From Betaproteobacteria bacterium CG2_30_68_42 (GTDB lineage Bacteria; Pseudomonadota; Gammaproteobacteria; Burkholderiales; Rhodocyclaceae): a stretch of DNA of 64,000 nt. The position numbers were made by a program, and so were the translations under genes. Shown piece after piece: positions 1 through 64,000 of this stretch; within the stretch, counting starts at the first letter, position 1; each line of letters opens with the position of its first letter. The notes under the pieces are model-generated. The model made no database searches. It saw only the letters and a program-made list of their open reading frames with translations, and had not been told where the DNA came from. The stretch lies in the NCBI GenBank assembly GCA_001872285.1, contig MNXU01000063.1:1-64000 (forward strand), given 5' to 3'.

Positions 1-354
1 CCGGGCCTGCGGCGAAATTCGCATGGTTACCTAGATTGGTTGCGGAGATTACCTGCCTGCCCATCCTCCGGCACCCCGGCAATGCCGCACTGGAGCGCGA
101 GTCTGACCAGAGTGATAGGGGAAAGACCACGGTTTTCATACCGAGGTGCCGAGTCCTCTGCGCGATGTCGACAAATGGGTACGACGCAAGTTACGTTTCT
201 ATATCTGGAAACAATGAAGACCATCGGGCTATCGGGAACTGCGCAAGCGCCCGCGATTAAGCCGCGCCGCCCCTGAATTCGGACGTTGGGCGTCGTGAAG
301 TCAGCATCTGCGTGGCGTGGTGACAAAAAACACACAGCGGTGTAACCTGCCCCC
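1..354. other. Left-edge region without a recognisable gene
   Basis: Short open frames exist on both strands but none has a ribosome binding site, a family motif or convincing codon use. Base composition looks less GC-rich than the rest of the window, in line with the accessory toxin-antitoxin pair that follows. A possible weak promoter precedes the toxin: a GTGACA -35-like hexamer at 320-325 and TGTAAC at 341-346, with a short 15-bp spacer. I see no tRNA fragment or attachment-site repeat here. Confidence 0.4.
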
Positions 355-648
355 ATGAAACCGTTTCGCTGGAGTCCGGAGAAGAACGAGATCGTCAAAG
401 CAGAGCGGGGTATGTCGTTTGAGCGAATTGTCGTCTCAATCGAGGCTGGTGGGTTGCTGGATATCTTGGCTCATTCAAACCAGGCGAAATACCCCGGGCA
501 GCGCGTTCTTGTAGTCGCGTGTGACAGCTACGTCTATTTGGTGCCGTTTGTTGAAGAGGAAGACTATTTCTTTCTCAAGACCGTAATCCCGAGCCGCAAG
601 GCAACGCGGGACTATTTGGATCAAGGTGAAACAGATGCCGAAAAGTGA
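355..648 (+). CDS. BrnT-like ribonuclease toxin of a type II toxin-antitoxin pair
   Basis: A 97-residue protein with the layout of BrnT toxins: an N-terminal FRWSPEKN segment, a central beta-rich part and a C-terminal IPSRKATRDYL segment resembling the BrnT 'SARRAT' motif. BrnT family members are small mRNA-cleaving toxins neutralised by a DNA-binding partner encoded just downstream, and that is the arrangement here: the next gene starts inside this one. The ATG at 355 has no clear Shine-Dalgarno sequence, so translation may be weak or leaderless. The family call is by resemblance only and divergence from canonical BrnT is high. A non-BrnT member of the same RelE/BrnT-like superfamily is possible. 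Confidence 0.6.
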   Translation: MKPFRWSPEKNEIVKAERGMSFERIVVSIEAGGLLDILAHSNQAKYPGQRVLVVACDSYVYLVPFVEEEDYFFLKTVIPSRKATRDYLDQGETDAEK

Positions 649-958
649 TGCCTACGAACGTGAAGTCCTCACCGCATTTGAGAAAGGCCAAATGAAGTCA
701 GTTGCCACGAAGGCCGAGCTTGCGAACTTCAAGGCAGCAGCGCGCGCTACGGCCATTAAGGATCGTCGGGTCAACATCCGCCTGTCCTCTGGCGATCTGA
801 GCGGCATTCAGGTCAAGGCGCTTGAAGAAGGTGTGCCGTACCAAACGCTCATCGCCAGCGTTCTTCACAAGTACGTTACGGGTCGCCTAGCCGCGCCGCG
901 CGCTACCAAGCAATCACGTCGTCCCACGACAAAACGCCGCGCTACGTCTGGCAGTTGA
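635..958 (+). CDS. CopG/BrnA-like antitoxin
   Basis: A 107-residue protein whose middle (KDRRVNIRLSSGDLSGIQVKA) looks like a ribbon-helix-helix DNA-binding fold, followed by a basic tail rich in Arg and Lys. Antitoxins of this kind bind the toxin and repress their own promoter. I chose the ATG at 635 because an AAGG sequence at 623-626 sits eight bases upstream. A GTG at 626 is in frame but has no such site. The gene overlaps the toxin by 14 bases, so the two are translationally coupled. Toxin-first order with a downstream ribbon-helix-helix partner is typical of BrnTA modules. Confidence 0.65.
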   Translation: MPKSDAYEREVLTAFEKGQMKSVATKAELANFKAAARATAIKDRRVNIRLSSGDLSGIQVKALEEGVPYQTLIASVLHKYVTGRLAAPRATKQSRRPTTKRRATSGS

Positions 959-1308
959 ATGTTCGCCGTGGCACTGACGCCCTACCCTGCGGTTGCACAG
1001 GACGAAGGGGGTCAGGTCTTGCGGCGTGCCAAGTTGCTTCCGGTTCGGGTGTGCTCAATGCGTGGATCACGTCGGCTCGCGCGGCGAAGGCCGGGAGGAT
1101 TGCACCCTGCACGTCGCGCCATCTACAGCCATCCGGCGACGACCAGAAAACCAAATCCCTGCCGCTCCGCGCGATGTGGCGTGCTGCGAACCCCGACGCA
1201 TGCAGCCGGATGGTGTGGCGCGCCGGCATGGGAGCCAGTGGTGCTTGTCTGCTCACGGCTTCACTTCGTCCCGAATGGCGTCGTGCGCTCATGCGTTCCA
1301 TCGGGAAG
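959..1308. other. Non-coding stretch between antitoxin and tRNA-Thr
   Basis: No frame here carries a ribosome binding site or a recognisable domain. A GGGGGTCAGGTCTTG string near 1007 resembles the GGGGTCAG-type motif of interspersed palindromic elements (compare 53111-53192), but on its own it is weak evidence. Confidence 0.35.
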
Positions 1309-1337
1309 TTGTCCGGCCTGCCGCCGGGCCGTATAAT
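1309..1337 (+). promoter_or_regulatory. Sigma-70 promoter of tRNA-Thr
   Basis: A perfect TATAAT at 1332-1337 and a TTGTCC -35 hexamer at 1309-1314 (4 of 6 consensus bases) are separated by exactly 17 bases. Transcription would begin around 1344, about ten bases before the mature tRNA 5' end, which is typical for a single tRNA gene. Confidence 0.8.
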
Positions 1338-1354
1338 TCGCGCCCTTCCCCGGA

Positions 1355-1430
1355 GCCGCTTTAGCTCAGTTGGTAGAGCAGACGATTCGTAATCGTCAGG
1401 TCGAGTGTTCGAGTCACTCAAGCGGCACCA
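1355..1430 (+). tRNA. tRNA-Thr (anticodon CGU)
   Basis: A 76-base cloverleaf with CCA encoded. The acceptor arms GCCGCTT (1355-1361) and AAGCGGC (1420-1426) pair perfectly, followed by discriminator A and CCA (1428-1430). The anticodon stem GACGA/TCGTC encloses loop TTCGTAA, so the anticodon is CGT and the tRNA reads ACG. The D arm (GCTC..GAGC) and T arm (GAGTG TTCGAGT CACTC) are intact. A run of five T at 1434-1438 may help termination. Confidence 0.96.
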
Positions 1431-1740
1431 GCGTTTTTCGGCATCTTCCTCGCCGTCACGCTTTCGAGCCCTGAAACCGTAGCCGCGTGCCCCGGCGCAG
1501 GCGTGGCTGCGGCGCCCCGACGGTCGACCCGCGCCGGAGACGGCGGGCTCCATGCGGGCGAAAACCTGCCGGGCCGCCTGCGAAAATGCCTCCATCGGCC
1601 CGATCCGGTGCAGGGCGTGAGCCCGTTCACGGCCGGGCGGCGATCGTGTGCCACCGCATCCAGATTTGCCGCTATGATCCGCCGGCTGGTCGCACGCCGC
1701 GCGGCCGCACCTCCTTCACCCTTCGCGGAGAACGATCGCG
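1431..1740. other. Intergenic leader before cysD
   Basis: No gene, strong promoter or dyad stands out. The opposite strand has an open frame that is only the antisense of the tRNA. The cysD promoter must lie here, but I cannot point to it. Confidence 0.35.
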
Positions 1741-2637
1741 ATGCTGACCCACCTGCAGCGCCTCGAAGCCGAGAGCATCGACATCCTGCGCGAGACGGTC
1801 GCCGAGTGCGAACACCCGGTGATGCTCTATTCCATCGGCAAGGACAGCTCGGTGATGCTGCACCTCGCGCTGAAGGCCTTCTACCCCTCGAAGCCGCCGT
1901 TCCCGCTGCTGCATGTCGATACGACCTGGAAGTTCCGCGAGATGATCGCCTTCCGCGACGCCACCGTCGCGCGGCTTTCGCTCGACCTGATCGTCTATGT
2001 GAATCCGGAGGGCATACGCGAGCGAATCAACCCGTTCACGCACGGCTCGGCGCTGCACACCGACATCTGGAAGACACAGGGGCTCAAGCAGGCGCTCGGC
2101 CACCACGGTTTCGACGCGGCCTTCGGGGGGGCGCGGCGCGACGAGGAGACCTCGCGCGCCAAGGAACGGATCTTCTCGATGCGCTCGCCGCAGCACCGCT
2201 GGGACCCGAAGCTCCAGCGCCCCGAACTCTGGCGCCTGTACAACGCGCGCAAGAACAAGGGCGAGAGCGTGCGCGTGTTTCCGCTGTCGAACTGGACCGA
2301 ACTCGACATCTGGCAGTACATCGATCTCAATGATATCCCCGTCGTGCCGTTGTACTTCGCCAGGGAGCGCCCGGTGGTGGAGCGCGACGGCACGCTGATC
2401 CTGGTCGATGACGAGCGCATGCCCCTGGCGGAGGGCGAGGAGCCGCAGATGCGGCGGGTGCGCTTCCGCACGCTGGGCTGCTATCCGCTGACCGGCGCGA
2501 TCGAGAGCGACGCGACCACGCTTCCCGAAATCATCCGGGAAATGCTGCTCTCCCGCAGCTCGGAGCGTCAGGGGCGCGTGATCGACCGCGACGGCGCGGC
2601 ATCCATGGAACGCAAGAAACAGGAGGGTTACTTCTGA
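1741..2637 (+). CDS. cysD: Sulfate adenylyltransferase subunit 2 (ATP sulfurylase small subunit)
   Basis: 298 residues. CysD with the GTPase CysN makes adenosine 5'-phosphosulfate (APS) from ATP and sulfate in the cytoplasm, the first step of assimilation. It belongs to the PAPS reductase/ATP pyrophosphatase fold: the PP-loop [12 protein letters not shown] lies near residue 33, followed by [11 protein letters not shown] and [19 protein letters not shown], and the protein ends in the conserved ERKKQEGYF. Full length for the family. The stop codon shares one base with the start of cysNC, so the two subunits are translationally coupled. Start chosen as the ATG at 1741, which gives the usual [11 protein letters not shown]-terminus. 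Confidence 0.96.
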
Positions 2638-4538
2638 TGGCACAGGTTTCCGAATGCGTCGCCCGCGACATCGGGCAGTACCTCGAGGCCCACAGCGGCA
2701 AGGGTCTGCTGCGCTTCATCACCTGCGGGAGCGTCGACGACGGCAAGAGCACGCTGATCGGGCGCCTGCTCTACGACTCGAAGATGCTTCACGAGGATCA
2801 GCTCGCGGCGCTCGAGGCGGACTCGAAGCGGGTCGGCACGCAGGGCGGCGAGCTCGACTTCGCGCTGCTGGTCGACGGGCTCAGCGCCGAGCGCGAGCAG
2901 GGCATCACCATCGACGTGGCCTACCGTTTCTTTTCCACCGGGCGGCGCAAGTTCATCGTCGCCGACACGCCGGGGCACGAGCAGTACACGCGCAACATGG
3001 TCACCGGCGCCTCGACCGCCGATCTCGCCGTGCTGCTGGTCGATGCCCGCAAGGGCATCCTCACGCAGACGCGGCGCCACAGCTACCTCGTCGGGCTGGT
3101 CGGCATTCGCCAGGTGGTGCTGGCGGTCAACAAGCTCGACCTCGTGGAGTACTCGCGCGAGACCTTCGAACGCATCGAGGCGCAATACCGCGAATTCGCC
3201 GCTCGGATCGGGATCGAAAACGTGGTGTGCATCCCGATCTCCGCGCTGCGGGGCGACAACGTCCTGGTGCCTTCGGGGAACACGCCCTGGTACCACGGCC
3301 CGACGCTGATGGGCCAGCTCGAAACGGTCGAGATCGCGGGCGGCGCGCAGGACGGGGCGTTCCGCATGCCGGTGCAGTGGGTCAATCGGCCGAACCAGGA
3401 TTTCCGCGGCTTCTCGGGGCGCATCGTCGGCGGCACGATCCGGCCCGGTGCTCGGGTTCGGGTGCTGCCCTCGGCGCGCGACACGACGGTGGTTCGCATC
3501 GTGACCGCGGACGGCGATCTGGAGCAGGCCGAGGCCGGCCAGTCCGTCACCCTAACGCTGGCCGACGAGATCGACGTGAGCCGGGGCGACGTGCTGGTCG
3601 CTGCGGACGACCCCGCGGCGGTGGCCGACCAGTTCCGCGCCACCGTGGTGTGGATGAGCGACGAGCACATGCTGCCGGGCCGGCCCTACCTCATGAAGAT
3701 CGGCGCGCGGACGGTGGGCGTCACCTTCACCGAGCTGCACTACCGCATCAACGTCAATACGCTCGAGCACGTGGCCGCGAAAACGCTCGACCTCAACGAG
3801 ATCGGGGTGTGCAATCTGGGCCTCGACCGGCCGGTCGCCTTCGACCCCTATGCGAAGAACCGCGACATGGGCGGCTTCATCGTCATCGACCGGATCAGCA
3901 ACAACACGGTCGGCGCGGGGATGATCGAGTTCGCGCTGCGGCGGGCCGACAACATCCACTGGCAGGCCATCGACGTCGACAAGGGCGCCCGCGCCGCGCT
4001 CAAGGGGCAGAAGAGCTGCATCCTGTGGTTCACCGGCCTGTCGGGCTCGGGCAAGTCCACCATCGCCAACATCGTCGAGAAGAAACTGCACGCCGCAGGC
4101 CGCCATACCTATCTGCTTGACGGCGACAACGTCCGCCATGGCCTGAACAAGGATCTCGGCTTCACGGACTTCGACCGCGTCGAGAACATCCGGCGGGTGG
4201 GCGAGGTCGCGCGGCTGATGGCTGATGCCGGACTCGTCACGCTGGTGTCCTTCATCTCGCCCTTTCGTGCCGAGCGGCGCATGGCGCGGGGGCTGGCGCA
4301 GGAAGGGGAGTTCCTCGAGGTGTTCGTCGATACGCCGCTCGAAGTCGCCGAGGCGCGCGATCCCAAGGGGCTCTACCGCAAGGCGCGCCGGGGCGAGATC
4401 CGCAACTTCACCGGCATCGACTCGCCCTACGAGCCACCGGAGAGCTGCGAGATCCGCATCGACACCACGGCACTCTCCGCGGAGGCTGCCGCCGACCACA
4501 TCATCGCCCGGCTGCGCGAGGCGGGGCTCATCGGCTGA
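2637..4538 (+). CDS. cysNC: Bifunctional sulfate adenylyltransferase subunit 1 / adenylylsulfate kinase
   Basis: 633 residues, two fused enzymes. Residues ~20-440 are CysN, an EF-Tu-like GTPase that drives CysD: P-loop GSVDDGKST near 32, switch [14 protein letters not shown], and NKLDLV. Residues ~455-633 are CysC, APS kinase: Walker A GLSGSGKS near 466, then [16 protein letters not shown] and [11 protein letters not shown]. The kinase phosphorylates APS to PAPS. Such fusions are common in proteobacteria. The odd point is that the nearby CysH has the iron-sulfur cysteines of an enzyme that uses APS directly, so the kinase may serve sulfotransferase PAPS supply instead. It ends 30 bases from the convergent cysH. 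Confidence 0.95.
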
Positions 4539-4568
4539 CGGCCGGTCGCGCCCGGCGGCGCGGTCCGG

Positions 4569-5351
4569 CTACAGGTGCAGCCCGCACTCGGTTTTGGGTT
4601 TGCCGGCCCAGCGGCCGCTGCGGCCCTCGCCCGCCACCGTGCAGTGCGTGCATCCGATCGACGCATAGCCTTGCAGCACCAGCGGGTGGAAGGGCAGGTG
4701 ATGCGCGCGGATGTAGTCGTCGCGTTCCTCGCGCGTGACGTCGATCATGGGGTGGAACTTGAGGATGCCGCGGCGGCGCTCGAAGATGCGCATGCCGGCG
4801 CGGTGCTCCGATTGCCAGCGCATCAGGCTGGAGATCCAGACCTGGTAATCCGGCTCGATCGCCTCGAGCGGCGCGATCTTGTTCACCGCGCAGCAGCGGT
4901 CCGGATCGGCTTCCCAGAGCCTGGCGTGCGCCGTGCGCTCGTGGGCCGCGGGAGGTGCGGCGACGTCGAACACCTTCAACCGGAACAGGTCGGTGAGGTA
5001 GGCCTTGTAGCGCAGCGTCTGCGGAAAGTGGAAGCCGGTGTCGATGAAGGCGATCTCCTGCTCGGGCCGCACGCGCGAGACGACGTGCAGGAAGAACGCG
5101 GAGGTCGCCGCGAAGGACGAGGTGACCAGCACCTTTTCGGGAGGAAAGTCGCGGTAGAGTTGGCGAATGCGTTCCTCGCAGTCGAGCGGGGCGTATCGCT
5201 CGTTCAGTGACTGGATCTCGCCCGCCGACAGGCGGTTGGTGTGTGCGGTGCGCAGCGTCGCTAGACCGTTCGGGGCGGTTGGCTGCGCGAGACCCGCGCC
5301 GAAGTCCGCGTCGTTGGCTGCACGTCTTTCCGGTGCTTCCTGTCCGATCAT
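4569..5351 (-). CDS. cysH: Assimilatory APS reductase, [4Fe-4S] type
   Basis: 260 residues. Reduces activated sulfate to sulfite using thioredoxin or glutaredoxin. The core of the fold is visible (VTSSFAATSAFFLHVV, FIDTGFHFPQT). The two cysteine pairs CC (153-154) and CTHC (234, 237) are the [4Fe-4S] ligands that mark enzymes using APS rather than PAPS. The C-terminal KTECGLHL carries the catalytic cysteine (256). It lies 13 bases downstream of cysI on the same strand and is surely co-transcribed. It converges on cysNC. The usual DUF934 partner found between cysI and cysH in many betaproteobacteria is missing here. Confidence 0.94.
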   Translation of the reverse strand: MIGQEAPERRAANDADFGAGLAQPTAPNGLATLRTAHTNRLSAGEIQSLNERYAPLDCEERIRQLYRDFPPEKVLVTSSFAATSAFFLHVVSRVRPEQEIAFIDTGFHFPQTLRYKAYLTDLFRLKVFDVAAPPAAHERTAHARLWEADPDRCCAVNKIAPLEAIEPDYQVWISSLMRWQSEHRAGMRIFERRRGILKFHPMIDVTREERDDYIRAHHLPFHPLVLQGYASIGCTHCTVAGEGRSGRWAGKPKTECGLHL

Positions 5352-5364
5352 TTCATGCTCCCGT

Positions 5365-7389
5365 TCAAACGGTGGTCACTTCGCGCCACCCGCCGCACCG
5401 GCTGTGCGGCGGCAGGGCATCGCGCAGATCGAGCTGGGCGTCCCTCGCCTGGCATGCGGCGGCGGCCTCGACGATCCAGCGGTCGATCGCGGCGAACACG
5501 CGCCGCAATGCGGGTTCGTCGCCGTCGATCGATGCCAGTTGGGCGCGCAGGCTGTCGGCCGCGGAGCCGACCTGCAGCGCCTCGCCGCCGGCGAGGAAAT
5601 CCCGTGCCGCCGTGCCGACGATTCTGAGCTGCGCCTCGGCGCAGGCCGCGGCCTCTTCGGGTTTGCGCTGGAACAGGAAGGCCTCGCGGTAGGCGCGCTC
5701 GTGGGCCGCATCGAAGAAGTGGCGCGCGATGTCGACATCGTTCGCGGCGCCGCACTCGCCACCGCCCAGCGGAACGACGCGGAACGCGCCCGTTTCGCCG
5801 TGGTCGCGCGCGAGCGTGGCCGCCTCGTGAGGAGCGACCCGTTCCAGGTCGGCGAGCAGCGTCTCGAAGCGTTCGGCGCCGGCGCGCCGCGCCCATGCGA
5901 AGAAACGCTCGCCCTCGACGCTTTCCTCCTCGAAAGCCTGGCGCACGCGCGCCACCGCCTGCTCGATGCGCATCGCAGGGATCGACGGTCCCTTGAATCC
6001 CAGGGCGCCGCCGCCCATGCCGCTGCCGCCGAAGTAGGTGCGGTAGTGCGGCACCAGTCGTCCGGCGATGCGCCTGCCTTCGCCATAGATGCCGATGTCG
6101 GCGGCCTCCGGCTGGGCGCAGCCATTGTGGCAGCCTGAGACGCGGACGCGCAGGTCGTGGCGGCCACCGGAGAGTTTCGGTGCGAGTTCCAGCGAGCTGG
6201 TGATGCCCAGCCGGCAGGTCGAGCTGCCCGGGCAGGCGGCCACGTTGTCGCCGGCACGCGGTACCGACAGGCCCAGTTCGCCGATACGCGCCGCGACCGC
6301 GGCGAGGCTCGTCCGGGCCACACCGAGGAGGATCAGGTTCTGGTCCTGGGTCGTGCGGATGTCGTCGAGGCCGAGGTCGGCGAGCACGCGGGAGAGTCCG
6401 CGCAGGTGCGCGACGCTCAGGTGGCCGAGCGGCACGCTGACCGATAGGACGTAGCGGTCCGGCTGCTTCTGCGCGAAGAAGGTGCGCGGCGCGCCCGCAC
6501 CCGGAACGGGGCCGTCGTTTCCCGCAACCCACTTCCCCTTTGGCCACGGCCTGCCGGCCAGCGCCGCACGGGTGCGCGCGAACTCCGCCTCGAAGCGTGC
6601 GCGGAAGCCTTCCTGGCCGAAACGATCGACCAGGAACTTGAGCCGCGACTTCGCCCGCTTGGTGCGATCGGAGTACCGGTTATGGAGGGTGATGAGCGCC
6701 TCCAGCGCCCCAGTCAGATGCTCCTCGGCGACGAATGCCGCGAGCTGAATCGCCTCGTGCGGCTTGTGCCCCAGCCCGCCGCCCGCCAGCAGTCTGAACC
6801 CGCAGGCGCCGCCCTCGCGAACCGCGAGGATCGCCACGTCGTGGAACAGACCCTGGGCGCAATCCGCGGCGCAGCCCGAGAGGCTGATCTTGAACTTGCG
6901 CGGCATCTGCTGGTTCAGGGGATTGCGCAGGAAGTGCGCGACGACGCCGTCGAGATGGGTGGTGACATCGACGTGCTCGCGCGGGCACACGCCCGCCAGC
7001 GGGCAGGTGGTGATGTTGCGCACGGTGTTGCCGCAGGCCTCGCGCGTCGTCAGCCCGGCTGCGGCGAGCCGCCGCAGCACGGCGGGCGTCCCGGCCAGCG
7101 GCACGTGATGCAACTGGATGTCCTGGCGCGTCGTGATGTGGGCGTATTCGCTGCGGGAATGCGCTTCGAGCGCATCGGCGATCGCCCGCAGCCTGGCGAC
7201 ATCGAGACGGCCCCCGGGCAGCTTGATGCGCACCATGTTCACGCCTTCCTGGCGCTGCCCGTAGACGCCCATCTGCAGTCGCAGGCCGGTGAAGCGCTCG
7301 GCGTCGATCGTCCCGTCGGCGAGACGCCCGAGCGCCTCTTCGTAGTGGGCGATCTCGGAAGCGTCGGAGAGGTTGCGGAGGATGGTCAT
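5365..7389 (-). CDS. cysI: Assimilatory sulfite (nitrite/sulfite) reductase hemoprotein with C-terminal extension
   Basis: 674 residues. Six-electron reduction of sulfite to sulfide at a siroheme-[4Fe-4S] centre. The cluster cysteines are in CPGSSTC (about 386-392) and GCHNGC (about 419-424). The N-terminal half has the pseudo-repeat with TTRQDIQLHHV and CGNTVRNITTCP. The ATG at 7389 is chosen because AAAGGG sits just upstream and the protein then begins in the family's usual way; the open frame runs on another 57 codons without a start signal. Residues from about 560 to the end exceed the usual family length and form a helical tail of unknown role. First gene of the minus-strand cysI-cysH unit, divergent from cysB. 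Confidence 0.93.
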   Translation of the reverse strand: MTILRNLSDASEIAHYEEALGRLADGTIDAERFTGLRLQMGVYGQRQEGVNMVRIKLPGGRLDVARLRAIADALEAHSRSEYAHITTRQDIQLHHVPLAGTPAVLRRLAAAGLTTREACGNTVRNITTCPLAGVCPREHVDVTTHLDGVVAHFLRNPLNQQMPRKFKISLSGCAADCAQGLFHDVAILAVREGGACGFRLLAGGGLGHKPHEAIQLAAFVAEEHLTGALEALITLHNRYSDRTKRAKSRLKFLVDRFGQEGFRARFEAEFARTRAALAGRPWPKGKWVAGNDGPVPGAGAPRTFFAQKQPDRYVLSVSVPLGHLSVAHLRGLSRVLADLGLDDIRTTQDQNLILLGVARTSLAAVAARIGELGLSVPRAGDNVAACPGSSTCRLGITSSLELAPKLSGGRHDLRVRVSGCHNGCAQPEAADIGIYGEGRRIAGRLVPHYRTYFGGSGMGGGALGFKGPSIPAMRIEQAVARVRQAFEEESVEGERFFAWARRAGAERFETLLADLERVAPHEAATLARDHGETGAFRVVPLGGGECGAANDVDIARHFFDAAHERAYREAFLFQRKPEEAAACAEAQLRIVGTAARDFLAGGEALQVGSAADSLRAQLASIDGDEPALRRVFAAIDRWIVEAAAACQARDAQLDLRDALPPHSRCGGWREVTTV

Positions 7390-7400
7390 GTCGATCCCTT

Positions 7401-7523
7401 TCAGAACATCAGTCTTGCGCCGACCGGGACGAGCAGCGGCGTCATGAGCGCGCCGCCGCCCACACCGGTCAGGCCGACGATGGTGCCGACCGCAAGACCC
7501 GAGAGTGTGTAAGCCGTATTCAT
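7401..7523 (-). pseudogene. Deletion remnant of a TauE/SafE sulfite exporter gene
   Basis: A 40-codon open frame reading MNTAYTLSGLAVGTIVGLTG, then VGGGALMTPLL, then VPVGARLMF and stop. The first 31 codons are the unmistakable start of a TauE/SafE (DUF81) permease, with its first membrane helix and GVGGG motif. The last nine look like the end of the same family. About 200 internal codons are missing, apparently by an in-frame deletion. The original start, just upstream of cysI and divergent from cysB, is where betaproteobacteria often keep the sulfite exporter. The frame now acts at most as a leader peptide: its stop lies 11 bases before the cysI start. Confidence 0.7.
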
Positions 7524-7600
7524 GCGCGCGGGCAGTCAGGAGGTGGAGGCATGCTATCAAGCCGGCATAGACCGGAAAAAGACTTTGATGTTAGACTGCG

Positions 7601-7615
7601 ATAACGATTGGTTAT
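7601..7615 (+). promoter_or_regulatory. LysR-type operator dyad next to cysB start
   Basis: ATAAC-N5-GTTAT (arms 7601-7605 and 7611-7615) is a perfect 5-bp inverted repeat with the T/A-rich spacing of LysR-type boxes. It abuts the upstream ATG of the cysB gene (7616) and lies 9 bases before the alternative ATG at 7625. A CysB dimer here would block its own transcription or translation start and could also act on the divergent cysI unit. This is inference from position and symmetry. Confidence 0.5.
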
Positions 7616-8569
7616 ATGCCTCCCATGAACCTGCGGCAATTGCGCTACGTCTTCGAAACCGCCCGGCAGGGATTCAACATCTCCGGGGCGGCCGCGGCCC
7701 TGCACACGTCGCAGCCGGGCGTGTCGAAGCAGGTCCGCCTGCTGGAGGAGGAGCTGGGCGTTGCCGTCTTCGTCCGCCAGGGCAAGCGTCTGACGGGGAT
7801 CACCGAGCCGGGCGGCGAAGTGCTGAAGATCGCCGAGCGCATGCTGCGCGATGCGGACAACCTGCGCGCGATCGGGCGGGAGTTCGGCATCGAGGAGGCG
7901 GGCACGCTCGCGATCGCCACCACGCACACGCAGGCGCGCTATGTCCTGCCGCCGGTCATCCGCGAGTTCCTGCGGCGGCACCCCGCAGTGCGCGTGCATC
8001 TGCACCAGGGCAGCCCCTCCGAGGTGTGCCGATGCGTCCTGTCGGGCGAGGCCGACATCGCCATCGCCACCGAGGCGATCAACGACCAGGAGGGCCTCGC
8101 GATGCTGCCGTGCTACCGGTGGAACCGCTGCGTGATCGCGGCTCCCGGTCACCCCATCCTCGACGCAAGACCGCTGACGCTGGAGGAGATCGCGAAATAC
8201 CCGATCGTCACCTACGACTTCGCCTTCACCGGCCGCAGCCAGATCAACGCGGCCTTCGCGGCGCGGGGCCTCTCACCGAACGTGGTGCTCACGGCGATCG
8301 ACGCCGACATCATCAAGACCTACGTCGCGCTCGGTTTGGGCATCGGCATCGTGGCCTACATGGCCTACGAGCCCGGGCGCGACGCGGGACTGCGGGCCGT
8401 GGACGCCGCCCACCTGTTCGAATCGGCGACCACGCGCATCGGCTTGCGGCCCGGCACCTGGCTGCGCGGTTACGCCTTCACCTTCATCGAGCTGTTCGCC
8501 CCGCACCTCACCCGCGCGACGATCGCGGCGGCGGTTGCGGGAACCGAAGGCAGCGATCCCGGCCTGTAG
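7616..8569 (+). CDS. cysB: CysB-type LysR regulator of sulfate assimilation
   Basis: 317 residues, LysR family. The N-terminal winged helix (QLRYVFETARQGFNISGAAA, then LHTSQPGVSKQVRLLEEELG) matches the CysB/Cbl subgroup, and residues ~95-300 are the effector-binding domain, which in CysB binds N-acetylserine. It is transcribed divergently from cysI-cysH, the standard position for a LysR activator and its target. Two ATG codons are possible, 7616 and 7625. Neither has a strong Shine-Dalgarno sequence; the shorter form begins at the conserved MNLRQLRY. It probably activates cysIH and possibly cysDNC under sulfur limitation. Confidence 0.9.
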   Translation: MPPMNLRQLRYVFETARQGFNISGAAAALHTSQPGVSKQVRLLEEELGVAVFVRQGKRLTGITEPGGEVLKIAERMLRDADNLRAIGREFGIEEAGTLAIATTHTQARYVLPPVIREFLRRHPAVRVHLHQGSPSEVCRCVLSGEADIAIATEAINDQEGLAMLPCYRWNRCVIAAPGHPILDARPLTLEEIAKYPIVTYDFAFTGRSQINAAFAARGLSPNVVLTAIDADIIKTYVALGLGIGIVAYMAYEPGRDAGLRAVDAAHLFESATTRIGLRPGTWLRGYAFTFIELFAPHLTRATIAAAVAGTEGSDPGL

Positions 8570-8595
8570 GCGCAGCGGCGGTGGCGCAGGCACGA

Positions 8596-8657
8596 GATCG
8601 CTTCGTCGCTCCGCTCCTCGCAACGACAGGAAAGGGGTGCTTCGCTCCCCGCAATGG
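8596..8657. repeat. Interspersed 'GATCGCTTCGTCGC' repeat element
   Basis: Bases 8596-8627 read GATCGCTTCGTCGCTCCGCT then CCTCGCAACGAC, closely matching a short repeat (reverse form TCATTGCGAGGAGCGAAGCG) seen scattered in many environmental bacterial genomes. A second degenerate unit, GGGGTGCTTCGCTCCCCGC, follows at about 8634-8652. It fills the space between cysB and the racemase gene, which end towards each other. Confidence 0.55.
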
Positions 8658-8689
8658 CGTCTCCCCAGGCCAGCCGCGCACCCGCAACC

Positions 8690-8729
8690 GGAAACCTGGA
8701 ACCTGGAATCTGGAACCCGAAACCCGGAC
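8690..8729. repeat. Short degenerate tandem repeat (GGAACCT/GGAATCT units)
   Basis: About five imperfect 7-base units (GGAAACCT, GGAACCT, GGAATCT, GGAACCC, GAAACCC) run in tandem directly after the interspersed repeat. No coding function is apparent; this is intergenic low-complexity sequence. Confidence 0.5.
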
Positions 8730-8740
8730 GAGCGGAGCGA

Positions 8741-9430
8741 TCACGGCGGCTGACGCGCTGGCCGATTCATCCGCGACCGCAGGCGGCGCACCGCGCTCGC
8801 CGGCGTGGTGAGCACCGGCAGCGGCACGGCGCGCTCCACCGCAGGCGCCGCGCGTGCGAGACTGAATTGCGCCAGCGCGATCACGTCGCAGCCCATCGCA
8901 TGCGCGCTGCGTGCAGCTTCGACCGCGAGCCGGTCATGGGTGAGCGCATCGCCGGCACTGAGCGCCGCGAGCGCGCCTTCGGCGAGCACGGGGATCACTT
9001 CGACGCATGCCGGAAACTCGGCCGGCATCGACGCAAGCGCGGGCGCGAAGGTTGCGACGAGACCGATGCGCCTGCTGCGTCCTTCGGTGGCTGCGGCCCG
9101 CACGGCGTCGTCGATCATCGCCTCGTTGGGCTTCAACACCGCGAGATCCGGCCAGCGCGCCGCGACGGCGTCGATGCAGGGGCCGAACGCAGAGCACGTG
9201 AACAGGACTCCTTGCACGCCGGTGCCGATCGCGTAGGCGGCCAACGCCACGAAGCGCGCGGTCATCCGGTCGTCGAGCCCGGCAGCGCTGCGCGCGAGAT
9301 CCGCGGACAGGCTGTCGTCGAGCAGGTTCATGCGCACGCACTCCGGCCACACGCGCTCGAACTCCGCGTTGACCGGCGCAACCGAGAGCGAAAGCGCGTG
9401 GATCAGCGCGACGCGGGGCGCGGCATCCAC
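8741..9430 (-). CDS. Asp/Glu racemase family protein
   Basis: 229 residues. Family members use two cysteines to racemise or isomerise aspartate, glutamate, hydantoins or maleate. The first catalytic cysteine is in FTCSAFGPCID (near residue 78); the second is probably in AMGCDVIALAQFS (near 180). The start is a GTG at 9430 with GAGGA about eight bases upstream. It lies 55 bases after the TRAP permease and is almost certainly in its operon, which points to an acidic amino acid or dicarboxylate as the transported substrate. The exact reaction cannot be assigned from sequence; arylmalonate decarboxylase-like activity is an alternative. Confidence 0.75.
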   Translation of the reverse strand: MDAAPRVALIHALSLSVAPVNAEFERVWPECVRMNLLDDSLSADLARSAAGLDDRMTARFVALAAYAIGTGVQGVLFTCSAFGPCIDAVAARWPDLAVLKPNEAMIDDAVRAAATEGRSRRIGLVATFAPALASMPAEFPACVEVIPVLAEGALAALSAGDALTHDRLAVEAARSAHAMGCDVIALAQFSLARAAPAVERAVPLPVLTTPASAVRRLRSRMNRPARQPP

Positions 9431-9485
9431 CTGCGAGTCCTCGTGCGCAACAATCTCGTCGCAGCGACGGCAGCCACTGCCGGCG

Positions 9486-12068
9486 TCACGGCGCCGCCGA
9501 CGAGCGCGCGGCGGTCATGCGACGTCCCTGGGTCCACCAGACGAGCGCGATCAGCACCAGCGCAGGCAGGTAGAACCAGTGCGGCGTCGGGCGCTCCGAG
9601 GACACATCGATCCCGGCCACTTCCCACCCCTGTTCGAAGCCCGATTTCTTCGCGCGCGAACCGAAACGCACGCCGGCAATCCGCGTAGTGTCGCCGAGCG
9701 AGGAGAATGTCATGCCCGCCTCCGCCAGCCGCTTGCGGCCGTCGGCGCCGGCGCGTCCCAGCCGAACGGCCACCGTCTTCGTGATGTCGCCGCCCTCGAT
9801 CGTCGTGCCCCTGAGCACCATCACGAGGCGCCCGCCTTCGGGAAGATCCTGCGCGACTTCGACCACCTGCGCGGCCGGAAGACGCGTGTACTCCGGCGTC
9901 AGGCGGTCCATGAAGAAATCCGGGCGGAACAGCAGCACGCATGCGAGCGCCAGCAGCAGCGTCTCCCACGGCCGATTGCGGATCCGGAACCAGTTCATCG
10001 TCACCGCTGCGAAAACGAGCATGGCCATCATCGATGCGACGATGACGCTGGCGAGCTCGGCGACGCTGTCGATGTCGATCAGCAGCAACTGCGGGTTGAA
10101 GATCCAGATGAACGGCAGGATCACGGTGCGCAGCGCGTACAGCGAGCCCTGGATGCCCGTTGCGATCGCGCTCTCGCCCGAGATCGCCGCTGCGGCAAAC
10201 GTGGCGAGCCCAACCGGTGGCGTGATGTCCCCCATGATCCCGTAATAGAAGACGAACAGATGCACGGCGATCAGCGGGATCACGAGCCCGGCTCGCGCGC
10301 CCAGCTCGACGACGACCGGCGCCATCAGCGTCGCCACCAGCACGTAGTTCGCCGTCGTGGGCACGCCCAGACCCAGGAAGAGACACACGAAGGCGATGAA
10401 CAGCAGCATGACCAGCACGTTGCCCTGCGAGACGAACTCGACGAACTCGGTCATCCTGAGACCGAGGCCGGTCAACGTGATCACACCGACGATGATGCCC
10501 GCGGTCGCGGTGGCGACCCCGATGCCGATCATGTTGCGGGCGCCGCCGTTGAAACCCTGCAGCACGTCGTCGAGGCCGCTCGTCCAGGCATTTTCAGTCC
10601 GGGTGCCACGGAAGAAATCGATCAGCGGCCGCTGCGTCACCATCAGCACCACCAGCATCACGATCGCCCAGAACGCGGACAGGGACGGCGACATCTCCTC
10701 GACCATCAGGCCCCAGATCAGCATGCCGATCGGCAGCACGAAATGCAGGCCCGCCTTGACCGCGGCCCAGGTCTCCAGGGGTTCCGGTCGGTCGATGTCG
10801 ATGTCCGGCGGCAGGTCGGGGCTCTTCGACGCGGCCCGGACGGAGAACAGATACAGCGCGAGCACGATTGCTCCGATGACCCAGGGCGTGGCGTCGCCCA
10901 TGAACCGCTTGGCGGCGTCCAGCACCCAGTACAGCACCGCCATCACGAGGATCGTTCCGGAGAGGCCGAGGCCGGTCCTGATCAGCGCCGCCTTCCACGA
11001 CCGCGGTTCGCGGCGCACCATCGGTTGCATGTCGAGCTTCAGCGCCTCGAGGTGCACGATGTAGAAGAGGCCGATGTACGAGAGCATCGCCGGCAGGATT
11101 GCGTTCCTGACGATCTCGGAGTACGGAATGCCGACGTATTCGACCATCAGGAACGCGGCCGCGCCCATCACCGGCGGCATGATCTGGCCGTCGACCGACG
11201 ACATCGTCTCGATCGCGCCGGCCTTGACGCCGCCGTAGCCGGCCTTGTTCATCAACGGGATGGTGAAGATGCCGCCGGAGACGACGTTGGACACCGACGA
11301 ACCGGAAATCATCCCGTTCAACGCCGACGACACGACCGCCACCTTCGCCGGCCCGCCGCGCAGGTGCCCGAGCGCCGCGAAGCTCACCTGCATCATGTAG
11401 TTGCCGCCGCCCGCCCGGTCGAGCAGCGTGCCGAACAGCACGTAGACGAAGATCGTTCCGGTGGACACGCCCAGCGCGATGCCGAACACGCCCTCGGTGG
11501 TGAGCCACATGTGCGACATCAGGCGCGAGACCGACGCGCCCTTGTGCGAGAGCACCTCGGGCAGGTACGGGCCGCCCATGCTGTAGGCGATGAACACGAG
11601 CGCGAGCGCCGCCATCGGCCAGCCGACCGAGCGGCGCGTGGCTTCCAGCAGCAGCACGATCCCGGTCACCGCAACGGCGATGTCCATCGTCGTGGGCTGT
11701 CCGGGGCGCAACGCGAGTTCGCGGTAGAAGAGCAGCAGATAGGCGCCGGCGAAGGCGCCGGCCAGCGCGAACGCCCAATCGGCGATGGGCACGCGGCTGC
11801 GTGGGGAGGAGCCGAACGCCGGCCAGGCGAGGAAGGCGAGCAGCAGTGCGAAGGCCAGATGCAGCGAGCGCGCCTCGGTGTCGTTCAGGATGCCCAAGCC
11901 GAAGGCGAACGGCAGCGGCGACGCGTACCAGAACTGGAAGAGCGCCCACGCGAGCGCGACGGTGAAAATCAACCTGGCCGTGACGCCCGCCGGCTTGCGT
12001 GCGCCGGTGTCCGCCCGGGCGATCAATTCCTGCAGCGCCTCGGGGGCCTTTGCGATGTCCGTGGCCAC
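9486..12068 (-). CDS. TRAP transporter fused permease (DctQM type, TAXI class) with DUF3394 tail
   Basis: 860 residues, very hydrophobic. In TAXI-type TRAP systems the small (4-TM) and large (12-TM) membrane subunits are fused and carry out sodium-driven uptake of the ligand delivered by the periplasmic binder. Conserved large-subunit loops are present (SGSSVSNVVSGGIFTIP, SSVDGQIMPPVMGAAAF, GLGVPTTANYVLV, YGIMGDITPPVGLATF). The last ~180 residues after the final helices, including GWEVAGIDV, match the DUF3394 tail seen on many of these proteins. It lies downstream of its binding protein with a stem-loop between, and upstream of a racemase. Confidence 0.92.
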   Translation of the reverse strand: MATDIAKAPEALQELIARADTGARKPAGVTARLIFTVALAWALFQFWYASPLPFAFGLGILNDTEARSLHLAFALLLAFLAWPAFGSSPRSRVPIADWAFALAGAFAGAYLLLFYRELALRPGQPTTMDIAVAVTGIVLLLEATRRSVGWPMAALALVFIAYSMGGPYLPEVLSHKGASVSRLMSHMWLTTEGVFGIALGVSTGTIFVYVLFGTLLDRAGGGNYMMQVSFAALGHLRGGPAKVAVVSSALNGMISGSSVSNVVSGGIFTIPLMNKAGYGGVKAGAIETMSSVDGQIMPPVMGAAAFLMVEYVGIPYSEIVRNAILPAMLSYIGLFYIVHLEALKLDMQPMVRREPRSWKAALIRTGLGLSGTILVMAVLYWVLDAAKRFMGDATPWVIGAIVLALYLFSVRAASKSPDLPPDIDIDRPEPLETWAAVKAGLHFVLPIGMLIWGLMVEEMSPSLSAFWAIVMLVVLMVTQRPLIDFFRGTRTENAWTSGLDDVLQGFNGGARNMIGIGVATATAGIIVGVITLTGLGLRMTEFVEFVSQGNVLVMLLFIAFVCLFLGLGVPTTANYVLVATLMAPVVVELGARAGLVIPLIAVHLFVFYYGIMGDITPPVGLATFAAAAISGESAIATGIQGSLYALRTVILPFIWIFNPQLLLIDIDSVAELASVIVASMMAMLVFAAVTMNWFRIRNRPWETLLLALACVLLFRPDFFMDRLTPEYTRLPAAQVVEVAQDLPEGGRLVMVLRGTTIEGGDITKTVAVRLGRAGADGRKRLAEAGMTFSSLGDTTRIAGVRFGSRAKKSGFEQGWEVAGIDVSSERPTPHWFYLPALVLIALVWWTQGRRMTAARSSAAP

Positions 12069-12096
12069 GCGATCCTCTCGCCTTCTGAAACTGGAA

Positions 12097-12118
12097 GGGG
12101 CGAAGTCGCCTTCGCCCC
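12097..12118 (-). terminator. Intercistronic stem-loop between TAXI binder and TRAP permease
   Basis: GGGGCGAAG (12097-12105) and CTTCGCCCC (12110-12118) form a perfect 9-bp stem with a 4-base loop. On the transcribed strand it is not followed by a good U run, so full termination is unlikely. Partial termination or protection of the upstream message, giving excess binding protein, fits better. Confidence 0.5.
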
Positions 12119-12165
12119 CCGTTGTGTGCGGTGCTTGGACCGCGGTCAGCGCGGCGCGCCGGGCA

Positions 12166-13152
12166 TCACTTGATCCATCCCTTCTCGCGGTAGTAGCGCG
12201 CAGCGCCTTCGTGCAACGGTGCGGACAGGCCGTCCTTGATCATGTTCTCCGGCTTGAGGTTGGCGAGCGCGGGATGCAGCTTCTTGAACTCCCCGAAGTT
12301 GTCGAACACCGCCTTGACGACCTGATACACGGTTTCGGCCGGAACCTTCGAAGAGGTCACCACGGTGGCGAGCACGCCATAGGTGGTCGTCTCGGCCGGG
12401 TTGTTCGGATAGAGTCCGGCGGGAATCGTCGCCTTCGCGTAATACGGCTTTTCGGCGATCAGCTTCTCGATCGCGGGGCCGGTCAGCGACACGAGCTTAG
12501 CGCCGCACGAAGTGGTGGGATCCTGGATGTTCGCCGACGGGTGGCCGACACCGTAGAAGAAGCCGTCGATCTTGCCGTCGCAAAGTGCGGGGCCGTGCTC
12601 GTCGGCCTTCAACTCGGACGCGAGCGAAAAATCGCCGAGCTTCCAGCCCATCGAGGCGAGCAGCTCCTCCATCGACGCGCGCGTGCCCGAGCCCGGATTG
12701 CCGACGTTGAAGCGCTTGCCCTTGAAGTCGGCGAAGCTCTTCACGTTGGCTTCCTTGCGCGCCAGCACCGTGAACGGCTCGGGGTGGACCGAGAATACCG
12801 CGCGCTCGTCGGTCCATGGCCCCGCGGCCTTGAATTGCCGGAGGCCCTTGTAGGCGTTGTACTGCACGTCGGACTGCGAGAAGCCCAGGTCGAGTTCGCC
12901 GGCCTTGATCGTGTTGACGTTGAACACCGAGCCGCCGGTCGACTCCACCGAACAGCGGATGCCGTGCCTGGCGCGGTCCTTGTTGACGAGCCGGCAGAGT
13001 GCGCCGCCGGCCGCGTAATAGACGCCGGTGACGCCGCCGGTGCCGATGGTGATGAATTTCTGCTGCGCAACGGCGGGCGAGCTGATGGCGCCGCCGAAGA
13101 GCGCGGCAGCGGCGAAGGCGGCGGTCAGGCCGGACATGTGTGGGATTCTCAT
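12166..13152 (-). CDS. TAXI family TRAP transporter solute-binding protein
   Basis: 328 residues with a signal peptide ending AVA-QQ near residue 31, so periplasmic. The mature part begins [19 protein letters not shown], the signature of the TAXI family (related to an immunogenic protein and to glutamate-binding members), and includes [19 protein letters not shown] and GNPGSGTRA. It captures the substrate for the fused permease downstream. Start set at the ATG at 13152, preceded by GGAGGAG; a longer open frame upstream has no start signal. Together with the racemase, it suggests acidic amino acid or dicarboxylate uptake. Confidence 0.92.
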
Positions 13153-13437
13153 GGCATCTCTCCTCCAGGAAACCGGCAAACCGCGAACGCGGCACCGGAT
13201 GTGACGACTTGTCATTTTATTGGCCGATGCAATCGCCGCGTCGACCGCCACCTGCAACCGTTCGCCGGTCCCGCCCGTGTGGCAGCGGATCAGCCGACGG
13301 GCCATCGAGGACGGGAATTCCGGCCGCATGAGGCGAAGTATCCATGACCGGCGCGCACCGGTCAAGGCCGGTTCTGCGGGTCGCATGCCGAACCGTGCGT
13401 CACCAGCCGACGCGTCGATCGAATTCGATGCTCGCTC

Positions 13438-13651
13438 CACATCGAGTCGATCCCGGGTGGCCTTGCACCGCGACGCCGGAAACGTGACACCTGCCGGGCA
13501 GACGCAAGTCCCGACCCCGAGCAAACTCGGCGAGTTCCTCCAAAACGAGACTTGCTCGTTCGACGGCCTCGCCGATGTTGCGCAGCGCGCGCATCCGTCG
13601 GGTCTTCGGGTCCGCCGCCTGTCGCAGGGGCGAGTGCGAATGCCGCCGTAA
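13438..13651 (+). pseudogene. Truncated second copy of the 21.4-kb sensor kinase gene
   Basis: Bases ~13438-13504 align with 21332-21402 (roughly 80% identity, including a shared TTG start, 13463 versus 21357). Bases 13514-13585 align with 21597-21668 (about 70%). About 190 bases between these two blocks are absent. The translated remnant keeps LHRDAG..TPAG and [20 protein letters not shown], matching LHSEAA..TPAG and SKLGDFLRNKAYQLDGLADF of the intact kinase. After that it diverges and stops at 13651. The remaining 62-codon frame is open but lacks the transmembrane and catalytic parts. Best read as the relic of a duplication or of a related gene lost by deletion. Confidence 0.65.
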
Positions 13652-13717
13652 TCGGTTTGTCACATCGAGCGCGCAACATGCGTCGCATATCCGCGATGAA
13701 CTCACGGGAGGCTGAAG

Positions 13718-13936
13718 ATGGAACTGGAGACCGTCATCAAGCAACAGATCGGTGCCGCAATTCAGGCGTTGGCGAGGGTGCAGGAAAAGCTCATCCACGC
13801 CGAAACCGATGCCCCGGAGGACATTCTGCGGGAGATGAATTCGCATCTCGGCACGGCGGCATTTCACATCGCCGACGTGCAGTTCAACTGCGCGACCCTG
13901 CTCGCGGGCGAGCGGCGGAGCACGCCACCCGGTTGA
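13718..13936 (+). CDS. Small protein of unknown function (72 aa)
   Basis: Starts MELETVIKQQIGAAIQALAR and is predicted mostly helical. It contains one Cys and several His but no motif I recognise, and no membrane segment. GGGAGG lies about six bases before the ATG, which supports translation. It is followed after 69 bases by another small ORF with an equally good ribosome binding site, so the two may form a small operon. It lies next to the decayed kinase fragment, in a region that seems to have been rearranged. Confidence 0.5.
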   Translation: MELETVIKQQIGAAIQALARVQEKLIHAETDAPEDILREMNSHLGTAAFHIADVQFNCATLLAGERRSTPPG

Positions 13937-14005
13937 GCGGCGGCCGCGATGGCGAGTCGCCGCGCATTGCGGCGTCGGCCACAGCGATGACACGAGGAGG
14001 GAAGC

Positions 14006-14239
14006 ATGCCCGTACAAGATTGCGAAATCGATGCCGCACGCATCGAGCGAATTCTTGCGATCACGCGCGAATATTTCGGAAGTGAAGCCGTCTGTGCATC
14101 CGGGAACGAATCCGGGGATCGGAAATGCGAATGCCTTCCCGGGGTCTGTGATCGAACAGGATCCAACGGAATCGACGTGGCAGTCTCCCGGGCGTCTTCG
14201 ATGCGGCCGCGGCGTTGTGCGGCGCAGCGAGCACCATGA
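14006..14239 (+). CDS. Small protein of unknown function (77 aa), possibly decayed at the 3' end
   Basis: Starts MPVQDCEIDAARIERILAIT with GAGGAGGGA just upstream, one of the clearest ribosome binding sites in the window. The first ~35 residues look like genuine protein (a helix followed by REYFGSEAV). The remainder (CLPGVCDRTG onward, ending PRRCAAQRAP) has the look of out-of-frame sequence, so a frameshift near residue 45 is possible. Its end lies 36 bases before the convergent GH15 gene. No family recognised. Confidence 0.4.
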   Translation: MPVQDCEIDAARIERILAITREYFGSEAVCASGNESGDRKCECLPGVCDRTGSNGIDVAVSRASSMRPRRCAAQRAP

Positions 14240-14275
14240 TCTTCGCCTGGCGTGCACCTGCGCCGCCGCGCCGCC

Positions 14276-16060
14276 TCAGAACGCCTGGTGCCAGGGGATG
14301 CTGAGGCGTGTCGCGCACTTGATCATGCCGACCATGCTGTAGGTCTGGGGAAAGTTGCCCCACAGCTCGCCGCTCGACGGGTCGATGTGCTCGGAGAGCA
14401 GTCCCAGCCGCGTGCGCCGGGCGAGCATCGCCTCGAACAGCGCCCGCGCCTCGTCGCGCCGGCCGAGCGCGGCGAGCGCATTGATGTACCAGAAGGTGCA
14501 GACGATGAAGGCGTTCACCGGCTTGCCGAAATCGTCCGCTTCCGCGTACCGGAACACGAAGTCGCCGCGGCGCAGGTCGCGCTCGACCGCGGCGACGGTG
14601 CCCGCGAAACGCGGATCGTCGGCGCGCAGGAAACCCAGCTCCGCGAGCAGCAGCAGGCTCGCGTCGAGCGCCTCGCCGTCGAAGCTGGCGACGAAGCTCG
14701 ATCGCTTCGCGTTCCAGGCGCGGGCTGCGATCACGGCGTTGATGCGGTCCGCCTGCATACCCCAGTGCTGCGCACGCGCGCCGAGACCGAGCCGCGCGGC
14801 GATCTTCGCCAGCCGGTCGCAGGCTACCCAGCACATGACGCTGGAAAAGGTATGGACGTGCGCCGCGCCGCGCCGCTCCCAGATCCCGGCGTCGGGCTGC
14901 GCGTGCACCGCGACGGCCCGCTCGCCGAGCGCTTCGAGCTGACGGAACAGCGCCGGGCTGCCGGTCGCGCTCAGCCTGCGGTCGAAGAACGCGTGCGTCG
15001 CCGCGAGCACCACCGAGCCATAGACGTCGTTCTGCGTCTGGCGATACGCCTGGTTTCCGGTGCGCACCGGTCCCATGCCGCGGTAACCCGGCAGCGCGCC
15101 CTGCGTGCGTTCCTCGAGATCCGGCTTTCCGCTCACCCGGTACACCGGCTGAAGGGCGCCGTCGGCCCCCGCCGCGACGTTGATGATGTAGCCGAGGTAG
15201 CGCTCCATGGTGCGGGTGGCGTTGAGGCGGTTGAGCGCGTCGACGACGAAGTAGGCGTCGCGCAGCCAGCAGAAGCGGTAGTCCCAGTTGCGCCCGCTCG
15301 CAGCGGCCTCAGGGATCGAGGAGGTCAGCGCGGCGACCACCGCGCCGCTGTCGTCATAGGCGGCGAGCTTGAGCGTGATCGCGGCGCGGATGATCTCGTT
15401 CTGCCACTCGAAGGGAATCGAGAGGTCGCGCACCCAGTCGTGCCAGTAGTCCACGGTCAACTCGAGGAACCGGCGCGCGAGCTCGGCGACCGGGCCCTGC
15501 AGCGTCTCGTCCGGACCGAGCACGAGCGAGAACGCATCGCGCAAGACGAAGGGCGTCTCCTCGACCAGCGCGGTAATCGAGAGGTCGGCCGTCACCCGGA
15601 ACACGAAGTCCGCGCCCGCGTAGCGCACGTGGTTTGAGCCCCAGGTCGTCTGCGGCCGCCGCCTGCCGTACTCGCTCGCGGGGCGAATCAGCACGCGCAC
15701 TCTCGGGCTGCCGGCAAGCGGCCGCACCGTGCGCACGATCTGGGCCGGGCAGAACAGGCGCCCGAACTGGCGGAAGCGCGGCGCGAAATCCGTGATCTCG
15801 ATGGCACCGCCTTCGCCGTCGTACAGGCGCGTGACCAGCACCGCCGTGTTGGCGACGTATTCCTGTTCCGAGCGCACCCTCCCGATGAGGTCGACCGCGA
15901 GGAAGCCGAAATCCTTTTCGGTCTTGCGGCTGCGCAGCAACGAGCAGAACACGGCATCGCCGTCGAAGCGCGGCAGGCACGCCCAGACGATCTCGCCGGC
16001 CCCGCTGATCAGCGCGCCGATGCCCGAATTGCCGATGATGCCCAGCTCGAGGCTGTTCAT
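14276..16060 (-). CDS. Glycoside hydrolase family 15 protein (trehalase or glucoamylase type)
   Basis: 594 residues. An alpha/alpha-barrel hydrolase of the GH15 family in its bacterial cytoplasmic form, with no signal peptide. Signature segments are GRNWDYRFCWLRDA (about 265-280), RQTQNDVYGSVV, and LLSEHIDPSSGELWGNFPQ near the end, which holds a likely catalytic glutamate. It is the third gene of an otsA-otsB-GH15 unit; its ATG overlaps the otsB stop by four bases. Bacterial GH15 proteins in this setting are often trehalases, so the operon may both make and break trehalose. A maltooligosaccharide glucohydrolase is the alternative. The ATG at 16060 gives the usual MNSLELGIIGN start. Confidence 0.85.
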   Translation of the reverse strand: MNSLELGIIGNSGIGALISGAGEIVWACLPRFDGDAVFCSLLRSRKTEKDFGFLAVDLIGRVRSEQEYVANTAVLVTRLYDGEGGAIEITDFAPRFRQFGRLFCPAQIVRTVRPLAGSPRVRVLIRPASEYGRRRPQTTWGSNHVRYAGADFVFRVTADLSITALVEETPFVLRDAFSLVLGPDETLQGPVAELARRFLELTVDYWHDWVRDLSIPFEWQNEIIRAAITLKLAAYDDSGAVVAALTSSIPEAAASGRNWDYRFCWLRDAYFVVDALNRLNATRTMERYLGYIINVAAGADGALQPVYRVSGKPDLEERTQGALPGYRGMGPVRTGNQAYRQTQNDVYGSVVLAATHAFFDRRLSATGSPALFRQLEALGERAVAVHAQPDAGIWERRGAAHVHTFSSVMCWVACDRLAKIAARLGLGARAQHWGMQADRINAVIAARAWNAKRSSFVASFDGEALDASLLLLAELGFLRADDPRFAGTVAAVERDLRRGDFVFRYAEADDFGKPVNAFIVCTFWYINALAALGRRDEARALFEAMLARRTRLGLLSEHIDPSSGELWGNFPQTYSMVGMIKCATRLSIPWHQAF

Positions 16061-16821
16061 TGCGGCACCCCCCGCAGGCGGGCGCACCGCTCGACGTAGG
16101 CCGCAAGCCAGCGCCGCACTGCGGCTGCGTCGGCGAGGCGCCAGCGCGCGCGGGTCTCGCCCGGACCGACCTTGACGGAATGGCCGCCGGTCCTGTTCAC
16201 CACGTCGAACCCGTACTCGTCGGTCAGGTCGTCGCCGAGAAACACGGGCAGGCGTCCCGCGAACGGCGCCTCGGCCATGAATTCGGCGATGGCGCTGCCC
16301 TTGTTCCTGCCGCTGGGTTTCAACTCGAAGACGAACTTGCCTCCTTGAAGCTCGAAGTCCTCGCCCAGCGCGGCGGCGAGGCGGCGCATCTCGCGTTCGG
16401 CGAGCCCTTGCAGCGGCGGCGCACGACGGTAGTGCAGCGCAAGGGTCATGCCCTTGTTCTCGAACACGAGGCCTGCGTGCGCCGCCGTGAGCCGTACCAG
16501 ATCCGCCGCGGCGCGGGCGAGATGTTCGAGCGGCGGCGCATCGCGCCGGACCGCACCGGCCGCCGAGCGCCGTTCGGTACCGTGCTGCCCCGCCACCGCG
16601 AGTCGCAGCGGTGCGAACAGCCGGTCGATCTCCTCGACCGACCGGCCGCTGATCAGCGCCACTGCGCCGCCTGCCGCGGCGGACAGGCCTTCGAGCAGCG
16701 CGCGCAGATCGCGCCCGACGCGGACCGCGAGGGGATGATCGGCGTAATCGAGCAGCGTGCCGTCCACGTCGAGGAAGAATGCCCAGCCGGCGACGAACGC
16801 CGGCACGGAAGATCTAGACAC
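16057..16821 (-). CDS. otsB: Trehalose-6-phosphate phosphatase
   Basis: 254 residues, HAD superfamily. Removes phosphate from trehalose 6-phosphate to give trehalose in the cytoplasm. Motif I is FFLDVDGTLLDY with the nucleophilic aspartate, motif II ALISGRS, and motif IV FLGDDLTDEYGFDVV; GGKFVFELKPSGRNKGSA is typical of OtsB. I chose the GTG at 16821, which overlaps the otsA stop by eight bases and puts motif I near the N-terminus; a longer frame to 16896 would overlap otsA more. Coupled to otsA upstream and to the GH15 gene downstream. Confidence 0.9.
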   Translation of the reverse strand: MSRSSVPAFVAGWAFFLDVDGTLLDYADHPLAVRVGRDLRALLEGLSAAAGGAVALISGRSVEEIDRLFAPLRLAVAGQHGTERRSAAGAVRRDAPPLEHLARAAADLVRLTAAHAGLVFENKGMTLALHYRRAPPLQGLAEREMRRLAAALGEDFELQGGKFVFELKPSGRNKGSAIAEFMAEAPFAGRLPVFLGDDLTDEYGFDVVNRTGGHSVKVGPGETRARWRLADAAAVRRWLAAYVERCARLRGVPQ

Positions 16822-19072
16822 GCCGCAGGTCCACAACTTGCGCCGCGCGCCGCGTGGCGCCGGCGAGCCGCCGCCGCTGGCGCACGCGTGCGGCATCCAG
16901 CAGCATGCGCCCGGCCCAGCGATAGACGTTGAACTCCTGGACCAGGCTGCGCATGCGGCGCATGCGGTCGCGCTGCTCGTCGGGCGGCATGGCGAGCGCG
17001 AGCCGCAACGCCGCCGCGCATTCCTCGGTGTCGTAGGGATTGACGATCAACGCCTCGACCAGCTCGCGCGAGGCGCCGGTGAACTGCGACAGGATCAGCA
17101 CGCCACGCTCGTCGTCGCGCGCCGCGATGAATTCCTTGGCGACGAGGTTCATGCCGTCGTGCAGGCTCGACACGAAACAGACGTCGGCGGCGCGGTAGTG
17201 CGCGTACACCTGGTCGGCGTCGTGGTGCTCCATCCTGAGCACGATCGGCTGGCAGACGGGTGTGCCGAAGCGGGCGTTGATGCGCTGCGCCGCCGCGCGC
17301 ACGCGCGCGTCCAGGCTCTGGTACTCCTCGATGCGCGAGCGCGACGGTGCCGCGATCTGCACGAAGGCGAAGTGCCCGATCCAGCGCGGCTCGATCTCGA
17401 GCAGCCGCTCGACGGCGGCGAACCGCTCCAGAATCCCCTTGGTGTAATCGAGCCGGTCGACGCCGATGCCCAGGCGCGTCTCGGGCGCGAGGCCGAGCTC
17501 CCGCCGGATGCGCTCGCGGCACTCGGCGACCGGTCGCTGGCGGGCCAGCGCCGCGGGCGGCCACTCGATCGAGATCGGGTAGCGGTGCACCTCGGTCGGT
17601 TCGCCGCCGTACGAGATGGTGTACGTTTCCCGGTCCACGCGCGCCTCCAGATAGCGGTCCACGGTGTCGAAGAAGTTGTTGCAGTGGATCTGCGTGTGGA
17701 ACCCGAGGATCGAGGAGCCGAGCAGTCCGTCGAGAATCTGGTTGCGCCACGGACAGACGCCGAACGCCTCCGGGTTCGGCCACGGGATGTGCCAGAAGGC
17801 GATGATCGTGGCGCGCGGCAGGCGATCGCGGATCAGGCGGGGCAGGAGCGCGAAGTGATAGTCCTGCACCAGCACGATCGGATCCTCGGTACGCGATTCC
17901 TGTTCCACCGCTTGCGCGAACCTGCGATTCACCGCCTGGTAGTGCTCCCAGTCCGAGGCGCGGAACACGGGCCGCGTATGCGCGATGTGGCACAGCGGCC
18001 ACAGCCCCTCGTTGGCGAAGCCGTAGTAATAGCCCGCCTCCTCCTCGTTGGAGAGCCAGACACGGCGGATCTGGTAGGCGGGCTTTTCCGGCGGCACCCG
18101 GATCCGGTCGTTGGTGTCGACGGTGTCGCGGTCGGCGCTGCCCGAGCCGTGCGCGATCCACGTCCCGGAGCACGCGCGCATCACCGGCTCGAGCGCCGTC
18201 ACCAGTCCGCTCGCCGGTCGCTGCGTCTCGATGCGGTCGCTGCGCCGCACGTGGACGTAGGGCTCGCGGTTCGAGACGATCAGGACCTCGTCGCCCTTCA
18301 GGTCCTCGCGCAGGATCGAGCGCAGCGCCTCGGGCGTCCAGCTGATCTGCGCCTCGTCGCGCATGCGCCTCTCGGTTTCGAGGTCGCGCACCAGCGCATC
18401 GAGGTCGCGCGCGATCGGCCGCAGCTCGCGCGCCTTCGGTTCGGGAGACAGCGCGAGCGACTGGCCGTGGATCAGCGCCTTGATCCCCGCGATCCAGCCG
18501 CGGAACGAAAGCTCGGCGATCACCACGGTGATGAGGGCGATCACGGCGCCGAGCGCCGCGAACAGATAGACGATGTACTTCTTGGTGTCGGCGCTGCGCC
18601 GCTCGATGAAGCTCATGTCGTGCACGATCAGCAGCTCGCCCAGGCGCTCGCTGTCGACCATCACCGGGCTGGCGGCCACATGCAGCGGGCCGCCCGGCAG
18701 CTTGAGCACGGTCCCGGACTCCTCGGCCGGGACCCCCGGCGCGCGGCAGGTGACGGCGCCGGGCAGCGCCTGCGTCTTGTACAGGAGCGCTCCCGCGTCG
18801 TCGCAGAATCCGAGCGCGAACAGGCGCTCGTCCTGCAGCATGCGGTTGAAGAATGCCTGCACGCGCTGCAGCCGGACCTTGTCGCGCAGCTTGTCCGTCA
18901 GCAGCTCGGCGAGCGGTTCCTGAGCGGCGGAGGCGACCAGCTTGGCGCGGATGTCCAGATCGCGCACGAACCACTTCAGGGTCAGCTCGTCGACCAGCGG
19001 CGCCACGCTGTACGCGATGGCGCCGAGCGCAAGCGCCAGCGGGACGATGAAACGGAGCGAAAGCCGCATCAT
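16814..19072 (-). CDS. otsA: Membrane-anchored trehalose-6-phosphate synthase with N-terminal sensor-like domain
   Basis: 752 residues, about 280 longer than ordinary OtsA. Residues ~5-27 form a signal-anchor helix. An extracytoplasmic region of ~140 residues follows, then a second helix ([20 protein letters not shown]) and a HAMP-like linker, as in histidine kinases. From ~270 onward it is a GT20 synthase joining UDP-glucose and glucose 6-phosphate: [62 protein letters not shown]. The layout suggests that an envelope or osmotic signal directly modulates trehalose synthesis. First gene of the operon. The start is uncertain: GTG at 19090 or ATG at 19072 or 19069, none with a good ribosome binding site. 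Confidence 0.88.
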
Positions 19073-19391
19073 GCGGGGGATCGGCGGCACGAGTTCGAGG
19101 GTTTTATTCTAATGCAGCAGCATCCGAGTTGTCACGACGCTTCCTGAAATCCTCGCCGCGATGGCTGGGGCCGGGTCGCGCGAACGATTGCGCGCGACGA
19201 ACCCCGCGCCTACCCTGATACGAAGAACCGGCCCGGGGCGGGGCGGTGAGCCGTTCGCGGGCACATCGATCATCGCGCCGATCGGCAGCTTGCGTGGATT
19301 GAACCGTCCGCTCCCCACGGCCGGCACGCATCGACCCTGCTCGGGGAGCGCCTTCTGCGCTTCGCAAGTGGTCCATCGACCTTCGCCCGGA
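19073..19391. other. Gap between otsA start and multicopper oxidase end
   Basis: About 320 bases that must carry the otsA promoter (both flanking genes are on the minus strand). An AT-rich patch, TTTTATTCTAATGC, just upstream of otsA is the only promoter-like sequence. No protein or RNA gene is evident. Confidence 0.35.
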
Positions 19392-20927
19392 CTAGGCCTC
19401 GAACAGACAATTGCGCATCATGCCGCCGTCCTCGTGCTCGAGGTTGTGGCAGTGGACCATGAAAAGGCCCGGGACCGCCGGCGCGACCTGCACGCGAACG
19501 CGCTCGCCCGGAAAGATGCCGAAGGTGTCCTTGTAGCCGGCGTCGAGCATTCCTCGGCGCAGCTCTTCGGGGACCGCGCCCGCGCTGCGCTCGATGACGC
19601 GAAAGCGAACGCCGTGGATGTGAATGGGGTGAGGCATCGGCATGCCCCGCCCGTCGTTTGCGAAAGTCCACACCGACGCGATGCCTGCGGGAAGCCGCTC
19701 GTCGTCCGCTACCGCCATCATGTCTTGCGAATCGAAGCTGCGGCCGTTGAGGAAGCCGCGCATCATCCGGAACGCGAGCTGCGTGTGCAGCTCGTGCCTC
19801 CCCTCGCGCGCTCGCGCCTCCTCTTTCGGCAATGCGAGCGCCGCGGGGCGAATCCGCACACCCGGCGAAACGGTGAAGCGGGCGACGTGAAGCTCCGCTC
19901 CCTGCGACGGCCCCATCATGCCGCCCATCATGCCGCCCATCATGCCGCCCATCATGCCGCCGCCCATCATCGAGCCCATCATGTCTACGCCCGAGAACCG
20001 CTGGCTGACGAGCGCGATCTCCGCGCCGTCGCGCCGCGCGCCGAAGTCCTCGATCAGCTCGACGCGCTCGAACGGAAACAGCGTCACGTAGGGCCGCTCC
20101 TGCACGCCTTCGGCGCGGCTGAAGAGGCCGCCGTCGGAGGCGATGGCGCGCAGCGGCCGGCCGTCGGACCAGGCGAGCTTGTAGATGCGCGCGTTGGACA
20201 CATTGGCGACGCGCAGCCGGTAGACGCGCGGCGCCACCTTGAACGCCGCATCGTCGACGCCGTTCACCAGCACGCGATCGCCGAGCACGCCGTTCATGTC
20301 GTCCATCATCATCTGCTTGAAGACGAGCTGGTTGTCCTCGCCGATGCGGCGGTCTTGCAGCACCAGCGCCAGCTCGTGTTCCGGCGCCGGCAATCCCATG
20401 TCCCGCTCCCCGGACTCGCGCACGATGAGTAGCCCGGCGAGGCCGTGATAGGTCTGGCGCCCGGTGATGGGGTGCGGATGCGGATGATAGAGATACGTTC
20501 CCGCGGGGTTGCGCACGGTGAATTCGATCGTGTAACGCTCGCCGGAGGGCACTGCCTGGTGCGGATGACCATCGGCGGATTCCGGCACGATCATGCCGTG
20601 CCAATGAACGACGGTCGCCTCGCCGGTGCGGTTCACGACCTCGATGCGCACGCGCTCTCCGCGCCGCAGCTCCAGGGTCGGACCGAGATTTCCCGGCGCC
20701 GGTCGAACCGCGTCGCGGCGGCCGCGCAGCACCTCGGCCGTGTAGCGCAACCCGCGCGTTTGCGGACCGGAGCGGATCGCCATCGCCGCCGGTGCGGCCA
20801 TGACCCTCAAGTGCAGATCTGGATCACCGGCGCCGAAAGCCGTGCGCAGCGCGAAGGGCGTTGCCAGCATGCCGCCGCCGGCGGCGAGAGTCTTCAGAAC
20901 ATCGCGTCGCATCCACCGCCGATTCAT
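19392..20927 (-). CDS. Multicopper oxidase with Met-rich loop (CueO-like copper oxidase)
   Basis: 511 residues, probably exported folded by the Tat system (RRDVLKTLAAGGG at 7-19, then a hydrophobic stretch). The four copper-binding segments are present: VVHWHGM, YLYHPHPHP, HPIHIHG and the C-terminal MVHCHNLEHEDGGMM with the type 1 copper Cys, His and Met. A loop near residues 315-340 is built of repeated MMGG units plus neighbouring Met, like the Met-rich Cu(I)-binding insert of CueO, so Cu(I) oxidation in copper tolerance is the likely role. The start is the ATG at 20927 with GAGGG upstream; the frame extends far upstream with no start signal. Divergent from the sensor kinase gene. Confidence 0.9.
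   Translation of the reverse strand: MNRRWMRRDVLKTLAAGGGMLATPFALRTAFGAGDPDLHLRVMAAPAAMAIRSGPQTRGLRYTAEVLRGRRDAVRPAPGNLGPTLELRRGERVRIEVVNRTGEATVVHWHGMIVPESADGHPHQAVPSGERYTIEFTVRNPAGTYLYHPHPHPITGRQTYHGLAGLLIVRESGERDMGLPAPEHELALVLQDRRIGEDNQLVFKQMMMDDMNGVLGDRVLVNGVDDAAFKVAPRVYRLRVANVSNARIYKLAWSDGRPLRAIASDGGLFSRAEGVQERPYVTLFPFERVELIEDFGARRDGAEIALVSQRFSGVDMMGSMMGGGMMGGMMGGMMGGMMGPSQGAELHVARFTVSPGVRIRPAALALPKEEARAREGRHELHTQLAFRMMRGFLNGRSFDSQDMMAVADDERLPAGIASVWTFANDGRGMPMPHPIHIHGVRFRVIERSAGAVPEELRRGMLDAGYKDTFGIFPGERVRVQVAPAVPGLFMVHCHNLEHEDGGMMRNCLFEA
19912..19959 (-). repeat. Four perfect 12-base tandem repeats inside the multicopper oxidase
   Basis: CCCATCATGCCG occurs four times without change (19912, 19924, 19936, 19948), followed by two imperfect copies to 19983. 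On the coding strand each unit reads Met-Met-Gly-Gly-like codons (MMGG). Slippage in such an in-frame array changes the number of methionine pairs without a frameshift. Confidence 0.9.
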
Positions 20928-21121
20928 GGTGTCGCCCTCGTCAAATGAACTTCGATCATACGCGCGGCCGCCAGGCCGTCGCACTGCTACGGCCCGGTGC
21001 GCCGTCCGATCTCCCGGCCGTGTCGGTCGGCGACGAGCGTGGCCGGGATTCCCCCTGATGCGGCTATCCTCCCGAAACTCGAACGAACCACAAAACCTTG
21101 CTTCCGTAGTCATGCACGGGG

Positions 21122-21271
21122 TCAAGCGGTATGAAGAGGCTTCAACAGCCGCTGCCGACCTCCGAGTGCGCCACGGGTTGTCCCGCAAGGCGCGAGGACG
21201 TGGCATGCCCATTGCATACAAGGAGGAGCGGCGCAGCCAGCGGCCCGGAAGCGGTCCGATCGCGCGCCCAT
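21122..21271 (-). CDS. Candidate cysteine-rich small protein (49 aa) upstream of the multicopper oxidase
   Basis: An ATG at 21271 follows a perfect AGGAGGTGA (plus-strand CACCTCCT at 21279-21286) with eight bases between. The 49-codon frame starts MGARSDRFRAAGC and contains four cysteines in CAAPPCMQWACHVLAPC, which could bind metal. It is on the same strand as the copper oxidase and ends 194 bases before it. No family is recognised and the frame could be fortuitous; the ribosome binding site is the main support. Confidence 0.3.
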   Translation of the reverse strand: MGARSDRFRAAGCAAPPCMQWACHVLAPCGTTRGALGGRQRLLKPLHTA

Positions 21272-21356
21272 CGGACTCACCTCCTCGGTGCGTGCCAGGA
21301 CAAGCCGGGACAAGCCGTAGAATGCCCGCTCCCCATCGAGCCGATCCCAGCCGGCC

Positions 21357-23104
21357 TTGCACAGCGAAGCCGCAAGCACGACACCCGCCGGGCGGAAGCG
21401 CATCCTGCGTGTCCGCTGGCGCGAGGTGCTGCGCGAGCTCTCGCCTCGGGGCGCGAGTCTCAGCGCCCGCTATCTCGTGGTGTCGCTGCTCGCCGCGATC
21501 GTGCCGCTGGCGGCGGCGGTCACGCTCTACGACCGTTATGCCGCGGATCTGGTGCTGCGGTTGGCCGACCAGCGCGTCGAGAGCACCCTGGCGGCGACCG
21601 CGAGCAAGCTCGGCGATTTCCTGCGCAACAAGGCCTACCAGCTCGACGGGCTCGCCGATTTTCCGCCGCTCGCGCAGATCGCCGGCACGCAGGTCGGTGA
21701 TCTCGACACGCGGCTGCTGACGCGGCTGCAGGTCGAGGCCGACTCTCCGGACGTGTATGGCATCCTGTTCTTCGACCGCGCCGACCGCGTCATCGCCGCG
21801 CTGCACGGACAGTCGGCCATCGAACCGGAGCTGCGCGATGAGGCCGGTCCGGCGCTCGCCGCGCTGCCGCGGGTGGACTTTCAGGGCGTGGAGCTGATCG
21901 GCCCGATGCTGCCTCCGGACGGCCGGCCCGGCTGGTTCCTGATCCGGCGCGCGATCGCCGGCCAGGCGATCTCGGTGGCTCTGCAGGTGCGGCTCGCCTC
22001 GCTCAGCGAGCTGCTCTCGGGCGCCTCGCTCGACGTCTATCGGCCGCTGCTGCACACTCCGGGCGGCCGCCTGATCGAGCCGGTCGGCACGCAGTGGCGG
22101 GGCGACCTGCCGCTCGTGCGCGCGCCCGAGACGGCGCCCGGCTGGTACGCCGCGCTCTACCGGGTGTCGCCGCAATTGCCCTTGCCGGGCACTCCGGCGC
22201 GCTATGTCTTCATCGCGGCGGCGGCGCTGTGCGGCGTGCTGATCGTCCTGATCTTCGTCTATCTCGGTGTGCACATGCGCCGCAGGCTCAAGCCGCTGGT
22301 CGCCGCGGCCGAGGCGGTGGGGCGCGGCGAGTTTGCACTCGACATCCCGGCCGGCGGCGAGGACGAGATCGCCATGCTCGCGCGGGCGCTCAACCGGATG
22401 AGCGCGCAGTTGCGCGCGCTCATCCGCACGCGGGTCGAAAGCGAGAAGCGCGCCGTGCTGGGCGAGTTCGCGGCGAGCGTGGCGCACGAGGTCCGCAATC
22501 CGCTCGCCACCATCAAGACCTGCGTGCAGGCGCTCGGCTCGCGCGAGGAAGACCCGGCGCGGCGCGAGATGATGCAGCTCGTGACGGAAGAGATCGAACG
22601 CATCAACGCGGTGATCGAAGGCCTGCTCGGCTTCGCCCGCCCGCACGACCCCGAGCGCACCGAGGTCTCGGCGCGCGAGCTGCTGCGGCGGCTGGCCGCG
22701 CTCGTGGGGCCGATGGCGGAGGAGGCGCATGTCGCGCTGTCGGTGCTCGGCGAGCCCGATCTGCGGCTGTGGGTGGATGCCGGTCAGACGCAGCAGATCC
22801 TGATGAACCTCGTGCTCAACGCATTGCAGGCGACGCCGGAGGGTGGCACGATCACGCTGCGTGCCTGGCGTGAGGCCGGTTTCGCGTGCCTTACGGTGTC
22901 GGACACCGGCCATGGCATGTCGGATGAGGTCGCACACAAGGTGATGGAGCCGTTCTTCACCACCAAGCCCGGCGGCACCGGGCTCGGCCTGGCGGTGTCG
23001 CGCCAGCTCGCGGAAATGAACGGCGGCAGCATCGAGATCGCCAGCCTGCCGGCGAGCGGCACCACCGTGACGCTACGGCTGCCGCTGGCGCGAGAGGAGA
23101 CCCC

Positions 23105-23108
<4 letters not shown>
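21357..23108 (+). CDS. Membrane-bound sensor histidine kinase
   Basis: 583 residues. TM helices at about 35-55 and 285-305 flank a ~225-residue extracytoplasmic sensing domain (Cache-like by layout). A HAMP domain follows (RRRLKPLVAAAEAVGRGEF), then a dimerisation helix with phospho-accepting His in VAHEVRNPLATI (about residue 378), then the ATPase domain (LMNLVLNALQATPEGG, VSDTGHGM, GGTGLGLAVSRQLAEMNGG). It phosphorylates the sigma-54 activator encoded next, whose GTG overlaps this stop by four bases. The TTG at 21357 is conserved in the decayed copy at 13463; a GTG at 21426 is an alternative and neither has a strong ribosome binding site. The signal is unknown. Confidence 0.9.
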
Positions 23109-24448
<1,340 letters not shown>

Positions 24449-24550
24449 GCGGTTTCCGCTCGCCCGCGCGTCCGATCCGAGCGCAAACCGCTCCGGCCCT
24501 CGCCGGGGCTCCACGTAAGTCATTGAACCTTCGTCGAGTTCGACGCGGGC

Positions 24551-25870
24551 ATGCAAGCTGCTTCGCGAATGGTGATGATCCAATGCTTGCGACTTTCATT
24601 GATGGGACCCCTGGCCTGCGCGGCGCTCGCCGCGGCACCCCCGGCAGCCGCGCGCATCGAGATGGGCGCGAGCCCCGGCGAGGCCTCCGCCACCGTCGGC
24701 TGCATGTTCCCGATGACCGGGCGCGGCGGGCTGTACGGGCGCGACAGCGTCGCTGCGATCGAACTCGCACTCGCGGAGATCGCCGCGCGCCCCGGCGCAC
24801 GCCCGCGGCTGCGCGTGCTGGTCGAAGACACCAAGTCGAAGCCCTCCTATGGCGTCAGCATCGCGCAGGACTTCATCGAGAAGGATCGCGCGCAGTTCCT
24901 GTGCGGGGTGGTGTCTTCGGCGGTGGCGCTCGCGGTGACCGAAGTGTCGCGGCGCAGCCGGGTCATCTTCGTCGGCACCGACCATGCCTCCTCGCGTCTC
25001 ACCGAGGAGGCGCTGCACCGCTACTACTTCCGCGTCACCAACGATACGCGCCAGTCGATGGATGCAGGCGCGCGCTACCTGCGGGCGCTGCAGGAGCGCA
25101 GCCGCTGGAAGCGCCTGGCGTTCATCGGACCCGACTACGACTATGGCCACCGGCAGTGGTCGGACCTGCGCGCGGCGCTGGACCGGCTCGGCGTGCGCTA
25201 CGAGAGCGTCTCCGTCCTGTGGCCCAAGCTCTATGAACCCGACTACTCGCAGTACATCGCGGCGCTGCTCGATGCGAAACCGGACATCGTCGTGAACGGG
25301 CACTGGGGCGGCGACCTGGTGGCATTCATCCGACAGGCGCGCACTTTCAAGCTGTTCGAACACACGCAATTCGCCAACTTCGACGCCGGCGGCAACTACG
25401 AGGTGATGGCCGAGCTCGGCGCCGAGATGCCGGCGGGCCTGATCCTGTCTGCGCGCCACCACAACAACTGGCCCGACACGGCGCGCAATCGCGCCTTCGT
25501 TGAACTGTTCCGGCTGCGCGCCGGACGCTTTCCGTCCTACGCGGCGCAGGGCGCCTATACCGGGATCCTCGCCATCGCCGATGCGATCGTTCGCGCCGGG
25601 GGCACGGGCGATCGCGAGAAGCTGGTCGCGGCGCTCGAGCGGCTGAGGCTGAAGCTGCCCGAGGATCCGGACGGCTTCGAGTCCTACATGGATCCGAAGA
25701 CGCACCAGATGCAGCAGGTGATCGCGATCGGAGAGGTCGTCGCCGACGAGCGTTTCCCGCCCGCGAAGACGATGCTCGGAAGGTTCAAGGCGTATCCGCC
25801 GGAGGTGCCCGTCCAGGGGCGCCAGGCGGATTTTCAACGGAGCAAAGGAGGACGACATGAAAGGCAATAA
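24551..25870 (+). CDS. Branched-chain amino acid type ABC transporter substrate-binding protein (first of a tandem pair)
   Basis: 439 residues with an N-terminal hydrophobic export signal (LMGPLACAALAAAPPAAA). The mature protein has the two-lobed Leu/Ile/Val-binding (Peripla_BP_6) fold: VGCMFPMTGRGGLYGRDSV, LVEDTKSKPSYGV, FRVTNDTRQSMDAGARYL, FIGPDYDYGHRQW. It delivers a small ligand, often not an amino acid, to a LivHMGF permease. The stop overlaps the next binding-protein gene by 14 bases, so two different binders are made together. ATG codons at 24551, 24569 and 24575 are all possible; none has a clear ribosome binding site. Confidence 0.85.
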   Translation: MQAASRMVMIQCLRLSLMGPLACAALAAAPPAAARIEMGASPGEASATVGCMFPMTGRGGLYGRDSVAAIELALAEIAARPGARPRLRVLVEDTKSKPSYGVSIAQDFIEKDRAQFLCGVVSSAVALAVTEVSRRSRVIFVGTDHASSRLTEEALHRYYFRVTNDTRQSMDAGARYLRALQERSRWKRLAFIGPDYDYGHRQWSDLRAALDRLGVRYESVSVLWPKLYEPDYSQYIAALLDAKPDIVVNGHWGGDLVAFIRQARTFKLFEHTQFANFDAGGNYEVMAELGAEMPAGLILSARHHNNWPDTARNRAFVELFRLRAGRFPSYAAQGAYTGILAIADAIVRAGGTGDREKLVAALERLRLKLPEDPDGFESYMDPKTHQMQQVIAIGEVVADERFPPAKTMLGRFKAYPPEVPVQGRQADFQRSKGGRHERQ

Positions 25871-27146
25871 GGCGATGCACATCGGTCTGGCGCTGGGTGC
25901 GGTGGTCGCGGCCGCAGCCGCGCCGGTACCCGCCGTGGCGCAGGACTACAAGCTCGGGCTGGTGACCTTCCTCTCGGGTGGCGCGGCCGGCCCGTTCGGC
26001 ATTCCGGCGCGCAACGCCGGAGAGCTGATCGTCGATGCCATCAACGCCGGCAAGGTGCCGGCGCCCTATGCGAGCAAGGGGATCGCGGGCCGCACGATCC
26101 AGCCGGTCTGGGTGGACGAGGCGGGCGGTCCCTCCAAGCAGGTGACCGAATACCGCGCGCTGGTCCAGAAGCAGGGTGTCGATGCGGTGATCGGCTACAT
26201 CTCCTCGGGCGACTGCCTGGCGCTCGCGCCGGTGACCGAGGAGCTGAAGAAACTCACCATCTTCTTTGACTGCGGCACTCCGCGGGTGTTCGAGGAGCGG
26301 CCCTATACCTATCTGTTCCGTACCGGGCCGACCGCGCTGATGGATAGCCTGGGCGCGGCGCGCTACATCCTGGCGCAGAATCCGGGCGTGGCGAAGGTCA
26401 ACGGCATCAATCAGAACTACGCCTGGGGCCAGGACTCGTGGAACGACTTCATCGCCTCGCTGCAGAAACTCAAGCCCGGCGTCCAGGTGGGCACCTCGCA
26501 GATGCCGAAAATCTTCGCCGGCCAGTACAGCGCGGAGATCTCGGCGCTGCAGCTCCAGAATGCCGCATTCATCCACTCCAGCTTCTGGGGCGGCGACATG
26601 GAGAGCTTCGTGCAGCAGGGGCGCGCGCGCGGCCTGCTCGACAAGCAGGTGGCGATCCTGACCACCGGCGAGACCGCGATGTTCCGCATCCCCGAGCAGA
26701 TCCCCGAGGGTACGGTGATCGGCGGGCGCGGGCCGTATGGCGTGTTCGCACCCGACAATGCGCTCAACAAGTGGTTCCGGGAGCAGTACTTCAACCGCTT
26801 CAATACGTGGCCCACCTACCCGTCCTACAAGATGGCGCAGGCGATCCTCGGCCTCAAGGCCGCCGCCGAAAAGGCGATGGCGAAGAACCCGAAGCCGGCC
26901 GAGGCGGACGTCATCGCCGCACTGGAGCACCTCAGCTTCGAGGCGCCGAGCGGGACCGTGAAGATGGCGATCGGAAAGGGCCACCAGGCGGTCCAGGAAA
27001 TGGTCTACGGCCGCTTCAAGCTTCAGGGCGGCAAGCCGGCCATCGTGAATGTCGTGCGCTACCCGGCCGAGTGCGTCAATCCGCCCGACGGGGTGACGAG
27101 CGAGCAGTGGATCAAGCAGGGTTTCCCTGGCGCGAAGTGCAATTGA
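25857..27146 (+). CDS. ABC transporter substrate-binding protein (second of a tandem pair)
   Basis: 429 residues, periplasmic, with a signal peptide cleaved after VPAVA. Peripla_BP_6 fold: KLGLVTFLSGGAAGPFGIPARN, IGYISSGDCLALAPV, FRTGPTALMDSLGAARYI, NQNYAWGQDSW. The start ATG at 25857 follows AAAGGAGGACGAC, a strong ribosome binding site inside the previous gene. It is only distantly similar to that upstream binder, so the importer probably takes two ligands or uses one binder as a sensor. Followed by a stem-loop and livH. Confidence 0.9.
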   Translation: MKGNKAMHIGLALGAVVAAAAAPVPAVAQDYKLGLVTFLSGGAAGPFGIPARNAGELIVDAINAGKVPAPYASKGIAGRTIQPVWVDEAGGPSKQVTEYRALVQKQGVDAVIGYISSGDCLALAPVTEELKKLTIFFDCGTPRVFEERPYTYLFRTGPTALMDSLGAARYILAQNPGVAKVNGINQNYAWGQDSWNDFIASLQKLKPGVQVGTSQMPKIFAGQYSAEISALQLQNAAFIHSSFWGGDMESFVQQGRARGLLDKQVAILTTGETAMFRIPEQIPEGTVIGGRGPYGVFAPDNALNKWFREQYFNRFNTWPTYPSYKMAQAILGLKAAAEKAMAKNPKPAEADVIAALEHLSFEAPSGTVKMAIGKGHQAVQEMVYGRFKLQGGKPAIVNVVRYPAECVNPPDGVTSEQWIKQGFPGAKCN

Positions 27147-27169
27147 TGGGCTGAGTGACCGACGGGCAG

Positions 27170-27189
27170 GGCGCGCCGCGAGGCGCGCC
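27170..27189 (+). terminator. Stem-loop between binding protein and livH (first importer)
   Basis: GGCGCGCC (27170-27177) and GGCGCGCC (27182-27189) form a perfect 8-bp self-complementary stem around a 4-base loop, nine bases before the livH ATG. There is no U run, so attenuation or message stabilisation of the binder gene is more likely than full termination. Confidence 0.5.
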
Positions 27190-27198
27190 GCCCGCGCC

Positions 27199-28095
27199 AT
27201 GTTCACGCTCACCGCCATCCTCGTCGACGGCACGATCTACGCCTCGTGGCTGTTCATCGTGGCCGCCGGGCTCACGCTGGTCTACGGCGTGATGCGCATC
27301 CTCAACCTGGCCCACGGCAGCCTCTACGCGGTGGGTGCCTATACCGCGGCCTCAGCGATCACCTGGTACTTGTCGGCCGGCCACGCGCCCGCGGGCAGCT
27401 ATCTGGTCCTGCTCGCCGCCGCGCTCGCCGCCGGAACGGTCACCGGACTGCTGATCGAGCGCGGCGTCCTGCGCCTGATGTACGGGCGCGACGAAGTCGT
27501 CATGATCCTGGTCACCTATGCGGTCCTGCTGATCCTGGAGGACGTGATCAAGCTGATCTGGGGCGTCGAATCCTATTCCGCCTACCAGCCCTACCAGTTG
27601 CTCGGGCGTTTGCAGTTCGGCCCGATGACGTTCGCCAACTACGATCTCGCGCTGATCGCGGTGGCTGCCGCGGTCGCGATCGCAATGTGGTGGACGCTCA
27701 ACCGCACGCGGCGCGGCAAGCTGCTGCTGGTGGTGATCCACGACCGGGAAATGTCGGCCGCGCTCGGCATCGATGTCACGCGTGTGTTCGTCGTCACCTT
27801 CCTCATCGGCGGTGTGCTGGGCGCGGCTGCCGGCGCACTGACGGCACCGGTGGTCTCGGTCGTGCCCGGCATCGGCGTGGAGGTGATCGTGCTCGCCTTC
27901 GCGGTCGTGGTGATCGGTGGGCTGGGCAGCGTGCAGGGCGCGCTGGTCGGGTCGCTGATCGTCGGCATCGCGCGCGCGGCCGCCGTGCACCTGTTGCCCG
28001 AAGTGGAGCTGTTCGTGATCTACGGCGTGATGTGCCTGGTGCTCGCGGTGCGGCCGGCCGGGCTGTTCGCACGCCCCGCGGCGAGAAAGATCTGA
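27199..28095 (+). CDS. livH: ABC transporter permease, LivH type (first importer)
   Basis: 298 residues, about eight membrane helices. One half of the inner-membrane channel. Typical LivH landmarks are LTLVYGVMRILNLAHGSLYAVGAY near the start and ALGIDVTRVFVVTFLIGGVLGAAAGAL followed by FAVVVIGGLGSVQGALVGSLIVG. The ribosome binding site is weak and may be occluded by the preceding stem-loop. The stop is directly followed by livM. The symbol denotes the family; the substrate is not shown to be a branched-chain amino acid. Confidence 0.9.
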   Translation: MFTLTAILVDGTIYASWLFIVAAGLTLVYGVMRILNLAHGSLYAVGAYTAASAITWYLSAGHAPAGSYLVLLAAALAAGTVTGLLIERGVLRLMYGRDEVVMILVTYAVLLILEDVIKLIWGVESYSAYQPYQLLGRLQFGPMTFANYDLALIAVAAAVAIAMWWTLNRTRRGKLLLVVIHDREMSAALGIDVTRVFVVTFLIGGVLGAAAGALTAPVVSVVPGIGVEVIVLAFAVVVIGGLGSVQGALVGSLIVGIARAAAVHLLPEVELFVIYGVMCLVLAVRPAGLFARPAARKI

Positions 28096-29031
28096 ATGCG
28101 CACCGACCCGGGTACCCGCGGATTCCTGATCGCCGCCGCAGTGCTGCTCGCCGCCGGGCCGTTCCTGCCGAAATGGCTGTCGTACATCGCCACCATCTCG
28201 CTCGGCTATGCGCTGGTGGTCGCTGGCGTGGTGCTCTTGATGCGTGCGGGCCTGGTGTCCTTCGGCCAGGGCCTGTACTTCTGCCTCGGCGGCTATGCCG
28301 TGGGCGCGGCCGGCAAGTACTGGAATCTCGGTGATGCGTTCGTGCTGCTTGCGGCTGCGGTCGCGGTCAGCGTCGCGGTCGCGGCGCTGCTCGGCCTGCT
28401 GCTCGCGCGCTACCGCGAGATCTTCTTCGCGATGTTCACGATGGCGTTCTCGATGATCCTGTACGGACTGCTTTCGAAGAGCCAGGCGCTCGGCTCGACC
28501 GACGGCTTCAACGTCTCCCACGCGACCTTCCTGGGCTACGCGCCGGTCGCCCTGCAAGGCTGGCTGTACGCCGCTGCCGTGGTGCTGTCGATGGCCGTCG
28601 CTATCGCGTTGCAGCGCTACCTGCGCTCGGGCATGGGGTACGCGGGCGACGCCATCCGCGAGAACGAGATCCGCGTCGAATATCTCGGCATCTCGGTCTA
28701 CCGCGTCGTCTACCTCAAATACCTGGTGGCCGCCGGGCTCGGCGGTCTGGGCGGCGGACTCGCGGCGCTCGCCTCGGGACACGTCGGCCCCGACATGGCG
28801 TACTGGACCACCTCGGGAGAGTTCGTGTTCGTGGCGCTGCTCGGCGGCACCCAGCACATCGCCGCGGCCTTCGCCGCGTCGTTCCTGTTCGAGCTGATCA
28901 AGACCTATGCCTTCGAGCTCTCGCCCTACACCTGGCAGATGATGCTCGGCGTGGTGCTGCTGGCGATCATCCTGTTCCTGCCCAGCGGACTGTGGTCGCT
29001 GGTGGCGCGCGGCCGGGAAGCACTGCGATGA
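28096..29031 (+). CDS. livM: ABC transporter permease, LivM type (first importer)
   Basis: 311 residues, multi-pass inner-membrane partner of LivH. Conserved elements include VLLMRAGLVSFGQGLYFCLGGYA, the cytoplasmic coupling loop AGDAIRENEIRVEYLGISVYRVVYLKY cut short here, and GTQHIAAAFAASFLFELIKTYAF. It starts immediately after the livH stop and is followed after seven bases by livG. Confidence 0.9.
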   Translation: MRTDPGTRGFLIAAAVLLAAGPFLPKWLSYIATISLGYALVVAGVVLLMRAGLVSFGQGLYFCLGGYAVGAAGKYWNLGDAFVLLAAAVAVSVAVAALLGLLLARYREIFFAMFTMAFSMILYGLLSKSQALGSTDGFNVSHATFLGYAPVALQGWLYAAAVVLSMAVAIALQRYLRSGMGYAGDAIRENEIRVEYLGISVYRVVYLKYLVAAGLGGLGGGLAALASGHVGPDMAYWTTSGEFVFVALLGGTQHIAAAFAASFLFELIKTYAFELSPYTWQMMLGVVLLAIILFLPSGLWSLVARGREALR

Positions 29032-29038
29032 TCCTGGG

Positions 29039-29818
29039 ATGAATGCGGTCCTCGAAACGCGTGCGCTCTCGAAGAGCTTCGGCGCGGTGGTCGCGGCGGC
29101 GGAGATCGACCTGGTGGTCGGCGAGCGCGAAGTCATCGGCGTGATCGGCGCCAACGGCGCCGGCAAGACCACCTTCATCAACATGGTGACCGGCTACCTC
29201 CGGCCGTCGGGCGGCAGCATCCGTTTTCGCGGGCGGGACATCACCGGCCTGCCGCCGCGGCAGGTGGTGCGCGCCGGGATCTGCCGCTCGTTCCAGGTCT
29301 CGCAGTTGTTCCGGGAGCTCACGGTGCTGGACAACATGCTGATCGCGCTCGGCATGCTGCGCGAGGGGGCGCTGAGCTGGCTCGCGCCCCTGCACACCCG
29401 CGCGCGCGAGGACGAGGCGCGCAAGGTGCTCGAGCGCTACACGATCGAGCGCTACGCGGATAGCCGCGTGGCGACGCTGCCGCAAGGCGTGCGCAAGCTG
29501 CTCGACATCGCGATGGCCACGGTGAGCGAACCGCCGCTGCTGCTGCTCGACGAGCCCACCAGCGGGGTGGCAGCCGAGGAGAAGTTCGCCCTCATGGACA
29601 CGGTGATGGCGCCAGTGCGCGCGAGCGGTGCCGCCTGCCTGTTCGTCGAACACGACATGGAGATCGTCGAGCGCTATAGCGCGCGCGTGATCGCGTTCTA
29701 TGACGGGCGTATCCTTGCCGACGGGCCCACCGCCGAGACGCTCACCGATCCCGAAGTGCGCAAGTACGTGATTGGCGCCGAGCTGCACCGCGACCGGGAG
29801 GCGGGATGCTCCAAGTAA
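29039..29818 (+). CDS. livG: ABC transporter ATP-binding protein, LivG type (first importer)
   Basis: 259 residues. One of two ATPases powering the importer at the cytoplasmic face. Walker A GANGAGKTT, a signature region LPQGVRKLLDIAMAT (a LivG-style variant of LSGGQ), and Walker B LLLLDEPTSGV followed by VEHDMEIV. The stop overlaps livF by 13 bases. Confidence 0.92.
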   Translation: MNAVLETRALSKSFGAVVAAAEIDLVVGEREVIGVIGANGAGKTTFINMVTGYLRPSGGSIRFRGRDITGLPPRQVVRAGICRSFQVSQLFRELTVLDNMLIALGMLREGALSWLAPLHTRAREDEARKVLERYTIERYADSRVATLPQGVRKLLDIAMATVSEPPLLLLDEPTSGVAAEEKFALMDTVMAPVRASGAACLFVEHDMEIVERYSARVIAFYDGRILADGPTAETLTDPEVRKYVIGAELHRDREAGCSK

Positions 29819-30459
29819 GCGCGCTCGACGTCTACATCGAACGCACGCAGATCCTGCGCGAGGTCTCGGCTGCGCTGCCCGGCGGTGCGATGGCCGGGCT
29901 GATCGGGCGCAACGGCGCCGGCAAGACGACGCTGATGCGCGCGATCATGGGCGCGATCCGGCCGACGCAGGGCACGATCCGCATCGGCGGCACGGACGTC
30001 ACGCGAGCGCCGGCGCACGGCCGTGCCCGGCTGCGCGTGGGCTACATGCCCGAGGACCGGCGGCTGGTGCCGGACCTGACCGTGGAGGAGAACATTCTGG
30101 TGCCGGCGTGGGCGATCCGACTGCCGGAGGCGGGAGCGCGGCTCGCCTGGATCTACGAGCTGATCCCCGAGGTGGCCGCGGCTGCGCAGCGGCGCGCACT
30201 GCAACTGTCCGGCGGACAGCAGAAGCTGGTGGCGCTGGCACGCGCACTCATGGCGGGCAGCCACCTGATGCTGCTCGACGAGCCCTTCGAGGGCATCGCG
30301 CCCGCGCTCGCGCATCGCCTGGTGGAGGTGCTGCACGCGATCAAGGCGGAGGGGCTTTCCATCCTGCTGTCGGAGTCCGACTATACGCACTCGGCGGGCC
30401 TGATCGACAAGCTGTTCGTGATCGAGCGTGGCTCGGTCGCCGAGAAACCGCATTCCTGA
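29806..30459 (+). CDS. livF: ABC transporter ATP-binding protein, LivF type (first importer)
   Basis: 217 residues, slightly short for LivF (usually about 233). Walker A GRNGAGKTT, signature LSGGQQKLVALARALM, Walker B MLLDEPFEGIAP and the LSESDYTHS switch region where most relatives have 'EQN'. Ribosome binding site GGGAGGC within the end of livG. The C-terminus ends early, after VIERGSVAEKPHS, so the last helix is trimmed, but all catalytic motifs are intact. Confidence 0.9.
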   Translation: MLQVSALDVYIERTQILREVSAALPGGAMAGLIGRNGAGKTTLMRAIMGAIRPTQGTIRIGGTDVTRAPAHGRARLRVGYMPEDRRLVPDLTVEENILVPAWAIRLPEAGARLAWIYELIPEVAAAAQRRALQLSGGQQKLVALARALMAGSHLMLLDEPFEGIAPALAHRLVEVLHAIKAEGLSILLSESDYTHSAGLIDKLFVIERGSVAEKPHS

Positions 30460-30474
30460 GAGGAGGGACTTGTC

Positions 30475-31602
30475 ATGATGAAGACCAGAGCGGCGGTGCT
30501 CGACCGGATGGGCGTGGAGCCCCCCTACGAGACCAGCCGCCCGCTGGCGATCGAGGAGCTCGATCTCGCCCCGCCCGGCCCGGGCGAAGTGCTGGTGCGC
30601 ATTCGCGCCGCCGGCCTGTGCCACTCCGATCTGTCCACGATCAACGGCGATCGTCCGCGGCCCACGCCGATGGCCCTCGGCCACGAAGCGGCCGGCGTGG
30701 TCGAGGCGCTGGGCGCGGGCGTGAGCGACCTGAAGAAGGGCGACCACGTGGTGCTGGTGTTCGTGCCCAGTTGCGGTCACTGCCTGCCCTGCGCGGAAGG
30801 CCGGCCCGCGCTGTGCGAACCGGCCGCCGCCGCCAACGGTGCCGGCACGCTGCTTTCGGGCGAACGGCGGCTGTCCCGGGACGGAGCGCCGATCCATCAT
30901 CACCTGGGCTGTTCTGCGTTCGCCGACTTCGCCGTGGTGTCGCGCAGATCGGTCGTGCCGATCGATGCGGAGCTGCCGTTCGAGCATGCCGCGCTGTTCG
31001 GCTGCGCGGTGCTCACCGGCGTCGGCTCGGTGGTGAATACCGCGAAGGTCCCTGCCGGCGCAGCCGTGGCGGTGGTCGGCCTGGGCGGCGTCGGCCTCGC
31101 CGCACTGCTCGGTGCCGCTGCCGCCGGAGCCTCCCGGATCGTCGCGGTGGATCTCGCCGAGGACAAGCTCGAGGTCGCGCGCGCGCTCGGCGCCACCGAC
31201 ACGTTCGACGCCCGCTCGCCCGACTGTGCCGGGGAGTTGCGCGAGGCGACCGCAGGCGGCGTGGATTTCGCGTTCGAATTCGCCGGCTCGGCAAGAGCGA
31301 TGGAGCTGGCCTGGCGGATCACGCGCCGTGGCGGCACCACCGTCACCGCGGGCCTGCCGCCGCCGGGGCAGTCGATGCCGCTGCCGCTGGTCACCCTCGT
31401 CGCCGAGGAACGCACGGTGAAGGGAAGCTACATCGGCACCTGTGTGCCGCTGCGCGACCTGCCGCGCTACGTCGCGCTGCACCGGCGCGGGCGGCTGCCG
31501 GTCGAGCGCCTGATGAGCGGAACGTTGTCTCTGGAGGACATCAACCTCGGCTTCGACCGGCTGCGCGAGGGAAGAGCGATCCGGCAGGTGATCGTGTTCT
31601 GA
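30475..31602 (+). CDS. Zinc-dependent alcohol dehydrogenase
   Basis: 375 residues, medium-chain dehydrogenase family. Catalytic zinc ligands in AGLCHSDL and GHEAAG, structural zinc cysteines in SCGHCLPCAEGRPALC, and an NAD-binding Rossmann motif VVGLGGVGLAALLGAA. It resembles the class III/NDMA-type branch. It oxidises a primary alcohol to an aldehyde; the alcohol is unknown. Preceded by GAGAGGAGGG, 15 bases after livF, so it is in the importer operon. The acyl-CoA-forming aldehyde dehydrogenase two genes downstream would take the product. Confidence 0.87.
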   Translation: MMKTRAAVLDRMGVEPPYETSRPLAIEELDLAPPGPGEVLVRIRAAGLCHSDLSTINGDRPRPTPMALGHEAAGVVEALGAGVSDLKKGDHVVLVFVPSCGHCLPCAEGRPALCEPAAAANGAGTLLSGERRLSRDGAPIHHHLGCSAFADFAVVSRRSVVPIDAELPFEHAALFGCAVLTGVGSVVNTAKVPAGAAVAVVGLGGVGLAALLGAAAAGASRIVAVDLAEDKLEVARALGATDTFDARSPDCAGELREATAGGVDFAFEFAGSARAMELAWRITRRGGTTVTAGLPPPGQSMPLPLVTLVAEERTVKGSYIGTCVPLRDLPRYVALHRRGRLPVERLMSGTLSLEDINLGFDRLREGRAIRQVIVF

Positions 31603-31689
31603 ACGGAAGGCGGTGATCAACCGAGGCATCGAAGGGCCGGCCATGGTCGAGTGGCCGTGCAGTGGCAGGATGGGCCGTCAGGAGGGGGC

Positions 31690-32649
31690 ATGGATCTGAA
31701 CCAGTTGCGCACGTTCGTGACGGTGGCCGAGCTCGGCCACGTCACACGCGCCGCCGAGCGACTGCACCTGAGCCAGCCGGCCGTGACCGGACAGCTCAAG
31801 GCGCTGGAGGACGAGCTGTGCGTGACGCTCTTCGATCGCACCCGCGGCGGAATGCTGCTCACCGGCGCGGGCAAACTGATGCTGCAGGAGGCCGAGCAGG
31901 CGCTCGGTCATGCGCAGGAGGTCAAGAACCTGGCGTTGCGCATGAAGGACAAGGTCGCCGGGCGGGTCCGGCTCGGAACGATCATCGATCCGGACTTCCT
32001 GCGCCTCGGCGTCTTTCTCAAGCGGTTGATCGAGACCTACCCGGTGATCGAGATCGAGACGCGGCACGGCATCTCGGGATGGGTGTTCGCGTCGGTGGCG
32101 GAGCGCGAACTCGATGCCGGTTTCTTTCTCGGCCCGATCGAGCATGCCGCGATGCGCGGCACGAAGCTGACGACGGTCACCTACCGCATCGTCGGGCCGA
32201 CCGCCTGGCGCGGCAGGCTCAATTGCGCGGACTGGAAGGCGCTGGCCGCGTTCCCCTGGGTGTGGACCCCGCGGACCAGCTCGCACAACAGTCTCGTCTC
32301 GCGCATGTTCGAGGAGAACGGCATTTCACCTGCGCGCCGCGTCGTTGTCGCCGACCAGGAAGCGTCGATGGTGAGCATGGTCTCGGCGGGCATGGGACTC
32401 ACGCTGATGCGCGAGGATCTGGCGTTTGCCGCCGAAGACGATGGCCGGGTCGCGGTGTGGCGCGGGGCCACCCTGAGCAATCCGCTCTCGTTCATCTTCC
32501 GGGCGGAGCGCAGCCATGACCCGCTCATCGAGGCCATGGCGGGCGTCATCCGCTCGATCTGGGCGCCGGCCGCAACGGCGGAGAAATCGTCGAACGCCAG
32601 GGTGCGAGGTTCGATCATCGCCTCTGATCGAAACGATCCGAAGATGTGA
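31690..32649 (+). CDS. LysR family transcriptional regulator
   Basis: 319 residues. N-terminal winged helix-turn-helix (MDLNQLRTFVTVAELGHVTR, AAERLHLSQPAVTGQLKALE) and a C-terminal effector domain. The ATG at 31690 is preceded by GGAGGGGG; an ATG 39 bases earlier has no such site. It lies between the alcohol dehydrogenase and the aldehyde dehydrogenase, on the same strand, and probably responds to an intermediate of the pathway they form. The C-terminal ~25 residues are unusually polar and may be a read-on extension. Confidence 0.9.
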   Translation: MDLNQLRTFVTVAELGHVTRAAERLHLSQPAVTGQLKALEDELCVTLFDRTRGGMLLTGAGKLMLQEAEQALGHAQEVKNLALRMKDKVAGRVRLGTIIDPDFLRLGVFLKRLIETYPVIEIETRHGISGWVFASVAERELDAGFFLGPIEHAAMRGTKLTTVTYRIVGPTAWRGRLNCADWKALAAFPWVWTPRTSSHNSLVSRMFEENGISPARRVVVADQEASMVSMVSAGMGLTLMREDLAFAAEDDGRVAVWRGATLSNPLSFIFRAERSHDPLIEAMAGVIRSIWAPAATAEKSSNARVRGSIIASDRNDPKM

Positions 32650-32712
32650 TTGGACTGTCCCGCTGGCGCGCGCGATGATGTCCAACATTTCATGGTTGAA
32701 CGGAAACACCCG

Positions 32713-34248
<1,536 letters not shown>

Positions 34249-34325
34249 CCGGGGCGCGAGGCAGCATTTTCAGAGGCCGCCGGAAGAAGCGGCACCCTTT
34301 CCAGCCAGACACGAGGAGACAAACG

Positions 34326-35630
34326 ATGGGTACGACAGACAGGAAGTTGGAAGCTCTCATGGAACATCTCAGGCTGAGCCGGCGCGACTTCGTGTTCGGG
34401 GGGCTCGCTGCGGGCGCTCTGACGCTGACGCCCCGATTCGCGGCCGCCCAGGCTGCGAAGCCGTACAAGCTCGGCGTGCTGCTGCCCTCGACCGGCACCG
34501 GCGCGAACTACATGGCGCACTGCATCAAGGGACTGCCGGTCGCGATCGCGGAACTGAACAAGCGCGGGGGGCTGCTCGGCAAGCATCCGGTACAGATGAT
34601 CTATCGCGACACCGAGACCAAGCCGGATGTCGGCGCGCGCGAAGCGAAATCGCTGATCCTGAACGACAAGGTGGATGGCATCTTCGGTACCTATTCGAGC
34701 GCGGTCGCGCTGGCGGTGCAGGAGATCATCCACGAGCACAAAGTGCTGCACTTCGCCGCCACCTCCAACAGCTCCAAGATCACACAAGACAATTACACGC
34801 CCTACACCTACCAGTTCTGCCCCGACAGCAATATGCAGTCGGGAGCGGTGGTGGTGGCGGTGGCGAAGATGGCGAAGAAGAGCAACTGGAAGACCTACGT
34901 TTCCCTGGGGCAGGACTACGAGTGGGGCCGCGACACGCACAAGGGCTTCACCACCGGGCTGGCCAAGGTTGCTCCCGGCATCAAGGAAGCCCGCCAGCTG
35001 TGGTTCAAGCTCGGCGAGACCGATTTCACTTCCTACATCACCGCGATCATGGCGGCCAAGCCCGATTTCATGTTCGGCGCGGTTGCGGGCAAGGATGCCC
35101 AGACTTTCATGCAGCAGGCCGGCCAGATGGGGCTGTTCAAGCGTGTGCCGTTCCCGGGCGGCCTGATTCCGGTGAACGACCTCAAGCAGCAGCGCAAGAC
35201 GCTGCCGCGAGGCATCATCGGGCTCGCGCGCTGCCCGTTCTTCGCGCATCTGAAAGAGCCGATCATGCAGGCCTACATCAAGCGCGACCTCGCCGCGTTC
35301 GGCAAGGACGACTATCCGGATGATTGGGCGTGCATGTATTACGACGCGCTCGGCGGCCTGGAGCAGGGCGCGAAGAAGGCCGGATCGATCAGTACCGAGG
35401 CGATCATTAAGGCACTCAAGGGCGCGACCATCGACACCTGCCGCGGCAAGCGCGCCTTCCGCACCTGCAGCAACCAGCTCGAGGTGCCCTCGTACGTGGG
35501 CGAGGTCTGGGATTCGCCCGACTATCCGTTCCCGATCTACAAGCCCGACACTTTGGTCTATGTCGAGGCCAAGGAAGTGTGGACGCCGACCTGCGAAGAG
35601 GTCGAGAAGCTGAAGAAGAAACGCGCGTAG
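34326..35630 (+). CDS. ABC transporter substrate-binding protein (urea/amide type), Tat-exported
   Basis: 434 residues. The N-terminus has SRRDFVFGGLAAGALTLTP, a twin-arginine signal. The mature fold is Peripla_BP_6: YKLGVLLPSTGTGANYMAHCI, MIYRDTETKPDVGAREA, VSLGQDYEWGRDTHKGF, GAVAGKDAQTFMQQ. Start ATG at 34326 with GAGGAG upstream; the open frame reaches further back but overlaps the dehydrogenase in another frame. It heads the second importer operon and is followed by a strong stem-loop and livH. Confidence 0.92.
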   Translation: MGTTDRKLEALMEHLRLSRRDFVFGGLAAGALTLTPRFAAAQAAKPYKLGVLLPSTGTGANYMAHCIKGLPVAIAELNKRGGLLGKHPVQMIYRDTETKPDVGAREAKSLILNDKVDGIFGTYSSAVALAVQEIIHEHKVLHFAATSNSSKITQDNYTPYTYQFCPDSNMQSGAVVVAVAKMAKKSNWKTYVSLGQDYEWGRDTHKGFTTGLAKVAPGIKEARQLWFKLGETDFTSYITAIMAAKPDFMFGAVAGKDAQTFMQQAGQMGLFKRVPFPGGLIPVNDLKQQRKTLPRGIIGLARCPFFAHLKEPIMQAYIKRDLAAFGKDDYPDDWACMYYDALGGLEQGAKKAGSISTEAIIKALKGATIDTCRGKRAFRTCSNQLEVPSYVGEVWDSPDYPFPIYKPDTLVYVEAKEVWTPTCEEVEKLKKKRA

Positions 35631-35645
35631 CGAGCGGTCCGGTCA

Positions 35646-35675
35646 GTGCGCGGGAAGCTGGCTGTTCCCGCGCAC
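35646..35675 (+). terminator. Strong stem-loop between binding protein and livH (second importer)
   Basis: GTGCGCGGGAA (35646-35656) and TTCCCGCGCAC (35665-35675) form a perfect 11-bp stem with an 8-base loop. It starts 15 bases after the binding-protein stop and ends 35 bases before livH. No U run follows, so partial read-through giving excess binding protein is expected. Confidence 0.65.
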
Positions 35676-35710
35676 CGGTTTCCGAACGCTGATCAAGGTC
35701 TGCTGCCCCG

Positions 35711-36598
35711 ATGGACATCGCCCCATACCTACTTCAGTTGTTCAGCGGCCTGTCGCGCGCGATGGTGCTGTTTCTGCTGTCGGCGGGCTTGTCGCTGATC
35801 TTCGGCGTCATGAACATCCTCAACTTCGCGCATGCGACGTTGTGGCTCATAAGCGGCTACGTTACCTACTCTCTTTTCACTTTCCTGAGCGAGCAGTTCG
35901 GCGCGAGCCCATGGATGCTGCTGCCGGCGATCGCCGGCGCGGTGGCGCTGATGTCGCTCGCCGGCTTTGCGCTGGAGCGTTTTCTGATCCGGCATACCTA
36001 TGAACGCGAACTGCCGGAGCAACTGCTGCTCACGTTCGCGCTGGTGCTGATCCTGGGTGACGTGATCAAGCTCGTCTGGGGCCTGGAGAACCGGCGCATC
36101 AACCTCGGCGTCGAGCCAATGGAGATGTTCGATACCCTGGTCAATCCCTACCAGTTCGTGATCATCGGCACCGGCGTCGCCGTCGGCGCGGGCCTGTGGT
36201 ACTTCCTGCATCGCACGCGTTTCGGCAAGATCGTGCGCGCCGCGGTCTACAGCCGCAGCATGGTGAGCGCGCTCGGCATCCGCATCCCCGTCATCTACTC
36301 GATGGTGTTCGCGCTCGGCGTCGGGCTTGCGGCGCTGGCGAGCGGCGTGTTCCTGCCGCTGCTGCCGATGTCGCTCGGCATGGACCTCGACATCATCGTG
36401 CAGTGCTTCGCGGTGGTGGTGATCGGCGGCTTCGGCAGCATGCTCGGCACCTTCGTCGCCTCGATCATCGTCGGCGTGGTCTATTCGTTCTCGATCCTGT
36501 TCTGGCCCGACGGCGCCCTGGCGATGATCTTCCTGATCCTGATCGCGGTCCTGATCTGGCGCCCGTGGGGCCTGTTCGGCACCGAGCTGCGCTCGTGA
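35711..36598 (+). CDS. livH: ABC transporter permease, LivH type (second importer)
   Basis: 295 residues, inner membrane. LivH landmarks SLIFGVMNILNFAHATLW and ALGIRIPVIYSMVFALGVGLAALAS, cut short here, then FAVVVIGGFGSMLGTFVASIIVG. It differs enough from the LivH at 27199 that the two importers are unlikely to be a recent duplication. Followed after 19 bases by livM. Confidence 0.9.
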   Translation: MDIAPYLLQLFSGLSRAMVLFLLSAGLSLIFGVMNILNFAHATLWLISGYVTYSLFTFLSEQFGASPWMLLPAIAGAVALMSLAGFALERFLIRHTYERELPEQLLLTFALVLILGDVIKLVWGLENRRINLGVEPMEMFDTLVNPYQFVIIGTGVAVGAGLWYFLHRTRFGKIVRAAVYSRSMVSALGIRIPVIYSMVFALGVGLAALASGVFLPLLPMSLGMDLDIIVQCFAVVVIGGFGSMLGTFVASIIVGVVYSFSILFWPDGALAMIFLILIAVLIWRPWGLFGTELRS

Positions 36599-36617
36599 AC
36601 GCTTTTCAGTCGACGCC

Positions 36618-37670
36618 GTGAACGCGCCCAGACAACGGGGTTGGATTGCGCGGCTGAGCGCCGGCGGCGCTCTCGCCCGGCCGGTGGCGATTTCGATGAT
36701 CGTGCTGTTCGCGCTGGTGCCGTGGCTACCGGGAGAATTCTGGACCCACGTCGGCACCGAAATTCTGATCTTCGGCCTGTTCGCGATGAGCTTCAACCTG
36801 CTCTATGGCTACATGGGGCAGATCTCGTTCGGTCACGCGGCGTTTTTCGGCATCGGCGCGTACGCCACCGCGATGCTGTTTACGGCGCTGAAGACTTCGG
36901 CCGGGGATATCGGTGTCGCCGAGTTCCTGTTGTCGCTCCTCGCCGGCCCGCCGGTGGCGGCGGCTGCGGCCCTGTTCATCGGCTTTTTCTGCGTGCGCCT
37001 GACCGGAATCTACTTTGCCATGCTCACGCTCGCATTTGGCGAGATGCTGTTCTACATCGTCTTTTCCTGGTACAGCTTCACCAAGGGCGACGACGGCATC
37101 CAGGGCCTGCTGCCGCCGGCCTTCTTCCAGGATTCGGACAATTTCTATTACTTCACGCTCGCGATCGTGATCCTGGCGCTTTTCGTCATGTGGCGAATCA
37201 CCGAGTCGCCTTTCGGCCTGACCTTGCGCACCCTTCGCGACAACCAGCGGCGCGCGGCATTCCTCGGCACGAACGTCAAGGCGCACATGCTTGCGAACTT
37301 CGTGATCGCGGGCACGTTCGCGGGACTCGCCGGGGCGCTCTGGGGTCCGTTCTCGCGCAGCGTGAATCCGGGTCTGCTCGGCTGGGGCGAGTCCGGCATC
37401 GCGGTGTTCATGACGCTGATCGGTGGCGCCGGCGCGTTCATCGGCCCGATCGTCGGCTCGGTGATCTACACGATGCTGCAGGCGGTGGTGAAGATGTACA
37501 CGATCTATTGGCCGCTCACCATCGGCAGCGTGATCCTGGTGATCGTTCTGTTCGCCCCCGGCGGAATCCTCGGAATCGTCGAGCGGCGCCTGCGTGCGGC
37601 GCGACCGGAGGGCGGGACCAACGGCGGCGATCCCGTGGCCGGAGCGGGCGAGACGGAGTCGCGGCAGTGA
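36618..37670 (+). CDS. livM: ABC transporter permease, LivM type (second importer)
   Basis: 350 residues, about ten membrane helices. Contains LLYGYMGQISFGHAAFFGIGAYA, FGLTLRTLRDNQRRAAFLGTNV cut short here, and GGAGAFIGPIVGSVIYTML, all typical of LivM. GTG start at 36618 just after livH. The stop overlaps the livG GTG by four bases. A polar C-terminal tail of ~30 residues extends past the last helix. Confidence 0.9.
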   Translation: MNAPRQRGWIARLSAGGALARPVAISMIVLFALVPWLPGEFWTHVGTEILIFGLFAMSFNLLYGYMGQISFGHAAFFGIGAYATAMLFTALKTSAGDIGVAEFLLSLLAGPPVAAAAALFIGFFCVRLTGIYFAMLTLAFGEMLFYIVFSWYSFTKGDDGIQGLLPPAFFQDSDNFYYFTLAIVILALFVMWRITESPFGLTLRTLRDNQRRAAFLGTNVKAHMLANFVIAGTFAGLAGALWGPFSRSVNPGLLGWGESGIAVFMTLIGGAGAFIGPIVGSVIYTMLQAVVKMYTIYWPLTIGSVILVIVLFAPGGILGIVERRLRAARPEGGTNGGDPVAGAGETESRQ

Positions 37671-38419
37671 ACCGGAACATTCTCGAGGTCACCGGGCTGG
37701 AAAAGCATTTCGGTGGCGTGCACGTCACGCGCAACGTTCATTTCTCGATGGAAGAGGGCGAGCAGTCGGCGATCATCGGTCCGAACGGCGCCGGCAAGAG
37801 CACGTTCATGAATCTGCTCACCGGCTTCCACCGCCCCGACGGCGGCAAGGTGGTTTTCGCGGGCAGGGACATCACCGGGCTGCCGCCGCACAAGGTGGCA
37901 CGCTGCGGCATCTCGCGTGCCTTCCAGGTCAGCAGCATCTTTGCGCGCATGACGGTCGTGGAGAACGTGCGCGCCGCGGTGCACGCGCAGATGCGCGCGA
38001 CGTTTCGCCTGTTCGCGCCGGCGCGCGCCATCGGCGCGGAGGAAACCGAGCGGGTGCTCGCCCTGTGCGCGATGGAGGATAAACGCGAGCTGACGGCGGG
38101 AGAGCTCGCGCAGGGCGACAAGAAGCGGCTCGAGCTCGCGATCGCGCTGGCGGGGAAGCCCCGCCTGCTGTTCCTCGACGAGCCGACGGCGGGCATGTCG
38201 ATCGAGGAGGCGCGCTCGACCATGGAGCTGGTCGACCGCCTCAACCGCGAGCTGAAGCTCACCGTCCTTTTTACCGAGCACGACATGGAAATCGTGTTCA
38301 ATCACGCGCGCACGCTGACTCTGTTGCACCGTGGCGAGATCATCGTCCAGGGCACACCGGCGGAGGTGCGCTCCAACGAGACCGCCCAGAAGGTCTACCT
38401 GGGCGAACACCACGCGTAG
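37667..38419 (+). CDS. livG: ABC transporter ATP-binding protein, LivG type (second importer)
   Basis: 250 residues. Walker A GPNGAGKST, signature region LAQGDKKRLELAIAL, Walker B LLFLDEPTAGM and TEHDMEIVF. The GTG start at 37667 overlaps the livM stop (GTGA). Followed after six bases by livF. Pairs with LivF at the membrane to drive uptake. Confidence 0.92.
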   Translation: MNRNILEVTGLEKHFGGVHVTRNVHFSMEEGEQSAIIGPNGAGKSTFMNLLTGFHRPDGGKVVFAGRDITGLPPHKVARCGISRAFQVSSIFARMTVVENVRAAVHAQMRATFRLFAPARAIGAEETERVLALCAMEDKRELTAGELAQGDKKRLELAIALAGKPRLLFLDEPTAGMSIEEARSTMELVDRLNRELKLTVLFTEHDMEIVFNHARTLTLLHRGEIIVQGTPAEVRSNETAQKVYLGEHHA

Positions 38420-38425
38420 AACTCC

Positions 38426-39133
38426 ATGCTGTATCTCGAAGCTCAGGGCGTCCACACCTGGTACGACACCAGCCACATCCTGTTCGATGTGTCGCTGGAG
38501 GTGCATGAGGGCGAGTCGGTGTGTCTGCTCGGCCGCAATGGCGCCGGCAAGACCACCACCCTCAAGACCCTCATGGGGCTCGTTCCGGCGCGCTCCGGCG
38601 CGATCCGTTTCAACGGCACATCGCTCACCGGCCGCGAGCCCTACGAGATCGCCCGGCTGGGAGTCGGTTACGTTCCGGATGAACGGCTGATCTTTCCGGA
38701 CCTCACGGTGCGCGAGAATCTCGAGCTCGGCATCAAGAAGGGTCGCGCGAGTGGTCCCTCGTGGACGGTGGAGCGGGTGTATGAGATCTTTCCCGTGCTC
38801 ATTCCGCTCGATCGGCGCCTGGGCGGATACCTGTCGGGCGGCGAGCAGCAGATGCTCACCATCGGGCGCACGCTGATGGGTCATCCGTCGCTGCTGCTTC
38901 TCGACGAGCCGGTCGAGGGCGTGGCGCCGGTCGTCGTGCAGGAACTCACGCGGCAGATCCTGAAGCTCAAGGGCATGGGCCTCACCATTCTGTTCGCGGA
39001 GCAGAACATGCACTTCGCGCAGGAAGTCTCGGACCGGGCCTACGTGATCGAAAAGGGTCGCATCCGCTTCCACGGCACCATGCACGAGCTGCAGGCGAAC
39101 GACGAAGTGAAGTCGAAGTACCTGATGATCTAG
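38426..39133 (+). CDS. livF: ABC transporter ATP-binding protein, LivF type (second importer)
   Basis: 235 residues, full length. Walker A GRNGAGKTT, LSGGEQQMLTIGRTLM, LLLLDEPVEGVAP and FAEQNMHFA, all standard for LivF. Last gene of the importer; the GMC oxidoreductase starts 32 bases later on the same strand and is probably co-transcribed. Confidence 0.92.
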   Translation: MLYLEAQGVHTWYDTSHILFDVSLEVHEGESVCLLGRNGAGKTTTLKTLMGLVPARSGAIRFNGTSLTGREPYEIARLGVGYVPDERLIFPDLTVRENLELGIKKGRASGPSWTVERVYEIFPVLIPLDRRLGGYLSGGEQQMLTIGRTLMGHPSLLLLDEPVEGVAPVVVQELTRQILKLKGMGLTILFAEQNMHFAQEVSDRAYVIEKGRIRFHGTMHELQANDEVKSKYLMI

Positions 39134-39165
39134 CCGGCTCGACCGGGACCGGCGCAAAGCAGACG

Positions 39166-40821
39166 ATGGAATCAGGAACCTGGGACTACATCGTGGTCGG
39201 CGCGGGCACCGCGGGGTGCCTGCTCGCCAACCGGCTTTCGGCCGATCCCGGCGTCCGGGTGCTGCTGCTCGAGGCGGGCGGGCGCGACGACTGGATCTGG
39301 CTTCGCATCCCGGTGGGCTACCTCTACTGCCTCGGCAATCCGCGCACCGACTGGTGCTACCGCACCGAGCCGGACGCGGGCCTGAACGGCCGCTCGATCC
39401 TGTACGCGCGCGGCAAGGTGCTCGGTGGCTGCTCGTCGATCAACGGCATGATCTACATGCGCGGCCAGGCGCGCGACTACGACGAATGGGCGCAACGGAC
39501 CGCGGACGCCGGCTGGAACTGGAACGCGGTGCTGCCGGTGTTCAAGCAGACCGAGGACTACTTCGGCGGCGCCGACGCGGCGCACGGCGCGGGAGGCGAG
39601 TGGCGGGTCGAGCCGCAGCGGCTGTCGTGGGAGATTCTCGACGCGTTTCGGGAGGCGATGGTTCAGGCCGGGATTCCGCGCAGTGACGATTTCAATCGCG
39701 GCGACAACGAAGGCTGCGGGTTATTTCACGTGAACCAGAAGCGCGGCCTGCGCTGGAGTGCGGCGAGAGCCTTCCTGCATCCCGTCGCCCGGCGCCCCAA
39801 TCTGACCGTGCTCACCGGGGCCCAGGTGAAGCGCCTGCGCCTTGAGGGAAAACGCTGCGCAGGGGTCGAGTTCCACCGCGGCGGCGAGGAGCAATTCGCC
39901 GCGGCGCGCATCGAGGTCGTGCTCGCCGCCGGCGCCGTCGGCTCGCCCCAGATCCTGCAGGTGTCCGGGATCGGCTCCGCGGATCTCCTGAAGAAGTTCG
40001 GAGTCGAGGTGGCGCACGTGCTTCCGGGAGTGGGAGAGAACCTGCAGGATCACCTGCAGTTGCGGATGGCGTTCAAGGTGAAGAACGTCGTCACGCTCAA
40101 CCAGCGGGCGAACAGTCTGATCGGCAAGCTGCGCATGGGACTGGAATACGCGCTGTTGCGCAGCGGACCGCTGACCATGGCGCCGAGCCAGCTCGGCGGC
40201 TTCACGCGTTCGTCGGCGGAGCATTCGAGCGCCAACGTCGAGTTCCACGTGCAGCCGCTCTCGCTGGAAAAGTTCGGCGAGCCCCTGCATCGCTTCCCGG
40301 CGTTCACTGCGAGCGTGTGCAACCTGCGCCCGACTTCGCGCGGCAGCGTGCGCATCCGGAGCGCAGATGCGCGCACCGCGCCGGCAATCGACTGCCGTTA
40401 CCTGTCCACGCCCGAGGATCGGAAGGTCGCCATCGACGCGCTGCGCCTGACCCGGCGCATCTCGCGACAGCCGGCGCTCGCCCGCTACCAGCCCGAGGAA
40501 TTCCTGCCCGGCACGGGGTTCCAGTCCGACGAGGAACTGGTCCGCGCGGCGGGCGACATCGGAACCACGATCTTCCATCCGGTCGGCACCTGCAGGATGG
40601 GCGGCGACGGGGACGACCATGCGGTCGTCGATTCGCGGCTGCGGGTTCACGGCCTGGCGGGGCTGCGCGTCGTCGATGCTTCCATCATGCCGACCATCAC
40701 GTCCGGCAACACCAATTCCCCCACGCTGATGATCGCCGAGCGCGGCGCCCGGATGATCCGCGAAGACCGCCGATCCGGCGAGTCGAGAATGCCCGCTGCA
40801 TATCCGTCCGTTTCATCCTGA
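39166..40821 (+). CDS. GMC family FAD-dependent alcohol oxidoreductase
   Basis: 551 residues. FAD-binding motif VVGAGTAGCLLANRLS at the N-terminus, GMC signature GKVLGGCSSINGMIYMRGQA, second signature near GAVGSPQILQVSGIG, and the C-terminal HPVGTCRMG (catalytic His) with VVDASIMPTITSGNTNSPT. Relatives include choline dehydrogenase and polyethylene-glycol or long-chain alcohol dehydrogenases; all oxidise an alcohol to an aldehyde. It follows livF closely. Together with the zinc dehydrogenase and the CoA-acylating aldehyde dehydrogenase, it defines an alcohol-catabolic gene set. There is no export signal, so it acts in the cytoplasm or at the membrane. Confidence 0.9.
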   Translation: MESGTWDYIVVGAGTAGCLLANRLSADPGVRVLLLEAGGRDDWIWLRIPVGYLYCLGNPRTDWCYRTEPDAGLNGRSILYARGKVLGGCSSINGMIYMRGQARDYDEWAQRTADAGWNWNAVLPVFKQTEDYFGGADAAHGAGGEWRVEPQRLSWEILDAFREAMVQAGIPRSDDFNRGDNEGCGLFHVNQKRGLRWSAARAFLHPVARRPNLTVLTGAQVKRLRLEGKRCAGVEFHRGGEEQFAAARIEVVLAAGAVGSPQILQVSGIGSADLLKKFGVEVAHVLPGVGENLQDHLQLRMAFKVKNVVTLNQRANSLIGKLRMGLEYALLRSGPLTMAPSQLGGFTRSSAEHSSANVEFHVQPLSLEKFGEPLHRFPAFTASVCNLRPTSRGSVRIRSADARTAPAIDCRYLSTPEDRKVAIDALRLTRRISRQPALARYQPEEFLPGTGFQSDEELVRAAGDIGTTIFHPVGTCRMGGDGDDHAVVDSRLRVHGLAGLRVVDASIMPTITSGNTNSPTLMIAERGARMIREDRRSGESRMPAAYPSVSS

Positions 40822-40841
40822 ATTCCGCGGTTGAACCTCTT

Positions 40842-40979
40842 TCAACGCGGAGAACGCAAAGACGCAAAGAGCGCAAAGATGATTGGAGATGCCCACCCGA
40901 TGGGCGAATGGGATGTTTCCCGGTTTTTCTTTGCGATCTCTGCACTACTTTGCGTCGTTTGCGTCAAGTGCGGTTCTTA
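40842..40979. repeat. Inverted 'CGCAAAG' repeat element
   Basis: The left arm (about 40842-40880) carries AACGCAAAG, ACGCAAAG and GCGCAAAG in tandem. The right arm (about 40928-40966) carries the complements CTTTGCG, CTTTGCGTC and TTTGCGTC. A small hairpin, GCCCA-N5-TGGGC (40891-40905), sits between. Such CGCAAAG/CTTTGCG palindromes recur as interspersed elements in many bacterial genomes. It separates the GMC gene from the DinB gene and is probably non-coding. Confidence 0.6.
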
Positions 40980-41011
40980 GGCTCATCGCGAATCGGGTCC
41001 TGCCGTCTGCC

Positions 41012-41545
41012 ATGACCGCTCTTCGCACCGCCCGGATGCTCGCGCGCTACAACGCATGGGCGAACGAACGGATCTTCGACGCCGTCGCCCGATTGCCCGA
41101 CGGCGAGGCGACGAAGCCCCGGCGCAGTCTGTTCAGGAACATCGTTCACACGCTCAACCACAACTACGTCATCGACCGCGTCTTCCAGGCCCATCTCCAG
41201 GGGCGCGAGCACGGCTACACCGAGCGCAATACCGCCGAGTGCCCGCCGCTGGGGGAGTTGTGGAACGCGCAGCAGGCCGTCGACCGCTGGTATGTCGCCT
41301 GGAGCGACGGGCTCACCGACGCGACGCTGAACGAGCGCGTGAGCTTCACCTTCATCGGCGGCGGCCGGGGCGAAATGACCCGCGGGGATCTTCTCCTGCA
41401 CCTCGTCAACCACACGACCTACCACCGCGGCTTCGTCGCCGACCTCTTCTATCAGGTGCCCGTCGTCCCGCCCACGACCGATCTCACCGTATTCCTCCGG
41501 GACGCGGCGCCGGAGCCGTCGAGCGCGGGAGTCCGAACCGGTTGA
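41012..41545 (+). CDS. DinB family protein
   Basis: 177 residues, four-helix-bundle DinB/YfiT family. Metal-ligand histidines appear in NIVHTLNHNYVIDRVF and HLVNHTTYHRGFVADL. Members are metal-dependent thiol transferases or stress proteins; the role here is unknown. The ATG at 41012 begins the usual MTALRTARMLARYNAWANER; the open frame runs upstream through the repeat element and should not be used. The 3' end overlaps the convergent membrane-protein gene by 94 bases. Confidence 0.88.
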   Translation: MTALRTARMLARYNAWANERIFDAVARLPDGEATKPRRSLFRNIVHTLNHNYVIDRVFQAHLQGREHGYTERNTAECPPLGELWNAQQAVDRWYVAWSDGLTDATLNERVSFTFIGGGRGEMTRGDLLLHLVNHTTYHRGFVADLFYQVPVVPPTTDLTVFLRDAAPEPSSAGVRTG

Positions 41546-42186
41546 GCATGGCGTCGAACCTGCGCGTTGTTCCGGGGCAGGTGGGCCGGCCATCGCGGGC
41601 TCCCGAATAACGGTGCCCAGGCGGCGATGACGGCATAGGCCGCGGCGACGATCAGCAGCGCGATTCCGGTGCGAAGTTGATCGTCGAACAGATAGACGGC
41701 ACAAAGCCGTTGCGGTGCTTCCGCAAATCCCCAGCCGAAACGCGCCAGGGTTGCGATGACTTCGACGTGAACGACCACCCGCGCGAGCGGCGGGCAGCGT
41801 GGCCAGGACAGCGCAAGGGCCGCGCCGGAAGCCGAAAGTGAAACGAACTTCAGGAGAGCGACGCGGAAGTCGAGCACGGCGGCATCCACCAGCCGCGGCA
41901 GCATCCACAGCATGAGGAGGATGGCCGCAACGGCGAGCCCCGCGGCGCCGCCGCGCAGGAGCGCGTCAACCCCGCGCCCGAGCGCCCGCCGGCGCGGGGT
42001 CGTCCAGACCACCATCGCACCGAGGAGCACCAGCGCCGGGTACTGAACCATCAGTTGCAGCACCATCGACGATTCGAGCAGGCTGCGCGCGGGCGGGGTC
42101 AGCAACAGCGCCCACAGACCCAGCGCGATCCAGCGGCCCGGCGCCGCCGCGCGCAGGTCGATGCATTCAGCGCAGGGCGAGGGCAT
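41452..42186 (-). CDS. Membrane protein of the norSY-senC-orf1 cluster
   Basis: 244 residues with about six hydrophobic helices (WIALGLWALLLTPPA, LMVQYPALVLLGAMVVW, GLAVAAILLMLWMLP, and others). It starts at the ATG at 42186, overlapping senC by 20 bases, so the two are coupled. Its position after the CuA subunit, subunit I and SenC is that of 'orf1' in sNOR operons, where the product is thought to help assembly. The last ~35 residues are polar, Arg-rich and encoded opposite the DinB gene; the original stop may have been lost. Function is by context only. Confidence 0.65.
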   Translation of the reverse strand: MPSPCAECIDLRAAAPGRWIALGLWALLLTPPARSLLESSMVLQLMVQYPALVLLGAMVVWTTPRRRALGRGVDALLRGGAAGLAVAAILLMLWMLPRLVDAAVLDFRVALLKFVSLSASGAALALSWPRCPPLARVVVHVEVIATLARFGWGFAEAPQRLCAVYLFDDQLRTGIALLIVAAAYAVIAAWAPLFGSPRWPAHLPRNNAQVRRHAQPVRTPALDGSGAASRRNTVRSVVGGTTGT

Positions 42187-42811
42187 GAAACGGAAGCTCC
42201 CGCTGCGCCAGCGTGCGCGCGAGCTCCAGTGCCGCCGGCCATTGTTCGACATCGAACACTGCGACCAGACGGCCACGCGCATCGACCACGTTCAGCGTCG
42301 CGTTGTGCGTGAAGCCGCCCAGCCCGTCGGGAATCGCGATCACGCCGAAGGCCCGGAACCACGCTGCCCGCGCCTGCTCCGAGGGCGTACGGGCGACGAT
42401 CCAGTCGGTGCCGGCGCGATGGGAGCGGCGATAGTGCGCGAGTGCGGCGGGGGTGTCGCGCTCGAGGTCGAAGGCCACGCTGAGCAGCTTGACGCGATCA
42501 TGGCGAAGCTCGTCGTTCAGCTCGCGTTGCAGTGTGCCGAATGTGCCGCCGAGCTGGCTGCACACGGCGGGACAGGCGGTATAGATGAAATCGACGATCA
42601 GCACCCGTCCCGCCAGATCCCGGGCACGTATTTCGCTGCCGTGCGGATCGAGCAGGGCGGCAGTGGGCAGCGGGCGCGGCGAGCGGGCGATTTCCAGGCG
42701 GCGGGCGGTCTCGGTCGTGAAGGCAGCGAAGCCGTCCGTCGCCTGCCAGAACACCACGCCGCCGCTGAACAGCACCAGCGTCGTGGCGAGCCACGACAGC
42801 CAGCGCATCAT
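42167..42811 (-). CDS. senC: SCO1/SenC copper chaperone
   Basis: 214 residues: an N-terminal membrane anchor (WLATTLVLFSGGVVFW) and a thioredoxin-like periplasmic domain. Copper-binding residues are the CPAVC motif in FIYTACPAVCSQLGG and the distal His in GGFTHNATLNVVD. SCO proteins insert copper into, and reduce, the CuA centre of subunit II, encoded two genes upstream. The ATG at 42811 overlaps the subunit I stop by four bases. Confidence 0.92.
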   Translation of the reverse strand: MMRWLSWLATTLVLFSGGVVFWQATDGFAAFTTETARRLEIARSPRPLPTAALLDPHGSEIRARDLAGRVLIVDFIYTACPAVCSQLGGTFGTLQRELNDELRHDRVKLLSVAFDLERDTPAALAHYRRSHRAGTDWIVARTPSEQARAAWFRAFGVIAIPDGLGGFTHNATLNVVDARGRLVAVFDVEQWPAALELARTLAQRELPFHALALR

Positions 42812-44271
42812 CCAACCGTCTTCCCGAGCTGCGGGAGGCGCCGTACGATGACGAGCGCCAACGACACAACGGAAACCACCACCACGGCAGCCGCGATCGA
42901 TCCGACGCTCGCAACCGGCAGCCATTCGGATACATGAACCGCGAAACGACGCGGAACGCCGTTCGCTCCGCCATAGAGGAAGCTCAGGCAGAACACGGCG
43001 CCCGCGATCGCGTAGCCCCAGAATGCCGCCCGCTGGAAACTGCTGTCTTCACCGCGCAGTTGCACGGCCCAGGCCATGAAGCCCAACAGCATCGGCAGCA
43101 GACCGAGCAGCAGGTAGGTGTGGAAATGACCCGGCACCCACTGGGTGTTGTGCATGACCAGATTGACGCTGATCGTTCCATCGACGACCGCCGGTACGAT
43201 CCCCGCCGCCCAGCCGAGCACGCCGAACACGAGCAGGCGCGAAGGCAGATCCCAGCGGATGCCCGAACGCGCGATATTTCCCAGCGTTCCCCAGGCGGTG
43301 ACGATCAGAACCGGGATGCCCGAAAGGTAGGAGACAACCTGGCCGAGCGTCGCGGCCCATTTCGGCATGGCATAATCCATGAGCAGGTGATGCGGGTATA
43401 CGGCCAGGACGAGAAACACCGCGGCCAGCCATGCGGCGATGAAGGGGCGGTTGACCTTCCATGGGCGGTTCGTGTAGCGCGGCAGGATCTCATAGACCGC
43501 GATGACCCCCATGTAGAGCGCCACGTTGATGAAGACGTGGCCGAAGAAGAAGATGAGATTCTTCATCAGCAGCGCGTCGAAGACCATGCCCGGGATATAC
43601 AGACTGACCAGGGTCATGATCAGCACGACGGCGCCGGCAAGGATTCCGAGCACGTTGACGATGATCGCCATGGTGCTGGCGACGACCGCCGCCGGCGGTG
43701 CTTCCTCGACCCGTCCGGAGATCAGTTGCGGCACACCCAGCGAGGCGGTCAGCGAGCCGTAACGCCGGATCAGCGCCAGCGCGCAATCCGCGTAGAAGAG
43801 CAGGAAGCCGACGCCGATCAGGATCAGCCCGACGACGAAAGCGGCGGCGGCGGCGGGTTGCCACACGCCCATGGATTTTGCGGGCAGCGGATAGAGGAAA
43901 GTCCAGGCGCCGGCATAATGACCCAGAAGAATCCCGCCGATGATGAGGACGACGCCGGCCAGCGAGAGCCCGAACGTGGTGAGCATGACCTTGCTCGACA
44001 GGCGGACATGGCGGCCCAGGAAATACCACATCACGAATGCGCCGCCGAGTCCCGCGGTGCCGACCATGCCGGTGCCGTGCAGGGTCATCAGCTCGTAGAA
44101 ACGATCGACCGGCAGATCGACCCAGGTCGCCTGCGCGGACCGCATCAGGAAGCCCACGATCATCATCAGCGCAAAAACCGCGATCGCGGTCGTCGCGTAG
44201 GCCAGCAGGACCAGACGTTCGGACGCTGTTGCGGCGCTGTCCGCCGGCGTTTGTTTCGGCTCGGATACCAT
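42808..44271 (-). CDS. norY: Heme-copper oxidase superfamily subunit I, probable sNOR-type nitric oxide reductase
   Basis: 487 residues, about 12 membrane helices. Heme and CuB ligands are visible: His65 (LMTLHGTGMVG), His245 (FFFGHVFIN), His294-His295 (YPHHLLMDY), His382 and His384 (VPGHFHTY). In oxygen reductases of A and B type the residue four after the first CuB His is a Tyr cross-linked to it (GHPEVY); here it is Asn249 and the Pro-Glu is absent. That argues against ordinary O2 reduction. The gene order CuA subunit, subunit I, SenC, orf1 is that of norSY-senC-orf1 of ammonia-oxidising betaproteobacteria, so I call NorY. A divergent ba3-type oxidase is the alternative. Confidence 0.72.
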   Translation of the reverse strand: MVSEPKQTPADSAATASERLVLLAYATTAIAVFALMMIVGFLMRSAQATWVDLPVDRFYELMTLHGTGMVGTAGLGGAFVMWYFLGRHVRLSSKVMLTTFGLSLAGVVLIIGGILLGHYAGAWTFLYPLPAKSMGVWQPAAAAAFVVGLILIGVGFLLFYADCALALIRRYGSLTASLGVPQLISGRVEEAPPAAVVASTMAIIVNVLGILAGAVVLIMTLVSLYIPGMVFDALLMKNLIFFFGHVFINVALYMGVIAVYEILPRYTNRPWKVNRPFIAAWLAAVFLVLAVYPHHLLMDYAMPKWAATLGQVVSYLSGIPVLIVTAWGTLGNIARSGIRWDLPSRLLVFGVLGWAAGIVPAVVDGTISVNLVMHNTQWVPGHFHTYLLLGLLPMLLGFMAWAVQLRGEDSSFQRAAFWGYAIAGAVFCLSFLYGGANGVPRRFAVHVSEWLPVASVGSIAAAVVVVSVVSLALVIVRRLPQLGKTVG

Positions 44272-44284
44272 GGTCGTTTCCCTC

Positions 44285-44797
44285 TCACTCGGCGACAGCG
44301 GTAATCGTGGCGAGCATGCCGTGGTGCGCCAGCCCGCAGTATTCCAGGCACAGGATTTCGTATTGCCCGGGTTCATCGAAGGTCAGGCGCAAGCGGTTGA
44401 CGAACCCCGGCATGGCCTGGGTCTGACCGATAATCCGCGTCTTCCCCCGGTAGACACTGAAGCCGTGATTGACGTCGGCCGAGGTGACCCGGAACTCGAC
44501 CGGTTTGCCGACCGGCACGGTGGACTCCGAGAGATCCCATCGCCACTGATGGCCGACGGCATCGATGACCTTGGCTGCCGGCGCCGGATTTGCTGCGTAG
44601 GCCGGTAGCGGCCACGGGGAGAGGGTGGTGAGGGTGATGAGCACGCCGGCGATCAGTGTCAGCGCGAAAACCACGGCACGGCCCCGGTAGGGGTTGCGGA
44701 GTTCGCGCTCGCCGGCGGCGCCCCGGCACACGATCACGAAAGCGGCCGTGATCAGTGCCATCAGGAACAGGCTCAGGGACCAGGCTACGCTTTGCAT
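44285..44797 (-). CDS. norS: CuA-containing subunit II, probable sNOR-type nitric oxide reductase
   Basis: 170 residues, short for an oxidase subunit II. Two N-terminal membrane helices (5-24 and about 42-62), then a cupredoxin domain. The CuA site is complete: His111 (DVNHGF), Cys150, Glu152, Cys154, His158 and Met161 (CLEYCGLAHHGM). It accepts electrons from cytochrome c in the periplasm and passes them to subunit I. The ATG at 44797 follows AAAAGGAGACGGCG. It is 13 bases before norY and 42 bases after the CcdA-like gene. Confidence 0.75.
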   Translation of the reverse strand: MQSVAWSLSLFLMALITAAFVIVCRGAAGERELRNPYRGRAVVFALTLIAGVLITLTTLSPWPLPAYAANPAPAAKVIDAVGHQWRWDLSESTVPVGKPVEFRVTSADVNHGFSVYRGKTRIIGQTQAMPGFVNRLRLTFDEPGQYEILCLEYCGLAHHGMLATITAVAE

Positions 44798-44839
44798 CGC
44801 CGTCTCCTTTTCAGAAAATGGGGCCGTCGCCCCGGACGC

Positions 44840-45568
44840 TCACAGCGAGGTTCCGATCCCCGTGAGCCAGGCCGGTGCGGCATCGAGCACCCAGGCTTCG
44901 ACCTGCTTGTCCACTCCGGTGAGGATGAAGGCGCCGAGCACCAGCATGACCGCGCCGAGTGCCTTCTTGCCCCACTGGCCGGTGGCGAGCAGCCTGCCGC
45001 GCATCCGCAGCATGGCTTCGCGGGAGAGCGAGCCCAGCAGGAGCAGCGGCAGACCCGCTCCCAGGCCGAAGAGCGCCATCACCAGCGTGACCTGCGCGAG
45101 ATGCGTGCCCTGGCTGGCCAGCGTGATCGTGGCGCCCAGGGTCGGCCCGACGCACGGGCTCCAGACCACGCCGAGCAGCAGGCCGAGGATGAACTGGCCG
45201 GACAGCCCATCGAGATCGAGTCGCGACAGCAGGCCGCCTCCGGCTCCCGAGAGTCCGGAGGTCGCCACCGCGAAACGCTCCTGCAGCGCGCGCGACAGCA
45301 GCAGGATGCCGAACCCGAGCAGGATCACGGCCGCGACGTTGCGGAAGATCGTCTGGTCCAGTCCGAGGGCGGCGCCCGCGCTGGCGAGCACCACGCCGAG
45401 CAGGGTGAAGGAGAGCGTCAGCCCGGCCGCCAGCGCGGCGGGACCGGCGCGATGGGCGGTGGCCGCGGTGGCGATCAGCACCGGCAAGAGTGGCAGCACG
45501 CACGGCGACAGGGTGGACAGGCTGCCCGCCGCAAGCGCGATGCCGTAGGTTCCGAGGCCGAATTCCAC
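44840..45568 (-). CDS. CcdA/DsbD-type transmembrane thiol-electron transporter
   Basis: 242 residues, six helices, with the paired cysteines of the family: LSTLSPCVLPLLPV in the first helix and GVVWSPCVGPTLGA in the middle. It moves reducing equivalents from cytoplasmic thioredoxin to periplasmic thiol proteins. The GTG at 45568 is chosen: GAGGCGG lies just before it, eight bases after the thioredoxin-like gene. With that neighbour, and SenC downstream, it likely keeps the CuA cysteines or the chaperone reduced during oxidase/NOR assembly. Confidence 0.88.
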   Translation of the reverse strand: MEFGLGTYGIALAAGSLSTLSPCVLPLLPVLIATAATAHRAGPAALAAGLTLSFTLLGVVLASAGAALGLDQTIFRNVAAVILLGFGILLLSRALQERFAVATSGLSGAGGGLLSRLDLDGLSGQFILGLLLGVVWSPCVGPTLGATITLASQGTHLAQVTLVMALFGLGAGLPLLLLGSLSREAMLRMRGRLLATGQWGKKALGAVMLVLGAFILTGVDKQVEAWVLDAAPAWLTGIGTSL

Positions 45569-45576
45569 GGCCCGCC

Positions 45577-45966
45577 TCAGAGGGCCTTGTCGAGCTGCGC
45601 GGCGATCGCCCCGGGCGCAGTCTGGGCGGTGGAGCGCGAGACCTCGCGCGCGCCCTTGAACACGATGAGCGTGCTCTGGTACTGCACGCCGAAGCGCCGC
45701 ACCGCGTCCTTCTGCCTGTCGAAGTCCACCCGATAGACCGTGAAGCCGGCATATTTCGGCGACTTTAGCAGCGCTTCGATGACCGGTTCCTGCGCGCGGC
45801 AGGTTCCGCACCAGTCGGCATGGATGGCCACCAGGACCGGCTTGCCGGCCTGCTGTGTGGCATCGAATGCGGTGCGCGAAAACGGCGCGCCGACCGCGAG
45901 GGCCGCGGTGGCGAAGAACGCCCCGGCGAGGAGCGGAACCAGGGAACGGGTCAGGCGAAGATGCAT
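45577..45966 (-). CDS. Periplasmic thioredoxin-like protein
   Basis: 129 residues with a cleavable signal (ending LAVGAP region) and a thioredoxin fold carrying the redox motif HADWCGTCRAQEPV. It probably receives electrons from the CcdA-like protein encoded next and reduces copper-site cysteines of the CuA subunit or SenC. Likely first gene of the thioredoxin-ccdA-norS-norY-senC-orf1 operon. Confidence 0.85.
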   Translation of the reverse strand: MHLRLTRSLVPLLAGAFFATAALAVGAPFSRTAFDATQQAGKPVLVAIHADWCGTCRAQEPVIEALLKSPKYAGFTVYRVDFDRQKDAVRRFGVQYQSTLIVFKGAREVSRSTAQTAPGAIAAQLDKAL

Positions 45967-46088
45967 GGAGTTTCTCCGTTGGTTGGACAGGAACGGGGGT
46001 TCGCGCGGCCGCCACTCCTCTTCGTCGCGTGGAATTTCATGTTCTTACACCGGAGAGGCGGCGCGGCGGCCCGCCACGCGGAACACGC

Positions 46089-46361
46089 TCAACGCTCCGG
46101 CTCCCGGGCGTCCGCGTGCCTGCTGCCCGGCTCGTGGATCGGCAGCGCCCGGGCGCCGCTCCAGGCGGAGACGCAGAACGGCACCAGATAGTTGAGCGCC
46201 ACGTTGCCCATCATCAGCCCTTGGCCGGCCATCAGGTACTCGCCCTGATTGATCAGGTTGAGCGCGGTGCCGACGACCACACTAACCTTGAGGGCGTTGC
46301 AGACGATCTTGCGCGAGCTCATCGCGCGAAAGAAACGCCGCCAGTAACCCAGCGTGCGCAT
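46089..46361 (-). CDS. NrtS-like nitrate/nitrite transporter
   Basis: 90 residues with two hydrophobic segments around the motif NALKVSVVVGTALNLINQGE and a second helix near GNVALNYLVPFCVSAW. This matches the small NrtS family, described as a nitrate/nitrite transporter in cyanobacteria. It lies 11 bases after the EAL gene on the same strand and 122 bases upstream of the nitric oxide reductase cluster, so a nitrogen-oxide theme is plausible. The start could instead be the Met at residue 14. Confidence 0.65.
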   Translation of the reverse strand: MRTLGYWRRFFRAMSSRKIVCNALKVSVVVGTALNLINQGEYLMAGQGLMMGNVALNYLVPFCVSAWSGARALPIHEPGSRHADAREPER

Positions 46362-46372
46362 GGGCGCGGGGT

Positions 46373-48646
46373 TCAGGCAGCGCAACTGCGTATCGAGCGC
46401 TGCTGTTCGAGCATGGCGCGCACCTCGAAGGCGGGCCTGGGCCGGCTGAAGAAATAACCCTGGATTTCGTCGCAGCCGTAGTCGCGCAGCAGGCGCAGGT
46501 GGGCCTCGGTCTCCACCCCCTCGGCGATGACGGTCAGCCCGAGGCTGTGGCCGAGCGTGATCACGGTGCGGGCGATGGCCGCGTCGCTCGGATCCTCGTG
46601 CATGTTGCGCACGAACGACTGGTCGACCTTCAGCTTGTCGATGGGGAAGCGCTTGAGGTAGGCGAGCGAAGAGTGGCCGGTGCCGAAGTCGTCGATCGAC
46701 AGCCGCACGCCGAGGGTCTTGAAGGCGTGGAGGGTGGCGACCGCCGCCTCGACATCGTGCATCGCCGCGCCCTCGGTGACCTCCAGTTCGAGCCGTTCCG
46801 GGGGAAGGCCGCTGCGGCGCAGTGCGTGCAGCACCCTCCTGGGCAGCTCCGGATCGGCGAACTGGCGAGGCGAGATGTTCACCGCCATGACGAGCGGCGG
46901 CAGGCCGACGTTCTGCCATTGGCGGGCCTGGGCACAGGCGTGCTCCAGCACCCAGGCGCCGATCTCGACGATGGCGCCGCTCTCCTCCGCGATCGGAATG
47001 AAGTCGGAGGGTGGAATCAGGCCCCTGTCGGGATGCCGCCAGGAGACCAGCGCCTCGACGCCGGCGATGCGGCCGCTGCCGATCTCCACCTGCGGCTGGT
47101 AACGCAGTTCGAGTTCCCCGCGCTCGACAGCGCGCCTGAGCCGGTGTTCGGTCTCGAGCCGCTCCAACGCCCGCGCGCTCATGTCCTCGGCATAGCGAAG
47201 CGCACGATGGCCGCCTGCGCGCCTGGCCCCCTGCAACGCGGTGTCGGCATTGCGCAGCAGCGCGGCAACATCCCGGCCGTCCTGCGGGAAGACCGCGAAC
47301 CCGATGCTGAACGAGAAATACATCTCGCGCCCCTCGATGATGAAGGGCGCGGCCATCTCCCGCGTAATCCGCGCCGCAAAGGCATCGGCCTCATCCGCAG
47401 CGCCGATCACCGGCAGCAGCGCGGCGAACAGCTCGCCGTCGAAACGGTGCAGGCAGCAGGCGATCGAATCGTCTCCGGCCAGCGGCTCGATCCGCCTCGC
47501 GATGCCGCACAGCACGCGGTCGGCGAAGGCGTGTCCGAGCGTATCGACCACCGGCTGGAAGCGGTCGGCAGCGAGCAACAGCACTGCGCCCGTGTGCCCG
47601 CCATCGAGTGCCGCCGCGATCCGGTTCTCGAAGGCGAGGCGGTTGGGAAGGCGGGTCAGCACATCGTGAAACGCCTGGAATTCGAGCTGTTCCTGCGCCG
47701 TGCTGCGCTCGGTGACGTCGGACAGATAGACATGGAAGGCGCCGGAATCGGCCAGGCGATGAATGCTGATGGCGAGGACCCGCTCCGCGATGCGGTATTC
47801 CCGCTGTACGCGTTCGGTCGCATCCCGGCGAAGCGCGTCCAGCCACGACGCGAGGTCCTCGGACAGCAGCGCCGACGGCCCCTGCACGCCCAGCCTGCGC
47901 GCCATCGCCACGGCTCCCGGATTGGCGTAGGCCAGCGCGCCGCCTTCGTCGAGGCTGATCACGGGATTCGGGTTGCGCTCCGGGAACAGTGCGAGACGCT
48001 GGCGCTCGCGGATGCCGCGCAGATGGGCATCGAAGAAATAGCCGATGACGGCGGCAGCGGCGAGCAGCAGTGCACTGAACAGCGTGACCAGCCGCAGGAT
48101 GTCCGCAAGCCGCTCCCGCGTCGCATCGCCGCGCTCCTCGGCCTGCGTCTGCACACCGCCGACGAGTACGTCGAAGCGGTCCGTCAGTTCGGTCGCATTC
48201 ACCGAGATGCGGCCGAGCAATTTGCTCACTTCGCCGATATCGACACGGCTGGAATCGAGTTCGCGGTCGAGGGCCGAGAGCAGCCGGTCCCCGTCGCGCT
48301 GGAGCGCGCGCAGCGCGTCGAGCAGGGCGCGGCCTTCGGGATCGGTGATCGCCTCGTCCAGGCGGGTCATGCGCGAGGCAGTTCGTCGCTGCAACTCGGC
48401 GTGGCGGCTGCCGAACCGCTCACGGTCGGTGGTGTCGTAGAGTTCGCGGGCGATGCGCTCGCCATCCATGGCGGCGACTTTCAGTTCCGAGATTGCCCGC
48501 AGCGCCGGCAGGTCACGATCGACCAGCGGGCGCGCGACATCGAGCACCGCCTCGCTGCGCACCCAGGTGAGCCACGACAGCAAACCGCCCATCACGAGCG
48601 CCGCAGCGCTCAAGGCCCACCAGCGAACTTCCATGCGTGCGCGCAC
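46373..48646 (-). CDS. Membrane-bound GGDEF-EAL protein, probable c-di-GMP phosphodiesterase
   Basis: 757 residues: TM helix at ~7-25, a periplasmic four-helix sensing region to ~200, a second TM, a PAS-like segment, then GGDEF and EAL domains. The GGDEF signature is degenerate (RFDGELF), so cyclase activity is unlikely. The EAL domain keeps GVEALVSW, NISPRQF, EVTEGA, DDFGTGHSSLAYLKRF and EGVET and should hydrolyse c-di-GMP. I chose the GTG at 48646 because GGAGAG precedes it by eight bases; a TTG at 48691 and an ATG at 48634 are alternatives. NrtS follows directly. Confidence 0.88.
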   Translation of the reverse strand: MRARMEVRWWALSAAALVMGGLLSWLTWVRSEAVLDVARPLVDRDLPALRAISELKVAAMDGERIARELYDTTDRERFGSRHAELQRRTASRMTRLDEAITDPEGRALLDALRALQRDGDRLLSALDRELDSSRVDIGEVSKLLGRISVNATELTDRFDVLVGGVQTQAEERGDATRERLADILRLVTLFSALLLAAAAVIGYFFDAHLRGIRERQRLALFPERNPNPVISLDEGGALAYANPGAVAMARRLGVQGPSALLSEDLASWLDALRRDATERVQREYRIAERVLAISIHRLADSGAFHVYLSDVTERSTAQEQLEFQAFHDVLTRLPNRLAFENRIAAALDGGHTGAVLLLAADRFQPVVDTLGHAFADRVLCGIARRIEPLAGDDSIACCLHRFDGELFAALLPVIGAADEADAFAARITREMAAPFIIEGREMYFSFSIGFAVFPQDGRDVAALLRNADTALQGARRAGGHRALRYAEDMSARALERLETEHRLRRAVERGELELRYQPQVEIGSGRIAGVEALVSWRHPDRGLIPPSDFIPIAEESGAIVEIGAWVLEHACAQARQWQNVGLPPLVMAVNISPRQFADPELPRRVLHALRRSGLPPERLELEVTEGAAMHDVEAAVATLHAFKTLGVRLSIDDFGTGHSSLAYLKRFPIDKLKVDQSFVRNMHEDPSDAAIARTVITLGHSLGLTVIAEGVETEAHLRLLRDYGCDEIQGYFFSRPRPAFEVRAMLEQQRSIRSCAA

Positions 48647-48830
48647 CTGAGTCTCTCCGTTGATCACCGCGTACGCGGCAGCGATCGGCAAGGCATCGAT
48701 CGGAGCCGGTAGACGCTTGCACGGACGCGTTCCTTACGGCCGGCGTGCCGCGTAAGAAGCGGCTTCGGCGGCGCGACCAACCAGCGGATGAGGCCGGCGG
48801 TCCGGCAGCGCGATCTACCGGGAAAAGCGA

Positions 48831-49649
48831 ATGTCACACACGAACACGGAAGACCTACGAAGGACGCCGCTGGAGGGCAGGACGGCAGTGGTGACGGGTT
48901 CCACGAGCGGCATCGGTCTGGGGATCGCCCGGGCGCTCGCGAAAGCGGGCGCCGACATCGTGCTCAACGGCATGGGCAATGCGGCAGAAATCGAGGCGAT
49001 CCGCGCCCGAATCGCTGCCGAAGCCGGCGTGCAGGTGCGCTTCCACGGCGCCGACCTCGGCCAGAGGGAGGCGATCGATGCGATGTTCCAGGCGGTGCTG
49101 GCCGAATTCGGCAGCGTGGACATCCTGGTGAACAACGCCGGCATCCAGCATGTGGCGCCGATCGAAGAATTTCCGGTCGACAAATGGGATGCAATCATCG
49201 CGATCAACTTGACCGCGGCATTCCATGCCATTCGCCATGCCGTGCCGCCGATGAAGCGCAAGAAATGGGGCCGCATCATCCAGATCGCCTCGGCCCACGC
49301 GCTGGTCGCCTCTCCGTACAAATGCGCCTACGTCGCGGCGAAGCACGGCATTGCGGGGCTCACCAGGACGGTGGCGCTGGAGGTGGCGGAACACGGGATC
49401 ACGGTGAATGCCATCTGTCCCGGCTACGTCCGGACGCCGCTGGTCGAGAAGCAGGTTCCGGAGACGGCCAGGGCGCGTGGCATCACCGAGGAACAGGTGA
49501 TCCGCGATGTCCTGCTCGCCGCGCAACCGACCCGTCAGTTCGTCACCGTCGACCAGGTCGCGGCACTCGCCGGTTTCCTCGCGAGCGACGCTGCGGCATC
49601 GATCACCGGCGCGCTGCTCGCGGTCGACGGCGGATGGACCGCGCAGTGA
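48831..49649 (+). CDS. bdhA: 3-Hydroxybutyrate dehydrogenase
   Basis: 272 residues, short-chain dehydrogenase. It oxidises 3-hydroxybutyrate to acetoacetate with NAD+, the cytoplasmic step after PHB depolymerisation. NAD motif TGSTSGIGLGIA, NNAGIQHVAPIEEFP (a 3HB-dehydrogenase hallmark), catalytic Ser in IASAHALVAS and YVAAK, and the C-terminal GALLAVDGGWTAQ. A patatin-like gene follows closely, a pairing seen in other PHB-making betaproteobacteria. Confidence 0.93.
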   Translation: MSHTNTEDLRRTPLEGRTAVVTGSTSGIGLGIARALAKAGADIVLNGMGNAAEIEAIRARIAAEAGVQVRFHGADLGQREAIDAMFQAVLAEFGSVDILVNNAGIQHVAPIEEFPVDKWDAIIAINLTAAFHAIRHAVPPMKRKKWGRIIQIASAHALVASPYKCAYVAAKHGIAGLTRTVALEVAEHGITVNAICPGYVRTPLVEKQVPETARARGITEEQVIRDVLLAAQPTRQFVTVDQVAALAGFLASDAAASITGALLAVDGGWTAQ

Positions 49650-49692
49650 GCGCGTCCGTTCGATCCCGATCGCGCTTCACGCCGCAACGCGG

Positions 49693-50862
49693 ATGAATCC
49701 TGTCGAGGCGAGGGCAATGGTCACTCAGCGAAAGGCAGTCAGGCAGTCATCGGCTTCGAGGACGCGAACCTCACAATGCCCAGACCTGCCGGGGCAGGTG
49801 GTTCTGGTCATGCAGGGCGGTGGCGCGCTCGGCGCGTTCCAGGCCGGCGTCTATGAGGCGATGCACGACGCGGGGATCGAGCCGGACTGGGTGGTCGGCA
49901 CCTCGATCGGCGCGATCAACGGCGCCATCATCGCCGGCAATGCGCCGCAGGATCGCCTGCCGCGACTGCGCGAATTCTGGACGCGGGCGGCGGCCGGGGC
50001 TGCGCCGTACTCGCACCTGAAGGCGTTCGCCATGGGCAATCTCTTTGCCGACCTCGGCACCGTTTCGTTCGGCGTGCCGGGTTTCTTCGCACCCAATCCG
50101 GGATCGTGGTTCGGCAACCACACGCCCCTGGGTGTCACCGGCGCGAGTTTCTACACGACCGCGCCGCTGCGCAGCACGTTGCTGGAACTGGTCGACACCG
50201 ATCGTATCGGGGCGGGGGACGTGCGCCTGACCGTGGGTGCGGTCAGCGTGCGCAGCGGCCGCATGCGCTACTTCGACAGCCGTGACGAGCGCGTGTCGGT
50301 GGAGCACGTGATGGCCTCGGGTGCGCTGCCGCCCGCCTTTCCCGCGATCGTCATCGACGGGGAACCCTACTGGGACGGCGGCATCCATTCCAATACCCCG
50401 ATCGAAATCGTGATGGACGATTCCGAACGGCGCGATTCCCTGGTGTTCGCCGCCCAGCTCTGGCAGTTGCACGGCGACGATCCGCAGACCATCGAGGAGG
50501 TCATGAGCCGGCGCAAGGATATCCAGTTTTCCAGCCGCGCCGACAGCCAGATTGCCCGCCAGCAACAGATTCACCGGCTGCGCCATGTGGTGCGCGAGCT
50601 GGGGCGTCTGCTGCCAGACAAGCTGAAGGCGGACGCGGCGATCAGGAAGCTCGTCGCCCATGGCTGCGGCACGGTGATCCATCTCCTTCCGCTGCGGGCG
50701 CCGCCGCTCGATGGGGAGGACCACAGGAAGGACATCGACTTCACGCCGGAAGGCATCCACGCGCGCTGGGAGGCCGGCCGCGCGTTCGCGCGGGACAGGA
50801 TCGAGGCCGCGCCCTGGCAGAAAGACTGCGACCCGGCGATGGGGGTGATCGTTCACCAATGA
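49693..50862 (+). CDS. Patatin-like phospholipase with DUF3734 tail
   Basis: 389 residues, cytoplasmic. Oxyanion loop GGGALGAFQAG, nucleophile GTSIGAING and catalytic Asp in DGGIHSN make up the patatin Ser-Asp dyad. The C-terminal ~120 residues (RRKDIQFSSRADSQIARQQQ onward) correspond to DUF3734. Downstream of 3-hydroxybutyrate dehydrogenase it may act on PHB granule surfaces or oligomers; that is inference. ATG at 49693 or 49717. Confidence 0.87.
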   Translation: MNPVEARAMVTQRKAVRQSSASRTRTSQCPDLPGQVVLVMQGGGALGAFQAGVYEAMHDAGIEPDWVVGTSIGAINGAIIAGNAPQDRLPRLREFWTRAAAGAAPYSHLKAFAMGNLFADLGTVSFGVPGFFAPNPGSWFGNHTPLGVTGASFYTTAPLRSTLLELVDTDRIGAGDVRLTVGAVSVRSGRMRYFDSRDERVSVEHVMASGALPPAFPAIVIDGEPYWDGGIHSNTPIEIVMDDSERRDSLVFAAQLWQLHGDDPQTIEEVMSRRKDIQFSSRADSQIARQQQIHRLRHVVRELGRLLPDKLKADAAIRKLVAHGCGTVIHLLPLRAPPLDGEDHRKDIDFTPEGIHARWEAGRAFARDRIEAAPWQKDCDPAMGVIVHQ

Positions 50863-50875
50863 CGGAGGGAATGCG

Positions 50876-51826
50876 ATGAGAACCCGGCCACTGCTTCTCG
50901 GTCTCGCGCTGGTGACTGCCGGCCATTCCTTGGCGGTCCCTGCGCAGGAGATGAACGGCTTCGACCTGAAGGGCGCGGCCATCCCGGTCGAGCAGATCTA
51001 TCCGGGCGGCCCGCCCAGGGACGGCATCCCGGCCATCGACAAGCCCGAGTTCCTGCCGGCCGCGTCGGCGACGTTCCTTGCAGGCGGTGACGGTGTGCTC
51101 GGTCTCGTGCGCGACGGCGTCGCGCGCGCCTATCCGATCCGCATCCTCAACTGGCACGAGGTGGTGAACGACAGCGCGGGACCGGATCCCCTGGTCGTCA
51201 CCTACTGCCCGCTGTGTGGCACCGGAGTCGCGTTCGACGCGCGCGTCGACGGACGCGTGCTGAGCTTCGGCGTGTCGGGGCTGCTCTACAACAGCGACGT
51301 CCTGCTCTACGACCGGCAGACGCAGTCGCTGTGGTCGCAGATGCTCGGCCAGGCGATCAGCGGTCCGATGAAGGGGCGGCGCCTGATCCTGCGCACGCTC
51401 ACCCACACCACCTGGGCGGACTGGCGCAAGAGCCACCCGGCCACACAGGTACTCTCGCGCAATACCGGGCAGACGCGCTCCTACGATCGCGACCCCTATG
51501 CGGGCTACGAGTCCGACCTGCGGCTCATGTTTCCGGTGGAATTCCGGTCCGAGGGTTTCCACCCCAAGGAGCGCGTTCTCGGGGTGCGGATCGGCAGCGA
51601 GGCCAAGGCGTATCCGTTCGTCGAGCTGGGCAAGACCGCCGGCGTGGTGACGGATCGGGTCGGCGGCACCGTGCTCACCATCCGCTTCGACCGCGACGCC
51701 TCGCGCGCGACCGCGCACGGCGCCGACGGGAAACAGCTTCCGGCCGTGGTCGGCTACTGGTTCGCGTGGTACACGTTCAACCCGAAGACCGCGGTCTTTC
51801 ACGCCGGCGCTCACCGCCCGCCATGA
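50876..51826 (+). CDS. DUF3179 domain-containing exported protein
   Basis: 316 residues with an N-terminal signal peptide (cut near AVPAQ). The rest is a DUF3179 domain, recognised from AYPIRILNWHEVVND, VTYCPLCGTGVAF, LYNSDVLLYDRQTQSLWSQM and FNPKTAVFH. The function of the family is unknown. Two conserved Cys in the YCPLCGT motif may be redox-active or metal-binding. GAGGGAATGCG precedes the ATG; 13 bases from the patatin gene, so likely co-transcribed. Confidence 0.9.
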   Translation: MRTRPLLLGLALVTAGHSLAVPAQEMNGFDLKGAAIPVEQIYPGGPPRDGIPAIDKPEFLPAASATFLAGGDGVLGLVRDGVARAYPIRILNWHEVVNDSAGPDPLVVTYCPLCGTGVAFDARVDGRVLSFGVSGLLYNSDVLLYDRQTQSLWSQMLGQAISGPMKGRRLILRTLTHTTWADWRKSHPATQVLSRNTGQTRSYDRDPYAGYESDLRLMFPVEFRSEGFHPKERVLGVRIGSEAKAYPFVELGKTAGVVTDRVGGTVLTIRFDRDASRATAHGADGKQLPAVVGYWFAWYTFNPKTAVFHAGAHRPP

Positions 51827-52106
51827 GCCCTGCGCCGGCGCCGGATGGGCGGGATGCGGCGGGTCAGCCGCCGGGTGTAGGAATCCGGCGGCTTGTTCCG
51901 ACCAAACCCGCGGGCGCCGGAACCACGACGCGCGACGGCGGGGACACGATGGACCTGAAGCTCTCGTTTGCAGTACCGTGGGCACCCGGAACACGCAGAA
52001 GGGCGGGGCGTGGCCTGCCGATGTCGGCTGCGCGGCAATCGAGCGACGGTGGACCCGAGGTCGGCCGAATGCCAATCGCATGCCATGCGGTGCGCTTGTC
52101 GCCGCC

Positions 52107-52313
52107 ATGAAGAACCTGCAAAGATACCTGGGCAAGCTCGTCAAGCTGCGGCATCCACATTTCGAAACGCTTCTCGCACGCGCCCGCAAGCGCGGGCTCG
52201 AACTGGAGAACCGGTTTCTGGTGGGTGCGGTGAGCGGCAGGAAACGGATCCTCGTCTGCTACGGGGGGCATTTGTGCCTAGTGGTTTCGCCCGCAAAGGT
52301 CGATCTGGTCTGA
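52107..52313 (+). CDS. Small basic protein of unknown function (68 aa)
   Basis: Starts MKNLQRYLGKLVKLRHPHFE and ends RILVCYGGHLCLVVSPAKVD(LV). Codon use matches that of neighbouring genes and the hydrophobic/basic pattern looks like a folded small protein, but no family is recognised and there is no clear ribosome binding site. It lies 34 bases before the YiiX-like gene. The 280 bases before it (51827-52106) show no other gene. Confidence 0.5.
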   Translation: MKNLQRYLGKLVKLRHPHFETLLARARKRGLELENRFLVGAVSGRKRILVCYGGHLCLVVSPAKVDLV

Positions 52314-52347
52314 AGGGTGGCCGAGTCGTGATGCCACGCGCGTTGCC

Positions 52348-53115
52348 ATGAACGGTTTCCAGCTCTGGCTCGGGCGTGCGATCGGCCGCTATCTGAGCCG
52401 AAGGTTGCACACCCAGAGCGCCTCCGCCCCCTCGGACCCGGCGAGGCTCGCCGCGACGCTGCGGCCGGCGGACGTGCTGCTGGTCGAAGGAAATACGCGG
52501 GTGAGCGCCGCCATCAAATACCTCACCCAATCCACCTGGTCGCATGCGGCCCTGTACGTAGGAAATGCCTCCGGCATGCGGAGCGCTCGCGGAGAGGCGC
52601 TGTGCCTGCTCGAGGCGGACATCCTCGACGGCGTGCGCGTCGTGCCGCTGTCGGAGTTCGACGGACTGCATACGCGCATCTGCCGCCCGGTCGGCCTGTC
52701 TGCCGAGGAAGTCGAACGCGTTGTTCGCTATGCCTGCGAGCGTATCGGCTACCGTTACGACCTCAAGAACGCCTTCGACCTCGCGCGCTATCTGCTGCCC
52801 ATGCCGCCGGTGCCGCAACGCTGGCGGCGCCGCATGCTCGCACTGGGCAGCGGAGACCCGACCCGGGCGATCTGCTCGACGCTGATTGCGCAGGCGTTCC
52901 AGTCGATCCGCTACCCGATCCTGCCGGCCGTCGAGACCGTGCCCTCGACCGATCCGGACTGCACCGGCTGCATGAGCGAGATCCTCCACATCCGTCACCA
53001 CAGCCTGTTCGCGCCGCGCGACTTCGACGTGTCTCCGTATTTCGAGGTCGTGAAGCCGACCCTCGTGGATGGCTTCGACCACCGCTCGCTGACCTGGGCC
53101 GCGACGGAAGGATAA
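52348..53115 (+). CDS. YiiX/YebB-like permuted NlpC/P60 hydrolase
   Basis: 255 residues. Circularly permuted papain-like fold: GDVLL-like segment RPADVLLVEGNTRV, catalytic His in STWSHAALYVG, and catalytic Cys in AICSTLIAQAFQS. Such proteins are amidases or esterases acting on peptidoglycan or lipids; the substrate here is unknown. The stop codon lies inside the left arm of the inverted repeat at 53111, so the last residues (ATEG) border that element. Confidence 0.83.
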   Translation: MNGFQLWLGRAIGRYLSRRLHTQSASAPSDPARLAATLRPADVLLVEGNTRVSAAIKYLTQSTWSHAALYVGNASGMRSARGEALCLLEADILDGVRVVPLSEFDGLHTRICRPVGLSAEEVERVVRYACERIGYRYDLKNAFDLARYLLPMPPVPQRWRRRMLALGSGDPTRAICSTLIAQAFQSIRYPILPAVETVPSTDPDCTGCMSEILHIRHHSLFAPRDFDVSPYFEVVKPTLVDGFDHRSLTWAATEG

Positions 53116-53192
53116 TGGGGTCAGACACCATTATCATCCTTCCTCGGCCCGCCCACGCGCTTCGCAACATAGTGATGTCTGACCCCATTATC
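53111..53192. repeat. 17-bp perfect inverted repeat (REP-like element)
   Basis: GATAATGGGGTCAGACA (53111-53127) is repeated in inverse as TGTCTGACCCCATTATC (53176-53192), 48 bases apart. The left arm contains a nested palindrome ATAATGG-N9-CCATTAT. GGGGTCAGAC motifs of this kind occur as interspersed palindromes in many bacterial genomes and are often linked to REP-associated (Y1) transposases; none is present here. It begins at the stop codon of the YiiX-like gene. Confidence 0.75.
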
Positions 53193-53195
53193 GCC

Positions 53196-53288
<93 letters not shown>

Positions 53289-53797
53289 GGCCTACCTCAT
53301 GAGATGCTCGTGGGTGCGCGTGGATCAGGGGTGTCCAACGTGGAGATCACCGGCGCTGCGCGGCCTTGTCGCACGGCGTCGGAGTGGGATGCAGGGTCGG
53401 GTCATTTATTTGCAATGAAATTGACGCTGGCCCCTTTGATCCGGGAGGCGCATCCGCACCCTGCGGGCCAGTTTAGGAGCGCAAGGGGCCGGTGTCCAGC
53501 GCGTGCGGGACTTCACTCGCTTTCACGGCCTGCGTCATCCCGTCAGGTTCGGCCGTGTACGGGCGCGGCAGGGTCTGCCTTGGCTGGCTGATTCGCGCCG
53601 GTGTCTTCCCCCGCGGGAGAGTTCGCAGCGCAGGCAGCCCGGCCCGACGATGGGCGGGAACGATGATCCGGCCACCTTCCCGAAAAGCGTTACCGGCGAT
53701 AATGTGTCGCAGGCCCGACGCTTGCCGCCCGGCGCACACCACCGACCGCGCGGCCACCGGGAAACCTCGCAAACGCTCACCGACATCGCCGACCGCC
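53289..53797. other. Gene-free region before the DUF938 methyltransferase
   Basis: No ORF with a ribosome binding site or domain. Bases 53400-53443 (GTCATTTATTTGCAATGAAA, then TTGACGCTGGCCCCTTTGAT) form an AT-rich island that resembles parts of other interspersed elements (compare the GGGGTCAG-type motif). Together with the inverted repeat and the hsdM relic, this marks a former insertion or deletion hot spot. Confidence 0.4.
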
Positions 53798-54415
53798 ATG
53801 GAGAAACCCGACGCGCCGTCGTGCGCGCGCAACCGCGAGCCGATTCTCGAGGCGCTGCGCAAGCATTTCGTGGACCGCCGCGAGGTGCTGGAGATCGGCA
53901 GCGGCACCGGGCAGCACGCGATCTTTTTCGCTGCGGCGATGCCTCACCTCACCTGGCAGACCTCGGACTGCAGCGACAACCTGGCCGGGATCCGCGCCTG
54001 GCTGGACGAGGCGGCTCTGCCCAACACGCCCGCGCCGCTTGCGCTCGATGTCAACGCGGCCTGGCCGCAGAGGCGCTACGACGCGGTGTTCACGGCGAAC
54101 ACGCTGCACATCCTGCGCTGGGGCGAGGTCGAGCGTCTGTTCGCCTGCCTGCCTGAGGTCATGACCGGCCAAGCCACGCTCGCCGTCTATGGTCCGTTCA
54201 ACTACGAGGGCCGCTTCACCAGCGAGGGTAACGCGGCCTTCGATGTCTGGCTGAAGGAACGCGGCCGCCACCAGGGAATCCGCGATTTCGAGGCCGTCGA
54301 TGCCCTCGCCCGCCAGGCCGGGCTGGCGTTGGCCGAGGACCGCGCCATGCCATCGAACAATCGATGCCTGATCTGGCGCAGAGAGGAGGAACGCGGCTGC
54401 CGGCCGTCACCGTGA
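53798..54415 (+). CDS. DUF938 SAM-dependent methyltransferase
   Basis: 205 residues. SAM-binding motif I VLEIGSGTGQHAIFFA, then WQTSDCSDNLAGI and VFTANTLHILRW, characteristic of the DUF938 class I methyltransferases. N-terminal SCARNREPILEALR is typical. Substrate unknown. ATG at 53798. 87 bases before pyrG. Confidence 0.88.
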   Translation: MEKPDAPSCARNREPILEALRKHFVDRREVLEIGSGTGQHAIFFAAAMPHLTWQTSDCSDNLAGIRAWLDEAALPNTPAPLALDVNAAWPQRRYDAVFTANTLHILRWGEVERLFACLPEVMTGQATLAVYGPFNYEGRFTSEGNAAFDVWLKERGRHQGIRDFEAVDALARQAGLALAEDRAMPSNNRCLIWRREEERGCRPSP

Positions 54416-58737
<4,322 letters not shown>

Positions 58738-58813
58738 ACGTCACCGGCGCCTGCCCGCCCGCGGCCGCCTGGCGGAGGATGCCGGAGGTGCGCGCCGAGG
58801 GAGGCAGCGCGCG

Positions 58814-59089
58814 GTGAGAAGGTGGTCCGCCTACGTGCTCGCGGCCGCGGTCGTTGCGATCCAGTACCCCCTGTGGCTGGGCAAGGGCGGCATGTTGCGC
58901 GTCTGGGAGGCGGAGCGCAGGCTCGAGGCGCAGCGCCAGACCAACCACGCGCTGGAAGGGCGTAACGCCGCGCTGGAGGCGGAGGTCCGCGATCTGAAGA
59001 GCGGCTTCGACGCGATCGAGGAACATGCCCGCCTGGAACTCGGACTGATCAAGACGGACGAAGTCTTCGTCCAGGTTCCGCAGCGCTGA
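58814..59089 (+). CDS. ftsB: Cell division protein FtsB
   Basis: 91 residues: one membrane helix (AYVLAAAVVAIQYPLWLG), then a coiled coil (EAERRLEAQRQTNHALEGRN), then ARLELGLIKTDEVFVQV. FtsB bridges FtsL and FtsQ in the divisome. GTG at 58814 with GAGGCAG upstream. The eno-ftsB order supports the call. Confidence 0.93.
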   Translation: MRRWSAYVLAAAVVAIQYPLWLGKGGMLRVWEAERRLEAQRQTNHALEGRNAALEAEVRDLKSGFDAIEEHARLELGLIKTDEVFVQVPQR

Positions 59090-59124
59090 GCGGGCTGCGG
59101 AATCCCACCGCGGAGGATGCGCGC

Positions 59125-60507
59125 ATGAACCTGCATCGCCTGCTCAACCGGCGGCTGGCCGAAGGCCGGCCGCTGCGCCTCGCCCTCATCGGCGCCGGCA
59201 AGTTTGCCTCCATGTACCTCGCGCAGGTCCCGCGTACGCCCGGTGTGCATGTCGCCGGCATCGCCGATCTCGCCCCGGAGCGCGCCTTCGCCAGCCTGCG
59301 GCGCACCGGCTGGCCGGACGAGCAGTTCGCGGCCGCGAGCCTCGAAGAGGCCTTCCGCGAAGGCACGACCTTCGTGTGCGAGGACGCGTTCGCGCTGATC
59401 CGCGCCGAAGGGATCGACATCGTGATCGAGGCGACCGGGAATCCGGCGGCCGGTGTCGCCCACGCGCTTTCCTGCTGCGCGCACCGCAAGTCCATCGTCA
59501 TGGTCAATGTCGAGGCCGACGCGCTGGCCGGGCCGCTGCTCGCCGAGCGCGCGCGCGAGGCCGGCGTGGTGTATTCGCTCGCCTACGGCGACCAGCCCGC
59601 GCTCATCTGCGAGATGGTCGACTGGGCACGCACCGCGGGCTTCGAGGTGATCGCGGCGGGCAAGGGTACCAAGTACCTGCCCGCCTATCATCGCTCCACG
59701 CCCGACACCGTGTGGCAGCACTACGGGTTCTCCGCGCAGCAGGTGGAGCAGGGCGACTTCAACGCCAAGATGTTCAACTCCTTCCTCGACGGCACCAAGT
59801 CGGCGATCGAGATGGCGGCGGTGGCCAACGCGACCGGCCTCGCGGCGGCGGGCGGCGGGCTGGCCTTTCCGCCCTGCGGGGTCGACGAGCTCGCGCGCGT
59901 GCTGCGCCCGCGCGAGGATGGCGGCGTGCTGGAGGCGGCCGGTCTGGTCGAGGTGATCTCCTCGCTCGAGCGCGACGGCAGCGCGGTTGCGCGCGACCTG
60001 CGCTGGGGTGTGTTCGTCGCCATCGCGGCGCCGAACGATTACGTGCGCGGGTGTTTCCGCGAGTACGGCGTGCGCACGGACGATTCGGGGCGCTACGCGG
60101 TGATGTACCGGCCGCTGCATCTGATCGGGCTGGAGCTGGGGATCAGCGTCGCCTCGGTCGGCCTGCGTGGCGAGCCGACCGGCAGCCCGATCGACTGGCG
60201 CGCCGATGCGGTGGCGGCCGCCAAGCGCGATCTGCGCGCGGGCGAGACGCTCGACGGCGAGGGCGGCTTCACAGTGTATGGGCGCCTGCTGCCTGCTGCG
60301 GATTCGAGCCTGCTGGGCGCGCTGCCGATCGGGCTGGCCCACGGCGTGCGCCTGAAGCGCGACCTGGCCGCGGATGGGATCGTGTGTTGGGAGGATGTCG
60401 CGATCGACGAGTCCCTTCCGGTCGTGCGCGCGCGCCGCGAGATGGAGCGCATGTTCGGCGCCGATCCCGATCGCCCCTACGGACCGGCGCGGACCGACTG
60501 GCGGTGA
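59125..60507 (+). CDS. COG4091-type NAD(P)-dependent oxidoreductase with C-terminal SAF domain
   Basis: 460 residues. Rossmann motif LALIGAGKFASMYLAQ, a substrate-binding middle with GKGTKYLPAYHRSTPDTVW and FNSFLDGTKSAIEMA, and a C-terminal SAF-like domain (from about 350). The family is annotated as predicted homoserine dehydrogenase-like; several members act on sugar acids or branched polyols. The specific reaction here is unknown. GTGA overlap with the lipoprotein gene that follows. Confidence 0.83.
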   Translation: MNLHRLLNRRLAEGRPLRLALIGAGKFASMYLAQVPRTPGVHVAGIADLAPERAFASLRRTGWPDEQFAAASLEEAFREGTTFVCEDAFALIRAEGIDIVIEATGNPAAGVAHALSCCAHRKSIVMVNVEADALAGPLLAERAREAGVVYSLAYGDQPALICEMVDWARTAGFEVIAAGKGTKYLPAYHRSTPDTVWQHYGFSAQQVEQGDFNAKMFNSFLDGTKSAIEMAAVANATGLAAAGGGLAFPPCGVDELARVLRPREDGGVLEAAGLVEVISSLERDGSAVARDLRWGVFVAIAAPNDYVRGCFREYGVRTDDSGRYAVMYRPLHLIGLELGISVASVGLRGEPTGSPIDWRADAVAAAKRDLRAGETLDGEGGFTVYGRLLPAADSSLLGALPIGLAHGVRLKRDLAADGIVCWEDVAIDESLPVVRARREMERMFGADPDRPYGPARTDWR

Positions 60508-61151
60508 GTCACGAGAGGGTCGTGCTGCGCGGCGCGTGCGCCGTAGTGGTGGTGGCGCTGCTCGCCGGCTGCGCCCAGATGCGCGTGGGGTCGGTGTGGA
60601 AGGACGCCGAATACCGCGACGGGCCGATGCGGCGCGTCGTGGTGATGATGGCCGGACAGGACGAGGCGGTGCGGCGCTACGCGGAAGACGCGGGAGTGCG
60701 GGGTCTGCCCGCGGGCGTCGAGGGGGTGCCGAGCTACCGCCTGTTCGAACGGCAGGAGCGCGACCTCGACCGGGTGAAGGCGCGGCTCGCGCGCGAAGGC
60801 TTCGACGGCGTGCTGGTCGGCCGGCTGGGCGCGACCGAGAGGATCAGGACCCGGGTGCCCCCGCAGGTACATGTCGTCCCCGAGCCCTTCCTCGGCCCGC
60901 CCTGGTACCGCTCCTTCTACCGCTTCTACCCCTATGCCTGGAGCAGCGTCTATACCAGCCCCGGCTACACGGTCGAGACCACGCGGGTGAGCGCGGAGGT
61001 GCTCGTCTACGCGCTCCCGGACGGGCGCCTCGTGTGGTCGGGCATCGTCGAGGCGGACAATCCGGAGTCGAAAGCGGCGCTGCTCGCCGGCCTCGTCGGC
61101 GCCACACGCGAAGCACTCGCGCGCGACGCGGTTTTGCCCGGCGGGAAGTAA
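60504..61151 (+). CDS. Lipoprotein, DUF4136-like
   Basis: 215 residues. Signal peptide with lipobox LLAGC near residue 23, so lipid-anchored, probably in the outer membrane. The remainder resembles DUF4136 lipoproteins, with an aromatic-rich PPWYRSFYRFYPYAWSSVY stretch. Function unknown. GTG overlaps the preceding stop by four bases. The convergent SIMPL gene ends 14 bases away. Confidence 0.75.
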   Translation: MSHERVVLRGACAVVVVALLAGCAQMRVGSVWKDAEYRDGPMRRVVVMMAGQDEAVRRYAEDAGVRGLPAGVEGVPSYRLFERQERDLDRVKARLAREGFDGVLVGRLGATERIRTRVPPQVHVVPEPFLGPPWYRSFYRFYPYAWSSVYTSPGYTVETTRVSAEVLVYALPDGRLVWSGIVEADNPESKAALLAGLVGATREALARDAVLPGGK

Positions 61152-61165
61152 GGCTGCGGGGGCGG

Positions 61166-61855
61166 TTACTTCGGCGAGAGTTCGATCTCCCCGCTCGCGA
61201 CCACGGTGACGGTGCTCTCTCCCGGTTCGATCGGCGCGCCGTTGCCCATCGCGGCGGCGCTGCGCAGCACCGGCACCGCGGGCGGCCGCCCCCCGCCCGA
61301 CAGAGCGACGCGGACGATGCGGTAGGTTCCGCCCATGCTCGCCGCGATCAGCCCGGCCCGCGCCTTGAATGCCGCGATCGCGTCGGCGGTGGCTTCCTGC
61401 TCCGCGCTCCTGCGCGTTTCCGGAGAGGGCAGCAGCAGGATCTGGCTCACGCCCAGGCTCGCTTGCAGCCGCCCGATGAGCCGCGCGAGCGCCGGGACAT
61501 CCCTCGACTCGAGCAGGATCTCGGAGCGCATGCGCCAGGCGTCGATGCGGCTCGTGCCCTTGGCATAGACCGGATAGGTCGAGGTCGTGCCGCTGCGCGT
61601 CCTCACCGTGGGATGCGACTTCGCCGTCTCGAGCGCGGCGGCGATGGTCGCATTCACCCGCCGCGCGAGTTCGGCCGCATCGGGGCCGGAAGCCTCGACG
61701 AATGCGCTCGCGCGGGCGAGATCGTTGGCTGCGGCGCGGCTCGCCTCGGCCGAGAACTCGACCACGGTGCCCGCGCTCCGGCAGCAGGGATCTATGGCGC
61801 GGGCCGGCGCGGTTGCCGCGATCAGCAGGATTGCGAGGACGGATGCAATGCGCAT
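61166..61855 (-). CDS. SIMPL domain (DUF541) exported protein
   Basis: 229 residues with a signal peptide (ATAPARA). SIMPL/DUF541 fold: AANDLARASAFVEA, DAWRMRSEILLESRD and KARAGLIAASMGG near the C-terminus. Members are periplasmic proteins of uncertain role, linked to oxidative stress or binding partners of envelope proteins. Start ATG at 61855 with AAAGG five bases upstream. Confidence 0.82.
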   Translation of the reverse strand: MRIASVLAILLIAATAPARAIDPCCRSAGTVVEFSAEASRAAANDLARASAFVEASGPDAAELARRVNATIAAALETAKSHPTVRTRSGTTSTYPVYAKGTSRIDAWRMRSEILLESRDVPALARLIGRLQASLGVSQILLLPSPETRRSAEQEATADAIAAFKARAGLIAASMGGTYRIVRVALSGGGRPPAVPVLRSAAAMGNGAPIEPGESTVTVVASGEIELSPK

Positions 61856-62117
61856 GGAAGCCTTTCGATCCACACCCGGCGGGACCGGGCGAAACGGTTA
61901 CACCGCCTTTTCGATGACAGGCGGGAGTCTACCGCTTCGCCGGGCTTTCGGGCGGCGCGGGCGCGACGCTCCATGGCGCGGGTCGGCGGTGCGGCACTGT
62001 GTCGCATTGTGCAGCCGCGGAGCGCGGACTATCGTCGCCGTGCATTTTGCGATTGCGAGGCGTCCGTCCGGCACGCACGGGGGGACCATGAAAAACCAAT
62101 TCAGGAGGTCAGCCATC

Positions 62118-62855
62118 ATGCACGGCAGGAATGTTCTCAAGAACATCGGAAGCGCGCTGCTGCCGATCGGCGCGGCGCTGGCGACGATCGCCGCAACCCC
62201 GGCGGCACAGGCGGCCGAGGTCACCTACAACGTCACGCAGGTGTACAACCAGGTCGTCTATGACATCAGTCATCCGGACGCCGACACGATCTTCACCGGT
62301 ACGCTGGTCTGGGATCACGACCTGGCGCAACCGGTCAGCCTCACCGGCTCGCTGACCCAGGCGATGGTGACCGCGATGGGGATGACGTCGAGCGTTTCGC
62401 TCGGCAACATGCTGTCGGCGGTCTACGACGACACGCTCGGCGGAGTCCTGGTCAGTTCGTTCATGCTGGACAACACCGACGTGTTCAGCAACAGCGGCGG
62501 CGTCGCGGGGGTGAATGGATTCGCCACCGGCGGTACGAAGGAGATCACCGGCAACAACAACGCCTACGTCACCGTTTTCGTGAGCGACACGAATCCCGAA
62601 GCCCCGCTGACCGACGCCCAGACCAAGGCGCTCGCTTACGGGGATTGCACCCCCGGCTCGCTGATGGGGACGGGTTCGCCCAAGACCTGCATGACCGGCT
62701 GGCTCAAGCTGGACGGCACGGCGGGGGGCACGATGATGGGCACCGCTCCCATCTCCCAGACCATCACCGCGGTGCCGGAACCCGGCTCCTGGACCATGCT
62801 GATGGCGGGGCTCGGAATGATGGGATTCATGATCCGCCGGCGCCGGGCAAGCTGA
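62118..62855 (+). CDS. PEP-CTERM sorting domain protein (first paralogue)
   Basis: 245 residues: signal peptide (ending AAQAAEV), a secreted beta-rich body, and a C-terminal PEP-CTERM signal: VPEPGSWTMLMAGLGMMGFM followed by IRRRRAS. Such proteins are sorted by exosortase and go to the cell surface or into extracellular polymer. It shares DDTLGG, YGDCTPGSLMG and CMTGW motifs with the next gene. The ATG at 62118 has GGAGG nine bases upstream; an ATG at 62088 is also in frame. Confidence 0.9.
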   Translation: MHGRNVLKNIGSALLPIGAALATIAATPAAQAAEVTYNVTQVYNQVVYDISHPDADTIFTGTLVWDHDLAQPVSLTGSLTQAMVTAMGMTSSVSLGNMLSAVYDDTLGGVLVSSFMLDNTDVFSNSGGVAGVNGFATGGTKEITGNNNAYVTVFVSDTNPEAPLTDAQTKALAYGDCTPGSLMGTGSPKTCMTGWLKLDGTAGGTMMGTAPISQTITAVPEPGSWTMLMAGLGMMGFMIRRRRAS

Positions 62856-62910
62856 TTCGCAGCGGCCGCGGCAGACGTTGCGCGGCCTGGTACCACCAAA
62901 GGAAACGACC

Positions 62911-63735
62911 ATGAAGAAGATGCTCGGGATCGCCGGGGCGATCGCAATGACCGGTGCGGCTGCGGTGGCGCAGGCCGGCGTGGGTACTTACAACGTGATC
63001 ACGACCTGGTACGAACCGGATACCCGGCCGAAGGATTCGATCTTCATCGGGTCATTCACCTATGACGGCGTGAGCCGCCAGGTCACGGATCTGGCCGGAA
63101 TACTGAGCGAGTCGATGACGGGTGACTGGCCCGCTCCGGGCAGCCCACCGCTTTATGACATGACGCTCCTGGATCTGACCTACCAGATGAACGACTGGGT
63201 GGCGTCGTATTCGGGTCCGACCAACGCGCCGCCTTCCACCAACTGGCATGACGACACGCTGGGCGGCACCTTCGCCACCGTGTTCCTCAAGAACACCACC
63301 AACACCTATTCGACCCTCGTTGGCGGAGACGGCTGGTCGCCGCAGGCGGGCGCGAATGTCGGCGGCGTGTATCACGGCTTTCCCTCTTCCTATGGAAGCT
63401 CCATCCAGAACGCCTATGCGCTGATCTATGTACCGGACAGCGTTTCAGCGCTGACGCCCGGCGGCTCGCTCACGCTGAACTGGAACGAAGCCGCGGGCAC
63501 GGGCAGTCTCGGCCTGGCCTACTCGTCCTACGCCGACTGCGCGCCGGGCGGCATGATGGGGGCGACCTGCATGTCATCGTGGTCAACCGCTGCCTATGGC
63601 ACGGTCGGCACGATGAGCGGCTATCCGCTGTCCCAGACCATCACTGCCGCAGTGCCCGAACCCGAGACCTATGCCATGCTCATGGCCGGCCTGGGGCTGA
63701 TGGGCATCATCGCCCGCCGGCGCCGGAAGGCCTGA
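62911..63735 (+). CDS. PEP-CTERM sorting domain protein (second paralogue)
   Basis: 274 residues: signal peptide (ending VAQAG), a beta-rich body, and the tail VPEPETYAMLMAGLGLMGII plus ARRRRKA. Paralogue of the preceding gene: shared DDTLGG, YADCAPGGMMG and TCMSSW segments, with paired cysteines that probably form a disulfide. AAAGGAAACGACC precedes the ATG. Next comes a TonB-dependent receptor, suggesting a surface-uptake theme. Confidence 0.92.
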   Translation: MKKMLGIAGAIAMTGAAAVAQAGVGTYNVITTWYEPDTRPKDSIFIGSFTYDGVSRQVTDLAGILSESMTGDWPAPGSPPLYDMTLLDLTYQMNDWVASYSGPTNAPPSTNWHDDTLGGTFATVFLKNTTNTYSTLVGGDGWSPQAGANVGGVYHGFPSSYGSSIQNAYALIYVPDSVSALTPGGSLTLNWNEAAGTGSLGLAYSSYADCAPGGMMGATCMSSWSTAAYGTVGTMSGYPLSQTITAAVPEPETYAMLMAGLGLMGIIARRRRKA

Positions 63736-63812
63736 TTCGCTCAGGTCTTGAATCTTCCGATCGTTTGGACAGGCGGCGGGGGCGCAAGCCCTGCCGCTTC
63801 GTTTGGGCGGCC

Positions 63813-64000
63813 ATGAGCGGCAAAGTATCCGCGCGGGCCGTGGCGGCATTTCTGGCTTCCTTTCCCCTGGCCGCGACAGCACAGGAAACGGTGCTCGATG
63901 CGGTAGTCATCACTGCCGACCGGCCCGACGAAGCAGTTGCGGGCGCTTCCCGCCTCGACCGGCAGGCTTTGCCGGCGCTGCGTGCGAAAACGAGCGACAC
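63813..64000 (+). CDS. TonB-dependent receptor, N-terminal part (cut by the window edge)
   Basis: At least 62 residues. Signal peptide (FLASFPLAATAQE), then VLDAVVITADRPDEAVAGAS, then RLDRQALPALRAKTSDT, the TonB-box/plug start of an outer-membrane receptor. The substrate cannot be told from this fragment. It follows the PEP-CTERM pair. No strong ribosome binding site is visible before the ATG. Confidence 0.8.
   Translation, partial: MSGKVSARAVAAFLASFPLAATAQETVLDAVVITADRPDEAVAGASRLDRQALPALRAKTSD

What the first reader, a model, noticed from the sequence alone, without database searches (positions are those of the whole stretch)
41452..46361. A norSY-senC-orf1 cluster with its own thiol and copper maturation genes and an NrtS neighbour
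Six tightly packed minus-strand genes (thioredoxin-like, CcdA, CuA subunit, heme-copper subunit I, SenC, membrane orf) match the order known from sNOR loci of ammonia-oxidising betaproteobacteria. Subunit I has all heme/CuB histidines, but Asn249 stands where oxygen reductases have the cross-linked Tyr, and the GHPE motif is GHVF. A complete CuA site remains in subunit II. A small NrtS-like nitrate/nitrite transporter lies nearby. If right, this is a CuA-dependent NO reductase with dedicated copper/thiol maturation. The order and residues are seen; the NO activity is inferred.
Basis: partly seen in the sequence, partly recalled or inferred. Interest (0 to 1): 0.75.

Follow-up and report, generated by a model that had tools for sequence, protein, structure and literature searches.

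The report
Putative sNOR nitric oxide reductase operon
A bacterium with nitrite-reductase genes carries a copy of a known but biochemically uncharacterised copper-dependent nitric oxide reductase (sNOR); the sequence evidence favours nitric oxide over oxygen as its substrate, but the locus itself is an ordinary member of that family.

Summary
On the minus strand lie Trx, CcdA, a CuA subunit, heme-copper subunit I, SenC and orf1, with a small NrtS upstream. The last four genes of the row form an sNOR operon (norSY-senC-orf1): 78 of 80 named relatives keep all four in order, the other two lack only orf1. Subunit I falls in a 100/100-supported clade with homologues from two amoA-bearing genomes, Nitrococcus mobilis and Ruegeria pomeroyi; grouping it with ba3 oxidases is rejected (AU p = 1e-5). 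Asn249, the published sNOR residue, is invariant (88 of 88). NsrR/RirA-like Rrf2 regulators flank 25 of 86 sNOR loci, which favours NO metabolism. Two parts of the interpretation weaken: a CcdA homologue was seen in none of the 80 loci, and the same Trx-CcdA pair stands alone in genomes without a detected sNOR; NrtS adjacency was not seen elsewhere. Added here: orf1 resembles a diverged Caa3_CtaG-type assembly factor lacking its histidines, and the same genome carries nirS near an eNOR-like oxidase. NO activity remains unproven. Verdict: new member of a known kind, with a modest contribution to the NO-versus-O2 question for sNOR.

The parts
42808..44271 (-). NorY-like subunit I (487 aa), heme-copper oxidase superfamily; Asn249 at 43525-43527, Tyr253, H65/H245/H294/H295/H382/H384
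   Evidence: COX1 1.7e-47; N249 and Y253 88/88, H245/H295/H382/H384/H65 88/88, H294 87/88; tree
44285..44797 (-). NorS-like CuA subunit II (170 aa), full CuA ligand set H111, C150, E152, C154, H158, M161
   Evidence: COX2 3.6e-9; ligands in 87-88 of 88
42167..42811 (-). SenC/Sco1 copper chaperone-like (214 aa), C118xxxC122 and H207 (numbering of the longer frame 42167-42925)
   Evidence: SCO1-SenC 4.4e-13; Cys 86/86 each, His 85/86
41452..42186 (-). orf1, multi-helix membrane protein, proposed diverged Caa3_CtaG-type assembly factor
   Evidence: conserved in 78 of 80 loci; profile-profile match to CtaG 87.8%, P 3.3e-6, three control profiles 0.15-0.36%; no Pfam family over its cut-off
44840..45568 (-). 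CcdA/DsbD_TM-type thiol transporter; locus-specific neighbour
   Evidence: DsbD_TM 1.2e-13; not found in 80 named sNOR loci
45577..45966 (-). periplasmic thioredoxin-like protein, WCGTC
   Evidence: Thioredoxin 3.9e-14
46089..46361 (-). NrtS-like small membrane protein (90 aa), locus-specific neighbour
   Evidence: NF038050 28.1 bits, cut-off 25, E 1.4e-6

Best explanation
The four genes 41452-44797 encode an sNOR: a CuA-containing, presumably cytochrome c-dependent nitric oxide reductase of the heme-copper superfamily, plus its two assembly factors. Electrons enter CuA in NorS, pass the low-spin heme (H65/H384) and reach a heme/CuB site (H382; H245, H294, H295) where two NO are reduced to N2O; Asn249 replaces the cross-linked Tyr that O2 reductases use as electron and proton donor for O-O cleavage. 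SenC loads CuA; orf1 is a diverged CtaG-like factor, probably for copper insertion into subunit I. Shown here: genes, residues, conservation, phylogeny, neighbourhood. Inferred: substrate, electron donor, roles of SenC and orf1. Trx-CcdA upstream may keep the Sco/CuA cysteines reduced, but it is a general module that happens to sit here.
For: CuA-subunit I-SenC-orf1 in order in 78 of 80 named loci, CuA and SenC in 80 of 80, and in both amoA-bearing genomes G396 and G633. Asn249 in 88 of 88 and in all ten further loci that were not in that set (L139 looks like the same genome as L028). sNOR = Asn in Table A4 of PMC8756737, which lists Silicibacter; the Ruegeria (formerly Silicibacter) pomeroyi protein is 54% identical. 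sNOR clade 100/100 in two trees; window+ba3 clade rejected, p-AU 1.09e-5. Rrf2 regulators occupy 25 of 284 nearest-two neighbour places against 1 of 314 further places (Fisher p 1e-7); 7 of 10 scanned score best against NsrR. NirC-type transporters in 6 of 113 downstream neighbours, NnrS in 2 of 123 upstream. Own genome has NirS (509 bits).
Against: No NO turnover shown for any sNOR in the papers seen; PMC11388526 lists sNOR as proposed, not characterised. PMC6967387 argues for a high-affinity O2 reductase from induction under O2 limitation. None of 10 regulators scanned reached the NsrR cut-off and 3 scored best as RirA; the window itself has no Rrf2 neighbour. In the unpicked class sample, nir genes occur in 3 of 8 sNOR genomes against 51 of 266 others, not significant (p 0.19). 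An eNOR-like oxidase near nirS in the same genome could be its main NO reductase. K-path residues are partly retained (Y260, T325).
Confidence: 0.85

Rival explanations
1. The enzyme is a high-affinity terminal O2 reductase of the B family that tolerates NO, with NO reduction as a side activity.
For: Proposed in PMC6967387 from transcript rises of 2.7- to 10.8-fold under O2 limitation in N. europaea. Profile search matches ba3 chains among the best; K-path positions Y260 and T325 are retained.
Against: Tyr of the cross-link is Asn in 88 of 88; the cbb3-type alternative position is Val; separate clade from ba3; NsrR/RirA-like regulators and NirC-type transporters next door. The genome already has an aa3-type and a cbb3-like oxidase by motif.
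Confidence: 0.12
2. Trx and CcdA are a dedicated part of the sNOR system, delivering reductant to SenC and the CuA cysteines of NorS.
For: Same strand, 42 bp before norS, no sigma-70-like promoter found between (this GC-rich genome makes the scan weak). Thiol reduction of Sco/CuA by such pairs is general knowledge (recalled).
Against: No CcdA homologue in 80 named loci, one distant Trx hit at L077; DsbD_TM and Thioredoxin are not among the 25 commonest neighbour families on either side (lists capped, 236 of 270 neighbours scanned). Pair stands alone in G320, G285, G278, which have no sNOR at E <= 1e-20. A terminator-like hairpin (score near the shuffle range) lies at 44833-44820 between CcdA and norS.
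Confidence: 0.25
3. The enzyme belongs to another Asn- or Gln-bearing CuA NO reductase family (bNOR/CuANOR, eNOR, nNOR) rather than sNOR.
For: bNOR/CuANOR also has Asn (PMC8756737 Table A4); Bacillus azotoformans type II cluster shows a similar gene set (PMC3475470).
Against: eNOR has Gln at this place and the own-genome Gln enzyme lies outside the clade. Type I CuANOR subunit I is about 569 aa (1707 nt) against 487 here; no bNOR or nNOR sequence was in my trees, so this is not a direct test.
Confidence: 0.04

Closest known systems
sNOR (norSY-senC-orf1) of ammonia oxidisers and Nitrococcus
   Same: Gene order, Asn at the Tyr position, CuA subunit, SenC, orf1; same clade
   Different: Host genome has no detectable amoA (with two positive genomes in the same search); Trx-CcdA and NrtS upstream
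Ruegeria (Silicibacter) pomeroyi DSS-3 megaplasmid sNOR
   Same: 54% identical subunit I, same four genes
   Different: Rrf2 regulator and formate/nitrite transporter flank it; the window has NrtS and no Rrf2 neighbour
qCuANOR / bNOR of Bacillus azotoformans
   Same: CuA subunit, SenC and a membrane protein in the cluster; Asn
   Different: Type I subunit I is longer; not placed in my trees
ba3-type O2 reductases (Thermus; 7deg)
   Same: B-family fold and ligands; N249 aligns with the Tyr237 position, Y260 with Tyr248 (ba3 residue numbers partly recalled)
   Different: Cross-linked Tyr absent; separate clade
Caa3_CtaG assembly factor (for orf1)
   Same: Profile-profile 87.8%, collinear over 147 columns, shared W-x-x-P-x-x-x-D-A-A and D-Q-x-x-x-G patterns
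   Different: No window histidine aligns with the CtaG histidines; below Pfam cut-offs

Membership tests
sNOR | Asn in place of the cross-linked Tyr (PMC8756737 Table A4) | tested here: met
   N249; 88 of 88
sNOR | Intact heme and CuB histidines in subunit I | tested here: met
   H65, H245, H295, H382, H384 88/88, H294 87/88
sNOR | CuA-bearing cupredoxin subunit II | tested here: met
   All ligands present
sNOR | Gene order norS-norY-senC-orf1 | tested here: met
   78 of 80 named loci in this order, and two amoA-bearing genomes
sNOR | Phylogenetic place with nitrifier NorY | tested here: met
   100/100 clade with rows from two amoA-bearing genomes and Nitrococcus; long-branch warnings concern the outgroups
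sNOR | No proton channel (PMC8756737 Table A4: 0) | tested here: inconclusive
   Two K-path positions kept (Y260, T325), others changed (V256 for Tyr244)
sNOR | NO to N2O activity | not testable with these tools
   needs protein
ba3 O2 reductase | H-x-x-x-Y cross-linked Tyr | tested here: not met
   Asn249
ba3 O2 reductase | Branches with ba3 oxidases | tested here: not met
   AU p 1.09e-5
cbb3 O2 reductase | Alternative active-site Tyr in helix VII | tested here: not met
   Val288 at the counted position, V in 85 of 88 (own cbb3-like sequence)
eNOR | Gln at the Tyr position | tested here: not met
   Asn249; the own-genome C41 enzyme has Gln
bNOR/CuANOR | Place in a tree with bNOR references | not tested
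   no bNOR sequence was at hand in the trees
NrtS | NCBIfam NF038050 cut-off | tested here: met
   28.1 bits against 25
Caa3_CtaG (orf1) | Pfam PF09678 gathering score | tested here: not met
   1 of 46 orf1 proteins at E 0.11, window not among its listed matches
Caa3_CtaG (orf1) | Conserved histidines | tested here: not met
   no window His opposite them; Met95 opposite the W-H-x-P His
Caa3_CtaG (orf1) | Remote profile homology | tested here: met
   87.8%, P 3.3e-6; controls 0.15-0.36%

The most novel reading that the evidence does not exclude
sNOR is a dedicated, NO-regulated NO reductase whose active site uses the invariant Asn249-Tyr253 pair on one helix in place of the cross-linked Tyr, and whose copper centre in subunit I is built by orf1, a CtaG descendant that exchanged its histidines for other residues (invariant Cys162, nearly invariant Met95). 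In this lineage a Trx-CcdA pair has been recruited to feed the Sco/CuA step, so that the enzyme carries a private assembly line.
Probability: 0.2. Interest if true: 0.6.

Novelty: new member of a known kind. Interest (0 to 1): 0.36.

Why it matters
Whether sNOR reduces NO or O2 is disputed in print (PMC6967387) and matters for N2O budgets of nitrifiers and denitrifiers. The locus adds a non-ammonia-oxidising carrier, shows that loss of the active-site Tyr is invariant over the sampled family, and links the operon statistically to NsrR/RirA-like regulators and nitrite transporters. The CtaG resemblance gives orf1, described in PMC3475470 (for the Bacillus counterpart) as a possible third subunit, a testable role. 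Such enzymes are easily annotated as cytochrome oxidases, so NO-reducing potential is overlooked.

Tried and rejected
Rejected: ba3 or cbb3 O2 reductase membership; a conserved Trx-CcdA module; an amoA-bearing host (alone rang nowhere, rang in two genomes and not in G000). Led nowhere: Foldseek of the orf1 model against PDB and BFVD gave nothing at E <= 0.001, which does not show a new fold; VIA-align of the subunit I model lists heme-copper subunit I chains, best Z 37.6, and does not separate families. The promoter scan found none. Denitrification gene co-occurrence: with 35 chosen sNOR genomes, 18 have NirK-like (E <= 1e-50) or full-length NirS matches, against 54 of 274 class genomes. 26 of the 35 were loci I picked, mostly isolates or long contigs, so I do not lean on that; the unpicked sample gives 3 of 8 against 51 of 266 (p 0.19). 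An antisense-prone first neighbour clustering was discarded for the codon-usage gene calls.

Papers: passages only of PMC8756737, PMC11388526, PMC12569097, PMC4940428, PMC3475470, PMC3772326, PMC6094997; passages and section 12 of PMC6967387; other papers as search listings. Hemp and Gennis 2008, Murali et al. and Stein et al. were not seen.

Full report
Anatomy. The minus-strand row runs NrtS 46089-46361, Trx 45577-45966, CcdA 44840-45568, CuA subunit 44285-44797, subunit I 42808-44271, SenC 42167-42811, orf1 41452-42186. Gaps are 122, 8, 42 and 13 bp, then overlaps of 4 and 20 bp. Orf1 runs about 94 bp into a convergent plus-strand gene (41036-41545), which by its sequence looks DinB-like (recalled, not scanned).

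What the core is. The scan of genome contigs with subunit I kept the best 80 of 106 relatives. In those 80 named loci the CuA gene and SenC are found in 80 and orf1 in 78, all four in order in 78; the two without orf1 (L071, L084) end within or just after SenC. Two genomes of the same order that carry the AMO family (G396, G633) have the same four genes in order. Prevalence is low: 8 of 274 class genomes at E <= 1e-40, 2 of 61 relatives at 1e-20, 9 of 349 order genomes at 1e-60, each count including the window's own genome.

Active site. Over 88 aligned subunit I sequences (window plus 87 loci) H245, H295, H382, H384, H65 and N249 are invariant and H294 is 87 of 88. Ten more loci also show Asn; one of them (L139) looks like the same genome as L028. 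Table A4 of PMC8756737 gives Asn for sNOR, Gln for eNOR, Glu for c/qNOR, Tyr for O2 reductases, and Asn also for CuANOR. Against ba3, N249 takes the Tyr237 place, Y260 the Tyr248 place and V256 the Tyr244 place (alignment; numbering partly recalled), so K-path residues are partly kept. Tyr253 is invariant; being eight residues from H245 on one helix it should be too far for a cross-link (inference). The AlphaFold2 model (pLDDT 85.7) is an HCO fold, best Z 37.6 to Rhodobacter aa3; no distances were measured.

Phylogeny. In a 47-row tree the 36 sNOR rows form a 100/100 clade on a long branch; within it the window is in a 19-row set (99/98) with Nitrococcus mobilis and the L132 row from an amoA-bearing genome; its nearest rows are betaproteobacterial. 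The sister place of sNOR to ba3 plus the eNOR-like enzymes is weaker (94/81), and the program warns of long branches meeting there.

Neighbourhood. The commonest neighbour family is Rrf2: 11 of 123 upstream and 14 of 113 downstream neighbours, in 25 of 86 loci, all 25 with at least three cysteines, three of them in one closely spaced cluster. They fill 25 of 284 nearest-two places against 1 of 314 further places, Fisher p 1e-7. Ten were scanned singly: seven score best as NsrR and three as RirA, none over the equivalog cut-off. PMC3772326 lists NsrR (Noc2967) with SenC, NorY, NorS (Noc2969-2971) in Nitrosococcus oceani (passage). NirC/formate-nitrite transporters make 6 of 113 downstream neighbours and NnrS 2 of 123 upstream. 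The window itself has no Rrf2 neighbour, and NrtS is not among the 25 commonest NCBIfam families on either side (lists capped).

Trx-CcdA. With the window proteins as BLAST queries no CcdA and one distant Trx hit (L077) appear in the 80 loci; several of those loci have short flanks. In 61 relatives CcdA matches at E <= 1e-10 in 9 including G000. The pair is intact, without sNOR at 1e-20, in G320 (CcdA 80%), G285 (68%) and G278 (43%). So it is a free-standing module; recruitment here is possible but not shown.

orf1. It is under every Pfam cut-off; DUF1404 matches 13 of 46 members, best 0.0022, and Caa3_CtaG 1 of 46 at 0.11. The profile of 46 orf1 proteins matches a profile of 11 CtaG proteins at 87.8%, P 3.3e-6, over 147 columns, against 0.15, 0.36 and 0.26% for CcdA, formate/nitrite transporter and subunit I profiles (the first two control alignments are small, 4 and 3 rows). 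The aligned Q170 and G174 of orf1 are invariant, as are their CtaG partners. In Thermomicrobium roseum, where a distant sNOR-like pair (37%) lies on a plasmid, an ordinary CtaG (173.7 bits) and a formate/nitrite transporter follow it. I therefore propose that orf1 is a diverged CtaG-type copper-assembly factor rather than a third subunit, the suggestion made for the Bacillus counterpart in PMC3475470.

Own genome. G000 (3.1 Mb, 95 contigs, 99.97% complete) has six COX1-family proteins: by motif an aa3 type (C89, HPEVY), a cbb3-like one (C30), this sNOR, a CuA-linked one with Gln at the Tyr position (C41, eNOR signature) about 8.5 kb from a full-length NirS match, and two odd ones. No NirK over 1e-50 was found. 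None of the six looks like cNOR or qNOR by motif; no NorB model was run. If the C41 enzyme is the respiratory NO reductase, sNOR may serve NO removal at low O2 (inference).

Judgement. sNOR membership is as good as sequence can make it; NO as substrate is likely (about 0.85) but rests on inference; the dedicated thiol line is unsupported. The finding is a new member of a known kind.

Noticed in passing
G000:C53:64926-66587 (L116:6927-8591), outside the window: Heme-copper-like 554-aa protein (COX1 122 bits) beside a His/Met-rich cupredoxin-like protein and what look by sequence like a copper P-type ATPase and a two-component system; the usual PGHFH reads PGYFH and HH reads YH, so the high-spin heme ligand seems replaced by Tyr. 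A homologue at E <= 1e-40 was found in no other of 274 class genomes.
   Followed up: partly
G000:C41:27567-28889 and 37350-38528 (L115, L119), outside the window: CuA-linked oxidase with GHSSQQ (Gln at the Tyr position, eNOR signature) on the same contig as a NirS match and NirF/NirN-like matches.
   Followed up: partly
G000:C3:57723-58940 (L117:6673-8049), outside the window: 458-aa COX1-family protein (42 bits) with GGHVLQF and no HH pair, beside SCO-like and heme O synthase-like genes.
   Followed up: no
L138 (G653) 4464-9289: Two SenC and two orf1 homologues around one CuA/subunit I pair, and a second heme-copper protein with GHNVLG upstream.
   Followed up: no
L106 (Thermomicrobium roseum plasmid) 5447-9241: Distant sNOR-like pair with GHTLVN, followed by a formate/nitrite transporter and an ordinary CtaG instead of SenC and orf1.
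   Followed up: partly
window 46373-48691: Long minus-strand gene upstream of NrtS that by sequence looks like a GGDEF-EAL cyclic-di-GMP protein (not scanned).
   Followed up: no
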